This document shows positions 1 through 64,000 of a stretch of 64,000 bases of DNA, piece after piece. This DNA is from Malachius bipustulatus (lineage: Eukaryota; Arthropoda; Insecta; Coleoptera; Melyridae): assembly GCA_910589415.1 (NCBI GenBank), contig OU342633.1:13554858-13618857 (forward strand), read 5' to 3'. Under the pieces are notes generated by a model. It was not told the origin of the DNA, made no database searches, and saw only the letters and a list, made by a program, of their open reading frames with translations. The translations under genes were made by a program, and so were the position numbers. Within the stretch, counting starts at the first letter, position 1; the number at the start of each line of letters is the position of its first letter.

Positions 1-16
1 TTATGCAATTGCCTTA

Positions 17-718
17 TTATTTGCGCTGGTAGAATTTCTTAATCCTGTCGACATGTACAGTGTCGTCCAGAAAATTCTTTCCTTTTTTCATTCGAATTTT
101 ATAATTGACGTCATTTACCTTCTCAACAACTTGATAGGGCCCAAAATATCTATGCAACAATTTTTCCGACCTGCCGACCTTTCGGAATGGCGTATACACT
201 AAAACTTGATCACCTACTTTATACTCAACGCTTCTATGCCGTTGGTCATACCTTAATTTTTGCTTCTGCTGTTCTCTCTGTATGCGTTCTTTAGCTAAAT
301 TTCGAGTGTCTTTTATACGATTTAGTATGTCTTCGACTGATTCGTCTACTTCATTATTACTTGCGTCTCTTTGCCCGAGTGCTACCTCTACTGGCAGTCT
401 TGCTTCTCTACCATAAACCAATAGAAATGGAGACATTTTCGTAGTCTTCTGTGGAGAAGTGTTATAGCTAAAAGCCACCAATGGTACATATGTGTCCCAA
501 TCTTTTTGATTTGTGGACACATACATTGAAAGCATCGTGGCTAACGTGCCATTGAAATGTTCTACTAACCCGTTTGTTTTAGGGTGATAAGCTGTTGTCG
601 TAGTAGGATGACTACCAATACCCTTTAAGAGATCAGTTACTAATTTCGAGGTAAAACATTTTCCTCTGTCCATGATTATTTCTCTTGGACACCCATGCTT
701 ACACACGACTTCCTCCAA
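17..718 (-). pseudogene. pol: G1 pol, integrase catalytic core and C-terminal part
   Basis: This frame carries the second half of the integrase. It has the second catalytic Asp in IIMDRGKCF and the catalytic Glu in NGLVEHFNGTL. A GPY-like C-terminal segment follows (DQVLVYTPFRKVG, then RYFGPYQVVEKV). It overlaps the preceding pol frame by about 40 bases but lies in another frame, so the integrase is split by a frameshift. The first catalytic Asp is in the upstream frame. It ends with a normal stop at 17-19. The call is sure; whether the break is biological or an assembly indel is open. Confidence 0.9.
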
Positions 719-3639
719 TAAGAAATCCGCAACGTGTTTCGCAGTACTGGAACGGCCTTAGCCATTGCCCACTTAGTGCTATAGCACATTGCCGTAATTA
801 TACATTTATTTCCTAAGTGCGTTGTTGGAAATGGTCCAAGAATGTCAATTCCGATTTTTTCAAAAGGATTACCGACTTTTATGGGTTGTAATAGACCGGA
901 CGGTAAATTTGGAACATGTTTCTTGTGTTGGCAATGAACGCAAGACTTCACATAATTTTCTGTATCTTTGTACATGTTTGTCCAGTAAAAACGATTTTTA
1001 ATTTTTCCAAAAGTTTTAGCAAATCCCAGATGTGCTCCCGAAAGTGGGTCGTCATGAAAACATAGTAGTATGTCGTTTTTTACGCAGTCTGGAACGACTA
1101 GTAATTTTGAAGAAGCGTTTGGGCTAAAATGTTTTTTATACAGTATGCCTTTTTCTAAAATAAAACTACGTGTTTTCTTTCGTAATTTGGAATCCGCTGA
1201 ATCTGGATTTCTGATAGCGTCAACAAGCTGTGAAATTTCGCTATCTGAACTTTGCAACTTTGCAATGTCCTCGACCTGTAACATTAGCACTGGAATGTTA
1301 GTAGCTTCCATGTCATTTTCGCTTGGGTCAAACACCGGATTTCTCGACAAACAATCTGGTAAGGTGTGTTGTTTACCACTAGTGTGGGAAATCTCAAAAT
1401 TGTAATCTTGAAGCCTAATCGCCCACCGTGCTACCCGACCTGATAAGTCTTTGTTTTTGTTCAGAGAACATAAGGCATGATGATCTACTACAATTTTAAA
1501 TTTTTGACCCCACAAGTAGTGTCTGAAATACGATACGCCGTACACTACTGCCAACAATTCCTTTTCTGTCGTATGATACTTTACTTCCGCACTAGATAAT
1601 TTTCGCGAAGCGTATGCTATTGGGTGGGCACCAGTGACGTCTCTTTGAATTATTGCCGCACCTAACCCATAGTCACTAGCGTCCGTATGGAGTTCAATGG
1701 GTAACTCATTTCGGAAATGATAAAGTACAGGATAATTAATTAGTTTATTTTTTAAACTTTCAAATGTTATTTGGTGTTCTGTTTGCCAATGAAATTTTGC
1801 TGTTTTATGAGTTAATAGGGTCAATGGCCTAGCTATCTCCGAAAAGTTTTTTATAAACTTCCTATAGTAAGAACATAGCCCTATAAAACTTTGGACATCT
1901 TTTACCTTTTTTGGAACCGGAAATTTCGATACGGCTTCCAATTTATCAGGATCAGGATGTAATCCTGAAGTGCTAGCCACGTATCCCAAAATTTTGATTT
2001 TTTGAAAACCGAATGCACATTTGGTGGGTTTTAATTTTAATTTCGCTTGTCTAAACCTTTCGAACACCGAACGCAGTTTTAATAAGTGATCGTCGAAATT
2101 GTCACCTTTGACGATAACGTCGTCTAAATAAACTAAACATGTGTTGTATTTCAATCCTGCCAATACCTGGTCCATGCATCTTTGGAAACATGCCGGACTT
2201 GATGACAAACCAAACGGCAAAACATTAAACTCGTACAATCCCTCTGGCACTATGAACGCTGTTTTAGGTCTATCCTTTTCATTGATATTTATTTGCCAAT
2301 AACCAGAAAATAAATCCAACGTACTGAAAAATTTTGAGCCTTCTAGGGTGGAAAGAAGGTCATCGATAATTGGCAGAGGGTAGGAGTCATTTTTTATGAC
2401 TTTATTTAATTTTCTGTAATCTACGCAAAAACGCCAATCATTATCTTTTTTTCTAACTAGTACCACAGGCGACGCCCATGGACTATATGATTTTCTTATG
2501 ATGTTAGCACCAAGCATCATTTCTATTTGATTGTTTATTATCTCACGTTCCTTGGGTGACATCCGATATGGAGTCTGATGAATGGGAACTGCGTTACCCA
2601 CATCTATAGTCTGTTCACAAACATTAGTTGTGCGTAAATCATAATTACTTTCAGCAAAAATGTCTGAAAATTCATTCAATAAATCTAAAATTGCTATTCT
2701 TTCCGAGCTCTTTAATTCTTCATTTAATTTTATCCCTATTTTCGAGACATCTCTATAAAAGACCTCTGTGTCGCATAAGAGAACAGTAGATTCATTATTG
2801 TCTTCCTGTAAAAACGCAGGGAAAGCATTAACGTCTAATTTCTTTGCTACATTTTCCATACAATCATTGTTATTCGAGTACTCTAGAATTGTTTCGCAAA
2901 TGTAACCTACACAATCATCAGTATAGAGAATAATCTCGATACCGGTATTATTCGTTATGTAAACAACTTTTTTATCTAGATCAGCTTTTCTAAAAGAAAT
3001 ACTTTTACTTGCAAAAAAATTACTTTCCGGTTTAAAACAAACTTTTCCAATCATACTCGTATTAAATTTCACTGCAATTATCGAGGTTGCCATGGGCTGT
3101 AAAACATACTCTTTCTCACATCTAACTTTATCATCATCTTTAGTGACCTTAATTATTTCGGACTGATCTTTATTTTTGAAATTAAAATGATGAGTTACAT
3201 TGTCCAAACCTCTAATTTTTATACTATGCGTGAGAAAATTTATGTCTGTTTTATAAATTTCATGAAAATCGTTCCCTAGTAAAATTTGGTTCTGAAACTT
3301 CTTTACTACAATAAATGAATGAGTCAACGAAACGTTATTAATTTCGAAATTTACTGAGGCTTTCCCTATTATCCAAAGAAAATTTCCACTAGCGGATTTT
3401 TTTCTCATGTATGCTACTTTTTGTAGCTTATTGGGGTCGATGTAGCTGACATCTATTAAACTCACCCCACCTCCTGTGTCTACAATAAACGATACACATT
3501 TCTTATTACATTTTCCTCTAACACTTATTGGGTCTAGACTTAAATTTACATTATAAACTTTACCATTTTTTATTAAACGTTTCTTGATTCTACATGATCT
3601 AAACCCTGTGACCCCTAATTTTGCAATGAAAACAAACAA
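676..3639 (-). CDS. pol: G1 pol: protease, reverse transcriptase, RNase H, integrase N-terminus
   Basis: This is a 987-codon frame. Domains in order: aspartic protease with FIVDTGGGVSLID near residue 52; reverse transcriptase with YLDDVIV near residue 510; RNase H with HTDASDYGLGAAI near residue 655; then the integrase zinc-binding HHCC module (the pair CVHCQ closes it) and the first catalytic Asp in IGIDILGPF. The reading frame is intact through three enzymes, and only the last 30 residues are out-of-frame read-through. It begins just downstream of gag, as is usual for a gag-pol polyprotein expressed by frameshift or fusion. The long intact frame suggests a fairly young copy. Confidence 0.93.
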   Translation of the reverse strand: MFVFIAKLGVTGFRSCRIKKRLIKNGKVYNVNLSLDPISVRGKCNKKCVSFIVDTGGGVSLIDVSYIDPNKLQKVAYMRKKSASGNFLWIIGKASVNFEINNVSLTHSFIVVKKFQNQILLGNDFHEIYKTDINFLTHSIKIRGLDNVTHHFNFKNKDQSEIIKVTKDDDKVRCEKEYVLQPMATSIIAVKFNTSMIGKVCFKPESNFFASKSISFRKADLDKKVVYITNNTGIEIILYTDDCVGYICETILEYSNNNDCMENVAKKLDVNAFPAFLQEDNNESTVLLCDTEVFYRDVSKIGIKLNEELKSSERIAILDLLNEFSDIFAESNYDLRTTNVCEQTIDVGNAVPIHQTPYRMSPKEREIINNQIEMMLGANIIRKSYSPWASPVVLVRKKDNDWRFCVDYRKLNKVIKNDSYPLPIIDDLLSTLEGSKFFSTLDLFSGYWQININEKDRPKTAFIVPEGLYEFNVLPFGLSSSPACFQRCMDQVLAGLKYNTCLVYLDDVIVKGDNFDDHLLKLRSVFERFRQAKLKLKPTKCAFGFQKIKILGYVASTSGLHPDPDKLEAVSKFPVPKKVKDVQSFIGLCSYYRKFIKNFSEIARPLTLLTHKTAKFHWQTEHQITFESLKNKLINYPVLYHFRNELPIELHTDASDYGLGAAIIQRDVTGAHPIAYASRKLSSAEVKYHTTEKELLAVVYGVSYFRHYLWGQKFKIVVDHHALCSLNKNKDLSGRVARWAIRLQDYNFEISHTSGKQHTLPDCLSRNPVFDPSENDMEATNIPVLMLQVEDIAKLQSSDSEISQLVDAIRNPDSADSKLRKKTRSFILEKGILYKKHFSPNASSKLLVVPDCVKNDILLCFHDDPLSGAHLGFAKTFGKIKNRFYWTNMYKDTENYVKSCVHCQHKKHVPNLPSGLLQPIKVGNPFEKIGIDILGPFPTTHLGNKCIITAMCYSTKWAMAKAVPVLRNTLRISYWRKSCVSMGVQEK

Positions 3640-3645
3640 CGTCGC

Positions 3646-4892
3646 TCACTGGCGACGATTTGCGCCGTTTTTTGAAGAGAAACAATTTTTGGCGTAGTGG
3701 CCTAATTTGCCACAATTGAAACAAACTACTTGTCCTTCGGACGAGCGCTCTTTTTTAACAAACGGTTTGTTTTCATAGCGTTTATTATTGGGCTTATAAT
3801 AATTAGTGTGAGAAACTGACCTTATTGGTTTTTGTTCAAGCTGTTCTATGCGCCTCCGCATGGCCTCTATCTCTCCCTCTGCTGCTGCCCTCCTTGGTCC
3901 TCCAGCCGTTGTCGATGGTCCAGCTCCATCCACCATCACCTCCGTGACCTCAATTTTCTGCAAGTTTTTTCTTAACTTCTCCAGTGTAGCGTTGTCCATC
4001 AGGTTCACTTTTTCTAACAACCTTGGTTTCAATCCTCGTATCACGAAAGAAATTTTCTGCTCCTCTTCCATGTTCTTGTTGACTTCTTGACACAATTTCA
4101 AAACTTCATGATAATACTGCCAAACATCTTCAAACGCCTTCTGTCTTCTATTGAGTAGCCGCAAATAACACTCTTCTTTTCTACTAGCATTTTCAAACGC
4201 TCCCCGTAGTTTTCCTTCCGCTGTGGCGAAATCAATGCATTCATCTTCTACTGTTTCGTAGAAGTCAAGGGCCGCACCGCTTAGGTAACAAGGTAATTGA
4301 AACAATTTCGTCTCCTCCGACCATCTGTTCGCCTTCGCCGCTCTCTTGAAATTTTTTATGAAGTCTTCAAAATTTTCTCCCGTTTTTGCCGCAAATAACA
4401 CTCTTCTTTTCTACTAGCATTTTCAAACGCTCCCCGTAGTTTTCCTTCCGCTGTGGCGAAATCAATGCATTCATCTTCTACTGTTTCGTAGAAGTCAAGG
4501 GCCGCACCGCTTAGGTAACAAGGTAATTGAAACAATTTCGTCTCCTCCGACCATCTGTTCGCCTTCGCCGCTCTCTTGAAATTTTTTATGAAGTCTTCAA
4601 AATTTTCTCCCGTTTTTGCCGAAAACACCCTAGGGTTAATTGATGAAAATACTTCTTGTACTTCCGCCATCACTTTTTGATTATCTATATCCTCGTACTC
4701 CGATTCAGAATTACTACTCGATTTCTTATCTTCTTCTCCCTCTTCTGGTTCTGTTGGTTCTGTCTGCTCTCCTTTGGACACACTTTGAACATCTTCCGGT
4801 TTCTTTTTCTGACGTTTAGCTTTCACCCTGGTTAACACCATTTGATCTACATTGCCGTTTTGATCCACGTTTTTTATTATTAGTTGGCACAC
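3646..4892 (-). pseudogene. gag: G1 gag with CCHC zinc knuckle, disrupted
   Basis: Gag has an N-terminal acidic, Lys-rich leader, then a capsid-like segment (ENFEDFIKNFKRAAKANRW, then LSGAALDFYE). It ends in a nucleocapsid with one CCHC knuckle (CFNCGKLGHYAKNC) near the C-terminus. It is read as two overlapping frames, 4892-4356 and 4401-3646, because a 230-bp direct duplication (not a multiple of three) shifts the frame. Single-copy gag would be about 340 residues, normal for gypsy. The upstream start at 4892 could instead be the Met near residue 18; both are plausible. Confidence 0.9.
4161..4620. repeat. 230-bp perfect-looking tandem duplication inside G1 gag
   Basis: Bases 4161-4390 recur at 4391-4620; both copies start gcaaataaca and end cgtttttgcc. 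I see no differences between them, so the duplication is recent. 230 is not divisible by 3, and the duplication alone explains the gag frame break. Confidence 0.95.
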
Positions 4893-4903
4893 ACACGAAA
4901 CTA

Positions 4904-4916
4904 GGCGCCTCCACCA
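4904..4916 (-). other. Primer binding site of G1
   Basis: The plus strand reads GGCGCCTCCACCA. On the element strand this is TGGTGGAGGCGCC, starting with the TGG that pairs with a tRNA CCA end. It lies two bases inside the LTR, as expected for minus-strand priming. I cannot name the tRNA with confidence. Confidence 0.75.
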
Positions 4917-4918
4917 TT

Positions 4919-5233
4919 TGTTACACGGCTGTGTAACGGGGGGTTAATAACTAACTTGGCTGCGAGTTTACATAATTGTTTATTATCGATTATTATTGAC
5001 GTTACAAATACTATTCTTAATTTTAGGATACTTTATATAAATTTACTTTCTGATCGTCCATCTAATGTTCGATCTCAACCCGAACTTCTACCAGACTCGG
5101 CTTAGACCTGACTAATTTCCATCAGAGCTTCGCCCCGCCATCCGCTTCAGTTTTCCTTGACTCAGCAGTGATGACACCATTGCTTAGCGCAATCCATGCC
5201 GTGGACATGACTATACAGGGTGATCTCGTAACA
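4919..5233 (-). repeat. 5' LTR of G1, 315 bp
   Basis: It begins TGTTAC and ends GTAACA on the plus strand, giving TG...CA ends and six-base inverted termini. The inner edge is set by the primer binding site. The outer edge is set where the flanking LINE reading frame stops making sense (LGVY, then LTR). A TATA box lies inside on the element strand. Only one LTR is in the window, so identity to its partner is untested. Confidence 0.8.
5031..5039 (-). promoter_or_regulatory. TATA box of the G1 LTR
   Basis: The element strand reads TATATAAAG in the middle of the 315-bp LTR, where an LTR promoter is expected. Transcription would start about 25-30 bases toward lower coordinates. Confidence 0.6.
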
Positions 5234-5540
5234 ATATACACCAAGATCTTCGGTGGACAAGTTTCGCTCAATAATGTTTTCTCCAATACCATAAGAGTAG
5301 ACAATAGGATTCTTTATGCGCGTATAAGTGATTACCTTACACTTGTCGAAATTAAGTGATAAATTGTTGCTATTACACCAGCTGTTTAAACTCTCGAGGT
5401 CTTTCTGGAGCATCTCGGCATCCTCAAGGGAACCCACGGCGCGGAAAATCTTAACATCTTCCGCAAACATCAATATATCACTTGAGATTACGTCCTGGAG
5501 ATCGTTAATAAAAATAAGAAACAGCATAAGAAACATTTAG
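5234..5540 (-). pseudogene. LINE reverse-transcriptase fragment
   Basis: The frame reads LFLIFINDLQDVISSDI, then MFAEDVKIF, which is the (F/Y)xDD catalytic block with its first Asp changed to Glu. LNSWCNSNNLSLNFDKCKV and EDLGV follow. This is the palm-to-thumb part of a Jockey/CR1-type reverse transcriptase. It is cut at its 3' side by the G1 LTR after LGVY and lacks its 5' half. Not functional. Confidence 0.85.
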
Positions 5541-5836
5541 CATGTAAGTATAGAAAATATCTATTTTCGAATACTGTCATTAAAACTTCACTTTTACGTA
5601 ATACTTATGAAGTGTCAAAATGTCAAATTTGCATCTACTAGAGAGCAAAATACTTTTGCACACTAGTACGTGTGTACACGTCTTTTCGTTTATTGTTTAC
5701 TAAAGCTTGTTTGTTATGATGAATATTAAAATATTACATGCAGCAAGTTACAGAACGTCAACATTTTCTATTCATATTCTTAGTGTTTTTTAAGCTTTCG
5801 GATAGGTTCAGTATTAGAAAAAATGTCGTTTGATAG

Positions 5837-5930
5837 AAGACTGTGAAATGCCACTTTTGCATTCTCGGATGATTTGCTTGCTCGCAAAAATTTCCATTCT
5901 CCATGTGCAAAAGTGTCATTTCACAGTCTT
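5837..5930. repeat. Imperfect inverted repeat, arms about 25 bp
   Basis: The left arm aagactgtgaaatgccactt and the right arm (complement of aagtgtcatttcacagtctt) pair with one mismatch around a roughly 45-base loop. It is probably the core of a short MITE. No target duplication is identified. The rest of 5541-6055 is AT-rich without coding signal. Confidence 0.6.
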
Positions 5931-6055
5931 GTATGAAAAATAACTACTTACAACCTACTATCTACATAACAGCCTACTATTTATAAATGTAGCCGAACTA
6001 TAAGAAATATCTATTTACAATGTTTTACAATCAGTGTCCTTCATTCAGCATATCA

Positions 6056-6358
6056 TTATTGTCTTTTGTCTTGCTGTACATTTGCCTTACAAAGTAACTG
6101 CAAAGCATCACCTAGCAAGGGCACTTTTTCGTTAATGCACATGTTCTGTAATATTTCAGAGGAGTTGACAAGAGTTGTGACAAATTGGGGTGAATATCTA
6201 GCAACACGTTCTTTCAGTAAACACCTAAAACGATTTTTTAGAAGTCCAATAAATCTCTTGATACAAGCTGTAACTCCACGTAGGTACGCATCTAGAAAAA
6301 ACAATAATAAAGATTTAAAAAATAAATAAGTTCGTATATGCATAAGAAAATATTTCAT
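6056..6358 (-). pseudogene. PIF/Harbinger transposase C-terminal fragment
   Basis: About 80 codons resemble the C-terminus of HARBI1-type nucleases (DDE_4 fold): IKRFIGLLKNRFRCL, then RYSPQFVTTLVNSSEILQNMCI. In the family this region includes the last catalytic acidic residue, normally a Glu before the FGxLKxRF block; here it reads K. No N-terminal half or TIRs are seen nearby. It is a relic unrelated to the deleted Harbinger near 61 kb, which keeps only the N-terminus. Confidence 0.7.
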
Positions 6359-6613
6359 AACTTACCTATGAACGCATGCAGGTTTGGCTCAAACCCAAAC
6401 ACCTGAGTCGAAAAATTTCTACCCATATCGCTCATATACCACATGGTCAAACAATTTCTACCCATATTGCATTATCGCATATATATAACACCTGACTCTC
6501 CCCTACTACAGTTGATATTACAGCCCTAATGAACTTCTGCCTTGGCCTTCCTGTGAATGGCGGGGGACCTGAAACATAATACCACACAACCATAATATTT
6601 TCTCTATTTCTCC

Positions 6614-6830
6614 TTGACATGGATCCCAGATACATCTCATCTCTTATAAAACGACCTCTATCGTCTTAAATCTACATAGGAGACTCTATCACGCTACTTT
6701 CTTCTTGATATGGATCCCTGACCCATACTGTCGTCTCTAATACGACGTCCATTACTCATTACTTCAATACTCCGGGAATTCTCTCTTCCTAATCTCTTGT
6801 TGATATGGATCCCTGATCCATCTCTGCCTC
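6614..6830. repeat. Three diverged repeats around TTGAYATGGATCCC
   Basis: The motif TTGATATGGATCCCTGA (first copy TTGACATGGATCCCAGA) starts at 6614, 6705 and 6800, spacing 91 and 95. Each is followed by a loosely similar pyrimidine-rich stretch. It looks like an old tandem array. No coding potential. Confidence 0.5.
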
Positions 6831-6857
6831 TTTTCCCTAATATCATGCTCTGGGCAG

Positions 6858-7985
6858 TTGAACACATTTTTTTTTCTCTGTCTACCTCAATTTGACGTGG
6901 CTAGCAACCACATGGCTCCTGGCCTGGTCGAAAATCCATCGACCGGCCTAACGTCAGCGAAACACTACCAGTCGCTGCTACATCGCTTCCTCGGTGCGAT
7001 TCCTCTAGCATTCCTACTAAATGCTGAACTACGCTGCTCCAGAGACCTCGCAGCGATATAACTCCTCAATACAATTTATCTCCAAATTCGCAGCCGGACT
7101 GGTTCAACCAGTCGATCCCCAGGATTCTTATACTGCATCGCCACAGGTTTTCCCAAGATATGCACCCTGTGCGCATTTATGAGGCTTCTTTGTGAGCCAC
7201 TTCATCGGGCCTTGGACTCAACGGTCCGGACTGAACTTGCAGTCCCCTCGGAGATTGGAGGCTTCCCTACGTAAGCCGGCTCGGGCTTGGACAGTTATGT
7301 CCGGACTGAGCTTGCAGTCCTGCCAATTTATTGAGCCATTTCCATTCTACTTTAGGGCCTCTGGGAACATGCTCGGGATCATAGGCCTCTCGCCTTTATC
7401 CGGATCCTCGCTTGCCTGTGCTTTCCTCTTCGTCGACCTACCTTCTCGCAGGAACATCGGAGATCGGGAGACACGAGCCCTCCTAGCGACTCAGTCTCGA
7501 CCGATATCCAGAGTGCCGACCCTTACGCACTCAATAATCAGATGGGAAAGCAGTGTGGAGCTGAAAGTCTAGAGACTGGGTGCTTAGGAACCGATCAACT
7601 CGAGGGCTATTGGGATGTTGTGTTGGTGTCGTGGTGGTGTCGGGGTCCGAAGGGGTTGGAGGGGTTCGGCGGTTCGGTGGGCGAGTGAGTTAGTAACTAT
7701 ACATTGCAAATAAGCATTTAGCACTTCAAGTTATTTTTCCGTTCGTTTTTCTAGCCATAGTACTACTCTCCCTATCTCAATTTATATGTACAACCTATCC
7801 CTAAATTTCTGCCCTAGTACCTATACCTAAATAAAATTTTCGAATATCTCTACTAATTGCTTGATATTGCCTGACTGACTCTGAAAAGCTATAATTTTTG
7901 AAGTACCTTAAACACACCCTATTTTATTTATTTACCTTAAAACACTGATTTACCTCACAGTGCCGGTGTACCTTCAAATCTACCC
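6858..7985. other. GC-richer unassigned stretch
   Basis: Down to about 7700 this is clearly GC-richer than its surroundings. It contains a repeated phrase (gtccggactgaacttgcagt at about 7215, gtccggactgagcttgcagt at about 7300) and a G-rich run near 7620-7690. An open frame at 7192-7572 has no recognisable domain and probably reflects base composition. It may be an LTR or leader of an unrecognised retroelement. 7700-7985 is AT-rich with nothing supported. Confidence 0.4.
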
Positions 7986-7997
7986 CACAATTGAGGC

Positions 7998-9171
7998 TCA
8001 CCCTTTTTCTAAGCCCTTCTTATCATCGTCTCCTGCATTTTTGTATGATTCGCAAAGATCACATTGATCTTTTTTTGGCACAAAAAATCCTATGTTGAAT
8101 TCTGTATTGAATATTCTTGCATACATATCATAGGTCGCGGCTAGTTTTTGAACAGAAGACCTTTCGCTTGAATAGTGCAGATGTAATTCAGCAATAGAAA
8201 GACCACCGTCGATATATTCCCTGGTAGTATCTTTTCGGAGGTAATGACTCTCAATCATGGGAACTGAATTGATATGGTCTCGTACTGACATCACTACTTC
8301 TTCATCCACCTTTCTATGGTGGCTGTGCTTTCCTCTTTTATCGTTCACAACCATTCCAGTACCTGATGCTCTTGACTGAATAACTGTTCGGATTGTTCTT
8401 TCAGTTATTCCAAGAGTGTCGATTAAAAATGTTTTGCATACCCGAATTTTTACTCCGTTAACAGTAAGATAAAATGCACAGTTTGGTTTCCGAGGCATTC
8501 CCGCTGTGATTCGTCTATACTTAAGTTGCAGTTGCTCAGTACATGACCCCAAGAAATCACGCTGCCTCTGCAAAGAGGCCATTTCCCAGTATTCCTTGAA
8601 AAGCTCTATAATCTTCGTTAACCTTTTTTGAACATCCCAGCGTACATTTCTCTGGACAAGGTGGCCCTAACTTTTTCGCCTGAATTACCTTTCCCGTTCT
8701 AGATTTATAGGTTTTTCCACTGTTCTTTACTCTTTTGGCTTTTACGCTTACCCAATTTTCAGAATTGCGTATCCTTTTTTTACCTTTTTTAGGACTTGGC
8801 GAGTTGACTTCACATTCTGTGGTCTCTGAAGTAGGAATTTGATGAACAACTTGTTCAGTGTCTGAGTCGGAAGATTTTGACGAGCCGCTAGACGAGTCAC
8901 CACTCGAAGGTTCAAATTCGTCACTTGACACCGAAGAAAAATCTTCTGAACTGGTCTCATGGTTGTAGGGTTTATCACAAAGCTTTCTCAGTGTAAGTTT
9001 TGTTGAGCCTCTGTTGTCTATAACGTAACTATTAGTAATATCAACTAACGTATTTTCTTCGGAATCGGGATAAGTCGAACATCCAGGCCTTGCAGAAATA
9101 TTATTTAGACCAGTTTGATTATCGTCTAATGAAAGAGCGAGATTTACTATCTTTTGAGCTCTTGAACTCAT
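7998..9171 (-). pseudogene. Unnamed transposase-like family, copy A (N-terminal two thirds)
   Basis: The start at 9171 opens an acidic, Ser-rich region. The block GKTYKSRTGKVIQAKKLG, a cysteine motif (CPEKCTLGC), then RAF / KEYWEMASLQRQRDF follow. A one-base frameshift near 8600 separates the two frames; the reading resumes at KEYWEM. Next come SVPMIESHYLR, then REYIDGGLSIAELHLHY, then IGFFVPKKDQCDLCESY. The frame ends about 15 residues later in unrelated sequence, so the catalytic part seen in copies D and F is missing. Domain order matches copies B-D. A young LTR element sits 130 bp upstream of the start. The function is inferred to be a DNA transposase from copies C, D and F, not from this copy. 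Confidence 0.75.
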
Positions 9172-9300
9172 GTTTAATTTTCAGCTGATATTAATAATTA
9201 TTGTTAAGTGCTATTTATTTCTGTAAGATATCTCTTGACATAAAGTTAATTAACAACTTATAAGTTCTGGTGAACAACGTCTGAAAGAACATTTATGTCA

Positions 9301-10674
9301 TGTGACGTTACAGTAACGTCGCGACGCTGGAAAGCGACGCCAGAATTTAAATAAAATATTATTCCCACGAAAGGCGAGAAGAAATCATGTAGGAATTATT
9401 CAAGTAGTAAATTATTAAAATCCAAGCAGATAAATCGGCGACAACAAGATAAGGGAGGTTTTTTATATTGGTATCAGTGGTTGTTTACAGAAAGTGCCTC
9501 TAGGAAGGAACGGAAACAACATTTAATTCAGCGAGAAATATTAAAATATTAAATCCAAGCAAATAAATGCGAAGCCGAGGGGAAAACAAGATAAGAAGTT
9601 GTTGTTGTTTACGTCCGGTACCTATATAAAGGGACCGAGATGGAAGGAACGGTAGCAGATGGCAGCTGGCCTTCCTAGAGAACTGATCTAGGATAGCCGG
9701 TCCGCCATCTATAGCTCACCCCCTTACCCAGAGGCCCGAGTACTGATCGGGACTTCTCCTAGAGCGAAGAAGAAGAATTGACTCTTCCAAGCTCACACCT
9801 TAACCTACCCCAATGCGAAGCCTGGGTACTGACCAGGAGTCAAGTTGGGATATCACGAGAGAGTAGAATTGATACTCTTTCGTCACCCCCTAAAGCTTAT
9901 CAGTCTCGAACGTGGACCCAGGTGAAGCGAAGAATTGATTCGCGTCCCTGGTCCAATTACTCTGAGAAAGCGTATAATTCCCCCCCGTGACTTCCTAGCG
10001 CGTCGAAGTATTGACTCGACGAGTTAGCAGGCACGTAGAAGGTCAACCTTCGGTTGCGAACGAGAATTGACCGTTACGCAAGCGAAGACGAGCCCAGTCA
10101 CTCATCAAATAATGAAATCCATGGTCATTTCAGATAACTAAAATTTTACCCCGAGCTAATCTAATTTATTAATTAAATTATTCATTTAAATAAAAGGGAA
10201 TTTTTCATAAATTGAGACCATAATAGATTTCATGTAAATAATATTAATCGAGAGTTTTATTCAGTTCATTTCTCATTCTTTTATCGACGCGATAAAAATA
10301 ATAGTAAAATCATTCCGTTCCCGTCTCATATTGCACCACTAACATTTTATTTTCCAGTTGACTGAACTCCACAGAAAAACTTGTCCTCCTCGACCTACTG
10401 GCATAATCTCATCGTCGAGCGGCGGCCGGGACACTGTTTTTTACCGGGTGCTGGGCCGGGAAGATATACCGGGCGTTCACCCAGCATGCTGAACAAATCG
10501 ACTAATTATTTTACGTTTATCGCAGTTTATGGAAACAATAAATTTACATTATTTTTTTTAATGTCGTGTATCATTTGTGTAAATTCACCCAAATATCCCG
10601 TCTGAAGGCATGGGTTAAGAAATAAATTAACCCAATAATTAAGACGTCCTCTCCAAAAAAGGAGAGACGTCACA
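9301..10674 (+). repeat. 5' LTR of the gag-only element
   Basis: 1,374 bp, long for an insect gypsy-type LTR. It starts TGTGACGTTACAG and ends GAGACGTCACA. It contains a TATA box and, near the 3' end, AATAAA sites usable for polyadenylation. Short open frames inside it are identical in both LTRs and are not supported as genes. Confidence 0.95.
9623..9630 (+). promoter_or_regulatory. TATA box of the 5' LTR
   Basis: TATATAAA, followed by GGGACCGAGATGG. The same sequence is at 12710-12717 in the 3' LTR. It is the best core-promoter candidate for the element's transcript. Confidence 0.65.
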
Positions 10675-10676
10675 AC

Positions 10677-10689
10677 TGGCGCCCGAGCA
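10677..10689 (+). other. Primer binding site of the gag-only element
   Basis: TGGCGCCCGAGCA, two bases after the LTR end CACA. The TGG pairs with a tRNA CCA end; the primer tRNA is not assigned. Confidence 0.8.
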
Positions 10690-10753
10690 AAAAGAAAATA
10701 AATACAGGGATTTTCCCTAAAAATTAGCACCCTTAGCTAATTAAAAATTCATA

Positions 10754-12205
10754 ATGATGCCAAATTCAGACGAGGAGGGTGCGACAGCACAAACCACGAC
10801 AAGCGCGTGGATACAGCAGCTCACTAAAGAGCAAGCTATTGAAGAGACCACCAAATTAGGTCTCGACAACACTGGGAAATTAGACGAGCTAAGAGCCCGC
10901 TTGCGAGGACATTTCGCATTAAAGTCAATTATCCAAGGAGCTCAAGGGGCTCGCCCAAAAGAGCAGAGCCAGAAATGCGTAAGCGAAACCGAGCTGTTAA
11001 AACGACAGTTAAGAGAAGTGCAAGAAACCATACAAAAAATGCAGCGTGCAACAGCACATACTGCATCAATGCCACAAAGCAACAGCGACGTGACGCAAGG
11101 ACAGGCAATCATGGGGCCCTCCTACCCACTGGAGTCCATAAACATTATCCAGAAAGGAAATGTATATTTCAGCGGTAGGTCATCTGAAGCTCCTGAATTT
11201 ATAGAACGCCTCGAGGAACTTCGAGCAACGTTCGGCATCCCACAGGAGCACATGCTACAAGCATTAATAATCTGTCTGCGAAACGATGCGCTATTATGGC
11301 ACAGAAACAATTCCCACAAGTGGCACTCGTGGGAAGGTTTCAAAAACATTTTCGCAACGGACTTCTTCCCAGCCAACTATGTCGAAAGGCTCGAAGAAAT
11401 AATAAGAAACCGAAAACAGAAGCACAACGAAGCACCGGGATCATATATTAATGATATCCTTACCCTCATACGCAGGGAAGGAAACCTGAACGAGATCCAG
11501 ACTCTCGAAAGGGTTTATAAAAACATGCTCCCCCAGTATAAAATTTATGTCCGTAGAAGCGATTTTACGACGCTTTCGGGTTTGCAGCAGCTAATGCAAA
11601 ACTTCGAACAAATCCAAAGCGAAATAGCTAAATGTAAAGAAGAACGCTTCCAACGAACCCCAGTCACGGGAAACAATGACAGGGACGACCGCCCAGAGAG
11701 GCCTTATTACGCGCCGTCACATAAGCAGCAGCAACAGGGCAAACGGTACGAAAGTCGCCAAGATAGGCATCGACCTACCGACACAGGCCCCAAGATCGAC
11801 ATTGTGGACACTTATATTAACCTAATAGAGGTAGTGACCAATGTCGGGTGCTGCGAGGAGCAGGCCGAGGTTAAGTACCTCGAAAAACAGTCTCCTCAAG
11901 GGAAACCAAACGTCGCTGACCACGACGAAGGTTACATGACTGGATACGCCTGCAACGACGACGCAGCAGAGCCCGCCACGAGTGCAGCAGGATACAAACC
12001 CGCCTCGACAAAGCGAGCTAGCCCCACAGGCGAATTTCAGGGGAAAATTACGCACGGCGTATATACGAGACGCGAGCAAGCAGACAAGCAACGTCAGGCT
12101 CAGCGCAACAGCAGCTACTACAGTACAGCCGCAAGCGGTGAAGCTTCCAGGGATAACGCGGAATCTACGCAGCGACGATGGAAGTTCAATACCCGTCCGC
12201 AGTAG
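10754..12205 (+). CDS. gag: Gag-like protein, 483 aa, of the gag-only element
   Basis: An intact frame with the first Met 80 bases after the LTR. Residues 22-58 (WIQQLTKEQAIEETTKLGL, then KLDELRARLRGHF) resemble a SAP-type helix-extended-helix motif. A predicted coiled region near residues 75-100 follows. Residues about 135-300 look like a retrotransposon capsid (AEGFIERLEEL-like EFIERLEELRATFGIP; HSWEGFKNIFATDFFP; LERVYKNMLPQYKIYV). The basic, Gln/Arg-rich tail has no CCHC knuckle, so packaging would need other RNA contacts. No stop or frameshift is present, so it could still be made. Function as a capsid protein is inferred. Confidence 0.85.
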   Translation: MMPNSDEEGATAQTTTSAWIQQLTKEQAIEETTKLGLDNTGKLDELRARLRGHFALKSIIQGAQGARPKEQSQKCVSETELLKRQLREVQETIQKMQRATAHTASMPQSNSDVTQGQAIMGPSYPLESINIIQKGNVYFSGRSSEAPEFIERLEELRATFGIPQEHMLQALIICLRNDALLWHRNNSHKWHSWEGFKNIFATDFFPANYVERLEEIIRNRKQKHNEAPGSYINDILTLIRREGNLNEIQTLERVYKNMLPQYKIYVRRSDFTTLSGLQQLMQNFEQIQSEIAKCKEERFQRTPVTGNNDRDDRPERPYYAPSHKQQQQGKRYESRQDRHRPTDTGPKIDIVDTYINLIEVVTNVGCCEEQAEVKYLEKQSPQGKPNVADHDEGYMTGYACNDDAAEPATSAAGYKPASTKRASPTGEFQGKITHGVYTRREQADKQRQAQRNSSYYSTAASGEASRDNAESTQRRWKFNTRPQ

Positions 12206-12387
12206 GATGGATCTCTTAAGATCTCGGATTAGTTTTTAAGCGTTTTTGGAAGGTTCATTATTTTATTATTATTGGTTTGTAAATTATTGATAGTTGTAAG
12301 TTAGCGTTCGTTGTCAATTTTACTTCCGAGGACGGAAGAGAAAAAAATCCTCATGCTTCAGATTTTTTTTTACCGACGTGTGGGGGG

Positions 12388-13761
12388 TGTGACGTTACAG
12401 TAACGTCGCGACGCTGGAAAGCGACGCCAGAATTTAAATAAAATATTATTCCCACGAAAGGCGAGAAGAAATCATGTAGGAATTATTCAAGTAGTAAATT
12501 ATTAAAATCCAAGCAGATAAATCGGCGACAACAAGATAAGGGAGGTTTTTTATATTGGTATCAGTGGTTGTTTACAGAAAGTGCCTCTAGGAAGGAACGG
12601 AAACAACATTTAATTCAGCGAGAAATATTAAAATATTAAATCCAAGCAAATAAATGCGAAGCCGAGGGGAAAACAAGATAAGAAGTTGTTGTTGTTTACG
12701 TCCGGTACCTATATAAAGGGACCGAGATGGAAGGAACGGTAGCAGATGGCAGCTGGCCTTCCTAGAGAACTGATCTAGGATAGCCGGTCCGCCATCTATA
12801 GCTCACCCCCTTACCCAGAGGCCCGAGTACTGATCGGGACTTCTCCTAGAGCGAAGAAGAAGAATTGACTCTTCCAAGCTCACACCTTAACCTACCCCAA
12901 TGCGAAGCCTGGGTACTGACCAGGAGTCAAGTTGGGATATCACGAGAGAGTAGAATTGATACTCTTTCGTCACCCCCTAAAGCTTATCAGTCTCGAACGT
13001 GGACCCAGGTGAAGCGAAGAATTGATTCGCGTCCCTGGTCCAATTACTCTGAGAAAGCGTATAATTCCCCCCCGTGACTTCCTAGCGCGTCGAAGTATTG
13101 ACTCGACGAGTTAGCAGGCACGTAGAAGGTCAACCTTCGGTTGCGAACGAGAATTGACCGTTACGCAAGCGAAGACGAGCCCAGTCACTCATCAAATAAT
13201 GAAATCCATGGTCATTTCAGATAACTAAAATTTTACCCCGAGCTAATCTAATTTATTAATTAAATTATTCATTTAAATAAAAGGGAATTTTTCATAAATT
13301 GAGACCATAATAGATTTCATGTAAATAATATTAATCGAGAGTTTTATTCAGTTCATTTCTCATTCTTTTATCGACGCGATAAAAATAATAGTAAAATCAT
13401 TCCGTTCCCGTCTCATATTGCACCACTAACATTTTATTTTCCAGTTGACTGAACTCCACAGAAAAACTTGTCCTCCTCGACCTACTGGCATAATCTCATC
13501 GTCGAGCGGCGGCCGGGACACTGTTTTTTACCGGGTGCTGGGCCGGGAAGATATACCGGGCGTTCACCCAGCATGCTGAACAAATCGACTAATTATTTTA
13601 CGTTTATCGCAGTTTATGGAAACAATAAATTTACATTATTTTTTTTAATGTCGTGTATCATTTGTGTAAATCCACCCAAATATCCCGTCTGAAGGCATGG
13701 GTTAAGAAATAAATTAACCCAATAATTAAGACGTCCTCTCCAAAAAAGGAGAGACGTCACA
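12388..13761 (+). repeat. 3' LTR of the gag-only element
   Basis: Same length and, by eye, one substitution from the 5' LTR. It is preceded at 12376-12387 by a short purine-rich GTGTGGGGGG that would serve as polypurine tract. 12206-12375, between gag and the tract, holds no frame. Confidence 0.95.
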
Positions 13762-13765
13762 GTCA

Positions 13766-14924
13766 ATCAAAAAAGATAAATATTAGATAAAACGGTCACA
13801 AAGAACAGTTATGACATCAAAAATATAGAAATCTGAAATTAAAATGACACAATGAACACTTACGTCGTTATTCTTCCAAGCTCACGAGCACATTATCTCC
13901 ACAGTTTAGTCGTATTTAGCAATTATGTCATTGTAACACCAAAAGAGTAACATCTCTCTTTAAGTTTCACTCGCAACTGAACCATGTGGCATTGTTGTCC
14001 CAAACGGAATGTTTCTAACCTCAATATTCGAATAACGACATAACTGCCATCTAGCGGTCGATAGTGATTGTACACTTGCGTCGTAGTTTTTCTGTACACT
14101 GGCATTAATTTAAAAACTAATGGCGTTGTTAAGTCAAAATGTCAAAAATTTGCAGTTGCGTCATTGTTTTACCGGAACAGAGATATGTAAAATGCATATC
14201 TGCCATTTCTAGATTCGAATATGCATTCATATTTGCAATCAACTGATATTTTTTACAATACACAATAATAAAACTTGTGAAACAATAAGAATGGTAACAG
14301 AAAATGACACGCAGAATCCTGCTATCAGTATTATTGTTTTTATGAATGTCACTGCAAAGCACATATCACTAGACCTTAAGGCAAAATATCCTCGCGTTAG
14401 CTCATATTTGTGAAAATGCATTTCATTTCTTTTTTTTCTCGTAAATGCTTAAGTTTTCGAAAGAGCTTGTGAAGATAAAAAAGTTTGTAGATTAATTGAG
14501 CTATTCAGCCGTGTTTTTTAAAAGAAAAATTTTAATCTAAAAAAAAATTGTAAGGTAAAATATCTTAGGGCTTGACTATTTCAATCCCTTCTAAGCATAC
14601 TTTAGGGTTGAAAAAAATTCAAAATATGTAGTTTCATTGACAATTAATATTGACCAATTTTCGTGTCTTTAGCTTGATATACAGGGAAAATAAAAAATAA
14701 AAACAATTTTTTTTTTAATCTTCGGAGGGGTGTAACTTTTTCGGGGAGAGTTTTTTCGAAAAATTCTATACCAAATACCCCCCTTAATTTTCATCACAGA
14801 ATCACCCCTTAATTTTTTTCGGTGTTATTTAGATACACCTGTATACACAGTATATCTGAATATCAGATAAATAGTAGTGGTAAGTGATATTTCTCCTAGT
14901 ATTAATTGCTAAATTGATAACGTT
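13766..14924. other. AT-rich non-coding stretch
   Basis: This is the continuation of the pre-insertion flank of the gag-only element. I see short homopolymer runs and a C-rich phrase repeated loosely near 14730-14820 (ggggtgtaac, acccccctt, caccccttaa). There is no coding or TIR structure I can support. Confidence 0.5.
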
Positions 14925-15778
14925 TCTTCATCTCATTACAGGTACACTTTTCACATGTTTACAAATGAAATCCCTTTGTCTCTCATAAGACCCAGTTTGC
15001 CAGTAGCAGTGAAATATGGTTTTCTTATAATCTTTGCTTAATTTATCATTACACTTTAGCTTACAGTTAGAACAATCAATGGTTTTGACTTGCCTTTCTC
15101 TGACGAGTGCAGCCTGAGTGTTTATATTATATTCTTTACCAAGGTGTTTTGCAGTTTTAGCCTTTTCTTTTCCACGCTTTTGAGTTATTTTTACGTTTAC
15201 GTGTTATTTTTTTTCTTCATCTTTGCCATCTTCTATACTTGGTTCAAAATCAACAGCTTCATAGTCCGAATCATCCAAATTTTCATTGTCACCTTGTATT
15301 GAATTGCCCAAATTGTCATCTTGTAAACTACTATTAAGTGATTTTTGTATGTCTTCTTGCATAATTTCATCTTCATCATTTAACTGGAAGGGTAATCCAG
15401 GATCATTCAATTCCTGTATTGTTTCACTAGCTTTATTATTGTGATATTCTCTACCTCGCAGGCAGTACCTTCACTAATTAATGTGCAACTATTTTCTTGG
15501 TTTAAATCCTGGTTTAATATCACATACTCTTGAATATCGAAGCATTTTTTCGTAGTGTCACTATAATCTTTACCATCTTTAATTAATTCATTTTCTATTA
15601 CAATATTTCCTTGTATATCAATATTCTCTTTATCAGTTTCATAAAAGTTCTCATACAATATCAAAGGCTGCAGGTCGTTATGGCTTGTCTCACTAACCTC
15701 TTCGTAATTTTTAGTAGATAGTAGATAATTTCGATCAATACAAATGAATTGAATTCCTGCATTTGAATTAGAGTCCAA
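14925..15778 (-). pseudogene. Unnamed transposase-like family, copy B (N-terminal part)
   Basis: A start at 15778 opens an acidic region. A 46-base GT-AG intron at about 15413-15458 (donor GAG|GTAGAG, acceptor TACAG|GAATTG) joins it in phase to LNDPGLPFQLNDEDE. Two runs of A (near 15208 and 15170) then shift the frame. Beyond them it reads KHLGKEYNINTQAALV, a cysteine motif CSNCKLKC, and FHCYWQTGSYERQRDFICK. These match copies A and D in order. It ends near 14925 before the SHY and PKKDxC blocks. Indels at homopolymers could be decay or sequencing error. Confidence 0.65.
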
Positions 15779-15839
15779 AATATTTTAGAATAATTTTCTT
15801 AAGTAGAACTTGTATTAAAATAAAGCATATTCTTTTTTA

Positions 15840-16247
15840 TCGCCTTATTTTAGAATATTTCAATATGTAATCACATAAATTTACAGTCGTGTTATAGTCC
15901 ATAAATTCTGTGGAATAGTCCCATTTTAGATGTTTTTCAGGTTCGTCTATTTCCTGAAATCTACGAATTTCTTCACAATGGACTTTATAAATGTTCTTTA
16001 AAATTACAAACGAAAACCAACTAAAAATTTCACTTAGCGTGAAATAATCTCTTAAATCTTGAAAAGCATCCCCAAAATTTTGACATAATTTACAAGTGTA
16101 TACAAACTGCGGTAGTTTGACTTCGTCGATATCTATATTTTTGTCGATAGAGGAACATCTGAAACAAAATTTCTCATGCCTGAAAACTTTGATAGATGAT
16201 CTACTGTTGATAACATGTAAATATAGAAAATTACGTACACTCCAATG
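15840..16247 (-). CDS. Unrecognised open frame with two CxxC pairs
   Basis: About 135 codons are open without a clear start (it would need an upstream exon). Residues include FCFRCSSIDKN and VYTCKLCQNFG, two CxxC pairs spaced 30 residues, then an aromatic-rich helix-like region and YNTTVNLCDYILKY before a stop. It lies on the same strand 60 bases upstream of copy B. It could be a separate gene fragment or a zinc-binding exon. I do not recognise it and assign no function. Confidence 0.35.
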
Positions 16248-16559
16248 TTGTCATTTTGTTGAGGATAATCAGTTATTGTTACTGAAACGTCCCACTTTCT
16301 TATATTAAGTATACAGTCTTTGTGTATGCGATCTCTGGTAGTAAGGAAACGCTTTTTTTTCTTAAAAATGTCATCAATGTGTAATGCATATGTTTTGCTA
16401 GCATTCAGAATGCTTATTTTTTATTCCTCAAGTCTAAAACCACTAAATTCCAGTGTAGGGAAGGGCGAGGCACATTCGGACAGAAATTTTCAGTTTGCCA
16501 TTTGGTCATCTAAATTTTATGTATAAAAAACAAAACCTGGTTGTACAGTGAGACATATA

Positions 16560-17152
16560 CAGGGTGTTTATTTTCAAAGCGGGCCATAGGGGATTAGCAT
16601 TTCGAAAGTGGTTTCTGGGATTCCTGCTCGCCGTTTAAACTGACACAAATGGTTTTGGTATCAAAATGAAGCTAAAATTATTGCGCATAACGCTTGACAT
16701 TAGAAATTAATTTAATTTCACGTTGTTTTCTAAAATTCTTCAGTAAAAATTCAAGTAATTGTTAATTTTTAATCACAAAATAGCATGCCTTGCCTAAACA
16801 ATAATGACGTTTCTACGTTTCGACAATCCAATAATAAAAATTTATAAGTCAGTAGGTAATAATAAAGTCTGGTTCTATTATTGGATTGTCAAAACGTAGA
16901 AACGTCATTTATGTTTAGGCAAGGCCTGCTATTTTGTGATTAAACATTAACAATTACTTGAACTTCTACTGAAGAATTTTAGAAAACAACGTAAATTAAA
17001 TTAATTTCTGATGTCAAGCGTTATGCGCAAAAATTTTAGCTTCATTTTGATACCAAAACCATTTCTTTCAGTTTAAACGGCGAGCAGGAATCCTCAAAAA
17101 CTACTTTCGCAATGCTAATCCCCTATGGCCCGCTTTGAAAATCAACACCCTG
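16560..17152. mobile_element. Palindromic MITE, CAGGGTGTT ends, TA target
   Basis: 593 bp, ends CAGGGTGTT and AACACCCTG, flanked by TA. Arms of about 275 bp are near-complements across a roughly 40-bp centre, so the strand could fold into one long hairpin. No coding. It is inserted in the pogo element. Confidence 0.85.
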
Positions 17153-17437
17153 TATAATAAGATTATTGTGTTATAAAATAAAATAATTACCTCTCTCAGT
17201 TTTTCATAAAAAAATAATTTATCAGAAAAATGCATTTGTCTGAATCTGCCCCACCAGTGGGGCAGTTTTGGACAATGCTGGGGTACATCCGTACAGCAAT
17301 ATGGTACATTCGGACACCGAAATATTTTCACAAGGGCAAATAATTTGATAATTTGGTCACAATATCCTGCCTACTTACAGTGGACGAGTCGTCCGTATCA
17401 GGGAAAGTGAAACCATTGTTTTTCTTCCGCAAAAATT

Positions 17438-18210
17438 TTATAAAATACTCGATATGTGGTCTTGTACTTCCATTATTTGACCAACATAGTGATGGATGAT
17501 TTTTTTTTTAGGAAACTGTACCAAAACATAGTCCCCTTCATTAAGAGGATCGTCGTTCAACAGATTCAGTAATTCTTCACTATTATCACTTTGAAAGTCT
17601 AGATCTAAATCACTGTCACTTCCAAATTCTTTCGTAGACAATTCTATTTCTGAGTCTGAAGATGATACGTCCATTTATGACCTTTGGGTATTTTAGTTTT
17701 CTCTTTTTTCTTTGACTTTGTTTTGCCATTCGGGTTTCCTGTGTGACAAATCTGGATGCCTTTCCATAAAGTTTCTTATCCACTCTTTGCAAGCTTTCTT
17801 GTTAATATTCCATGAATCGGGAAATTTCAGTTTCAGTTCAGCAGCAAACTGATAAGCCAAGGATCTGCATCCAAGAAAAGTAAGCCCATACTGTATATTG
17901 GATGAGGTCTTCAAATAAAATAATCAACCAATAAATTTTCTTGATGCTTCGCGAAAACTTGCCGGCAACCATATTTAGAAAAGCGCTTTCTGTTTTCTTC
18001 ATGGCAATTTTCAGTTCCATAATCATCTGCGAATGCACCACGAAGTTTTTTCTTTACCCTATCAGAAAGAGTCAATTTTTTTATCCCAAATTCCATGGCA
18101 GCCAACCGTAAAGATAATTTATTTTTTATGACTTCTTTCACTGCCCTGTCAAACCGCTCTTCATCAATGAAGGCTCTCTCAGTTTTTTTTTTTACATAAT
18201 TGCGCACCAT
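17438..18210 (-). pseudogene. Pogo-like transposase relic: HTH domains plus C-terminal tail
   Basis: It starts at 18210 (MVRNYVKKKTERAF). A pipsqueak-type helix-turn-helix follows (AVKEVIKNKLSLRLAAMEFGI, residues 22-50). After a frameshift near 17930 a CENP-B-type HTH region reads YGLTFLGCRSLAYQFAAEL, then INKKACKEWIRNFMERHPDLS. It stops near 17693. A separate frame (17674-17438) gives an acidic stretch and EGDYVLVQFPKKKIIHHYVG, which resembles the C-terminal tail of insect pogo-like proteins. The DDD/E nuclease domain expected in between is absent, so this is an internal-deletion derivative. Confidence 0.75.
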
Positions 18211-18719
18211 CTGAAATCAAAGTTTCAAATTTTATAACCCTTGAGTATGCCTTTTTTTAAAAGCGAGGCACATTCGGACACGGATGGGGTAGTTTAGAAC
18301 AGTCCGAATCTGCCCCACCATGTTTAGTCTGAATGTGCCCCACTGTGCGCTGTTCTATTAAACACCGATTTAAAAATTTTATGTTAGGTATTTTGATAGT
18401 TTCTGATACAACAAACTATTGCCAATGTATGTAATTTGTGACAACTATCGACTGAATTACAAAAATCTGTACAGTAAAGGTGAGGAATTCTTAAGAATAT
18501 AAAATAAAAATACTTACTTTTGAGCTTCGAAACAGTTTTTTTTTAGAAAAACACAGAAACAGCCAAAGACACGACACCTGTCTGATTCACACCAATGATT
18601 GGTACTGCCGTCTAGATGTTTCTTACCTAAACACAGATTTTTATTTGTACTTTAAGGCGGTAAATTTGAAGTGTCCGAATCTGCCCCTCGTGCGAATGTG
18701 CCCCGCCCTACCCTACCCC

Positions 18720-19082
18720 CCGATCATTCTATGGCATCAAGATATAATTCATTTCATCTAATGACCATCTAACATATCTAATGATACATTTTCTTAAATC
18801 TGTTGCTTGATCTTAAAACAGTAAATATACTTAGAGTGTGTTTCAGTTTAAATGGAATCATCTCAATAAAGTCCTTTTTTATTTTTTGATGAATTTTAAA
18901 TTTTATTTGCTTTATGTAAAGCTCCCGAAGCTTTCTTAAATCATTAAACAACATTTTAGAAGTAGCAAATAACTAGCCTACTGTGATCAAAAATTAGCGC
19001 TGAAAATTGAAAAAAACATTGTGTTTTTTTCCGGAAAATTTTATTTAAAAAAGTTGTTTGAAATAACTTGAACTAGAAAAGT
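18720..19082. other. AT-rich spacer, nothing seen
   Basis: It follows the pogo right end. No frame, TIR or repeat that I can support. Confidence 0.5.
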
Positions 19083-19454
19083 GTGCCAACATGTGAGAAT
19101 TCTTTTTCTAAAGAGGCTCCGGAAAACGAGGCAGGGCCCTCAACACGATCTCCGCCAACATGTGAGAATTCTTTTTCTGAAGAGGCTCCGGAAAACGAGG
19201 CAGGGCCCTCAACAGCCACTGCGGAAGACGAGGCAGGGCCCTCAACACGATCTCCGCCAACATGTGAGAATTCTTTTTCTGAAGAGGCTCCGGAAAACGA
19301 GGCAGGGCCCTCAACACAATCTCCGTCAACATGTGAGAATTCTTTTTCTGAAGAGGCTCCGGAAAACGAGGCAGGGCCCTCAACACCGCGTCAGCCAATC
19401 GTTGTCCGCGTCAGCAGGTTTCGGTCGAGGTCGCCGCTGGCGCCGGAAGTTTAA
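19083..19454 (+). repeat. Coding minisatellite, 69-bp units
   Basis: Four units of 69 bp begin at about 19085, 19154, 19256 and 19325. A 33-bp partial unit (19223-19255) lies between the second and third. In one plus frame they encode TCENSFSEEAPENEAGPST repeats, ending in a basic RVSRFRSRSPLAPEV. Because 69 is a multiple of 3, other frames on both strands also stay open, so openness alone is weak evidence for a gene. No start context, promoter or homologue is recognised. It lies downstream of the 3' end of G2. Confidence 0.6.
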
Positions 19455-19557
19455 GGAATTTGTAGGAGAATATATACGAAAAAGGAACCTGTCAGGTTCA
19501 ATGCTCAGATACGGAAAAGTGATTGATCATGATAGTCGGAGAAATACGGAGAACGTA

Positions 19558-19755
19558 CCTGTCAAGGTCACTGAAATGGGTCGGAGAATGATCTGTCAAG
19601 ATATATTGAGAATTTGCCTGTCAAGGTCACTGAAATGGGTCGGAGAATAATCTGTCAAGATATACTGAGAATGTGCCTGTCAAGGTCACTGAAATGGGTC
19701 GGAGAATAATCTGTCAAGATATACTGAGAATGTGCCTGTCAAGGTCACTGAGGAG
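19558..19755. repeat. 59-bp tandem repeat, about 3.3 units
   Basis: Units begin CCTGTCAAGGTCACTGAAAT at about 19558, 19617 and 19676, with a partial at 19735; they differ at few positions. 59 is not a multiple of three, so this is non-coding. It lies between the coding minisatellite and the integrase end of G2 and may belong to the G2 3' untranslated region. Confidence 0.8.
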
Positions 19756-19813
19756 ATGTAAAGAAGGAGGCATCAAGGTCGCTGGAGAATACAGTGATTG
19801 GAACTGTTAAGGT

Positions 19814-20221
19814 CTATTGGTGAGAAGTTTTTTGGTCAAACCCTCTCAAAGCGAAGGGTTTCAAGTGTTCAACGCCAATTACGCCCTCATACGGAATCTG
19901 ACTTCTGGCGGAGTGTCGTGACTCCTTGACCCTATATCTGTCGTTTGGAAGTACTTCAGCTATGACAAAGGGCCCCTTATATTTCGGTAAAAGCTTAGTA
20001 CTTTGTCCTTGGGCGGAGAAACCTGACACTTTTGTCAATACTAAGTCGCCAACTTTATACCGACGTGGTGAACATCGTTTGGAGTTAAATCGGACACCCT
20101 GTACTTCTTGATTCTCTTGGAGACGCCTAGCGGCCTCAGCCCGAGCCCGAGTTACGTCAACAACTGGTTCGGTCTCGGTATCAGGGAAGTCATGGTCTGC
20201 ACTTAGGTGCGTACCAAACAT
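19814..20221 (-). pseudogene. pol: G2 integrase C-terminal domain
   Basis: It begins MFGTHLSADHDFP and has the GPY/F-type fold typical of gypsy integrase ends: YKVGDLVLTKVSGFSAQG, then KLLPKYKGPFVIAEVLPND. It continues the integrase of the frame at 20273-21487 after a frameshift near 20270. It stops normally at 19814. Confidence 0.88.
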
Positions 20222-20272
20222 TAATTCTGCAGGTGTAACTTTTGTGGTTGCGTGTCTGGTGCTATTAATACC

Positions 20273-21487
20273 TTATTGAACGGCGATCAGACGGTTGTCC
20301 CATTTGGTCGAAGCCACATCGGCGCCCATAGCAGCCAACGAATCTAATATAGTACGATTGCACCGTTCAACTTGTCCATTGGCTCGTGGAAGACCCGTGG
20401 CGATCACATGCAGTCTTATATTTCTTTTTGCACAGAAATCTTCGAACATTTTGGATGTGAACGGTCGGCCAGCATCAGTAATTATACGACGGGGATTACC
20501 AAATATGGAGAATATTTCCTTCAAGTGTCTGGTGATGTACTTTGTCTTGGTACTAGGTACGGCCCGTAAGAAATTAAATTTGGTGAATCCATCAACTATT
20601 ACCAGTAGGTGATTGTTTCCTTTGTCAGATTTTACGAAGGGACCCAAATGGTCAAAGTGCAAGGTGTGGAAGGGACGTGCAAACTTCGGAATAGAGTGTA
20701 AATATCCAGGCCTCCGGCCCGCGGGAACCTTGTGGTAGAGACAATTTAAACAGGACTGGATATATTTCTGTACAAATCTCTTCATATGCGGAAACCAATA
20801 CTTCTCTTTAATACGGGACAATGTCTTTTCCACTGCGAAATGTCCTACGTCATCATGATTAATCTTCACAATATGCCATCTACCTTTCTTTGGCACGACA
20901 ATTCTTCGCCCATAATCAGTATTTCGGTAAAGGATATTTCCTCGAAGGTCATAGTCATGGAACGTGGCTTTATTGTCGTCCCGGTTGCCTGAAAGCAGAA
21001 TGTCTTTCAGATGTTTAAGAGATCCATCCTTATCTTGAGCCTCCCTCATCCAATCATTCTCAGCTATCAAATTGATATGAAATTCAGTAGTCTCCGTCTC
21101 AGTTCGATCTTGGTCAGACAAATTTGCATTCCGGCTCAATGCATCTACATGCTGGATCTGGAATCCGGAACGGTGTATGATATTAAATGTAAATGATTGC
21201 AGGCTCAGCACCCATCTCGCTATCCTCGGAACGATTGTATGTTTTGCCATTGCATTCTTAACCGAATTACAGTCCGTTATAAGAGTAAATTGCTTCCCAG
21301 CTAAATAATGACGAAACTTCTCTAGCGTCTTAACAACCGCCAACATTTCCAACTCAAAGGAGTGGTAGTTCTTTTCCGCATCGGATGTCTGCCTGCTGAA
21401 ATATGCGACAGGCTGTTCGCCCACTTCGGATTTCTGTGTCAATATACCCGCCAACCCATCTTGACTGGCATTGGTATAAATAAACAA
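20273..21487 (-). pseudogene. pol: G2 RNase H and integrase core
   Basis: RNase H begins FIYTNASQDGLAGIL, where the usual catalytic TDAS reads TNAS, so the first active-site Asp is Asn. The Glu (FELEML) and second Asp (ITDCNSV) remain. Integrase follows with the HHCC module (CLNCLYHK) and a full DDE set: FDHLGPF, IITDAGRPF, and ANGQVERCNRTI. The frame ends early at NRLIAVQ by frameshift. RNase H would be crippled even if the frame were intact. Confidence 0.9.
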
Positions 21488-23273
21488 ATGTTTCTAGTTC
21501 TGGATTGAAAATTCGAAGGATTGGATCTGCAAAAATAGTTTCCTTCAGGGTAACAAACAATTCATCGTGATCTTTGGTCCATTCCCATGGTACGTTCTTC
21601 CTTAGTAGTCTAGTCAATAGAGCGGTTTTTTGCGAAAAGTTGTTAATGAACTTTCGAAAATAACCAACCAATCCTAAAAACTGCCTAAGCCGATGTTGAT
21701 TGGTTGGACTTGGAAAATTCTTAACCGCTGTAATTTTGCTTTCGTTTATACTGACACAATTTTCTCGTATAGTATAACCAAGATAGGAAATCTCTGTCTG
21801 AAGAAAAGTAGACTTCGATAGTTTCGCCGTCAATCCATATTTTCGGAGTGTCTCCAGTACTCGTTGGAGGAGAAGCAACCCTTCCTGTATGGTCTTTGAT
21901 GGAATCAGGACATCGTCCAGGTATGGAATAATCTTATTTTCTTTGAACGGTTCGAATACAGAATTCATCATTGTCTGGAAGACAGCACCGGCGTTACATA
22001 GTCCCATCGGCATTCGCAGATATTCATACAGCCCTATTGGAGTAATAAAGGCTGTTTTGGGCACTGAGTCCGGATGCATAGGAATTTGGTGGTACCCGGA
22101 TGTTAAATCTAGGGTGGTGAAATATTTAAACCCGCGCAAACCGTCGATTAGATCTTCAATCAGGGGAAGCGGGTATTTATTTTTGACAGTTACTTTATTA
22201 AGTGCCCTGTAGTCGCAAACCAGACGAATCTCGTTGTTCTTCTTAGCCAGCATCAAGGCCGGGCTAGTATACGGGGAGGTACTTTTTCTGATGATACCGG
22301 CCTTCAACATACGGGAAATAATTTTTTCAAGGTTAGCTTTTTCCGATTCAGACAATCGGTATGGGCGAAAATGAATTGGGGTATCGGTGGTGGTCTGAAT
22401 TTGCATACTAATGGAATTAGTTTTGCCCAAAGTCTCGTAACTTGACGCAAAGCAGTCCTCAAATCTTTCGAGCAATTGAAACAGCTGAGTCAGGTTTTCT
22501 TGAGAAAGTTCTCCATGCGATACAGTGGATTTAGATACAGTTTTTCGAGCGAAAATTAACTCATCATCAATTCTTTGGTAAACAATTTCACCTTTTTCCG
22601 TGAAATCCCTGCCTATAATCAGTGAATGGTTAGGAGATAAAAAGTCAAGCACATATATCCTAATTGTCTGGCAAACTCGGTCGATTTCAACTGAACATTC
22701 AATAAATTCTGTCACCGTCGTGCCCACTCCAAGGAACCCAGTGAGCTTTATTTCTTCCGGTAATTTCTGCACTAACCAACCGTATTTTGTTACCAAATTC
22801 CGTTCAATAAGAGAACAGTCGCTTCCAAGATCTATAAAAACTTGTAAACGAACATTATTAATGATAGCCTCTTTATAAAATTTTCGAGCTTCAACATTAG
22901 CAATCATATTAACCGTTTGTTTATTTTTATTTACGGCGACCTTCTTTTTACGGCATGCCATCTCTATGTGACCTTCTATTTTGCAAAAATTGCATCGTTT
23001 GTTTCGATGTATGCAGGAACTTTTTGCGTGACCTACTTTGCCGCAAGAATGGCACTCGAGCTGTAATTTATTGTGTCTTCCCGCACCGGAAATCAGCGCT
23101 TGATATTGTACACGTCTGGGACCCGACGTAGTAGTAAGCGACTGCTCATGCCGGCTCGCTGGTGGCGAATACGTTTTATTTCGGAGATACGTTCCTAACG
23201 CATTTGGTAGGACAATGCCGGCAGCTTCTGCCGCTGCGGTGATGTTTTCGTCTCCGATGGCCCCTAGCACCAA
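21354..23273 (-). CDS. pol: G2 nucleocapsid, protease, reverse transcriptase
   Basis: A 639-codon frame. Two CCHC knuckles (CHSCGKVGHAKSSC near residue 75, CNFCKIEGHIEMAC near 94). Protease reads VFIDLGSDCSLI near residue 145, with DLGS in place of the common D(T/S)G(A/S). Reverse transcriptase contains LVCDYRALNKV, FTTLDLTSGYHQIPM and the catalytic IPYLDDVLI. The C-terminal end runs out of frame into RNase H. An intact reverse-transcriptase frame next to shifted flanks suggests moderate age. Confidence 0.92.
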   Translation of the reverse strand: MVLGAIGDENITAAAEAAGIVLPNALGTYLRNKTYSPPASRHEQSLTTTSGPRRVQYQALISGAGRHNKLQLECHSCGKVGHAKSSCIHRNKRCNFCKIEGHIEMACRKKKVAVNKNKQTVNMIANVEARKFYKEAIINNVRLQVFIDLGSDCSLIERNLVTKYGWLVQKLPEEIKLTGFLGVGTTVTEFIECSVEIDRVCQTIRIYVLDFLSPNHSLIIGRDFTEKGEIVYQRIDDELIFARKTVSKSTVSHGELSQENLTQLFQLLERFEDCFASSYETLGKTNSISMQIQTTTDTPIHFRPYRLSESEKANLEKIISRMLKAGIIRKSTSPYTSPALMLAKKNNEIRLVCDYRALNKVTVKNKYPLPLIEDLIDGLRGFKYFTTLDLTSGYHQIPMHPDSVPKTAFITPIGLYEYLRMPMGLCNAGAVFQTMMNSVFEPFKENKIIPYLDDVLIPSKTIQEGLLLLQRVLETLRKYGLTAKLSKSTFLQTEISYLGYTIRENCVSINESKITAVKNFPSPTNQHRLRQFLGLVGYFRKFINNFSQKTALLTRLLRKNVPWEWTKDHDELFVTLKETIFADPILRIFNPELETFVYLYQCQSRWVGGYIDTEIRSGRTACRIFQQADIRCGKELPLL

Positions 23274-24006
23274 GGAAACCTTATCAGCAGCAGAGAAATT
23301 AACCTTAACCGATTGATCTTGGCGATATGCTGAAAGTAAAATTCATACAGAGAACAACCAGGCGTAGGGCGATGTGTTGCAACATCCATTAGTAGCTGGT
23401 AGGTATTTCGAGGTGCTTCAAACGATTCGAGCAACAGAATTTTCCATTGTTGCCAATTATAACCCGACCATCCGGGCTCACTCGACACATAGGTATCATA
23501 CCAGATTTTTGCTGGCCCGCTTAACTTATTGAGGGCTTGGAAGATTAGTTCAGTTCGCTGTCGTTGAGCCCGTAAGTTTTTGCGCGACTCTCTACTATTT
23601 CCACCCACTCGGTGATGGAATCTTGCATGGGGTTAAAAGGTGGGAAAGCTAACAATAAATTGCTCATGCGTTGGACGGGGATAGCCGATAATTCATTTGA
23701 ACAAGGCTGACTTACCCCTGCAGAACCTTTTGACACCGATGATTGAATTGCGCCCTCAGTTACAGGTGGTTGAGGTTGAGCAAGTAGCTTCGAGCTTCCA
23801 CGTCCTCTTTCCGTAGACTGGAACGGAGCCACATCATCACTTAACTCACTTTCACTCGATGTCGGAGATCGTTTGGGACGCGATGAATGTCCCTTATAGT
23901 ATTTTCGCGGTGATCGTTCGTGTCGCGACGAATGGCCTTTATGGTACTTCCTTTTGGGCATTATTTTGGTCTTTAATCCCACTTCTGATGAAAGAAACCC
24001 TTGCAC
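23264..24006 (-). pseudogene. gag: G2 gag (matrix/capsid), two frames
   Basis: The N-terminal frame 24006-23545 begins with a basic repeat region (KRKYHKGHSSRHERSP twice) and ends ITEWVEIVESRAKTYGLND. A shifted frame 23608-23264 continues with LNKLSGPAKIWYDTYV and WQQWKILLLESFEAPRN, the typical gypsy capsid pattern. It then joins the CCHC frame by another shift near 23270. The most likely start is the Met at MPKRKYHK. Confidence 0.85.
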
Positions 24007-24600
24007 ACTTTAGCAAACCCCCTTGAGGTTTCAATTAAACAAGAAGGACTTGATAAATAATATATTACGCAGTATACTGTATAAGTATACGTAACAATGC
24101 GTCGTCAGACTATCCGGCATATAGCTACTCAACACTCGCTCGTCATTCTTTCCACACTGCCCATCAGTTCCGCTCCTCGCTGGGTCCTTCGCTCATCTCT
24201 CTTTGCACCGTCGCACCTCGCTCATCATCATCCGGCTGGAATCTGTCCACCAGCGACTCGTCTCGATGCCAGTGGTGGAGGTGCTAACATGGGAATACCT
24301 AACATAATAATTATTTTAATGTTATATAAATACAGAAAAACCACTATAACATAAAATTAAAAAAAAAATAATCTAGTCAAATACATAACCTCTAACGTTA
24401 TAAAATTATAAATATATCAAATTGAATCTCAATCACTAGATAAAGATACATCAATTTATTATTTAAGCACTTTAAATTACCAATAAAATATGTTTTTTTA
24501 ATGCTATGATTTTAAAGGTTATGATTTGGAGTCCAGTTAAAAACATTTATTGACTGAACTCTACTTAAGTATATGATAATTATTTGATTTGTATACTTAG
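24007..24600. other. 5' flank of G2 and AT-rich spacer
   Basis: 24097-24290 is GC-richer and Cys/His-codon-rich on the plus strand but has no domain. It may be leader or LTR of G2. 24290-24600 is strongly AT-rich with nothing supported. Confidence 0.4.
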
Positions 24601-24626
24601 ATAAATAATAATTAATAACAGCGGTG

Positions 24627-24836
24627 TTAAGAAATACTTCCATTGAAATGATCTTCACAACAACAAAAATTCGATTTCGTTTTGGGATTACGACGGTGCA
24701 CTGCTTGAAACCATTTATTTCGACGTTTCTCATCTTGGGGAACATTTAAAAACATTTTGTCAGGAGTTCTTTTTGTAGTATTCGTACATAATGGTACAAA
24801 ACAAGAACGATAACTTTTGAGATTCGACATTTTCAA
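24627..24836 (-). pseudogene. THAP zinc-finger fragment
   Basis: It begins MKMSNLKSYRSCFVPLCTNT, then FLNVPQDEKRRNKWFQAVHR and CCCEDHFN. This is the C2CH pattern of a THAP DNA-binding domain (CxxxxC, about 45 residues, CxxH) with the conserved Pro and Trp. It ends by frameshift; a different frame continues SMEVFLNTAVINYYL. THAP domains head P-element, Kolobok and many host proteins, so which it came from is open. The P-element relic near 44 kb is too far away to link. Confidence 0.7.
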
Positions 24837-24929
24837 TATAAATTTGAATATTTAACAACACTAACAACAACAAAAAAAATAAATAGATCAAAACATTGTA
24901 CTTATTACTTCTGTCAATGAGTGAAAACT

Positions 24930-25245
24930 ATCGAACTCTAACCTACGGACTGGAAAGGACTCGTGCATTACTCTACGGCTCCAAAAACGTGTAAGGGGCA
25001 GGAACTATACTGCAGTATTTCCGTGTCGCAGTCCGGCTTTTGTATTTCACGTTCAATCAAGGTCGTCACGTTTATCATGTGTTTATTCTCTCATGCGATT
25101 CTCTGTCATTCTCTCTCACTTTCTTAGCCAAAAGCTATCATGCGATAGAAAAAGATGGGTGTACTGCACTAATAGTGCGTGTTATCTCGTGGTACATTAT
25201 TTAATCATTGCGAGTCCTTTCCAGTACGTAGGTTAGAGTTCAATG
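24930..25245. mobile_element. 316-bp MITE, 9-bp target duplication (Mutator-like)
   Basis: Terminal repeats ATCGAACTCTAACCTACG and, inverted, CATTGAACTCTAACCTACG continue for about 35 bp with few mismatches. GTGAAAACT flanks both sides (24921-24929, 25246-25254). A 9-bp duplication is the signature of MULE/Mutator insertion. No frame inside. 25255-25600 is AT-rich with nothing supported. Confidence 0.8.
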
Positions 25246-25600
25246 GTGAAAACTAACATTATGACGTCACAGGCGCTAGGGTTTGTTCGGGAGCTGTCGG
25301 CGTATCTTCGGTACTGGATTCAAAAATTAATTTTTATTTTGAAATAACTTTTGAATTATTGCGAAAAAATAAAAATAAAAAATAGTTTTGTTATAAAACT
25401 TATATAATTATGATCTTTCCATTTAGCACAAAAAATTTATTTTTCAAAAACTAAATTAACCAATTATTAGTTGTTATTAATTATTATTAGTTTTAAAAAC
25501 CAATTATTAGTATTTAATTTACATTTTTTTTGTTTCTTTAAAAAATAATTTGTATAACGGTAAACTTTCTTATATTTTTATATTTACATACTTCACACTT

Positions 25601-27193
25601 TTATGTAAATCTGCCGTGTGTATTAAAAAAAGCAGGGGACCAAGTACCTACTGATCCTTGAGGAACTCCAGCTGGCAAACACAAACATTTCATTATAATT
25701 CTAACATTGCCCTCTTTCCACTCATATGGAAAATATTCTAATCTTAAACACGCATTGTATAAGTTCTTTAGCACCTCAAGAAATGTAGTATACGACGCAA
25801 CCTTTGGTGCTTCTGTCTCAATCAGGTCAGTGCTTGGAGATTTTTTGTTCTTAAATAGTTTTATTGCACTTTTTATATCGTCCGCCGTCCACCCGTCAGC
25901 GTGTGACTCATTATTCAGGACTGGAGGATTGGACTCAAATACTTCGTCTGTCTCATTGCCAAATAGTCCATCTAGCAAGGCAGTCACCGTATCCTCCCAG
26001 CTCATTATGTAGCCGTGTTGTGTTTGTAAGCCTGTATTAAAGTTTCTGGTGTTGATCTTTTCACTGCACATTTTATATATGAAGCCATAGACTTCATCGT
26101 TGCCTTCTTTTGTGACAAACTCTCTCCAACTCTTTGTTCTGGCTACTCTTACTGCGATTTCATATTCTCTTCGCACCTTCTTGTATTTGGTGCGAAGTCG
26201 TTCCTTGAGTTCAGGATTTTGTTCGCGTTGGTAGGCTCTTCGTTCCTTGTTGGTGTTCTTTTTCAGTGTGTTCAGTTCATCTGTCCACCAGTGTACCGAT
26301 TTCCTAAAGTTCTTTTTCTTTGGCATGGATGCTTTGCAACCTTTTATAATCAATTTCGTAACTTTCTCTACAAGTAAGTCTATTTCTTCCGGACTATTCG
26401 GTATTTCTCTTATTAGGTTCTGCGAGCCCACCTCAACGATTTCCTTGAACTTTGCCCAATTTGCTCGATTTATATTGAATCGTCTGTGTTGTTTTTGTTT
26501 GTTCTCTTCTGGGACTTTTAGCTCCAAGTATATGACTCTATGATCGCTACTGTTCCAGCCGTCTTTTACTTTCCAGTTTGCCACATTAAGCGGAGTTTCA
26601 GTAGGCATAAGCGTGATATCTATATCTCTATCGCCTCGCACATAAGTGCTTGGTTGTCCTGGTACATTTAGTGCAACCAATTCTAATTGAGCCATGATTT
26701 CCTCAATTTTTTGGCCATTATCATCTGACTCTTGAGTTCGCCACGACCAGAGTGGAGAGACACCATTAACGTCTACCGAAATTATTAATTTCTTTGAGCC
26801 TATTCTTCTCTTGGCCTCACTTAGAGTCCGAAGGTACTGCTCTATTGGTTCAGAAAACTGACAATACAGGCTCATGACGTACAGATCTATGCCGGGTCCT
26901 TCTATATGTGCGCACACACAGTGCGAGGTACTGATATCCGCCAACAGTGTGGATGTGTACTCTTTATCCAATAAGCAGATGGCTGCCCAAGGTCTCTCAC
27001 CGGGTGCACAGCCGGTTATGGTTTGATTTTTATACATTCCCAGTCCGCATACTTTGTTTCCGGTATCTGTGTATGGTTCCTGAACCAGTAGTAACGTTGC
27101 TTTAATCTTGTACGCTATCTGCATTGTCTCATTTGTGGCCATTTGGCCTCGCCCTAAATTTGCTTGCAGTATGATTATGTTATTATTCGCCAT
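25601..27193 (-). pseudogene. R1-like ORF2: endonuclease, truncated RT
   Basis: It starts MANNNIIILQANLGRG and has an APE-type endonuclease over residues 1-225: LLLVQEPYTDTGNKV, LIISVDVNGVSPLWSW, and SSDHRVIYLEL near its end. A linker and the RT N-terminal block (WTADDIKSAIKLFKNKKSPS, then FPYEWKEGNVRIIMK) follow. The frame then jumps straight to LPAGVPQGSV, a block normally about 150 or more residues downstream, so part of the RT fingers and palm is deleted; the FADD motif is absent. The deletion keeps the frame for a short way before a stop. Confidence 0.88.
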
Positions 27194-29015
27194 AGTCCGT
27201 ATTAGCCACGATTCTTTCCAGTACTTTCTTGTACATCGGGCATTTATTGTTCATGGCATGGTTTGTTTGTTTGCCCGATCTTTTGCAAGGCACGCATATC
27301 TTGTCTTTCTCTTTCGATTTACACTCTTTTAGGGAGTGTCCATCTTTTGCGCATTTACCATAGGTGGTCACGCTCTGTTTGCATACTTTCGCTATATGGC
27401 CTAGGCTTTGACACTTATAGCACCTTGTAACAGATTTAAAATCTTTCACCTTACATCTCTGCCACCCGATGTACAACCCACTGCTCCCACACAGTAGGTT
27501 CCTCACCGCCGGGGATACCTCGCATACCCAGTGACAGGAGTCAGTGTTCCTCTTACCTACTTTGAAGCTCGGCTTAATAACACTGTCTTCGTCTAATTTG
27601 TCTTCATTTTGTGCATGTATAACGTCAGTAAGTTGTTCTGCCGTATAGTGTATGGGCACATCATAAATGATAATTTTAGGTGATCGCTTTTCTTGCCTCG
27701 TTATTGTGGGGCCTTTTTCTCTCAGATTTTTGTTTCCTTCAAGCTTCGCAATGTCATTTTCACTTTCAGTCTCTACTATCAATAATCCTACTGTTAAAGC
27801 CCCACAAATTATAAATATTGTAAATAGTTATTCTTTTTCCTTTTTGTTTTTGCGGGTTTTCCACTATCACAGAGGTGCCTTTATTTGTTGTTAATTTAAT
27901 TTTTAATTTGAATCGGGAGTAATTATTGCCTGATAACCCCACTCGCCGGATCGGAGCGAGGGCAGATCGAGCGCCCACTTGGCAATCGTCGGTATTAGGA
28001 GTCAGATTCGCTGACCAAAAGAAATTCGGTGCGCCGCGACAAAATTATTGTTTTTGCATTCAGTGGTACCTTTCAAGTCTTTTTTCACACTGTTATTCGT
28101 TGGAGACCACATCGGAGCCAGACTCATCACCCATCACCTAGGCCTAGGATAGGAAGCCCACTCTTCAGTTCGAGAAGGTAGGTGGATTTTCAGGCAATAT
28201 CGTAAATAAATACAGTCCATTAATTTAATTTGAAAATCGGTACAGTATTTGAGGCTGTACTTAACACCTACTCTTAGCTTTTTAACTGCTTTATTGTGTA
28301 TCTTGTCCCTAGTCGGGCTTATCGTTTCCTGTAATGCCTTTTTGATATTTTCTTCAGGTTCATTTATATCTTTAGACTTTATAAATATTGCATGCGTTTT
28401 GTCCCTTTTAATTTTCAGTCTTTTCGGTCCTTTACTAGGTGGAACTGTGGGTTTTGGACCTTTCAGGTTTCTAACCAGCACTTCCTTGTACGTTTTTGAC
28501 TGTGTTTTTGTTCTTTCACCTTTTAGCTTGGCATTTTCCAGTGCCAGTTTTAGGTACACTTGTTTCATTTTCTTCAACTGTAACTGTGTGTACTCCATAA
28601 CTTTCTTGCTAAATTTTGCCTTTGTTTGCAATTCTAATAAGCCATTTAGTGTCTCGCTTTCCAGATCCTCAAACTGTCTGAGTGCGGTTAGTTCTATTTC
28701 GTCCGCATCCTCTTCCCTGTTTGAGATCTCACTTGTATCTGTTTGTTGCCTAGCCGCGCTATTGATGCTGCTTTGCCTATCAATTTCTTTCAATCTTTGG
28801 CTGTCTGTCCCAGCCACCACTGCAATATGATTGCAGCCTTGCACCGCTTCATCTCTGATTGTGCAGGCCACCCGGGCTTTCACCGGATCGGAACCTGCAG
28901 ACGGATTGTCCACCTTTTGTGGCATACCGCCTGGGGTATTTTTGGTTTTGTTTTCAGACATCATAGCTTCTATTCTTTTTTTCCATTTTGTTACGAAGTT
29001 TGGTTCTCCGGCCAC
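27183..29015 (-). pseudogene. R1-like ORF1 (gag-like), split by a solo LTR
   Basis: The N-terminal frame 29015-28267 has a coiled, charged region (EVLQ-like YTQLQLKKMKQVYLKLALEN) and ends KKLRVG. The C-terminal frame from 27786 starts LLIVETESENDIAKLE. It carries three zinc-knuckle-like motifs (CYKCQSLGHIAKVC; YGKCAKDGHSLKEC, whose first Cys is Tyr; CVPCKRSGKQTNHAMNNKC). Leaving out the 475-bp LTR and one copy of its 5-bp target repeat puts both halves in one frame of about 450 codons, the usual size. Nucleic-acid binding is inferred from the knuckles. Confidence 0.87.
27792..28266. mobile_element. Solo LTR, 475 bp, 5-bp target duplication CCTAC
   Basis: It begins TGTTAAAG and ends CTTAACA. 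CCTAC flanks both sides (27787-27791, 28267-28271). The five-base duplication fits BEL/Pao or Copia integrases better than the 4-base gypsy type. No internal region remains, so it arose by LTR-LTR recombination. Its insertion into ORF1 is confirmed by restoration of that frame when it is ignored. Confidence 0.88.
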
Positions 29016-29640
29016 TCAATTGTTTTGTGTCTGTGAGGGAGAAACAGACATTGGCTCTTGTTTTTGGTGGGGACTGCACCAGGTGCTTTTAAAGGGGGAG
29101 GCGGAGTAGCCGCTCTTTAAGCGACATACTCCGCCTTCGAGTTTTCATTTCAATAGAAGAGCAAGCACGCACAGGCGTACTTGCTACTGCTCACCGCCCC
29201 AGTAGGTCCCAGCTTTTGCTTTTGCTCTATCCACTGAGCCTTATCTAAGTTCACATGTATGCACTATCATGCATATTTGTTATTTTGTTATTATTCGGCA
29301 CTGCACCTATGCCTTATTATTGAGCCATCCTTTACTTCATATTTTACTTCACATTTCTGTATCCTTATATATTCTGATCTTCAATGTCCCTCTTTGTTTG
29401 ATTAACCCCTCAGCTACTGAACACCGTTTGCTGGGCATCCAGGGGCCTGAAAGCCTTCCTCCGTCGGTTTGGCTAAGCCAGTTCCAGCGGGCACCACGAG
29501 GAGGTGAAGGATCGGCACGTCCATGACTCTCTCCACGTATCGTCCGAGGCACAGTCGCGATCCCCAGCAGCCAGCCTTGGGTAAGGTTAGACTACCGGTT
29601 CTAGGCATGAATACCCCGGCAGGACACGCAAGAGAGCCAC
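29016..29640. other. R1-like 5' leader remnant and unassigned stretch
   Basis: 29016-29150 holds the R1-like leader with a GC hairpin (ggcggagtagcc ... tactccgcc). 29230-29247 reads, on the minus strand, ggctcagtggatagagc, like a tRNA A box, but no B box follows. 29400-29640 is GC-richer and may be the decayed 5' part of the plus-strand LINE that begins after it. Confidence 0.4.
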
Positions 29641-31395
29641 AGTTACTCCCGCCGGGCAGATGGGACTATCGCATCCACGGCTACTGAGAAGGCGAACTTG
29701 TTGGCGGGAGTGTTTTCTTCATACTCTTCCGTCGACTTTCATGGAAGACTCCGCCAATGATCCCTTCCGTGGACACCAAAATGTCAGACATTGTTTTCCG
29801 ACAGCGGGTCATAAAGAGCATTATGTTAGCCTTAGACCCAAACAAAGCTTCTGGGCCCGATGACGTACCTGTTATCGTACTAAAAAAATGCGCCACTGAG
29901 CTGTCATCTGTTTTCTGCCGACTTTTCAACTTGTCGTATAAAAAGGGAATATTTCCTACTTGTTGGAATTGTGCACGGATCCAACCTATTCCCAAGAAAG
30001 GCAAAAAGACTATACCAAGTAACTATCGACCTTGTAATTACTGCTTTCAGTAATATCCAAGATTATGGAGAAAGCTATTAACCAACATCTTTTAAAATAC
30101 TTGGAAGGAGCTAACATAATCAGCGACCGCCAATACGGATTCCGTAAACAGAGGTCAGCTGGTGACCTCCTCACTTACGTCACCGAGCTGTGGAACGGCG
30201 CAATCGAGCACCATGGGGAGTCTCGAGGGGTTGCGCTTGATATTTCTAGAGCTTTCGACCGTGTTTGGCATGGTGGACTGTTGGCAAAACTGCAGGCCTA
30301 TGGCATGCCCGAGAAATTCTGCTTGTGGCTTGCGAGTTATCTCGGAGATCGTTCATTACAGGTGGCAGTCGATGGAGTTCTTTCTGAGACCTTTTCCATC
30401 AATGCCGGTGTGCCTCAGGGATCTATTTTATCTCCGACTCTCTAATATTTATAAACGACTTGCTTGAAACAACAAAAAATCCAATATACAGTTTTGCCGA
30501 CGACAGTACCCTCATATCTTCTTATACGTTAGATGCGCGAACATCTGCCATCGACGCACAGACTCGCAGGGAGCAAGAAGTTGCCATACTTAACAATGAC
30601 TTGCAAGACATTCTAACTTGGGGCGATAGAAACCAAGTCCAATTCAATGCTGGAAAAACCCAAGCAGTCATCTTCTCCAAAAAGACCAACGTTTTGGAGC
30701 CAGATATGATGATGGCGGGACACTCTCTTACCCCAGCGTCATCTCTTCGTTTACTTGGAGTGAGCCTCGGAGCGAACATGTCTTGGGTTGATCATGTTGC
30801 TGGTCTGGCGAAGAGTGCTTCTCAAAAACTTGGAACACTCTTCCGCACGAAGAAATTTTATACACCACAACAGCTTCTCCTCTTATACAAGGCTCAAATC
30901 CGACCATCCTTGGAGTACTGCTCACATGTTTGGAGCTCAGCTCCCAAACATACGCTGAGTGAGACTACTCGACTCTATTCAGAAAAGAGCCATCCGCTTG
31001 ATTGGGGACCCAGATTTGACAAAAAATTTAGACACTCTCGAACATCGAAGAAGAGTGGCTGACCTGAGTCTGTTTTACAGATATTTTAATGGAAGGTGTT
31101 CAATAGACTTGGCCCGCTTGATCCCACCAAGAACAAGACCGGGCAGATATACACGTCGAGCCGCAGACGCTCATCCGTATCAGGTTCAGCTCATTACACC
31201 TCGTACCACCCTATTTCAGACTTCTTTTATGTACAGAACCGCATCACTTTGGAATATCATTCCAAAGGGCGTGTTTCCCGAAGTATACAACTTACAGAGA
31301 TTCAAGGCCAACGTGAATCGATATCTCCGCTCATGCACCGCTCCCAGAGCGTCATAGGGATTTCCCTGCAGTGCATGTGCATTTTCAATAAATAA
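29640..31395 (+). pseudogene. CR1/Jockey-like LINE, ORF2 reverse transcriptase and tail
   Basis: A 5'-truncated plus-strand LINE. The blocks run in order: EKANLLAGVFSSYSS (about 29687); LDPNKASGPDDVPV; RVIFSDRQYGFRK-like IISDRQYGFRKQRSAGDL; GVALDISRAFDRVWH (RT block with catalytic Asp); AGVPQGSILSPTL; YSFADDSTLIS (FADD catalytic pair); RLLGVSLGANMSW; and a C-terminal segment LFYRYFNGRCSIDL. Shifts near 29757, 30055, 30448 and 30955 break it. The 3' end is ATAAATAAAAAAAAAA at about 31387, followed by a (TTAATGAA)-like simple repeat to 31465. The clade is not settled. Confidence 0.87.
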
Positions 31396-31455
31396 AAAAA
31401 AAATCACCAAAAACACACAACAATCAATTAATTAATGAATTAATGAACGAATTAA

Positions 31456-32590
31456 TCAATTAATGAACTCGGAGCAGTCAAACACACCAGCAAGGACTCT
31501 TAAAAATGCGCTAAAATCTTCAGACGGTGAGCGATATATACATATAACAAGAGTATCTTTGGGCAAAACACAGTTCAATATTTCATCAGGTGACAGCCAG
31601 TGTTCCACCCAGCACAAAAGTGAAAACTTGTCGTCCAACTCATCAAGTAAAACAGCCAGCTCATCCATCTTGCCACGAATTGATTGCACATTCGCGAATA
31701 AAAGTGAGACGGATTTCCCAGTTACTGCTTTGTCGTCTGACGAGGTTTGAAGCGACAAAAATCTGCACACATGCACCAATAGGCCAACGGCTCGGGGAGA
31801 GCAAACTAGCAAATTTACTCTCGTGAACCGATATCCTGAAAGAAGCATACTCATCTGGATGTCTCGATTCCAGTGGTACACATTTTGCCTCAGGAAAATC
31901 TTTGTTTAAAAACTGAAGAACCTGAGCAGCCGTTGTGTTCTTGTCCAATCTGAACACATGCGCATCATTGAATTTCGGTGCCGACTTAAAAAGATCACCA
32001 TGTATATTGTAACTTAATTCGCCCATTATTACCCTACGCCTTTTACGTTGACCTACTGTCATCTATTATACCATTGTCAACATTATTAAAATCACCTGAG
32101 TTTACATCGACGTATGCAGTTCCAATGCCCTCAGGATTCGTCCGGGCTCTCGTCGCCTGACTCATAGTCATCTTTTTGCTCGCACCATTAATCGACTTGA
32201 TATTAACAACACCGACCTTGCAAGCGACATCAGCTGTCGAAGATGATTTTTTATCTTCAGTAGATAAAACCATCGCTTTGGAATTCGTTGATTTATTGCC
32301 ATTCTGACCGAGTAAACCAGAATTATTATTCAAATTTTTATCTCGTATTTCAAAAACTCAGTCTCTGTTATTTTAGAAATTTTAGAAACAGTCTTTCCGA
32401 TTTTATACATTTCATTACGGAGCTCTTGTATTTCTTCGATAAGACACTTCGTTTGTTCGGAAACTATGTTCACAATTAGACTTTTCAGATCCCCAAGAGA
32501 AATAGAGACTGTTTGCTTACAAAGATCTCTCTCCTTACTCCTAACACCACCCGCCATTACAAAAAAGAAAAAGAAATCTCCTTGCAACAA
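31456..32590 (-). pseudogene. LINE 5' portion: ORF1 and start of endonuclease
   Basis: ORF1 starts near 32555 (MAGGVRSKERDLCKQ) with a coiled-coil segment (LIEEIQELRNEMYKIGKTVSKI). After two frameshifts it continues as an RRM/zinc-like C-terminal block (HVFRLDKNTTAAQVLQFL, HPDEYASFRISVHE, PSRWPIGACVQIF). ORF2 begins in another frame with LLFANVQSIRGKMDELAVLL, then HWLSPDEI. That is the beginning of an APE endonuclease, followed by an internal deletion. It faces the plus-strand LINE tail and could be the same family in inverted orientation. Confidence 0.78.
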
Positions 32591-32599
32591 CCAAATAGC

Positions 32600-33090
32600 A
32601 AGTTTAAATATTTAAAATGTCACTTAGGTATCAACGTGAAGACGAGATCTACCGCATGGCCGACGATCGGTACTGAATGACCAATTTAATGATCAGCTTT
32701 ATCCCTTGTTAGTGCTATTTTCCAAAGGCGGGAAAAATGAGAACGTAACACAAATTGCTGTATTTAAAAAAAAAATACAAATTTTTAAATTACCACTTAC
32801 CATACCAACTGACTGTCTATATAATTTCAATTTTCAGAAAGGATCTCCTCTCCTACTCCTATAGTGGGGGATCGCGATGGTTTTAATTCGACTTTTTTAA
32901 CTTGTTTCTTGTTTGGTTGTTTGTTGTTTGAAACTTAGGTCTCATTCTCTAATTAGGCTCACGATAGTATGGAGATCACTGGTGGAAAGTGGAAAGTGAA
33001 CTTGGAACTTGGGGAGGCACGAGGCAGTCTTGGAACGAAGTGGAAAGTGGAAGTCATATGCGAATTTGTTGTCCGATGCGTTTCCACATT
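32600..33090. other. Spacer, nothing seen
   Basis: Mixed composition, no frame or repeat I can support. A degenerate run near 32980-33050 repeats ggaaagtgga-like words. Confidence 0.45.
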
Positions 33091-33094
33091 TTCT

Positions 33095-33595
33095 TCAAGT
33101 GAAGTCCTGCCGTAACTGCTGAAAAACCTTACCAGCTCCGAAATGTCCCAGTTCCTGGTGGTAATGCCATATCAAAGGTTCTCGCAGGGCTTTTGGTACA
33201 GCTATCAAGCGTCGTGAATTCGGAGAACCTTGATAAGTGATAATGCCCTTTTGTAGGCGATAAGGTGTTGGAGGATCCTGGTTGTCGCTCCGTTGAGTGG
33301 TTAATGATTTCTTTATTGGTCCAAGAGTAGGGTCAGCTTCCTGAAGTTGGGGTAGGGTTTTCAGCAGCTTCCCTACATTGATTTCCGGATCAATCTTGAA
33401 ATGTGCGATCAAAGCGGCTGCGCCTCGCTCCTCCGATTGATCTGTGGGAAAACGAGATAATAAATCAGATACCTTGTTTTGAACTCCGGAATATACTATG
33501 TATCCTATGTGCAGGTCAAATTGTTGAAGGAAAATCATCCACCTGGTGAGGCGTTCGTTGTGAAATCTGCATTCATTGAGGAAAGTCTCGTAATA
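33095..33595 (-). pseudogene. pol: Gypsy RNase H end and integrase zinc module
   Basis: Reads NERLTRWMIFLQQFDLHIGY, then NKVSDLLSRFP (end of RNase H and connection). The integrase N-terminus follows: RRLIAVPKALREPLIWHYH, then ELGHFGAGKVFQQLRQDF. It breaks at both sides. It may be the downstream part of the gypsy whose gag is at 35.3-36.5 kb, separated by the hAT insertion, but the intervening RT is missing. Confidence 0.8.
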
Positions 33596-33639
33596 CTAAT
33601 GTAATAAAATAAGACTCCCGTCCCCGCCCCTGACCGATG

Positions 33640-35335
33640 ACGAGTGACGACTGTCGATCACCACAAACTGCGACCTAATTAATATCTAATAAAAGATTTT
33701 ATATACTGGCAAAACCTTCCCGTTCACCTTACACCTCAGAAGAGGATCAGAAGCAATATCTGCTATTGGCAGAGACAAATACAAACTAACTTCGTCGGCA
33801 CTGGTATGTCGAAGATTGGTACCTTCGTATCCCTCCCCAAAAAAACTTTTTTTACGTGGCGGAAGGTCACTTTCATCATTTTCTTTGTCATTTGTTTGAA
33901 GTAATTGAATGCGGGCTCTTAAGAAATTATAACTTTTTTCTTTGTGTTCTAAATCTGCAATAAACGGCAAGTGTTTGTGCCTTGGATCCAGGAATGTCGA
34001 AATGAAAAAAAATGTTGTCTTGACCTTGGGTATGATTGGGCTGCTCACTTGACAAACAATCAGAAAATCTAGTTTTTAATTCCTCTTTAACCGTTGTTTT
34101 GAACTGTTTAATTGTGTCGGAATCATCGATCTCCTCAACCAAATGCATGTTTACAAGGGCATAAACAACAGGGCACACAACAGTTATAGAAACACCATTT
34201 TCTGCAGAAAATGTTTCAGTTGCAGTTTTTAAGGGCAATAAGCACTCTTTTAATTCAGTTATCAGCGTCCAGTCTTCATCGCGTAATGTAATAGTTCTGG
34301 CCTCGGATATTTTCGTTATTTGTCTGTCACTTAATATAGCCACCATAGCCCATCTTTGTTCCACAACCCTGTCGCACATATCGTATGTGCTATTCCATCT
34401 TGTAACGATAGACTGGATTAGCTTATGTTGCGGTAGATTCATATCGGTTTGTTTTTTCTGCAAAGCACTAGTAGCCTTGCAACTTCGCTTAAAGTGGCCA
34501 ACTAAACGTGACAAACCGCCCAAACCCCTTTGGATGCGTTGAATTTTCAGTCCATTATCAATAGCTAATTGCAATGAGTGTGCTCCACATCCAATAATAT
34601 GTTTTTCAAAATAGTCGGAGTTCTCCAGAGCTAAATTTATATTTGCTGCATTATCGTGGACACAAACAAAACATTTCTCTGAAATATCAAACTCCCTTAA
34701 AATTTCTTCAATTTTTGCTTGAAGGTTAACAGCTGTGTGAGTTTCAATCATCATTTGGGTAGCTAAAACGGCGCTATGAACAGTGCAGTTAATTGCATTT
34801 ATGTAATGATATTATTATGTGATGGCATGTTTATTGACGTCCAACAGTCGGTCGTGATATAAATTTTGGCGTAATTTTTGTCAATTAATTCTTTCTGTAA
34901 AATTATTTTAGTTTCGCTGTACTTTTTTCCAGCAGCAAAACGATCGCTGTTCTTGTCGGCATTTTATAATTTGGTTCGCAGAAGGCAATGATTTTTTTAA
35001 ATGAATTCGATTCTATAAATTTTATAGGCAGCATGTCCTTGTAAAAAATTTCCAAAATCAAACTGGTTATTTGCTTTTGTCGTGTTTGGTCACACGCCCT
35101 CTGTGTTACAACAAATTTGTCGATGCGAGATTGCGAAGGACCTGCTTGTGGTTGCAGATTTATATCAATAATTGTCGGGTGCTTTAGGTTAATGTGATTC
35201 CACAATAATCCGGTGCTAGAGGGATGCTTCAGTTCCGCGGAGCACACTTTACATTTTGCTTTAATGCTTGGAATTGTATTTTTATTTTATTATTTTATTT
35301 CCGATTTTATCAAAGTACTTCCACACCGCACTCAT
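33640..35335 (-). pseudogene. hAT transposase (BED-type), 3' truncated
   Basis: The start Met at 35335 opens MSAVWKYFDKIG. After a short AT-rich insertion a BED finger reads KCKVCSAELKHPSSTGLLWNH. The RNase H-like core follows with VCVHDNAANINLAL, CGAHSLQLAIDNGL and TRWNSTYDMCDRV (the hAT RW motif). The C-terminus reads FLDPRHKHLPF and DEVSLYLSLPIA, the start of the dimerisation block. It stops before the conserved WW and ends near 33690. Several frameshifts are present. No TIRs identified. Confidence 0.85.
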
Positions 35336-35345
35336 TTTGCCTGCG

Positions 35346-36521
35346 GTCCTGGTCTGATTGGTTCTCAGATTCCTTGGTTGTATTTCCCTAGTCCTGTCCC
35401 CGGGATCCATCCCTGAAGTTTCATGATGTGCCAACCAATGTGAGGTGAATGTACTGTTTTCTCACTTACTGCTCCTCTCATCCCTGGAGCGGAATTGGTC
35501 AAACTAGCGGACCCCTTTAGTTCTACCTGTTGAAGGTTCCCGACGGATTTCTTACCTGCCCCAATTTCCGTTCTGAGAGATGAGTGTTGTTTTTCGCATA
35601 CAGATTGAATCGGTTTTTTCGATTCGAAGGTTAGACATCCCCAGTCGTCCGAAATGGACAATGTCTTCTTGTTGCTTCAAAAACTCTGCAGCCGCCGTGA
35701 TGGAGTGCGGAGACTTTAACGACCTTAGTGCTTTGTTATGTGTGGGATGACTCATTGAACTCTTCACCAACATCGCTTCTGTTATCGGGTCGGTTAGCAT
35801 CTGTGTTAGATGAACATAGTATGCGAAATGTCGGTGCATTGGATGTTGATTCGACCAGGCTGCGGTGTTGATCAGTTATCGTAGTCGTTCTTGGTCTTCT
35901 GGCGACCAGAAACTCTTCAAAAATTCCCTCTTGAAACTTGCGTACGATGCCCAAGTTTGTTTGTAAATGGTTGCCCAGTTTTTCGCGTTTTCGTGCAATC
36001 CTTCGACCGCTATGCCAAGTTTTTGTTCATTGGTGATGCCTTTTTTCATAAAGAATTTCTCTAACTCCTCCAGATATTGAAGTGGACCTGCAGCCCCTTT
36101 ACCAGGGCATGGGTAACTAGGTGGATAGTCGACGTGAGTAGTGCGTAGCTGCTCCTGGAATGTCGTCTTCTTGAAGCTCACGTCTAGCTTCCTTACCCCT
36201 AGCAGCAATAATTTCCCTTACATTCTTCTCCTCAGTTGTTGCATTACCATGTTTTTGAATAAGCATTTAAAAGTTTTTGCGATTTTCCTTGATTAATCGG
36301 TCAATGCCTGTCTCAAATGCCGTCTGTTGTGTTTTCATGGAGTCTCGCTGGTGGCTGTTCTTCCAATCCTGGTACGCCTGTTTCCATGATTTGCATCTAA
36401 GATTGGAAACCGAGAAAAAAAGAAATAATAATAAAAGAAATAATCGATTAGTTGGTTGTTGTTTCTTCTTTGCTTCCTCATTTGTGGCTCCAAACAACTG
36501 TTTATTATCCTGGTCGGTCAC
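35346..36521 (-). pseudogene. gag: Gypsy G4 gag, decayed
   Basis: It follows an LTR stub and primer binding site. Recognisable capsid segments: GAAGPLQYLEELEKFF, AVEGLHENAKNWATIYK, SYASFKREFLKSFWSPEDQ, and a downstream KSPHSITAAAEFLKQQEDI. A terminal segment, PGTGLGKYNQGI, resembles GLGKFGQGIKDPVKPGPQ of the gypsy at 53.7 kb, so both are probably one family. Frameshifts near 36200, 35870 and 35560. No knuckle is seen. Confidence 0.7.
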
Positions 36522-36577
36522 GGCGCCAATGTAACAACCTCCCCCCTACCCTCGATGATCGTTGATCGTCTTTTTTA
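36511..36577 (-). other. G4 primer binding site and 5' LTR stub
   Basis: On the element strand TGGCGCCGTGACC (about 36516-36528) is preceded after one base by an LTR end ...GTTGTTACA (36530 onward). Only about 48 bp of LTR remain before the C tract, where it joins a different gypsy. This fixes a truncation junction between two elements. Confidence 0.65.
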
Positions 36578-36597
36578 CCCCCCCCCCCCCCCCCCCC
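36578..36597. repeat. C20 homopolymer at a truncation junction
   Basis: Twenty consecutive C bases lie between the G4 LTR stub and the cut reverse-transcriptase frame of G3. Length in a read set may be unreliable. Confidence 0.8.
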
Positions 36598-38000
36598 GAT
36601 TGGACCCTTCCATTTGCCGTCCTTTTTTAGGAACCATGAAGACAGAAGCTGACCAGGGACTCTCACATTCCTCGATTATTCCTTCATTCAGCATCCGGTC
36701 TAATTCGCTTCGAAGAATTTCTTTCCTTGCTGGCGACAGTCGATATGGAGGTACTGATATAGGTGGGTGGTCTTCCGTATCAATGACGTGTTCTGTAAAA
36801 GGAGTCGGTTCTCCCCCTAGTTTGAAGATATCTTCGTTAGATGTCAATAATTGTTCTAGACGACCTTTTTCTTCTGCCGAGAGTCTGTGCTACACCAGAC
36901 CTCAAAGAAGTAACAAAGTCAATGTCTAATGTTTTCAGGTTGGGTGCTTCAAATTGGAGTTCATAAACTTGATCAGGCGAATATAAAAAGCACCAAGATC
37001 TGGTTACAACGTTGAACATCACTTTAGCATTCTCAATGAAGTCAATCCCAAACAATGTGTTGTTGTGGACAGATTCAGGAAAAATCAAGAATTTTAGGAA
37101 TAGATCTTCCTTGAAGAAAAACATTAGCTTCTGTAACCAAGACCTTCGAAGATTTAGTTATTCCATCAGCAAGTATGACGTCAATGCACTGGGTGTCAAA
37201 GTGCTGACCTCTTTTTTGACAAATTTTGTATAACGTGTAACCTGCTACACTCTGTTTTGATCCTGTGTCAATAAATCCCGTTCCATGGGCACCTAAGATG
37301 TCTACATACAATAGTGGACGAGGTTTTGGCTCCAAACAAGAATTTCCATCCACCATTGTTACAATCAGTACATTTTTTCGCGTAGATCCCCGTTTTCCAC
37401 AACGATGGCAATTAAATGTGGAGGGACGATTAAAAACAAAAAAAGCTTGTTAAGACTGGGTTATCCTTGAAACTGTTCCTATGGGTTTCGATGTGACAAA
37501 TGGGACAAACAACAGTCCGACAATCGACACAGCGAAGACGTTTAGAATTATCCTGTACTCCATCAGAGTTAAAGTTTTCTTAAAAGGGTTTCTTCAACTA
37601 TACGTGCGTGTCCAAAAGTGCAAAAAAACTTTGAAACTTTTCTCTGCTCTAATTCGTTTATGTACCAAACCAACCATAAACTATGTCAAGTTGAACTTCC
37701 TCACTCAACTTGTAAGGCTTTTCTGGACGATATGTACTACGTAACAAATCTACAGCTTGGTCTCATGTAGCAATAGTTGGGGTTGCTTTCTCCTCAATCT
37801 TGATTACGAATAAACAACACACCTAATTTTTATGATATTTATTGTGCTGTTCAATTTAAATTTTATTCGTCCTGTGTGGTTTTTTTTAATTATTATTATT
37901 TTCTGCCGGTTGTCAATTGCCGGTTGTCGAATGAATAAAATCGGCAAGCCTTTTAATGCTTGTTTTTGGATCCGACATTTGCAGACAATCCTTATCCCGG

Positions 38001-38941
38001 CATTGGTCGCTAGGTGAATTGTAACATCAGTGGTCGCTAGCGAGCGTTTCGCTCCCATGTAAAATCAACAAGCAAATGTGCAATAAAAAGCACATTGAAT
38101 CACAATACAGGGTGTTTGGTGATCGGACATCTAAAATTAAATTTACAAAACCGCATTAGAAGCATAAAAAAGAATTTCCAGATCAGGCGTTGTCTTTTTT
38201 TTGCTGAGTATTTCCTAAACAAAGCCTACCTGGAAAATGTTATTATTTTTTAATAAAACAAATAAAAATTTAAATTTAATTAAATTTTAAATGAAATTTT
38301 AATTTGGCTGTCTAAGTACTGAAAAAAATAAAATATTTATAGATGATTTAGTTTTACATTTTTGGAAATATTTCCTGAATGAAGCCCGATCAGGACAAAG
38401 TTATTCTTTTTTATGTTGATGATGTGGTTTTGTATAATATGAAATTTTATTTTGGCTTTCCAATAACCGAACACCCTGTATTAGCAATATTTGTTGTAGG
38501 TATTTTAAAATAAGGGGGAATAATGTTAACTTGCCAATATAAATTTTTTTGGTATATAACTATAGGATTTTTTTTACATTAAAATAACACAAACTGATTC
38601 GATTCTTAACTAAGCTAATACCATAATACCATAAAAACAACAAAGAACTTCAGATAAAGAAATTACAGCAACCCTTGCATATGGCTAGCAGACCTAAACA
38701 TAAGAGCAGTTGAGTGACGCGGCTGGTCGCTAATGAGCGTTTAGCTCGCGCAGCGGCAACTGCGGTGAATGAAGCATCAATAAAAAATTAATTTATCCGA
38801 TTTTGTTTACAAAATCCTTTCTACGTTTCTTCTTAAGGCTATAAACTAAGCTAGAAAAATCAACAAGATTGTACGAGTTCAAGTAACAGAATAATTACAG
38901 TTTAAAGACAATGGTGAGCTAAATGCTCACCTAGCGACCAC
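38001..38941. mobile_element. 941-bp TIR element with GGTCGCTAG ends, in G3 gag
   Basis: The left end CATTGGTCGCTAGGTGA and the right end, inverted, GTGGTCGCTAGGTGA match. TCCCGG lies immediately outside both ends (37995-38000, 38942-38947), a likely target duplication of 6-8 bp. The module TGGTCGCTAnnGAGCgTTtaGCTC recurs inside at 38029, 38723 and inverted at the right end. No transposase frame. It contains a later MITE. Superfamily not assigned; the duplication length would fit hAT best. Confidence 0.65.
38108..38478. mobile_element. 371-bp MITE, CAGGGTGTT ends, TA target
   Basis: Ends CAGGGTGTTTGG and, inverted, CAGGGTGTTCGG; TA flanks both. It is nested in the 941-bp element. It shares its first nine bases with the palindromic MITE at 16.6 kb but not its interior. 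Confidence 0.75.
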
Positions 38942-39259
38942 TCCCGGGTTATAAATATCAATTGCATCAATGAAAACCGTGACATCTGACTGTTTTTCTC
39001 CATTAAGTCTCTTGGAACATCTTGGAAAATTACCTTGTAAAGTATTGATATGTTGTGACTGTTGCTGACTGCTCGTTGCTTGTATTTGAGACAGTAACAA
39101 TTGGAATTGCTCGGTAGAAAGTGTGATGTTTGTCGAAGTACTCGATGTCTGCAGATTAGACGTAGTAATTTGTAGACTTCTACCACCATCAGTCTACCAT
39201 CAGGTGTTCCTGATGTCCAAAATGTAAAAAAAAAAATATTTTTCATCATTATATTTTTA

Positions 39260-39800
39260 GACCATCCCCTTTTTTATTATTAACTTTTTTATAATATGTT
39301 GGAGATGAAGCAAAAACTTTTAATAAAATTACAGTTTTCTTTAAAAATGAAATTTTGATTTTAAGAAACTGATGTCGCTCATTTGCTGCAACAACGTCAT
39401 AACTCAAGAGTCTCGATTTTTCAGGAGATGCATTTGAAGTTTTAAATATTGAAGGAGTTTTATAAACTATAAATACTAAATAAAAAATTGCACGTTATGT
39501 CAAATAACATCTGGTTATGACGAGTAGGGGAATTATTATCTGAAAATGTGTTCTACAGAGCATCCCTTAACCACAAAACTATCCCCAGTTTCACTTAGGA
39601 CTGGAATAATAATAATTACATTTTTATTTGTTTATTTTTTTATTGAGATAAACAAACTGATAATTTAAAATCAAACTATAAAAATGAAACATGTGATAAA
39701 CTCAAAGTAAGAAATAATAACCCCCTGCTGAAAAACCCATCAGCTTCAACAAAAAGTATTGAAAACCACCAGTATTAAAACATTATGATGAAAATATTGA
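39260..39800. other. AT-rich spacer, nothing seen
   Basis: No frame or terminal repeat I can support between G3 gag and copy E. Confidence 0.45.
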
Positions 39801-40325
39801 TTACAATTGCTGGTAGATTGGTTTATAAAATTTAGGTACGTGGTATTTCTCTATTAATTCAAGAAGATCTTTCTTCTTGTTGTTTGGTAATCCAGGTTTG
39901 GTGTTGAATGCTCGTGTTAGTGTAATGCTATCCTTCATTCTTTTTCTTCCTATTGATATTTGCTACTTAAAAGTTGTCGTCCTCATAAGACGTTTTATAA
40001 AAAAGGGAAGTCGGTGATTCACGCTCCATACGGACAACCTTCACTGTACCTATTTTTATTAGAGACATATTCAGGAGCCCCATTTCAGTTGCTAGAGCTT
40101 TTAGATCCAGGAAATCTCCGAAGTCACAGTTCTGTGACGTTAAATGACTTTCCAGTTTTTTTAGCGGCACGGATTGCAGCAACGAATGATTCTGGCGTGT
40201 GCATTGGACCACCCTTCAGCTGTCTTTTCTTTTCACCTGACGCTCAATCAATAAATGTGCCGAATCTACCTCATTTTGCGTGGAGCCTTGATCTTGGAGT
40301 CTCTTTTATTTGATTATTTCTATTA
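39801..40325 (-). pseudogene. Unnamed transposase-like family, copy E (C-terminal part)
   Basis: It reads GPMHTPESFVAAIRAAKKLE, then NCDFGDFLDLKALATEM, then a SPTSLFYKTSYEDD motif. After one frameshift it ends GLPNNKKKDLLELIEKYHVP and a stop at 39801. The same order (IYLPQQYFTLVRTAKK, LFVDLKQL, YKTSY) is seen in copy D, which ties this fragment to the family and supplies its natural C-terminus. It lies outside the TIRs of the element carrying copy C, so it is a separate copy. Confidence 0.7.
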
Positions 40326-40396
40326 TTAATTGTAGCTAAACTTTTTTTCACTATCGCATTGCCTAAAATTTTTACCTTAATAAGATGATAAAGTGC

Positions 40397-40505
40397 TTAT
40401 TTAATGATCGCTCTTTGCCCTAATTTTGCTACAAGCTCTTTCAAGTCTTCCTCGCTTATTGTCTTGAATACTTCTAATCCTACCTCTTGTACGTGAACAA
40501 TAAAA
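40397..40505 (-). pseudogene. SAM-domain-like fragment
   Basis: About 33 codons: VQEVGLEVFKTISEEDLKEL, then AKLGQRAIIK and a stop. The pattern (hydrophobic spacing, ExDLxxL, then LGxRxxIxK) fits the C-terminal helices of a sterile alpha motif. It may belong to the insect SAM-protein family also seen at 55 kb. Too short for a firm call. Confidence 0.4.
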
Positions 40506-41073
40506 AAATATTATATAAATGAAATTTGAGTTTTAATGTAGCGGCCCGCGGCCATTTTTATTTTTTATTATGCAATCTTTGAATTGAAGGGCTTTATGCA
40601 AGAGGTCCCTATGTAACATTTTCATGTTCTGAGATATTTCAAGTTGAACATTTATTTTTAAGTTTTTAATTTTTATATATTTTATTTATATATTAATTTT
40701 TATACATATAAGTATTTTGTTTCATTATCTTGATTCTTGAATAAACCTTGCTTTTAATGTTGTTTAGTTGATAGTTAGTTTGAACGCAAGAAAACTGCAC
40801 ATTTGTTCGAGAAAATAACAAAAAAAGTTTCAACTTAGCGACTTTTTGTACAAAAATATGTTTTACCAAAGTTTTATTCACCTGAATTATTGTAAGTACA
40901 ATGAAACTTATCACATTAACACATTCTGAACTATATAAAAAATAAAAAATAATAATAACAATAATAAAAAAATAAACTACATTTCTTTCAAAGCCTGCAA
41001 ACGTAAAAATTTAATAAAACGATATTTCAGGTCATATGAGTATAAAACTTTTTATTAAAAACTCTAAGTCGCT

Positions 41074-41111
41074 TGCCGACCGGTTTCGGGTTTTAATCCA
41101 TCATCAGGACA
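41074..41111 (-). ncRNA. Hammerhead-ribozyme-like motif HH1
   Basis: The minus strand reads, in order: helix I strand UGUC, core CUGAUGA, one unpaired U, GG, loop, CC plus C, core GAAA, short palindromic helix III ACCGGU giving the GUC cleavage triplet, then GGCA pairing back as helix I. All invariant core bases are present. Helix II is weak. Short palindromic helix III is typical of hammerheads that act as dimers, as reported for Penelope-like elements. Confidence 0.6.
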
Positions 41112-41451
41112 GCTGAAAAGTGAGGTTTTTGTTGTAATAAGATGTAAAAATTTCGAACCGATAAACCATAATTATGTAGGTCTAAACAATCAGAATACTC
41201 ACCTGTCATCTGAACCGCAATTGTATCTTTTACAAGAGAAACCATTAAGTTGTTAATATACATAAAAAATCCAGAAAGTCAAAAATGTGGAATTTCTGTC
41301 ACGAAAACACCAGATAGTACAAACTACTGTTGAATACATCAAAAATATGTGCATATTAAAATTTGAAAAATATACACATAGAAATTTAAACTTTTTCGAA
41401 GTGAAAAAGGAACATGATTGAGTACTTAATTGAGGATTAAGATTTTAAATT

Positions 41452-42654
41452 TTAATAATAATTAATAATAATAATAACGTAAGCAAGTAAAACTAGCGAC
41501 CATCGTGAAGCGATGGTGCCAGGGAAATGATTTGGTGAAATCAGAAGTACAAGATGGAAGTTTTTGTAACTGGCAAAAGGTAAGTTTTTCTGAAAATCGA
41601 AACATAACACTAGTTCAGTATCGGAACTTTGCTTCCTCTCCTTGAGTAAATCAAAAACCACCTGCGCTCTACGTAGATGCAGCTCTCTGGACACAGTAAT
41701 CGATTTCACGTCGGTCTCACATTTTTTCAACTTTGCCGAGTTAAGGTCTGCTAAAAACTTTGTACATGCTGCACAAATATCTTTGCGTGGATGAGCAAAA
41801 GAGTAGTTGAAATTTTCAAAGAAAATCTTGTAAAACATACCATACTTTATTGGACAGCGGGGAAATTTCTGGTGTAGTCTCTGTGAAGCTGTGAAACAGA
41901 AAGGTCATCAGGGCGAAGATATTTCTTACATCTTTTTTGTGTCCGACTGTACTGGGATTCTACAGCAGGCAGATCTTTTAAAAACTGGTGAACATTCCTA
42001 ACTGTATCAGCACTCAATTTGTTTTTGCGATTAGAATGTATGCCTCTAAAATCTCTCACGTCTTCTACCTCAAACCTCAAGATTTTTTTTCTAAGTCTAT
42101 CTCGTTTTATGCAATGAAGGGATAAGAAAAATGTTTGACAAACATTAACAGATTTTCCGTCTGCTACAACCTTGTACTGAAAAATTTTCCGCGGACGCCT
42201 ATTTTTATTGATGTGCCTCGCAGCTGGTTTGGAGGTAATACATCCTCGTAGGTATAGGTTCTGTTCATTATGATTACTTTAATTCTGAAAACGTTCACAA
42301 ACCTGTTTGTAAGTATCTTGAGTAAACTTTGTTTTGCAGTTACAACGACATGCTGGCATTTCTCCTTGTTGCCCTGACTTCCTTAACTTCGCTGATTTCT
42401 TTTCCCGTTTCCATTCCATTGGATTTGACTTTATTTTTTTAGGTCTAGTGACTAGTTCATTTTCGTTTTCGCTTTCCTCAACTACTTGATTATTTTCCAT
42501 CAAAGTTTTTCTAACCTCTCTTTCTGGCCGTATCCACTCATCATCATCACTGCCAGGGAATGGCTCTACAAGTTAACATTCTTATAAATATCACTGTTTA
42601 CGTCTATATTTAACATTGAAACTTACCTATTATATTCTCTTCACTATCACGCAT
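41452..42654 (-). pseudogene. Unnamed transposase-like family, copy C (with first exon)
   Basis: Exon 1 is 42654-42627 (MRDSEENII), with donor GTAAGT. The intron runs 42626-42566, and exon 2 starts at 42565 after CTTGTAG, in phase. Then an acidic region, PMEWKREKKSAKLRKSG and the cysteine motif ACRCNCKTKF. An in-frame TAA near 42284 interrupts, after which NEQNLYLRGCI continues, then KDLPAVESQYSR and DDLSVSQLHRDY. After a frameshift near 41870 it reads FAHPRKDICAACTKF and LVLCFDFQKNLP. Another shift near 41578 follows. The blocks match A and D in order. Stop and shifts make it dead. Confidence 0.75.
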
Positions 42655-42934
42655 GTTGCACCACACTGATTAACAGACTAATATTGTTTTGTAAACAAAC
42701 AACTATCAAGATAGGTACGTTTTCCAAGTAAGGCACTTTTAAACACTTAGGCACTTTTTGCATAAAAATTGTATACTCGGGATTACAACCTGCAACCAAA
42801 CTAACACTAGGGACATATCAGAGCTTAACTACATATTCCACGTTGAAGTTTGGTTACATCGGCACTAGATGTCGCCGCCAGTACCAAATATCCAAATTGT
42901 TACTTAGGGACTTCTTGCATGAAGCCCTTCAATT

Positions 42935-43842
42935 GGAAAATCTTCATTCACTTACTAAATAGTTGTGTATGAATTGTTTTTTCAAACGCGAAGAAAAAAT
43001 CGAAACTGCGACTTTTTAAGCGTCAAAATTGGAAAATCGCGAGCAAAAATTGGCAATTTTGAAAGAGTCGTAGCGGCGCCATTTTTTAAATTTAAGCGAC
43101 AAAAATTGATATTTCCGACAAAGCAACTCTCTCACTACCTCGGGAAAATGATCCCCAACTCCCGGTGCCCGAAAATCATGAAGATGCCAAAAAACGCCAA
43201 TCGGCCCATAATGTACCTAATTGACCACCTCTCGAAATTTCTCCTTACCCTTTTCGCATGCCCCAATTTGTAAGTTGACATTATATTTTGAAATAGATAT
43301 TTTTAGAGCAATTTCACAAAATAATGTTTCCTACCAATTGAGTTTACGATATACGTACCGATTTTATCGAATAATGAGGATGAGCAGAAAGTGACCTAAG
43401 TCAGGTTATTGGTCATTGTTAGGTTTGTTTACCTGAACTTTCAAGAAAATGGAAAAAACAAGGACTAAGAAAAGAAAAAGTCGTATTAAATAAAATCCCT
43501 ATTTGGCGACCCCTCGAAAGTAATCCTTGCCTTGAACTTTTTGCGTGACTCATTTGTAGCTTGATGTATTTTGAAATAGAAACTTTATAGAATTTTATTC
43601 ACACATGACAAACCATTACAAAAATTACACCAAATATTGTTATATCACAAAATGTAAGTAATAAAAATAAATCTGGCAACCTTGCACAACAATATGTTTA
43701 TCGATTCCAGGAATATGTCAATTAGCGAATTTAATAGAAAATGAACTGTCATTTTTGGTAAATTTTATGATACTTTTAACTCATTTTTCTCCAAATTTTA
43801 TGTATTTTCCGCAAATTTTTCTCAAGATATCGTCTATACTGG
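42935..43842. other. AT-rich spacer with no gene
   Basis: Contains low-complexity runs with caaaaattgg/ggcaattttg-like words near 43020-43100. No terminal repeats or coding signal I can support. Confidence 0.45.
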
Positions 43843-44385
43843 TCATAACTTAACGTTTATGTAAAAATTTTCCCAAAATTGGGAGTGACGTATTATCCAC
43901 CATCCCCGGCTAAAAGTGCATAGGGCACTTTTACATTTTTCATGTGGCAGATTACTACAAACCCAGCCCAACACATAATGTTTCTGAATTTTTTTCAGCC
44001 AAGTTTTAAGGATTATTATAATCAATGTCAATCTGGAATTTTTTGACAGAAATTGGGATGTCAAGTTGATATTTTTACTTGACAGTTCTTGCTTTTGTAG
44101 AAAGAATGTGAAGGCATCAATCTGCCTGTTGCTGTCGGCTGATGGTTGCAGTAATTTATTGGCCATTACAGATCTCAGATTACATCGAAACTTTGCACAA
44201 TCAGGTGTTACATAATTTGCATCTTTAGCTCTAATGATTGAGAATAAGTTTTCGAGGAAATCTTGAGTCAACCTCCGCGTAATAACGAATTTGAAGTTAT
44301 AATTGGTCTTCAAATCATCTCACAGTAACTTAAGCGCATTTATGTTGGCTACCCTTCCATTCACACAGTTTGGATTCATATTTAT
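43843..44385 (-). pseudogene. P-element/THAP9-type transposase C-terminal relic
   Basis: One frame with a single stop near 44320 reads NCVNGRVANINALKLL, then VITRRLTQDFLENLFSIIRA (the conserved TxRLxQDxLExxFSxIR block), then YVTPDCAKFRCNLRSVM. About 75 residues later comes HYVLGWVCSNLPHEKCKSA, the YVxGYV-like end. No THAP domain or catalytic Asp region is near. No TIRs found. Confidence 0.8.
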
Positions 44386-45214
44386 TTTATTTAAAACTTT
44401 CATTTCTTTTAAAAACTCAAAACTTCTCTATGTATTAAAACAACTCTATATAATACATACAGTTTACTGAAAGTGGTTTTCGAAATTTTTGGTCCTTGTA
44501 CTTTGCTGAGTTGAAAATGTGTTAATTTTTTCTATAAATTAAGCGGTAGATGCTGCACTGGCTGGCAAGTTATTTAATGCAATATGGCATAAAATCCCAA
44601 CATGCAGCGCTGCTAAACCGACTCTCATGGGACTAAACGGTGGCAAAGATATTGTAGTAACTCTCGGTCTGTTTTTTACCACAGAGTCCTACACAAAAGT
44701 CGAATGTTTGAACGCTGGTTCAATTGGTTGGTAAAGTCGGGAAAAAATTTTAAAGCACTATTTACTGGTTTCACTTTATTTTATATTAAAAACACAAGAG
44801 CAATATAATTATTTACTCCTTGAAATTATTACAGGTTTGTTCCTCGAAGGACCACCCTCTTGTGTGAGGGTGGTCCTTCTTGTATGAGGGTGGATATTTT
44901 GCTCACAGTAGGTAACTATTTATTTTCACAAGAAATTAAACGCAATGTTAATTATTTACTGCATGAATTTGAAAACAAATGTTATATGGAATTGAATGGC
45001 AATTTTGAATATAAAGGATTGTTTAACGAGTTGAAATTGAATACAAGATTCGGATTGGATTACGGACACTAGACGCGGAAGAGTTCTTTTTCTGAACACT
45101 GAATTGAACTGAACTACTTCTAGGATGGAAGATAATTGAAAGGCTAAGTGCAGAAAGGGAAGTACTTCAAAATGTTAGTTTTGAGAAAATCAATATAAAC
45201 TGTATAAATATAAC
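44386..45214. other. Spacer, nothing seen
   Basis: AT-rich. A local inverted pair, aaggaccaccctc / gagggtggtcctt, lies at about 44854-44878. No gene supported. Confidence 0.45.
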
Positions 45215-45735
45215 CTAACCTAGGTTTGTAACTACATATTTATTCCCTAAACCCTTCCGCTTCCCCCGTGTCGCCTTGCTGGTCCCGCTCCTTCCGTTCG
45301 AGGCATGTTTTCTTACTACCTCACGTGAAAATCCTCGAGAGCCGGAACTTGGACTCGTGACCGACTCATTCTTGATCAGCAGTAGCTCCCGTGGACGGGA
45401 GTGCATTGCCCTGCAGAGGATGGACCGAAGAATGGTTTTCCGTTCCGTTCTTAACAATACATTTTTTTGGTTGCTTGGCAAGGTGTAACGTTGGAGTAAA
45501 AACTATTATCAACATCGCAGCCTGCATCATCGTTTGCATCTTGCAAACGCTGTTCAGCCATACTTCTTGCTAGGGTGCTGGTAGTTGGCTGTCGTTGGCT
45601 GTTGTTGACATTAGGTCCTAAGCATCCTTTTTCAACATCACAGTCTATATTTTTTAAGCCTAGGAAACATAGATGTTGCTCAACTACTTTGTTGGTAGTT
45701 ATTCCTCCCATGTTCCCAAAGTTTTTTTTTCCCAC
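45215..45735 (-). CDS. Two unrecognised open frames
   Basis: 45735-45451 (VVEQHLCFLGLKNIDCDVEK, Asp/Asn-rich) and 45481-45215 (basic, TSKATRGKRKG near the end) overlap in different frames. The composition here is more balanced than its surroundings. I recognise no domain. They may be exons or relics of one element; no promoter or homologue is proposed. Confidence 0.25.
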
Positions 45736-46117
45736 AAGTGAATTACCTCAAAACATCCTACAAAAATTTTTAATACATCATTGTTTATTTCACGCGCTTA
45801 TTTTTCAAGCACAAAATGACTTGCACATACTTTCAATTACAATTTCCTCCATTATCGTTACAACAAAGTGAAAACCATAAACAAAAAACAAAGCACAGGG
45901 ATATGAATATGCAACAACCAAAAAGCACAGTATAGAATCAAAAGGCAACGAACCGCGCGGGAATTATTGAAGTCAAGGGAATTCTGGTTAACTCAAACGT
46001 CATTACTATCAATAGTGTCAATAGTGTCATTTACCAAAATTTACCGGGCTCCTGCACTCGGTAAATTTCTGTCCACTGCCAGCGGGATGACAAGTTCTGA
46101 ATTTACGACCCTATGAA

Positions 46118-46771
46118 CTACATACGTAGACCACCGCGATGGATGTGCTTGGATCCAGCACAGACAATTTTAGGGTCAGTCCACAAATTCACCGATGTAA
46201 AGAATAACTTGTTTTGAAAATTTTCAACTACTTTCTGGGTAAGATTTGCTAACAGGATCAGGGTACATAATTCAAGCCGAGGAAGGGTTACTGTTTTAAC
46301 AGGAGCTACCCTAGACTTAGCGTAACTAGAATACAAGGCACAGAATTGTCAGAGTATACCGCTCGAAAAAAGACGCAGACACCGTAATCCTTGATACTGC
46401 TATCTGCAAACCCATGAAGTTGAATGTCGACCACCGGTTTCTTTGAGAATATAGAACGAGCAATTTTTAACTTTCGTAAGGCAACAAGGGAGTTTAATAA
46501 ATTTTTCCACTCTGGAAGAAGTATCCCATTCAGAGGTTCGTCCCAAGTGAATTCTTTTTGTATAAACAAAATCCTGCCGAACCAAAGAGGATATTTAACT
46601 GGAAATAAGATTTTCCAGTTCCATAAAGGTTTGACAGCCGTATAATACATCGTCTACATACGTTTAGCGGAGCAGTGCATCAGCAGTGTTGGTAAACTCC
46701 TTCGCCGAAGTTGCGGTTAACTGATTTAGTACACGAGTGGCAAGGAATTGTGCACAATTTGTGCCATAGGT
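46118..46771 (-). pseudogene. pol: BEL/Pao RT and RNase H fragment, 3' part
   Basis: Reads GTNCAQFLATRVLNQL, then the Pao catalytic block TYVDDVLYG, EWKNLLNSLVALRKLKI, IQLHGFADSSIKDYGVCVFF (RNase H Asp) and KSRVAPVKTVTLPRLEL, then a second LWTDP block. Shifts near 46650 and 46325. The upstream end is split off by the hAT inserted after 46771; the other side is at 49912-49980. Confidence 0.85.
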
Positions 46772-49700
46772 TATGGTTGCGCTTTGTCTCATAACATCGA
46801 TGTTGACATCCTCCGAATGTCAAGTGCTAACTGTACTAGATTGGTGACACTTTTGACAGTGCTGAAAGTCTATTATGCTTGATTTTATAATCATAAAAGT
46901 TTGGTTTGATTTGAATTGAGAGCTTTAAGGTTAAATTAAATTAGAACAAAAAATTAAATAACCGTATTTTAAAAATACGATAAATAATTGATTATATCTA
47001 ACTAAATTTAGTAAAGTTAGTTTGTATTGTTTGTAATTGTTGTTGGTACAAAATATATAATGCGCTGACAGAATTTTACAGATTTAAGTAAGTAAACTTA
47101 AAAAAAAAACTAGATATTGAAAAGAACAAGAATTTGGTGACAAAATTTATTAATCTAAATAATCAAATAAAAATATGTATTTATATTTTATGGGACGACA
47201 AACTAAATAGGAAACCACCTAATGATTATTTATAATATTTATGGTACAATTATTATCACTAGATAAAGAAGTGAACGAACAATCTTGGTCAATAATCTGT
47301 CAGATATGCTACAAATTCCAATAAGATTTATCGATGGATGGCAGAAATAGCAGCTTCGATAACCTACTGCCCTTTAATCTATTGCGTTGTTTGGAGAGTT
47401 TGTCCAGCTTTTGAGAACAAACGTTCTGATGATACTGAAGTGGTAACAGCCATAGATATTTTTTTTGCTAATTTGGATAGTTTTGGATACAAGTGTTCCA
47501 CCCTCTTCCATGTTTCTAATTGTTTATCGGAAAATTGACTAACAGGACTTCTTAAATATAAAGTTATTTCATCTTGCACATCTGGTGTTTGGTCCTGTTT
47601 CTGTTCTCATACTAAGCTATGCTGTTTTGACCACAGTGAAAATGACTTTCCGAAATCTGCAGTATCTATAATAATTAGAAATATTGTCGAAATTAGTATA
47701 AATTTACATTGCTATTGCATTTTAATATAATAGGTATCTTTACTTAACTGCAATGTCTTCTCCAATCTGAGACTGCGAAGTGTGAGTACGCACATTTTTT
47801 GTAATACTATTTAGATAGGTCACCACTTTCCCACAAGCTAGTGCATCCTTGAAATGCAATCTCTTGAAACGGGGATCAAGAAATGTACTTACTGCTAATA
47901 TGTACATGTTCTATTTGACCAAAACGTTTCTCACATTCAGTCAATATTTGAGTTTTCAATTTCTGTGCCATCATGTTTCCTGGCGTTGAAGTTGAAGACA
48001 CTACTTGATCTATCAAGCAGTTGACCAATGGTATTACAGTGCTCGAAGTTACATATTGTTCTCCACTTAATTCTTTTATGGCAGCTTCAAGCGGTCTTGA
48101 AATTTTTACGATTTCTTTTAGCTGTGCTATTTCGTTAGGGGTTAGCATGGGTGGAGCTGTTGAATGCTGAATAATGATGTTGTTCAAAGTGGCACTTAAT
48201 TCCAGAAATCGCTCGATCATGTAGAATTTTGAATTCCAACGAGTGGACACTTCTTGGATTAACTTTTTGTCTGTTGTTTTCCTTAGCTCATCACTAGCAT
48301 AAACACTATGTTTAAATCAAGTGACAATTGTTTTTATTTTCCCCAGCACTTTGACAAATTCAGGTACCGATTCAACTGATTTTTCTGACACCAAATTTAT
48401 TTTGTGGGCAAAACATGGCAAATATTTTTTGTTTTTTCCAAAAGCAATTTCTGCTGCTTTCACCATATTAGCTCCATTGTCAGTAACTATAGCTGTAATT
48501 TGTTCCGAAGTGATTTTCCATTCAGAGCAAATTTCTTGCAACACTCTCGCAATGTATTGGGAGGTATGCCTTTCATCCAATTCATAGACTCCGATGCAGA
48601 ATGAAACTTCTGAAATAACGTATGCCGTCACCCCCACAAAAGTTCTTGTCTGCATGGTTTCAGTCCCATATATCTGTTGTTAATGTGATGTGTTCAATAT
48701 TTTTTAAACTTTCTTTCACTAAATTGGATAACACTTCAAATTTATTGTCTATCATGCGTGTTATAGTACTTCGATGAGGTATTTTGTAGAGAGGTGCAAC
48801 AATTTTCATTAAATGACAAAAACCTTCGTTTCCGAGTATTTAAAATGGCTGATAATCTCGGCAGATCATGTACATAAGAGCATCATTGATCTTGCTTGTA
48901 TTTGCTCATGTGCTCTAAAATGATTTGATATGTTTAAAACACTCGGAAATACGTGCCTGTTTAACAGATTCTCTAGCCATGGGTGCACTCTTTTTAGCAG
49001 TCTTAGGTTGAGATGATGGGGTGCTTTGTTCCTCAATTGTCTCTTCGCTTGCAAATCAATCAATTTCAGCTACTGAAGCGATTGACATATTCGAACGAAT
49101 AGAGCAGCTTTGACTTGGTTCTCTTGGTGGCCCTTTGTCTTCGTTTTCATCATAAATTGAAAATCCTACTTGAGACTCTGAGGTTTTTGATGTAGATGGT
49201 AATGAAATAACTTCTGACTTTTGCGCTAATGCTGATTTTTCTTCATTTGCAGAATCAATATTTTGTTGAACAATATTGCTGTACCATCACTTTTTTTTTC
49301 AAAATATTTTAAACCAACTTTTTAGTTTTGGGGTCATATTAACACAACTTAAAATAAAAAAAAATATATTTTTGCAATTATTATTTATGCAATAGCATTA
49401 AAAAATTAATTTGTGAGATGAATAATTCAATTCAAGTAGACGAGAAAGCATTCGAAAATGAACAAAAGATATGGGGTCTTTATTCGAGGTTATCGGGCTC
49501 TCCTATTTATAGATTCGGAATTTTATTGCGTTCTTTCAAATAATTTGGGACTTACACAAAAAAGAAAATATCTGACTAAGGCGCCATCTATTATTAAAAC
49601 ATTGAATTGCTTTACAAACTGACAATTGCTTAATAAGTAGTTTTCTGCATTCGAGCTAAAGCAAATAAATATAGAACTCTAGAAGATTTTGTTATTACAA

Positions 49701-49911
49701 GATTTAAAAAATTCTGTAAAAATATCATTTAGCGAATTCTGCAATAATTTTTGTTTTAAATTGACATCAAAAACTGCTACTTCGATTTTTCCTGATTAAA
49801 CATCGATGTTTTCCGATTATATCGTGTATCCGACATCGATGTCCGAATATCGATGTATCGTATGCATAACATCGATGTTATAAAAACATCGAATTCATTC
49901 GCACATCCCTA
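46772..49911 (-). mobile_element. hAT transposon hAT-1, 3,140 bp, TSD CCATAGGT
   Basis: The 8-bp duplication CCATAGGT is at 46764-46771 and 49912-49919. The right end, inverted, reads TAGGGATGTGCGAA. The left end TATGGTTGCGCTTTG is a decayed match. Palindromic ACATCGATGT repeats lie inside both ends (four on the right, one on the left). Ignoring the element rejoins the BEL/Pao frame across TVTYG and TNCAQ, which independently confirms both boundaries. Confidence 0.88.
47379..49320 (-). pseudogene. hAT-1 transposase (ZBED-like)
   Basis: Pieces in order: an acidic N-terminal part, QARISECFKHIKSF, ICRDYQPF, KFEVLSNLVKESLKNIEHIT (frames shifting near 48860 and 48670). The core follows: VGVTAYVISEVSFCIGVYEL, TDNGANMVKAAEIAFG (the D-N block), CFAHKINLVSEKSVE, STRWNSKFYMIERFLEL (RW). 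It ends with the dimerisation domain EHLYPKLSKLAKKISMAVTTS and SSERLFSKAGQ. All hAT landmarks are present but at least four shifts break it. Confidence 0.85.
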
Positions 49912-49980
49912 CCATAGGTTACAGTCAAAAGTTCTCACTCAAATTTCTTGGAAGATGTATGTCAATTGAAGTTTTTTTTT
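49912..49980 (-). pseudogene. pol: BEL/Pao RT fragment, upstream side of the hAT
   Basis: The frame HTSSKKFE(stop)ELLTVTYG leads directly into GTNCAQFLATR beyond the hAT-1 element. It is only about 20 codons before it meets copy F near 49980, where another breakpoint lies. Confidence 0.65.
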
Positions 49981-50270
49981 GTCCTTTCAATAATAGCATG
50001 ATCCACATCACATTCGAGGTGCGTGTATCCAGGTACCAAAGATTTATGATCAATAATTTCTATTGTTGGACACAGCTGAATGGCATAGTAGAACATAGAG
50101 CAAACGTATGAGTTTTCGTTTTGCCCCCCCGCAAGTGTCGGAGTAAAACACTACATCTTTAATTGCACTTGGAATGCTCTTTAAATGCAAGTAGAGACAG
50201 GAAGCTATTTCATTTGCACCTCTACCAGCCGTTACTAAATTTCTCGAGAACCTAGTGTTATTAATTTTCG
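49975..50270 (-). pseudogene. Unnamed transposase-like family, copy F (catalytic core)
   Basis: One uninterrupted frame: GRGANEIASCLYLHLK, then KDVVFYSDTCGGQNENSY (the SDNxxGQ block), then IEIIDHKSLVPGYTHLECD, then DHAIIERTKK. It is the best-preserved catalytic segment in the window. Compare copy D (HEGEGKRGAIEI; FSDNFCGQ; HKFLVSGHTQNEGDNAH). The Asp-rich, evenly spaced blocks look like the middle and end of an RNase H-fold nuclease. It is joined to BEL/Pao on one side and a gypsy on the other. Confidence 0.75.
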
Positions 50271-50329
50271 GTGTGCCCCGAATTCTGCTTTGCGAACACG
50301 CTCAAATTTTTAAAACCAGTCTATTTACC

Positions 50330-50968
50330 AACTTGCTGAAAACTACGAAGTCAATTTGTGGTACAGCGCCAGGCATCTATCTCAGGTAAATCTGACCGAA
50401 AGAACGAATCGTACCATCCTGACAGCTATTTCCTCCTACGTCCGTGACAATCATAAGGTTTGGGATAAGAAGGTTTATAGAGTTGCCCAGGCAATTAATT
50501 GATCGGTAAGCGAAGTTACTTGTCCGGCTTTCTTAGTTTTCGCTAGAAATATCCCTATAGACGGAATATTTTACGGTCCAGTCTCAGATAATTGTTTAGA
50601 ATTGCCCGACGATCTATCTCATGTTCACCGAGAACAAGACATAATATCTAAACTACCTCCAATTTTTAGCGATATAAGAACTAGACTTAAGAAAGCTTGT
50701 GAACTAAGTAAAAAACATTACGACTTACGTAAACGCCCCAATGTTTTCACAGAGGGTGACCTCGTTTGGAAACATACCTACCTACTGTCGAATGCCGCAA
50801 AGAATTTTGCCGCTAAATTGGCCCCTAAATTCGTACTGTGCCAGGATATCTAAAGTAGTGTCTAAATTAGTGCACGAGTTACAAGACTAAGAAGGCAACC
50901 CCCTAGGGCGCTGGCATTCTAAAGATAGATATGAAGGCGTATCGAGGCGAAGATCCGCCGAAAAGTGA
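50330..50968 (+). pseudogene. pol: Gypsy integrase C-terminal half, plus strand
   Basis: Reads LTERTNRTILTAISSYVRDN (the region after the catalytic Glu), VWDKKVYRVAQAIN, a stop, then CPAFLVFARNIP. It continues with RTRLKKACELSKKHYDLRKR, EGDLVWKHTYLLSNAAKNFA and AKLAPKFV. A one-base shift later it ends GNPLGRWHSKDRYEG. 50970-51540 beyond it, possibly the 3' LTR region, shows nothing I can support. Confidence 0.82.
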
Positions 50969-51546
50969 CCGAATAGTTCTTTGTAGTATCTTCTCTCTAA
51001 TTTTATTTTTGTGCCTACCTTTATCTCTCTTTAACCCATTTAGAAATGAGGCTTAGCAATACTTGAAATGAGAAAGCTCCGTTTCTTGTCGTATTTTAGA
51101 CTGAATGAAGCATGTATGTAGAGTAAATACAGTATCTTTCAAAGCGTTTCTCAAGGATCTCGAAACTAGCTGTGTGATCTGAGTACTCAAAGTGTAAATG
51201 TTGCTAACTTTGGGATCGGTATCTGTTATCCTTAGGCTCCTGTATTATTTTATCTCTCATATCTGAGCATTCATATCTTTTCTGGCTATCTAAATTATTA
51301 CCTGAAGAAGTAACTATTCGTCTATCTTGTCAAACAAACGTTTACGAGTCTAATGTTATCTCTTAGATTTTCTTACGTTCAAATGAACTAAAGAAAACAC
51401 TACCTTACTTTTGTGACTACCTTATCTTGTTTCTTATCTGAAAATCATGGGTTGTTTCCAACCGTTTCCGCCCTGCGTCGAGCTAAAGTGAAAACCGCCC
51501 TGCTTGTCCAAACAGAAGGCAGCAGGTCCATCTGACTGACCATCAA

Positions 51547-51855
51547 TTATTTAATATTTAGCTTTTCAAACTCTTCAGCATATATCTTTATCTTTCTTGA
51601 CTGGGTCTTTTGGGGATTCTTTAGTAATTTACAGTAAAGCTCATACATAATTGATAAATTTAATTCAGAGCCTAGATATTTTTTGAGTGTGCTTTCTTGA
51701 ATAATGTGACTCGTATGCTGGAAATGATAATATATGGTTCCTATTATCTCCGAATCTTCATCTGAAGTTTTATTCCAAGGTATATGGCATCCTGTCTTAT
51801 CATCAGATGCACTGAGAAAAAGGTCTATTAATGTCAACGTCATCCGCATTATCAT
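51547..51855 (-). pseudogene. Unnamed transposase-like family, copy G (SHY block)
   Basis: 102 codons. Residues about 48-77 read FQHTSHIIQESTLKKYLG, then SELNLSIMYELYCK. This matches the (I/F)PxxxSHYxRxxSxRxYLxxxLSIxxMYxxY block between the cysteine motif and PKKDxC in copies A, C and D. The upstream part (ASDDKTGCHIPWNKTSDED) is acidic, and the downstream part leaves the family. This is the weakest of the seven copies. Confidence 0.45.
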
Positions 51856-52099
51856 TACATCGCCCCGGTATTATATTTTGCCTAGCGCAGCAGTTCTGCT
51901 TGACAGAGTAGCGTACTTTTTGAATGAAGAACTTTTCAGTAAATCTGATGACTTACTGTCAAGCTCATCATACATCATACAATTATTTACTACTACTACA
52001 ATTATTTACTACTGCAATGGTACGTGGTTTTCCCGGACCTCCGCTGTGTAGTATTACGTTATTGTATATCCTATAGGACTGGGACTCCCTGCTGATTCG

Positions 52100-53805
52100 A
52101 TCATCAGCAAATGGTAACCTGGGCTCCCTGGAGGTAGATGCGGTAGCGCTGTACCGAGTGGACAATGACAAACAATTCCTTTTTGGTGGTGGTATATGCT
52201 AGTTGGCAGGGTTGTAAGCCCTTGCTAATGAATGCTACTAACCCCTGTTCCTGGTTTCCGTTTATTTGGTATAGGACTCCTCTGATTCCAGATTGAGAGC
52301 TGTCTGTCCCCACATAATAACGCTTGTTGAGGTGGGTGGATAAGCATCACGTGATCCAAAAACTGTCCCTTCAACTCTTCAAACGCTCTCGTTTCAGATG
52401 TTCCTTAGGCCCATTTGGTTCCCTTCTGAAGTAGGTGTCGCAGGGGCCTCGTGCATTCGCTAAATTGTTTACACAATCTTCTGTAATAATTACATAGCCC
52501 CAAGAATGACCGAAGACCCTTGACCCTTTTTTAGTGGGAAATTTTTCGATTGCGATTGTTTTGCTGGGATCCATTGAAATTCCCTTGGGAGTTACTAAAT
52601 GGCCGAGGAACGGAACTTGTTGTCGGACGAAGCGAACTTCTCCGAGTTGATGGTCATGTTTGATTTGCAAATTTTTTCGAAAACCCTTCTGAGATTCTGA
52701 AGATGCTCCTCGAAGGACGTGGATGCAACTAGCAGATCATCTATGTAATTGAAAGTAAATTCTCTTACTTCCTGTCCCAGAACTATATCGATGGCATCGG
52801 GAGAAACCTGCAACGGCGGTTTTTATGCCAATGGTAGTACCTTAAATTGGTAGGTTCTGCCATTATAGGTAAATGCAGTATATTGTCTGCTGTTCTTTTC
52901 GAGAGGGATGGAACTGTTGCAACAATTCCTCTGCCGATGGTGGGCTCTCCTGATCTGATACCCTCGTTTATTCCCCTAGAGCCCATCTTCCTCCATTTGC
53001 TTTAGGGTGGCCTTAGAGAATGACTGTATTGATGAGTCAACCCTGGCCGCTCGGTAAATAAATTCCAGTATTCTTCTAGGAGTATCCTCATACGTCGACC
53101 ATCTTCTGCAGACAAGTTTGCTTGATCTATTTTCTTCTTGATCAGTTCGTCTGTGTTGACAGTGGGAACGGCGAGAAAATTCGCATAGGCTATATTATCT
53201 AGATCCGTCCGAACGCCCAGCTGATCGTTTCTTGTTGACGAGGCTCTGATGGGTATTTCAATTGACTTCCCGTCCTGGTATAACACTAATGTATTTCGTT
53301 TCAGATTTATGATGCAATGATTTGAGGTCAGCCAACCAGTACCTATTATTAGCGGTTTGCTGAGTTTCGGGATCACCAGGCAGTTCGGCATGATGCGAAC
53401 CTTCTCTAGCTAAGCTTCAAATTGTATTTGCTTTCGTTTGTTGTGTTTGCTGAAAGCATCTTGTAATTCAATTTACCTCAGGGGTAGTATTGCCATGGGT
53501 ATCTGTTGTTGTTGCAGAGACTGGTATAGAGATGTTGAAATGCCGGTTATTTCACTTCCTGTGTTTATAAGTGTGTGTTTATAACTCCCGGACTATCTTC
53601 TCTCCTATAATGACGTCAAGTTCAGGAGACTGGCTTGGCGTCTGTCTGGTCATTGTGGTGACTGGTGGTCCTTGTTGAAAACTCTGTGGCCCCGGTTTGA
53701 CTGGATCTTTAATACCTTGACCAAATTTTCCTAGCCCTCGTTCTGGTAGCCGCCTTGTTTCAACATGATTTCCCATCCAATTTGGCAGTGATTTGGTGGC
53801 TTCAA
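52100..53805 (-). pseudogene. Decayed gypsy (gag tail, protease, RT, RNase H)
   Basis: From right to left: gag tail GLGKFGQGIKDPVKPGPQ; protease-side SKPLIIGTGWLTSNHCIINL; RT pieces (EYWNLFTERPGLTHQYSH; FTFNYIDDLLVASTSFEEHL with YIDD catalytic pair; VPFLGHLVTPKGISMDPSK); RNase H MGTDSSQSGIRGVLYQ with TDSS, and TTTKKELFVIVHSVQRYRIY. Six or more shifts. The gag tail resembles that of G4. It is bounded on the right by an 8-bp-duplication MITE. Confidence 0.8.
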
Positions 53806-53807
53806 TA

Positions 53808-54363
53808 CATAGAGATAGAAAAGAAAGGAGCCGCTATGATCACCTAATATTACATTAAAAAACGGCATCACTGGGTGGAGCTTATAGGAGTAACAATATG
53901 GCGTCTCGACAGGGTGAGACTTAATTTTTATTTGCAAAATTTTCATAAATAAAAATGTTTCTCACATTTCATACATATTTTTAACACGTCTTCAGATGGA
54001 TATTGCAGACTTTTTATTTTTTTTAAGTCAATAAAAGAATATAAAATATCCGGCAAATAATCATGGTCATTTTCAATTTTAGATTTTTAGTGTACTATGC
54101 AAGTAGGTACGGTCCTGTATATTGTTGACACTTACCTTTGGAATGTTATTTCGGAGGATTTTTTTTATCAACGCAGTCTCTACTACAGCAGGTACGAACT
54201 GCACAAGAAACCATCTTTAGTCAGTCCTTAAATCAAATGAAACATCACAAAAAGCCTTCACTCAAGACAATAGCATAAGTTTGACATAAAAGTCGTATCA
54301 ATATGGCGGACCTGATCCCATCTGTGTCACGTCATGTCGTCTCCTCTCTATTCTATCTCTATG
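53808..54363. mobile_element. 556-bp MITE, hAT-type 8-bp duplication CTTCAATA
   Basis: Terminal repeats CATAGAGATAGAAAAGAAAG and, inverted, CATAGAGATAGAATAGAGAG. CTTCAATA lies at 53800-53807 and 54364-54371. No frame. The eight-base duplication indicates mobilisation by a hAT transposase. Confidence 0.85.
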
Positions 54364-54445
54364 CTTCAATATAAAACATTAAAAAAAATTCAATTTAGTT
54401 TTCAATATAAAACATTAAAAAAAAAATTCAATTTAGTTTTTTTAA
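54364..54445. repeat. Two-unit tandem repeat, about 42 bp
   Basis: CAATATAAAACATTAAAAAA followed by TTCAATTTAGTTTT occurs twice in succession, differing in the A-run length. It starts at the MITE's right target duplication. Confidence 0.75.
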
Positions 54446-54950
54446 ACAAATAAAACTCGGTACCTAATACATTGGGTGTTGCCGGCAATTTTTTCCTTCT
54501 GATGGTCAAGACTTTTTTCAAGCAGTTTTCAGAAGTTTCTGCTTCGATTTTGAACCTTAGCCTATTTTGAATACGTTTCTATAAAATCGTTGGAAATCTG
54601 CAATAAATTGTGACATTGTGAAAAAATAATTGTGACATGAAAGAGTTCATAAAGAAGAGAGTGTTCATATTCTAATTTTAGACAGAAAATTGGTAAACCT
54701 TGATAAGCAAAAACAATATACTTACTAATTCTATTGCAAGTTGTGTTTGCAAAATCGGCCACCATTCATAAAATTCTTGCATGTTTTGTTATTAGTCGAG
54801 ATAATTTTTCTTATCTAGAAGGAATTTTCCCAATGTTTGAGAACCTCTTCAACGGGTTTCACGTTTGACAGCAACCACAACTACTATCCTTGGCTCGTTT
54901 GGACGGCTCTGCAAGCCAATATATTAGGTGTTCGGAGTGATTAGAAATGG
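54446..54950. other. AT-rich spacer, nothing seen
   Basis: A 67-codon open frame at 54562-54765 has no domain. No repeats supported. Confidence 0.4.
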
Positions 54951-54953
54951 TTT

Positions 54954-55585
54954 TTAAATATATTTTATGTTTTTTGAACCTTCAATAATGTCAATCGCTT
55001 CTTGGGTTTCTGATGCCTGCTGGAAAGTGAGTGCTCGTCTCACAGTGGTTAATTTGTTCCCATGTTTATCAACTAGATTGCTCTTGGAGATTTCAGGTTT
55101 ATTTTTGCACGACTGTCGTTTTCCTACTGGACTAACATAATATGTTGCTCTCTTTTCTGAAGGAAAAAGGGCAACGATTTTGTTTGCTAGTAATGATAAT
55201 GATTTATTGTTTAACTTATGGGAAGTATTTAAAAAGTGAGTAACTATTAGGTCACTGATTACGTTTCTATATCTGGAATTCAAAACTGCAAAACTTTATA
55301 TTTCCCTAAAATGGCCCCTACGATGTCACTCTTAAGAATATTTTTCAAATCAAAATTTTCCACATTCTGGGTAGAAGAATATGATAAAAAACTGGAATTA
55401 GACCACAATCTGAATTTTTAAGATCTGTTTTAGTGCTAGTTGACAATAGCGAATCATCATGTGTTTGTAATGTGTCATTAACAGAATCACTTCTGACTGA
55501 CTGTGAGTCGAAATTGCTTCTTCTTTTCAATGGAGGGTTTAAAGTCGAGTCGTAAATTTGACTTGGGATCAATACACTCCGGAAT
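54954..55585 (-). pseudogene. Relic of an insect SAM-protein-type family
   Basis: An N-terminal Ser/Asp-rich piece (55572-55430) leads, after a shift, to ENFDLKNILKSDIVGAILGKY. In the next frame: NVISDLIVTHFLNTSHKLNN, KIVALFPSEKRATYYVSP, SNLVDKHGNKLTTVRR. This order (DLxxIL...G..IL..Y, then II...L, then I..LFP.E...YY, then KLV.KY.N.R) is one I recall from multi-copy uncharacterised arthropod proteins that also carry a SAM domain. Recall only; no function is claimed. Broken by shifts. Confidence 0.5.
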
Positions 55586-55874
55586 TAATTATGGTATTGT
55601 TGGGTGTATGATCCTCTAGATTTTCTCATTGACGCCTATATAAGCGTCTTGTCGGTTAAGTCGTAAATTTAACCGGCGTCCAGAGAATGGAACTCTGGTT
55701 ATTTAGGATCAACTAACGATATTATTTGTAAAAGAACAATTATTGCATATGTAAATTTCAGTAATTTTATTCTTGGTTATAGTTATACATTAGTTGACCG
55801 ATCTTGAGTTTTTTTTACTTAATACTACTGACTACATTTCGTCAGTATATTTCCCTTTTTACACTCTAAAACTA

Positions 55875-56733
55875 CTACCCTCGTCTCCGAATAGCTTTTT
55901 CCACATCATTAACACCTGCATCTGCATCAGTCGGTGACTGTTCCTCGGTCCCAGGAAGATCAATAGCTGTATTTTCAAGTAAAGGGTCATTATTATTCTC
56001 ACCAGATTTTTGACTGCAACAAATGAAAAACATGTGAAGTTACTTTTTCCTATAAATAATACGAAACTTACCACTTACGGGCAGTCCTTTTCTTTGCATG
56101 CTTCAACACTCCGTCTTTGAATATGCTACAATTTTTTTACTTGGTGTGCCTATTGTCTGCAAGGTAAAGAACTTCATAAAATACTTAACCCAATATTCGG
56201 GTTAACAATTGGAAGGCTTTTTTTCCTAGAAGTGCCCCTGGATACACCTGTCCATGAATATTTCATTAAAACTTCCGACTTGAACATGAAATCAACTATT
56301 TTGTAGGCTATTTTTGTGCCTTCTGCGTCTCCTGTACGCCCTCCAATCTTGGATAAAAAATCAATCTACAACAAAATTTTAAGTAAAACTAGCTAACACG
56401 AACATAAATGTTCACTTACTAGCTGGGATCGGAATTCTGCATTGCTTTTCTCGCCAATTCATTTATTTGTTCGCATGAAGCAAGAGGAAATTTAATATTT
56501 TTAAACAAATCATGTTTTTTCTGGTTCTGCTTCTTTGCGCTGATCGCGATGAGTTAATATTCTCAAAATTTGATCTATGCTTATATTAATTTTCAAGTAA
56601 TCATCTTTCGTTCGTTGCTTGATTTCTGATTTAAATGTAGATAGTTCATTTTTGAGCATAATAATTTCGTTCCTCATATCTACGATTTCGGCAGAGACAT
56701 TAATAACTTCTACTGCTGGCGACTCTAGAAAAC
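55875..56733 (-). pseudogene. DUF4806-like gene fragment, spliced
   Basis: Exon 56733-56420 (acceptor AATCTAG|GTTTTC, donor CTA|GTAAGT) has a coiled region (IVDMRNEIIMLKNELSTFKS). After a shift in an A-run it reads KNIKFPLASCEQINELAR. Exon from 56365 (TTGTAG|ATTGAT) reads FLSKIGGRTGDAEGTKIAYK, then MKYSWTGVSRG, the DUF4806 pattern (GG...G, then SWTG). A last exon, 56013-55875 after a 58-base intron, gives an acidic tail. Splice sites are good; two A-run indels break the frame. It may be a retained host paralogue or a transposon-captured gene. Confidence 0.5.
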
Positions 56734-56882
56734 CTAGATTGGAAGCAAAACATGGAATAAAAATCATAAACTAAAATTTATGTTTTCAACCCTTACTTTA
56801 TAGAATCTCTGCATTCTGATTGATGATAAATAAAACACTAATGTTTTAAAAGATTCTACTGATGGTATATTGCTGGATATTA

Positions 56883-56923
56883 ACGTTACACGTGTTTCAC
56901 TACTTTGTAACATCTTCAGACGT
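56883..56923 (-). ncRNA. Hammerhead-ribozyme-like motif HH2
   Basis: Minus strand: helix I ACGU, core CUGAAGA, one unpaired U, helix II GUUAC-AAA-GUAGU (5 bp with two G-U pairs), core GAAA, palindromic ACACGUGU, cleavage triplet GUA, then ACGU closing helix I with four pairs. All core bases are present. It lies about 130 bp downstream of a Penelope-like reading frame on the same strand, as expected for the terminal repeat of such elements. Confidence 0.65.
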
Positions 56924-57056
56924 ATGTAAATAAAATTATTGATATAGTAACATAGCAACAGTATGGTAACCTAAGTGATCATAAAACAAGTAACTAGATT
57001 CAAATGAATTTTTAAGAGAACTAACTAGATCATAATGTAATTTCTTCAGAATCTTC

Positions 57057-57305
57057 TTAGTTGTTGATATCAAGAAGAAAATTAAGTAGTGGAGAACGAT
57101 ATGTGTCTAGCTGTTCATTTATTACTGTGTATTGTGGATTATGTAAATGTCGGTGGATCTCTAGAGATTCAAGAAAATTTAATTTAAAATAATGACCACA
57201 ATGATGAAGTAATTCAATTTTGTTGTTTGCTGTTGAAGTGTGATTGTTTTCTAATTGAAAACAATCACACTCAAGACACTTAAAAGTTCCTTGGGTAGTT
57301 GCCAC
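57057..57305 (-). pseudogene. Probable Penelope-like element C-terminal tail
   Basis: Reads TFKCLECDCFQLENN, then IELLHHCGHYFKLNFLESLE, IHRHLHNPQYTVINEQLDTY, and RSPLLNFL. The LNxLExLEIxxH...LNEQxD...SPLL pattern resembles the end of insect Penelope-like proteins, past the GIY-YIG endonuclease. Assignment is from recall and from the hammerhead-like motif just downstream. It directly follows copy D on the same strand. Confidence 0.45.
57237..57271. repeat. Perfect 15-bp hairpin
   Basis: AGTGTGATTGTTTTC, five-base loop, GAAAACAATCACACT. It lies within the putative Penelope-like frame. Confidence 0.8.
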
Positions 57306-57329
57306 TACGTTCCAACGACCAATTGTGTT

Positions 57330-58745
57330 GCTTGGGATATGCTCGCTGAACTGTAAATTTTCAGAGGAAGCAGCTCAGTTTTTGTTCGTCTTGTACGATC
57401 TGTGACGTTAACAGACTTGTAGTTCAGCTCCTTATACGAAGTTTTGTAAAAAAAAAAAAAAACTGGGTGCTCTTTTTCCACACGAAGACCAGCCTAGGTC
57501 ATTAAATTTGAAATTGTCCCCTTCAGAATTTTTATTAAAATTTAAGGTGGTAAGTTTGGTCAGTTGCTTCAAGTCAACAAAAAGATCGTGGCCCATTTCG
57601 GTGACTTTAAATTGTCTTCCAATCTTTTTGGCAGTTCGAACTAATGTAAAATATTGCTGTGGTAGGTAAATAGGACCTGACTTCAAGGAGAGTTTCACAT
57701 TTTATTCTACGAGTATAAGGGGGTGTGCATTATCCCCTTCATTTTGGGTGTGCCCGGAAACCAAAAATTTATGAGTGATTGATTTAATCTGGTAGTTGGC
57801 AACTGCAAATAGAAAAGCGGTAATTATTTATTTATTTTTCTCCTGACCACAGAAATTATCCGAAAAAAGAGTTACTTCCAAAGCATCAGAAGCTGTCGAT
57901 ACTTATTTTCCAAATATTGTTATTACAATATTCTGGAGCCAATTCTGGACAGGAGACAATTTCAATTGCACCTCTCTTACCTTCACCTTCATGCTACATG
58001 TAACAATGAACGGTTCCTTGCCCTTTTGATTAGAGATCACAGATTGTGAAATTGTAAGTCGCTAATTTGGATTTGTAGTAAAAACAACTACTTAACGTTT
58101 TCCCTCTGTGTAGGTAGAGTCGCTTGCAACTCAAAGCAAGCCACTTGATACAGCTTACTTATTTTTGTTTTGTCATTTTCTTTTGCTTCTCTACTTAATT
58201 TTTTTTCTTCTTGATGACTGATGTATTCCGTCTTCAAAGATTAGTTTTGTTGCTCATTGAGTTTTCATACGAGATACACAATTGACATTGATCTTTCTTC
58301 GGCTTAAAGAAAGCTAGATTAAACTCGTAATTGAAAATTTTTCTGTACATCGTTAAATTAGCAAACGGCTTACCATGGGCTGCACATGAATTTAATTTTG
58401 TGTAATCTCTGTATAACTGGGCAATTGTCTTTCCTCCTTCGATAAATTTTCGTTCACTATGCGCCCTCACATAGTGACTATCAACTGTGGGTATAGATAA
58501 AATATGTTGCCGAACTCCGTTCTTTATATCTTTGGAAATTTCTTTTTTTATCTGCATTCCTCTTTTGTCATTTTGTACAATTCCGTCCTCGTGTTTTGCA
58601 ATGACCTATATTTTGGGGTGATCGTCATCATTGAATTGTGAATAAAATTATTTATTTGTTTATTGATATCTCCCAATGCCCAAAATTTTTCAAATAGAGT
58701 CGATCTATCTTCCTCAGTCAGTGTTCACAACCTGAAGCTCGGCAA
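57330..58745 (-). pseudogene. Unnamed transposase-like family, copy D (most complete)
   Basis: Blocks in order, in shifting frames: LTEEDRSTLFEKFWALGD; an internal gap relative to copy A; IVQNDKRGMQIKKEI; SIPTVDSHYVRAHSERKFIE; FFKPKKDQCQLCISY; YQVACFELQATLPT (Asp of the block is Glu here); YNFTICDL; CYM(stop)HEGEGKRGAIEI; FSDNFCGQ; SITHKFLVSGHTQNEGDNAH; GPIYLPQQYFTLVRTAKK; DLFVDLKQL; FYKTSYKELNYKSVNV. This shows that N-terminal copies (A, B) and C-terminal copies (E, F) are one gene family. Stops, shifts and a deletion make it dead. Its 5' cysteine motif is lost. Confidence 0.8.
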
Positions 58746-58931
58746 TTATGGTACCAACGGCGTAGAATTATCGTACTTGGACCAGAATTATCGTATTTGA
58801 AATAAACAACGCCAACGCTGCTTCTTATTCCCTTGAATGTTTTTGACCTAGCATCGGAGCAACTAAGCCAGTTCAATGAAACAACACTTTTATTTCGAAT
58901 TAATGAAGGAAAATTAATATTATATAATATA
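58746..58931. other. Short spacer
   Basis: The phrase agaattatcgta appears twice (58764, 58788). Nothing else supported. Confidence 0.4.
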
Positions 58932-59928
58932 CAGGGTGCACCATGTATCCTTCTCTATATTGCTATCTCCTGAACGCTAAGAGATACAGGGTCGGTTAAA
59001 TTAGAGAAAAGATGCGCAGTTTTGTGGCCATCTCGAATTCGTCAAAACATGCAAGATATATGTGACCGTTCCTGAAATATCCTGAAAAAACTGAAAAATC
59101 GAGATTTCTTATTTTCCTCATATCTTTTTTATTATTGGAAATTAATAAATAATTTTTTGTAGGCCTACATAAGCCGTTAAGAGCTATCCATCTGACATTT
59201 CAAAAATTTTCAAGGCCTACTAGATCCAAGAGTTTTCACAGTCAACTTTCGTTTTTCTTATGGCCGCCATATTATTTTTTTATGTCGTTCGATATGAAAA
59301 AAATAATGGAAACCAAAAATTAATAAACTTCAAAAAAAATTTTTTAATTTTTATTCTTAATTTTTCAAATAAAAACCTAATAAAAAATCGTCTAAAAACG
59401 TCAACATTTGTAAAATACGCCGAAATAGTGCTTGCCTTATGGTTTTTTAATTTATCTATGAAATTCGGTCTAATTATGTGTCTTTTTTGTAAAGAAAAAA
59501 GAAGAATAAAAAAAATTTTAATTTATTTTTTGAAGTCTAACAATTTTTTGTTTTTGTGATTTTTTTTATACCGAACAACATAAAAAAACACTATGGTGGC
59601 CATAAGAAAAACGAAAGTTGACTGAAAATTATGGGATCTAGTCGGCTTTGAAAATTTTTGAAATTTCAGATGGGTAGCTCTTGACGACTTATGTAAGCCC
59701 ACAAAAAATTATTCATTAATCTCCAATAATAAAGAAGATATGGAAAAAATAAGAAATCTCTATTTTTCAGTTTTTTCAGGATATTTCAGGAACGGTCACA
59801 TATATCTTGTATGTGTCGACGGAATCGAGATGGCCACAAAATTGTGCTCCTTTGGACTTGTTTAACCGACCCTGTATCCGTTAGCGTTCGGAGATAGCAA
59901 TATAGAGAAGGATACATGGTGCACCCTG
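58932..59928. mobile_element. 997-bp foldback element, CAGGGTG ends, TA target
   Basis: Ends CAGGGTGCACCATGTATCC and its inverse, TA on both sides. Arms of roughly 360 bp pair across a roughly 270-bp AT-rich centre. The arm interiors match to the phrase aactttcgtttttcttatgg. Open frames inside are AT-driven and not supported. Confidence 0.85.
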
Positions 59929-60014
59929 TATATATAATATAATAAAATATTGATAATTATGTTGGGATAGCAGCCAATTAAACACGCAGGTTTTCTCTTT
60001 TTTCTTTTTAATCA

Positions 60015-60055
60015 ACCCAAGCTTTCGAGCTTTTCTTTAGCTCTTCGTCAGGGGT
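60015..60055 (-). ncRNA. Hammerhead-ribozyme-like motif HH3a
   Basis: Minus strand: ACCC, CUGACGA, unpaired A, GAGCU-AAAGAAA-AGCUC (5 bp), GAAA, palindromic AGCU with cleavage triplet CUU, then GGGU pairing with ACCC. All core bases are present; helix I is four pairs. Confidence 0.6.
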
Positions 60056-60698
60056 ACTGAAAAGATTAACAATAAATAATTGTAAGTATACATGAAAAAT
60101 TAGGAACTAAAAAATTACACAATACTTACAGAAATTGAGTAAAAATTGAAGATGTTTGTTAATCATTTTCATGGACAAGTGTAGAGGATAAAAACATATA
60201 AATATGAACTAATAAACCAAATAAAAATTAAATAACATAAGAAAGTTAATTCCAAAAAAGGTTTAAAATAATTTAGAAGTTTTTTTACATTTTTTTTTTA
60301 TGAATAATTTTTATTTAAATTTTTGAAAGATGTCAATTTGATCATTTTTGATTTCATTGTAAGGAAGGAAGTAGGTAATTAATTTATTGTTTAAGAAAGT
60401 GAAGTTATTGTAACACACAAATACCTAGATATTTACTGAAAAATAATCGAAAAAATATTTAACAGAGTAAAAATAATTTTTGAAAGACATAAATAATAAA
60501 ACAAATAATTTTCTTATGTTATTTAATTTTTATTTGGTTTATTAGTTCATATTTGTATGTTTTTATCCTCTACACTTGTCCATGAAAATGATTAACAAAC
60601 ATCTTCAATTTTTACTCAATTTCTGTAAGTATTATGTAATTTTTTAGTTCCTAATTTTTCATGTATACTTACAATTATTTATTGTTAATCTTTTCAGT

Positions 60699-60739
60699 AC
60701 CCCTGACGAAGAGCTAAAGAAAAGCTCGAAAGCTTGGGT
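60699..60739 (+). ncRNA. Hammerhead-ribozyme-like motif HH3b
   Basis: The same 41 bases as HH3a, on the plus strand, in the right arm of the foldback. CUGACGA is at 60703-60709, the unpaired A at 60710, GAAA at 60728-60731. Confidence 0.6.
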
Positions 60740-60882
60740 TGATTAAAAAGAAAAAAGAGAAAACCTGCGTGTTTAATTGGCTGCTATCCCAACATAATTA
60801 TCAATATTTTATAATTACCTACAGCCAAAACAAATCTAATATTTTTATATATAATATAATATATACATATAATATAATATAT

Positions 60883-60911
60883 ATCCTTTCATAATATTAT
60901 TATGAAAGGAT
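60883..60911. repeat. Perfect 14-bp palindrome
   Basis: ATCCTTTCATAATA, one base, TATTATGAAAGGAT, following an AT-only run (60845-60880). Confidence 0.8.
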
Positions 60912-60937
60912 AGGACATTGGTGACAAATAAAACTAA

Positions 60938-61723
60938 AGGTGCGTCCTCATCTAACGAACGAACATGAACGCACACAAACAAACAAAAAAAAACAAACAC
61001 AAACGAATACAGTGAGGACGTGAGAACGAGCGCAAACGAACACAAACAAACATCGCAAGCAACGATCCGCGACTTGTCGGTACTTCAAAGGAAAATGCTC
61101 GAGCGTGTTCGATCGCGTTTGAACTTGTTTGTTAAATGTGGACGTTAAGTTAGACGTAATCTTTCTTTAGCTGGTATTGCTTCTCTGAAGTAGGTGTCTT
61201 GTTTGCTTATTTTTGATCCTACTAGTTGGATTAATTTTTCAAAATCCGAAGAAGATAATCTCGTAAAATTTTCAAAATTTCCAGAGTTCTCGCCTCTCAA
61301 ATCGAAAAGTAAATCCGAAGCACTATAGCGAATTCTACTTTTAAAAAGTGAAGTCATCCACCAACGACGTTTTCTTGCTTCCCTTCTTTTTTTCAGCAAT
61401 GAACTCATTTTGAAATAAGTAGCACTTGCTACAACTATAGTGTTATAACGTCGTCTTTGTAAAGAGTTATTGTTGTTCATAGTTATTTCACTTTAATCAA
61501 GCTCTTTGAATTTAAAAAATGAAAACGATGACTTTTTTGGAGAGAGCAGAGCATTTTATACGGAACATAGAAAATTCACCCAAAACTGTATGTGGATGTT
61601 TGAATGTGTTTCTCCATGTTCGTTTCAGACTGTTCAAGTTTGTTTGCGTTCGTTTCTGTTCGTTTAAGTATTTGCCTGTTCGCTGTGTTCATTTGTGCTC
61701 GTTCGTTAGATGAGGACGCACCT
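60938..61723 (-). mobile_element. Deleted PIF/Harbinger transposon, 786 bp, TSD TAA
   Basis: Ends AGGTGCGTCCTCATCTAACG and its inverse. TAA flanks both (60935-60937, 61724-61726), the TWA target of PIF/Harbinger. Internal inverted repeats with gttcgttt/aaacgaac words extend the arms for about 100 bp. It retains only the N-terminal third of a transposase. Confidence 0.88.
61145..61480 (-). pseudogene. Harbinger transposase N-terminus
   Basis: Starts at 61480 and reads KKRREARKRRWWMTSLFKSR, then SDLLFDLRGENSGNFENFTR, SSSDFEKLIQLVGSKI, QDTYFREAIPAKERLRLT. These are the RRWW...F.nF.RM....F..Ll..v...I.k.dT..R..I...eRL..T blocks of HARBI1-like proteins, residues about 40-150 of the family. It stops at the deletion; no DDE residues remain. 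Confidence 0.85.
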
Positions 61724-61909
61724 TAAGATCTTTTTCATTTTATGACAATATATTCTGTAATCTCAGTAAAAAATATAAATAAAGTAATGTAATTTTCTAA
61801 ATAAATAAAATAATTTTCAGGTAAAAAAGGAACAAATAAGTAAGGAACATAAAATTATCTCTTTGATAACATAAACATAAAACTTTAAACCTATCATCAT
61901 AAAGGATAT

Positions 61910-64000
61910 TTAAAACTCATTTGGTATTAAAATGCTATTAAACTCGTCCACATCTGCTTCACCATACAAATCACCAATTTTTTTGTCAGTTGATTCGGAT
62001 GCAGTTTTCTTTTTGTACATTAAAGCTTTATTCATACGACTGTATTCACTCTGCGATGGTTCGTATGTTGTGCAATCAGCGTTTTTATTCTTTTATTATT
62101 TGTTTGGCTAAGAGCACACCATTTACAGTTGAAATCACCATTTTATTACGAGTTTTAGTTTTAAATAAATTTATCTGGCTAAATACAGGTGTCCCGTATC
62201 GTTATGTTCAAATCTTGTGAGCATATAGTAGGCTTATTTCTAAGCCTAAAAAACCCAAAAGTGGTAGGTCTATCTTTATTTGTTACGAAGTTACAGGTCT
62301 AAGAAAATAATGTCCAGTAAATACCAGATTTAACATAAAACTTATTTTAGTGACCAAACCTTTAGTTTATCATGTATTAATTAAAAATGTCCTATTCCTT
62401 GCTGAATACAAGCTTGTGCTCGGAGGCCTATTGCAAAAGTTATAGTTTTCTCGTATTTTTTCGTGTACCTATCTCTTGACCAGCTTGCTGAATACGATCA
62501 AATAATAATTTCTCTCTGGTATTTAGTTACAAACACCAATATGCTTGTGCTCCGAAATATGCTGGTGCCCCATCCATTTGAATCCTAATGCCATTTCGTA
62601 TGAGCAGGGGAACCTCTACTAATGTTTATTTCGGTGACGTTTACTCATGTCGTTACCATAACAATAAATTATTAGCCTAAACCACAACACATGTCGTTGT
62701 GTGGCTTACAAAGTTGAATCTTGTTATTTACTAGTCATAATTTTCTTAGACCTGTAACTTCGTAACGGGTAAAGATAGACCTGTTACTCTTGGTTTTTTT
62801 GGGCTCAAAATTAATCCTACTATATGCTCAAAAATTTTGAACATAACGATACGGGACAGCCTGTATACGTTCACTGTCGGCATTCGAATGCGGAAGTGAA
62901 ATTACATTTAGTACAAATTTTGATAGATTTTTAAAATTCATTCCCTGGTTGCCTTCTTCGCAAACCATCAAGTTTGCCCAAAAATGATCAATCGGATCTT
63001 TAACGTCAATCTCCTCCGGAATCTCAAAAGATGGTAATTGCGCCACTCATCATCGATTATTTGATACACATTTCGTGCTAAATCTTCGCAGCTTCTTGGT
63101 AACTTCTTGCATGCATTACTAGCACAGAGACGCAACGAATGGCAGAGACACTTGAAAATGTAGATACCAGGACACTTCTCGATGAATCTTGAAGCTACAG
63201 AATTATTTGTTCCCATCATTGTACTCGCTCCATCAGACGCAAATCCGATTATGTTCTCAAACGGGATCTCATATTCTTCAAACGATTTTGTCAATAGTCC
63301 CAACAAATGTTCCGCCGTAGCACCCTCGACATCTGAATTTTTCTCGAAAACTTGGCAAAGATCCCAAAACTTGCTAACTACTCGGCCTTCTTCAGCATCG
63401 AAAAACCTGTTTAAAAAATGCATTATTTTAAAGGTGTAAAAGATACGATAGACAAAAGACAATTATATCATCCATAAAAACTAAAAAAAAATCTTTACCT
63501 TACAATGACACACATCGTTTGAATACTCCCAATATCAGTAGATTCGTCTATCAAAACGCTGAACAGACTGGTCTTCAATTTAATTTGTAACTGTTCTTGT
63601 TCAGCTGCCGCGATTACATTTTTTATTACAGCAGTTCCTTTTGTTGATTTTAATTGCATATTTTTGATGATGTTGGAGTCAGGAACAGCACTTTTTAAAA
63701 GTGTTGTCAGGTGAGTCAAAGTGACGAAAGAGATATTATGTTCGGCCACAAAACCACACAACTTTACTTCGAGAGCTTGAGTGCGTTGGCTTTCCTGCTG
63801 ATTTCGTCACTTTTTTTTGAAATTTGGAAATGGTTGGCTGAGCTTCTAGAGGCTTGCGACGATTTATGTGAGCTTTCGAGGCCAAGTGGTTTTTAATCAC
63901 AGTCAGCTCCGCATTTATTATAACGTTGCACGTACGATACTTAGCTTTGTGCTGATGATCAGGCACGTTCTAAGCCATTGTTTATAGTCGTCGTGTTTAA
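61910..64000 (-). pseudogene. hAT transposon gene hAT-2, 5' end off-window
   Basis: N-terminal finger KYRTCNVIINAELTVIKNHL, then SFVTLTHLTTLLKSAVPDSN and FSVLIDESTDIGSIQTMCVI (first catalytic Asp). A 92-base intron (63498-63407, GTAAAG...CAG) follows. Then FDAEEGRVVSKFWDL, IIGFASDGASTMMGTNNSVA, CLCHSLRLCASNACKKLP. A large deletion leads to DHFWANLMV and the dimerisation block LSKFVLNVISLPHSNADSER. There a MITE intervenes; beyond it KTKTRNKMVISTVNGVLLAK follows and the frame ends at 61910. ZMYM/KIAA-like hAT. Non-functional. Confidence 0.85.
62186..62863. mobile_element. 678-bp MITE in hAT-2, TA target
   Basis: Left CAGGTGTCCCGTATCGTTAT and right, inverted, CAGGCTGTCCCGTATCGTTA continue for about 45 bp. 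TA is on both sides. Ignoring it and one TA restores the hAT dimerisation frame at SERIFS, so the boundaries are firm. No coding. Confidence 0.9.

What the first reader, a model, noticed from the sequence alone, without database searches (positions are those of the whole stretch)
57330..58745. An unnamed transposase-like family with seven independent relics in 64 kb
Copies A (7998-9171), B (14925-15778), C (41452-42654), D (57330-58745), E (39801-40325), F (49975-50270) and G (51547-51855) share ordered blocks. Copy D links the N-terminal and C-terminal ones. The blocks match none of hAT, P, Harbinger, pogo, MULE, piggyBac, CACTA or Kolobok landmarks that I know. I recall unannotated arthropod proteins with these motifs, so the sequences may be common but the system unnamed. 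Sola-type transposons (4-bp target duplication) are one class to compare.
Basis: partly seen in the sequence, partly recalled or inferred. Interest (0 to 1): 0.88.

Follow-up and report, generated by a model that had tools for sequence, protein, structure and literature searches.

The report
Insect jumping genes behind Pfam DUF7869
Broken stretches in this likely beetle DNA are remains of a jumping-gene family that also sits as near-identical copies elsewhere in the same genome; its unannotated protein (Pfam DUF7869) is predicted to be a cut-and-paste transposase and likely belongs to, or beside, the little-studied Sola group.

Summary
Observation confirmed. A family profile finds all seven blocks in the window (10.7 to 305 bits; best hit in the reversed window 2.0). 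Their relatives carry one named but functionally blank domain, Pfam PF25273 DUF7869. Two AlphaFold models give an RNase H core with a near-invariant D-D-D triad; the nearest solved structures are Mos1/SETMAR transposases and retroviral integrases. The window's own genome (544 Mb) holds at least 150 matches, including elements of 2.4 to 4.4 kb that are 99.7 to 100% identical at different loci. Of 25 insertions with both ends, 24 have a 4-bp target duplication of the form ANNT; six of these are non-palindromic, and related empty sites were found for two. Window copy C keeps both ends but lacks the catalytic core: 37-bp inverted repeats flanked by AATT. Two terminus classes, 5'-CG and 5'-GA, follow the protein tree. 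DDD plus 4-bp AT-rich duplications is the published description of Sola (Sola2: AWWT), so Sola or a sister is the best filing, but no Sola sequence was available for comparison. 'Seven independent' is an upper bound; at least four are distinct.

The parts
40582..40585 (.). AATT, left copy of the 4-bp target duplication of element C
40586..40622 (+). left terminal inverted repeat of element C (37 bp, 33 of 37 identical to the right one), begins GAAGGG
   Evidence: score 31 against at most 16.5 in 100 dinucleotide shuffles
41556..42500 (-). copy C: decayed transposase N-terminal and middle part up to the first catalytic Asp (P0121 residues 28-336); rest of the core missing
   Evidence: nearest relative P0121, 52% identity
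42745..42766 (-). extra block resembling the TIR of element C (19 of 22 to the right TIR, 18 of 22 to the left)
42894..42930 (-). right terminal inverted repeat of element C
   Evidence: the same end in a second copy (L042) is followed by ACAT instead of AATT
42931..42934 (.). AATT, right copy of the 4-bp target duplication of element C
8004..9171 (-). copy A: N-terminal and middle transposase part, a frameshift near 8560-8610, catalytic core missing
   Evidence: nearest P0015 (74%) and the Diabrotica protein P0026 (74% over its best stretch)
14865..15383 (-). copy B: N-terminal fragment (profile 58-225)
39801..40323 (-). copy E: C-terminal fragment to the protein end (profile 512-691); its eight best matches are clade 1
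49971..50232 (-). copy F: fragment of the catalytic core (profile 453-542)
51680..51742 (-). copy G: 21-residue fragment (profile 283-303), weakest call
   Evidence: (10.7 bits)
57375..58724 (-). copy D: longest protein relic (profile 168-647), several stops and frameshifts; clade 1

Best explanation
The blocks are decayed copies of a multi-lineage DNA transposon family whose DUF7869 protein is predicted to be a DDD RNase H-fold transposase that likely moves the element by cut-and-paste; bounded copies in the same genome carry a 4-bp ANNT target duplication, and the family likely belongs to, or is sister to, the Sola (Sola2) superfamily. Shown by sequence: the family relation, the near-invariant D-D-D triad, the inverted repeats, the 4-bp duplications, related empty sites, and near-identical uninterrupted copies at different loci. 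Predicted: the fold. Inferred: that the N-terminal cysteine/helical part binds the ends, that the three Asp hold the metal ions which cut the ends and join them to a target staggered by 4 bp, and that element C, which lacks most of the catalytic core, could have been moved only by other copies after that loss. Filing under Sola is inferred from published features, not from a sequence comparison.
Confidence: 0.82

Rival explanations
1. The DUF7869 elements are a separate superfamily of DDD cut-and-paste transposons that only resembles Sola in triad and duplication length.
For: No transposase-named Pfam model or NCBIfam model matches the proteins scanned. DUF7869 and PF25273 occur in 0 held papers. 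Two terminus classes and a wider ANNT target than the AWWT reported for Sola2.
Against: The DDD triad, the 4-bp AT-rich duplication, the TIR and the element size all fall inside the published Sola description. Repbase merges groups by PSI-BLAST convergence (PMC4455052, passages), which could not be run.
Confidence: 0.22
2. F and G (and perhaps other pieces) are fragments of one insertion, so the window holds four to six insertions rather than seven.
For: F and G are on the same strand, in protein order, 1.4 kb apart, and do not overlap in the profile.
Against: The spacing is about three times what the missing 150 residues need. G is too short (21 residues) to place in a clade.
Confidence: 0.5
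3. Another known superfamily with 4-bp duplications (piggyBac, Kolobok, Ginger, Chapaev).
For: 4-bp duplications also occur there (recalled, not from a call).
Against: 0 of 24 duplications are TTAA, the recalled target of piggyBac and Kolobok. No integrase, piggyBac or CACTA-type Pfam model matches the 16 proteins scanned.
Confidence: 0.03
4. DUF7869 genes are ordinary host genes, and the window blocks are pseudogenes without mobility.
For: Where public records name them, they mostly call them uncharacterized or hypothetical proteins.
Against: Inverted repeats, target duplications, empty sites and near-identical dispersed copies.
Confidence: 0.01

Closest known systems
Sola superfamily, Sola2 group (Bao et al. 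2009, paper not held; features from PMC10741241 and PMC3627910, passages read)
   Same: DDD transposase, 4-bp AT-rich target duplication (AWWT for Sola2), TIRs, element length of some kb, found in animals
   Different: Sequence relation untested. 4 of 24 duplications here are ANNT but not AWWT. Two distinct terminus classes, 5'-CG and 5'-GA. TIRs of 27-39 bp in 24 loci and 37 bp in element C, against 12-21 bp in the Sola2 elements of PMC3627910
Pfam PF25273 DUF7869
   Same: The C-terminal catalytic region of the family is this domain
   Different: Pfam gives no function. In the proteins scanned the matched stretch starts after the first catalytic Asp and does not cover the N-terminal and middle parts
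Tc1/mariner (Mos1, SETMAR)
   Different: 4-13% identity in the matches to the catalytic cores. Target duplication is 4-bp ANNT, not the 2-bp TA given for Tc1/mariner in PMC10741241. Bounded elements here mostly encode 487-778 aa
Retroviral integrases and IstA/TnsB
   Same: Same RNase H-type core and a similar order of elements
   Different: DDE rather than DDD (recalled). No integrase Pfam model matches the proteins scanned

Membership tests
Pfam DUF7869 family | Match to PF25273 over its curated cut-off | tested here: met
   9 of 10 and 5 of 6 proteins related to the window copies; 150 places in the own genome. The eight window pieces scanned do not reach it alone, being cut or decayed
Sola superfamily | 4-bp target duplication | tested here: met
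   24 of 25 both-ended insertions, 6 of them non-palindromic; element C AATT
Sola superfamily | DDD transposase | tested here: met
   Three near-invariant Asp at RNase H positions of two predicted models; catalysis itself not tested
Sola superfamily | TIRs of 11 bp or more and length mostly 2-9 kb | tested here: met
   24 of 25 bounded elements are 2,345-4,448 bp, one deleted element 1,322 bp. TIRs 27-39 bp in 24 loci, 37 bp in element C
Sola superfamily, Sola2 group | AT-rich AWWT duplication | tested here: inconclusive
   20 of 24 are AWWT; all 24 are ANNT
Sola superfamily | Sequence convergence with Sola transposases | not testable with these tools
   No Sola sequence or Repbase/Dfam held; Yuan and Wessler 2011 and Bao 2009 not held
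piggyBac / Kolobok | TTAA target (recalled) | tested here: not met
   0 of 24 duplications are TTAA
Tc1/mariner | 2-bp TA target duplication (PMC10741241) | tested here: not met
   Exact 4-bp duplications in 24 of 25; the six non-palindromic ones show no 2-bp duplication
Mutator-like (MULE) | 7-12-bp duplication (PMC10741241) | tested here: not met
   No flank identity beyond 4 bp in 25 insertions

The most novel reading that the evidence does not exclude
DUF7869 marks an unnamed superfamily of DDD cut-and-paste transposons, abundant and recently mobile in insects, that inserts at ANNT sites and has split into two lines with different element ends (5'-CG and 5'-GA) matching the two halves of the transposase tree. 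It has been hidden in databases as hundreds of 'uncharacterized proteins'.
Probability: 0.25. Interest if true: 0.75.

Novelty: new member of a known kind. Interest (0 to 1): 0.52.

Why it matters
It gives a concrete function and mechanism to a Pfam domain of unknown function carried by hundreds of database proteins, the named ones seen here nearly all from insects, and links it to real element ends and targets. It lets genome projects mask these genes as transposons. It also shows naturally uninterrupted, near-identical copies with defined ends, which makes a scarcely studied transposase type directly testable.

Tried and rejected
Ends of the other window relics. Inverted-repeat searches around A, B, D, E, F and G gave only chance-level pairs. 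The best for A (GGGCCTCTGGG, 7355-7365 / 9727-9737) is an 11-mer with no convincing adjacent duplication. For C an outer AATC/AATC pair also exists; it too would be a 4-bp duplication, but the inverted repeat breaks right outside AATT, and a second copy of C's right end (L042) is followed by ACAT, so AATT is preferred. The left end of that second copy could not be fetched, and it is not in the count of 25. A weak 5.1-bit C-terminal hit at 40621-40788 was not trusted: relatives align only up to P0121 residue 336. The part of element C at about 41013-41558 matches dispersed stretches elsewhere in the genome, most of which show no family protein, so another repeat probably sits inside C.

Relatives elsewhere. 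No relatives found in IMG/VR, GTDB genomes or phages at those searches' sensitivity. No related solved structure by sequence (best E 0.023, a ribosomal protein). The viral structure library gave nothing at E 0.001 or better. No NCBIfam model over its cut-off in 6 proteins. Families that did not appear in the fold lists are not read as excluded.

Third catalytic residue. A Glu two places before the third Asp is conserved in 221 of 233 filled rows, but it is Pro in 11, among them 7 of the 8 rows of alignment A2, so Asp was preferred. Empty-site candidates for L010, L011, L013, L018 and L025 were too diverged or misaligned at the junction to count.

Literature. DUF7869, PF25273 and family motif words: 0 papers. 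I read passages of PMC10294476, PMC3627910, PMC10849321, PMC4455052, PMC10741241, PMC12730594, PMC11071193, PMC9783078 and PMC6875170, and no whole paper. Other papers were seen only as search listings.

Technical. Searches failed on a wrong program option; the search was redone.

Full report
What is there. The seven blocks are real. Within the window, pieces of copies A and D find each other and the other blocks by tblastn (A-D 6e-27, A-C 2e-7, D-E 2e-6, A-B 4e-5, D-G 3e-4, D-F 0.002). A profile built from 55 relatives then hits all seven places, all on the minus strand, with 10.7 to 305 bits; the best hit in the reversed window is 2.0 bits. G is the weakest (21 residues). The profile segments of A (29-375), B (58-225), C (101-415) and D (168-647) overlap, so these four are separate insertions. 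E's eight best matches are clade-1 proteins and C's are clade-2 proteins, so E is very likely not the tail of C. F and G may be one insertion. 'Seven independent' is therefore an upper bound.

What family. A database search with a query joined from A and D pieces gave 558 proteins at E 0.001 or better (120 listed), with named hits from beetles, moths and a lacewing. By my count 105 of the 120 listed carry Pfam PF25273, DUF7869, a domain of unknown function; 14 carry none and one (P0090) carries PF03184 instead. Direct scans confirm it in 9 of 10 relatives, with no transposase-named family at E 1 or better except a sub-threshold resolvase helix-turn-helix in one. Copy A is nearest to P0015 and to a Diabrotica protein (P0026; 74% identity over its best stretch), so the host is likely a leaf beetle; the genome itself is unnamed here. 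Copy C belongs to a different clade: its search gave only 11 proteins, the best 52% identical (P0121). P0121 and P0007 are only 27% identical but clearly related (5e-39). A third clade came from a search with the clade-2 alignment (343 proteins at E 0.01 or better, 120 listed; named hits are insects and one sea slug). A tree of 41 rows puts A and D in different parts of clade 1 and C in clade 2, so several lineages invaded this stretch.

Ends in the window. Copy C lies in a 2,345-bp element, 40586-42930, with 37-bp inverted repeats (33 of 37) and AATT directly outside both. The inverted repeat scores 31; the highest of 100 shuffles is 16.5. A second copy of this element's right end elsewhere in the genome (L042, 97.6% over 123 bp) stops at the same base and is followed by ACAT, so AATT belongs to the target. 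C's coding part stops after the first catalytic Asp, so it lacks most of the core; another dispersed repeat probably sits in that place. No ends were found for the other relics.

Near-identical copies in the same genome. After many unanswered attempts the own-genome search worked. The window is part of a 544-Mb assembly with at least 150 DUF7869 matches (367 candidates, 150 scored) and none in 14 control genomes. By my count of that table, 44 of the 150 lie in an uninterrupted frame of 500 residues or more. Near-identical copies at different places (for example 100% over 3,568 bp, 100% over 2,823 bp, 99.8-100% over 2.4 kb in three copies) stop matching at, or within about 25 bases of, the inverted repeats. 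16 of 19 bounded elements have an ORF of 487-778 residues. I fetched 31 distinct insertion loci with family protein, window C included (L042, seen at one end only, is not counted). Both ends were found in 25; the six without were L023, L028, L049, L050, L052 and L053.

Target duplications. Of the 25, 24 have an exact 4-bp direct duplication and none has 3, 5 or more. L055 has none. The sequences are AATT (10), ATAT (8), ATTT, AACT, AGAT, ACAT, AAGT and AAAT: all 24 begin with A and end with T, and 20 fit AWWT. AATT and ATAT are palindromes and could by themselves be part of the element (over all loci 156 of 600 cross-locus pairings match); the six non-palindromic ones cannot, and their left flanks match other loci's right flanks in 0 of 144 pairings. 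The same element ends occur with different duplications (L012 ATTT and L013 AATT; L021 AACT and L022 AATT; L026 AGAT and L027 ACAT). The L002 boundary was set by family resemblance because one terminal base differs. 18 of the 25 were picked from near-identical groups, six from the score ranking, and one is window C, so the sample is not random. Empty sites: the joined flanks of L017 match an uninterrupted 300 of 300 bp with one ATAT, on the other arm of a perfect inverted repeat (possibly an assembly effect). Those of L021 match two uninterrupted copies at 95 and 96.5% with one AACT.

Two terminus classes. Ten of the 25 elements begin 5'-CG and 15 begin 5'-GA, one of the latter with a changed left base. 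On a tree with the genome's own ORFs the two classes fall on the two sides of a branch with full SH-aLRT support, CG with clade 1 and GA with clades 2 and 3 (nine labelled rows; label shuffles did as well in 4 and 6 of 500).

How it likely works. The N-terminal Cys-rich and helical part probably binds the terminal repeats; the DDD core probably cuts both ends and joins them to an ANNT target staggered by 4 bp; repair leaves the 4-bp duplication. The last step is shown by the duplications; the rest is inferred from fold and residues. Element C lacks most of the core and could since then have been moved only by other copies.

What it is called. The published description of Sola is a DDD transposase with 4-bp duplications, mostly 2-9 kb, with TIRs of 11-1124 bp (PMC10741241, passages). 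Sola2 elements have AWWT duplications (PMC3627910, passages). Our family meets these, with 4 of 24 duplications outside AWWT. Repbase defines membership by PSI-BLAST convergence (PMC4455052, passages); no Sola sequence was held, and the founding papers are not held. I therefore say 'likely Sola or a sister', at roughly 3 to 1. DUF7869 and PF25273 occur in none of the held papers, so the link of this domain to a transposon was not found in print within those searches.

Verdict. The window holds old relics of a transposon family that looks recently mobile elsewhere in the genome. The value lies in giving DUF7869 a mechanism, ends and a target rule, and in showing two end classes that follow the transposase tree.

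Noticed in passing
window 676-4943 (-): Ty3/gypsy-type retrotransposon (protease, RT, RNase H, integrase zinc domain in 676-3645) with a 99% matching 230-bp tandem duplication at 4158-4625.
   Followed up: partly
window 19085-19777: Tandem arrays with periods 69, 102 and 59 bp, in part open in two frames; no Pfam match for the one frame scanned.
   Followed up: no
window 25601-31357: Pieces of LINEs in both orientations: an endonuclease match at 25601-27250 (-), and open frames at 29688-31357 (+) that look like reverse transcriptase by eye.
   Followed up: no
window 33927-35286 (-) and 62968-63462 (-): hAT-like transposase relics by eye; only a sub-threshold DUF659 hit for the second and no Pfam hit at 0.01 for 33927-34811.
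   Followed up: no
window 58996-59290 and 59573-59842: Two copies, in opposite orientation, of a sequence that is 78-79% identical to the target in which a DUF7869 element sits at L011; they lie close to copy D.
   Followed up: partly
L017 1-965 and 5632-6596: Perfect ~960-bp inverted repeat on a 421-kb contig; one arm is followed by a DUF7869 element and the other is not. Either a fresh palindrome or an assembly fold-back.
   Followed up: partly
window 41013-41558: Part of element C that matches dispersed stretches elsewhere in the genome at 75-96%, most without family protein: probably another repeat inside C.
   Followed up: partly
window, all seven copies: All seven relics read on the minus strand; with four to seven insertions this may be chance.
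   Followed up: no
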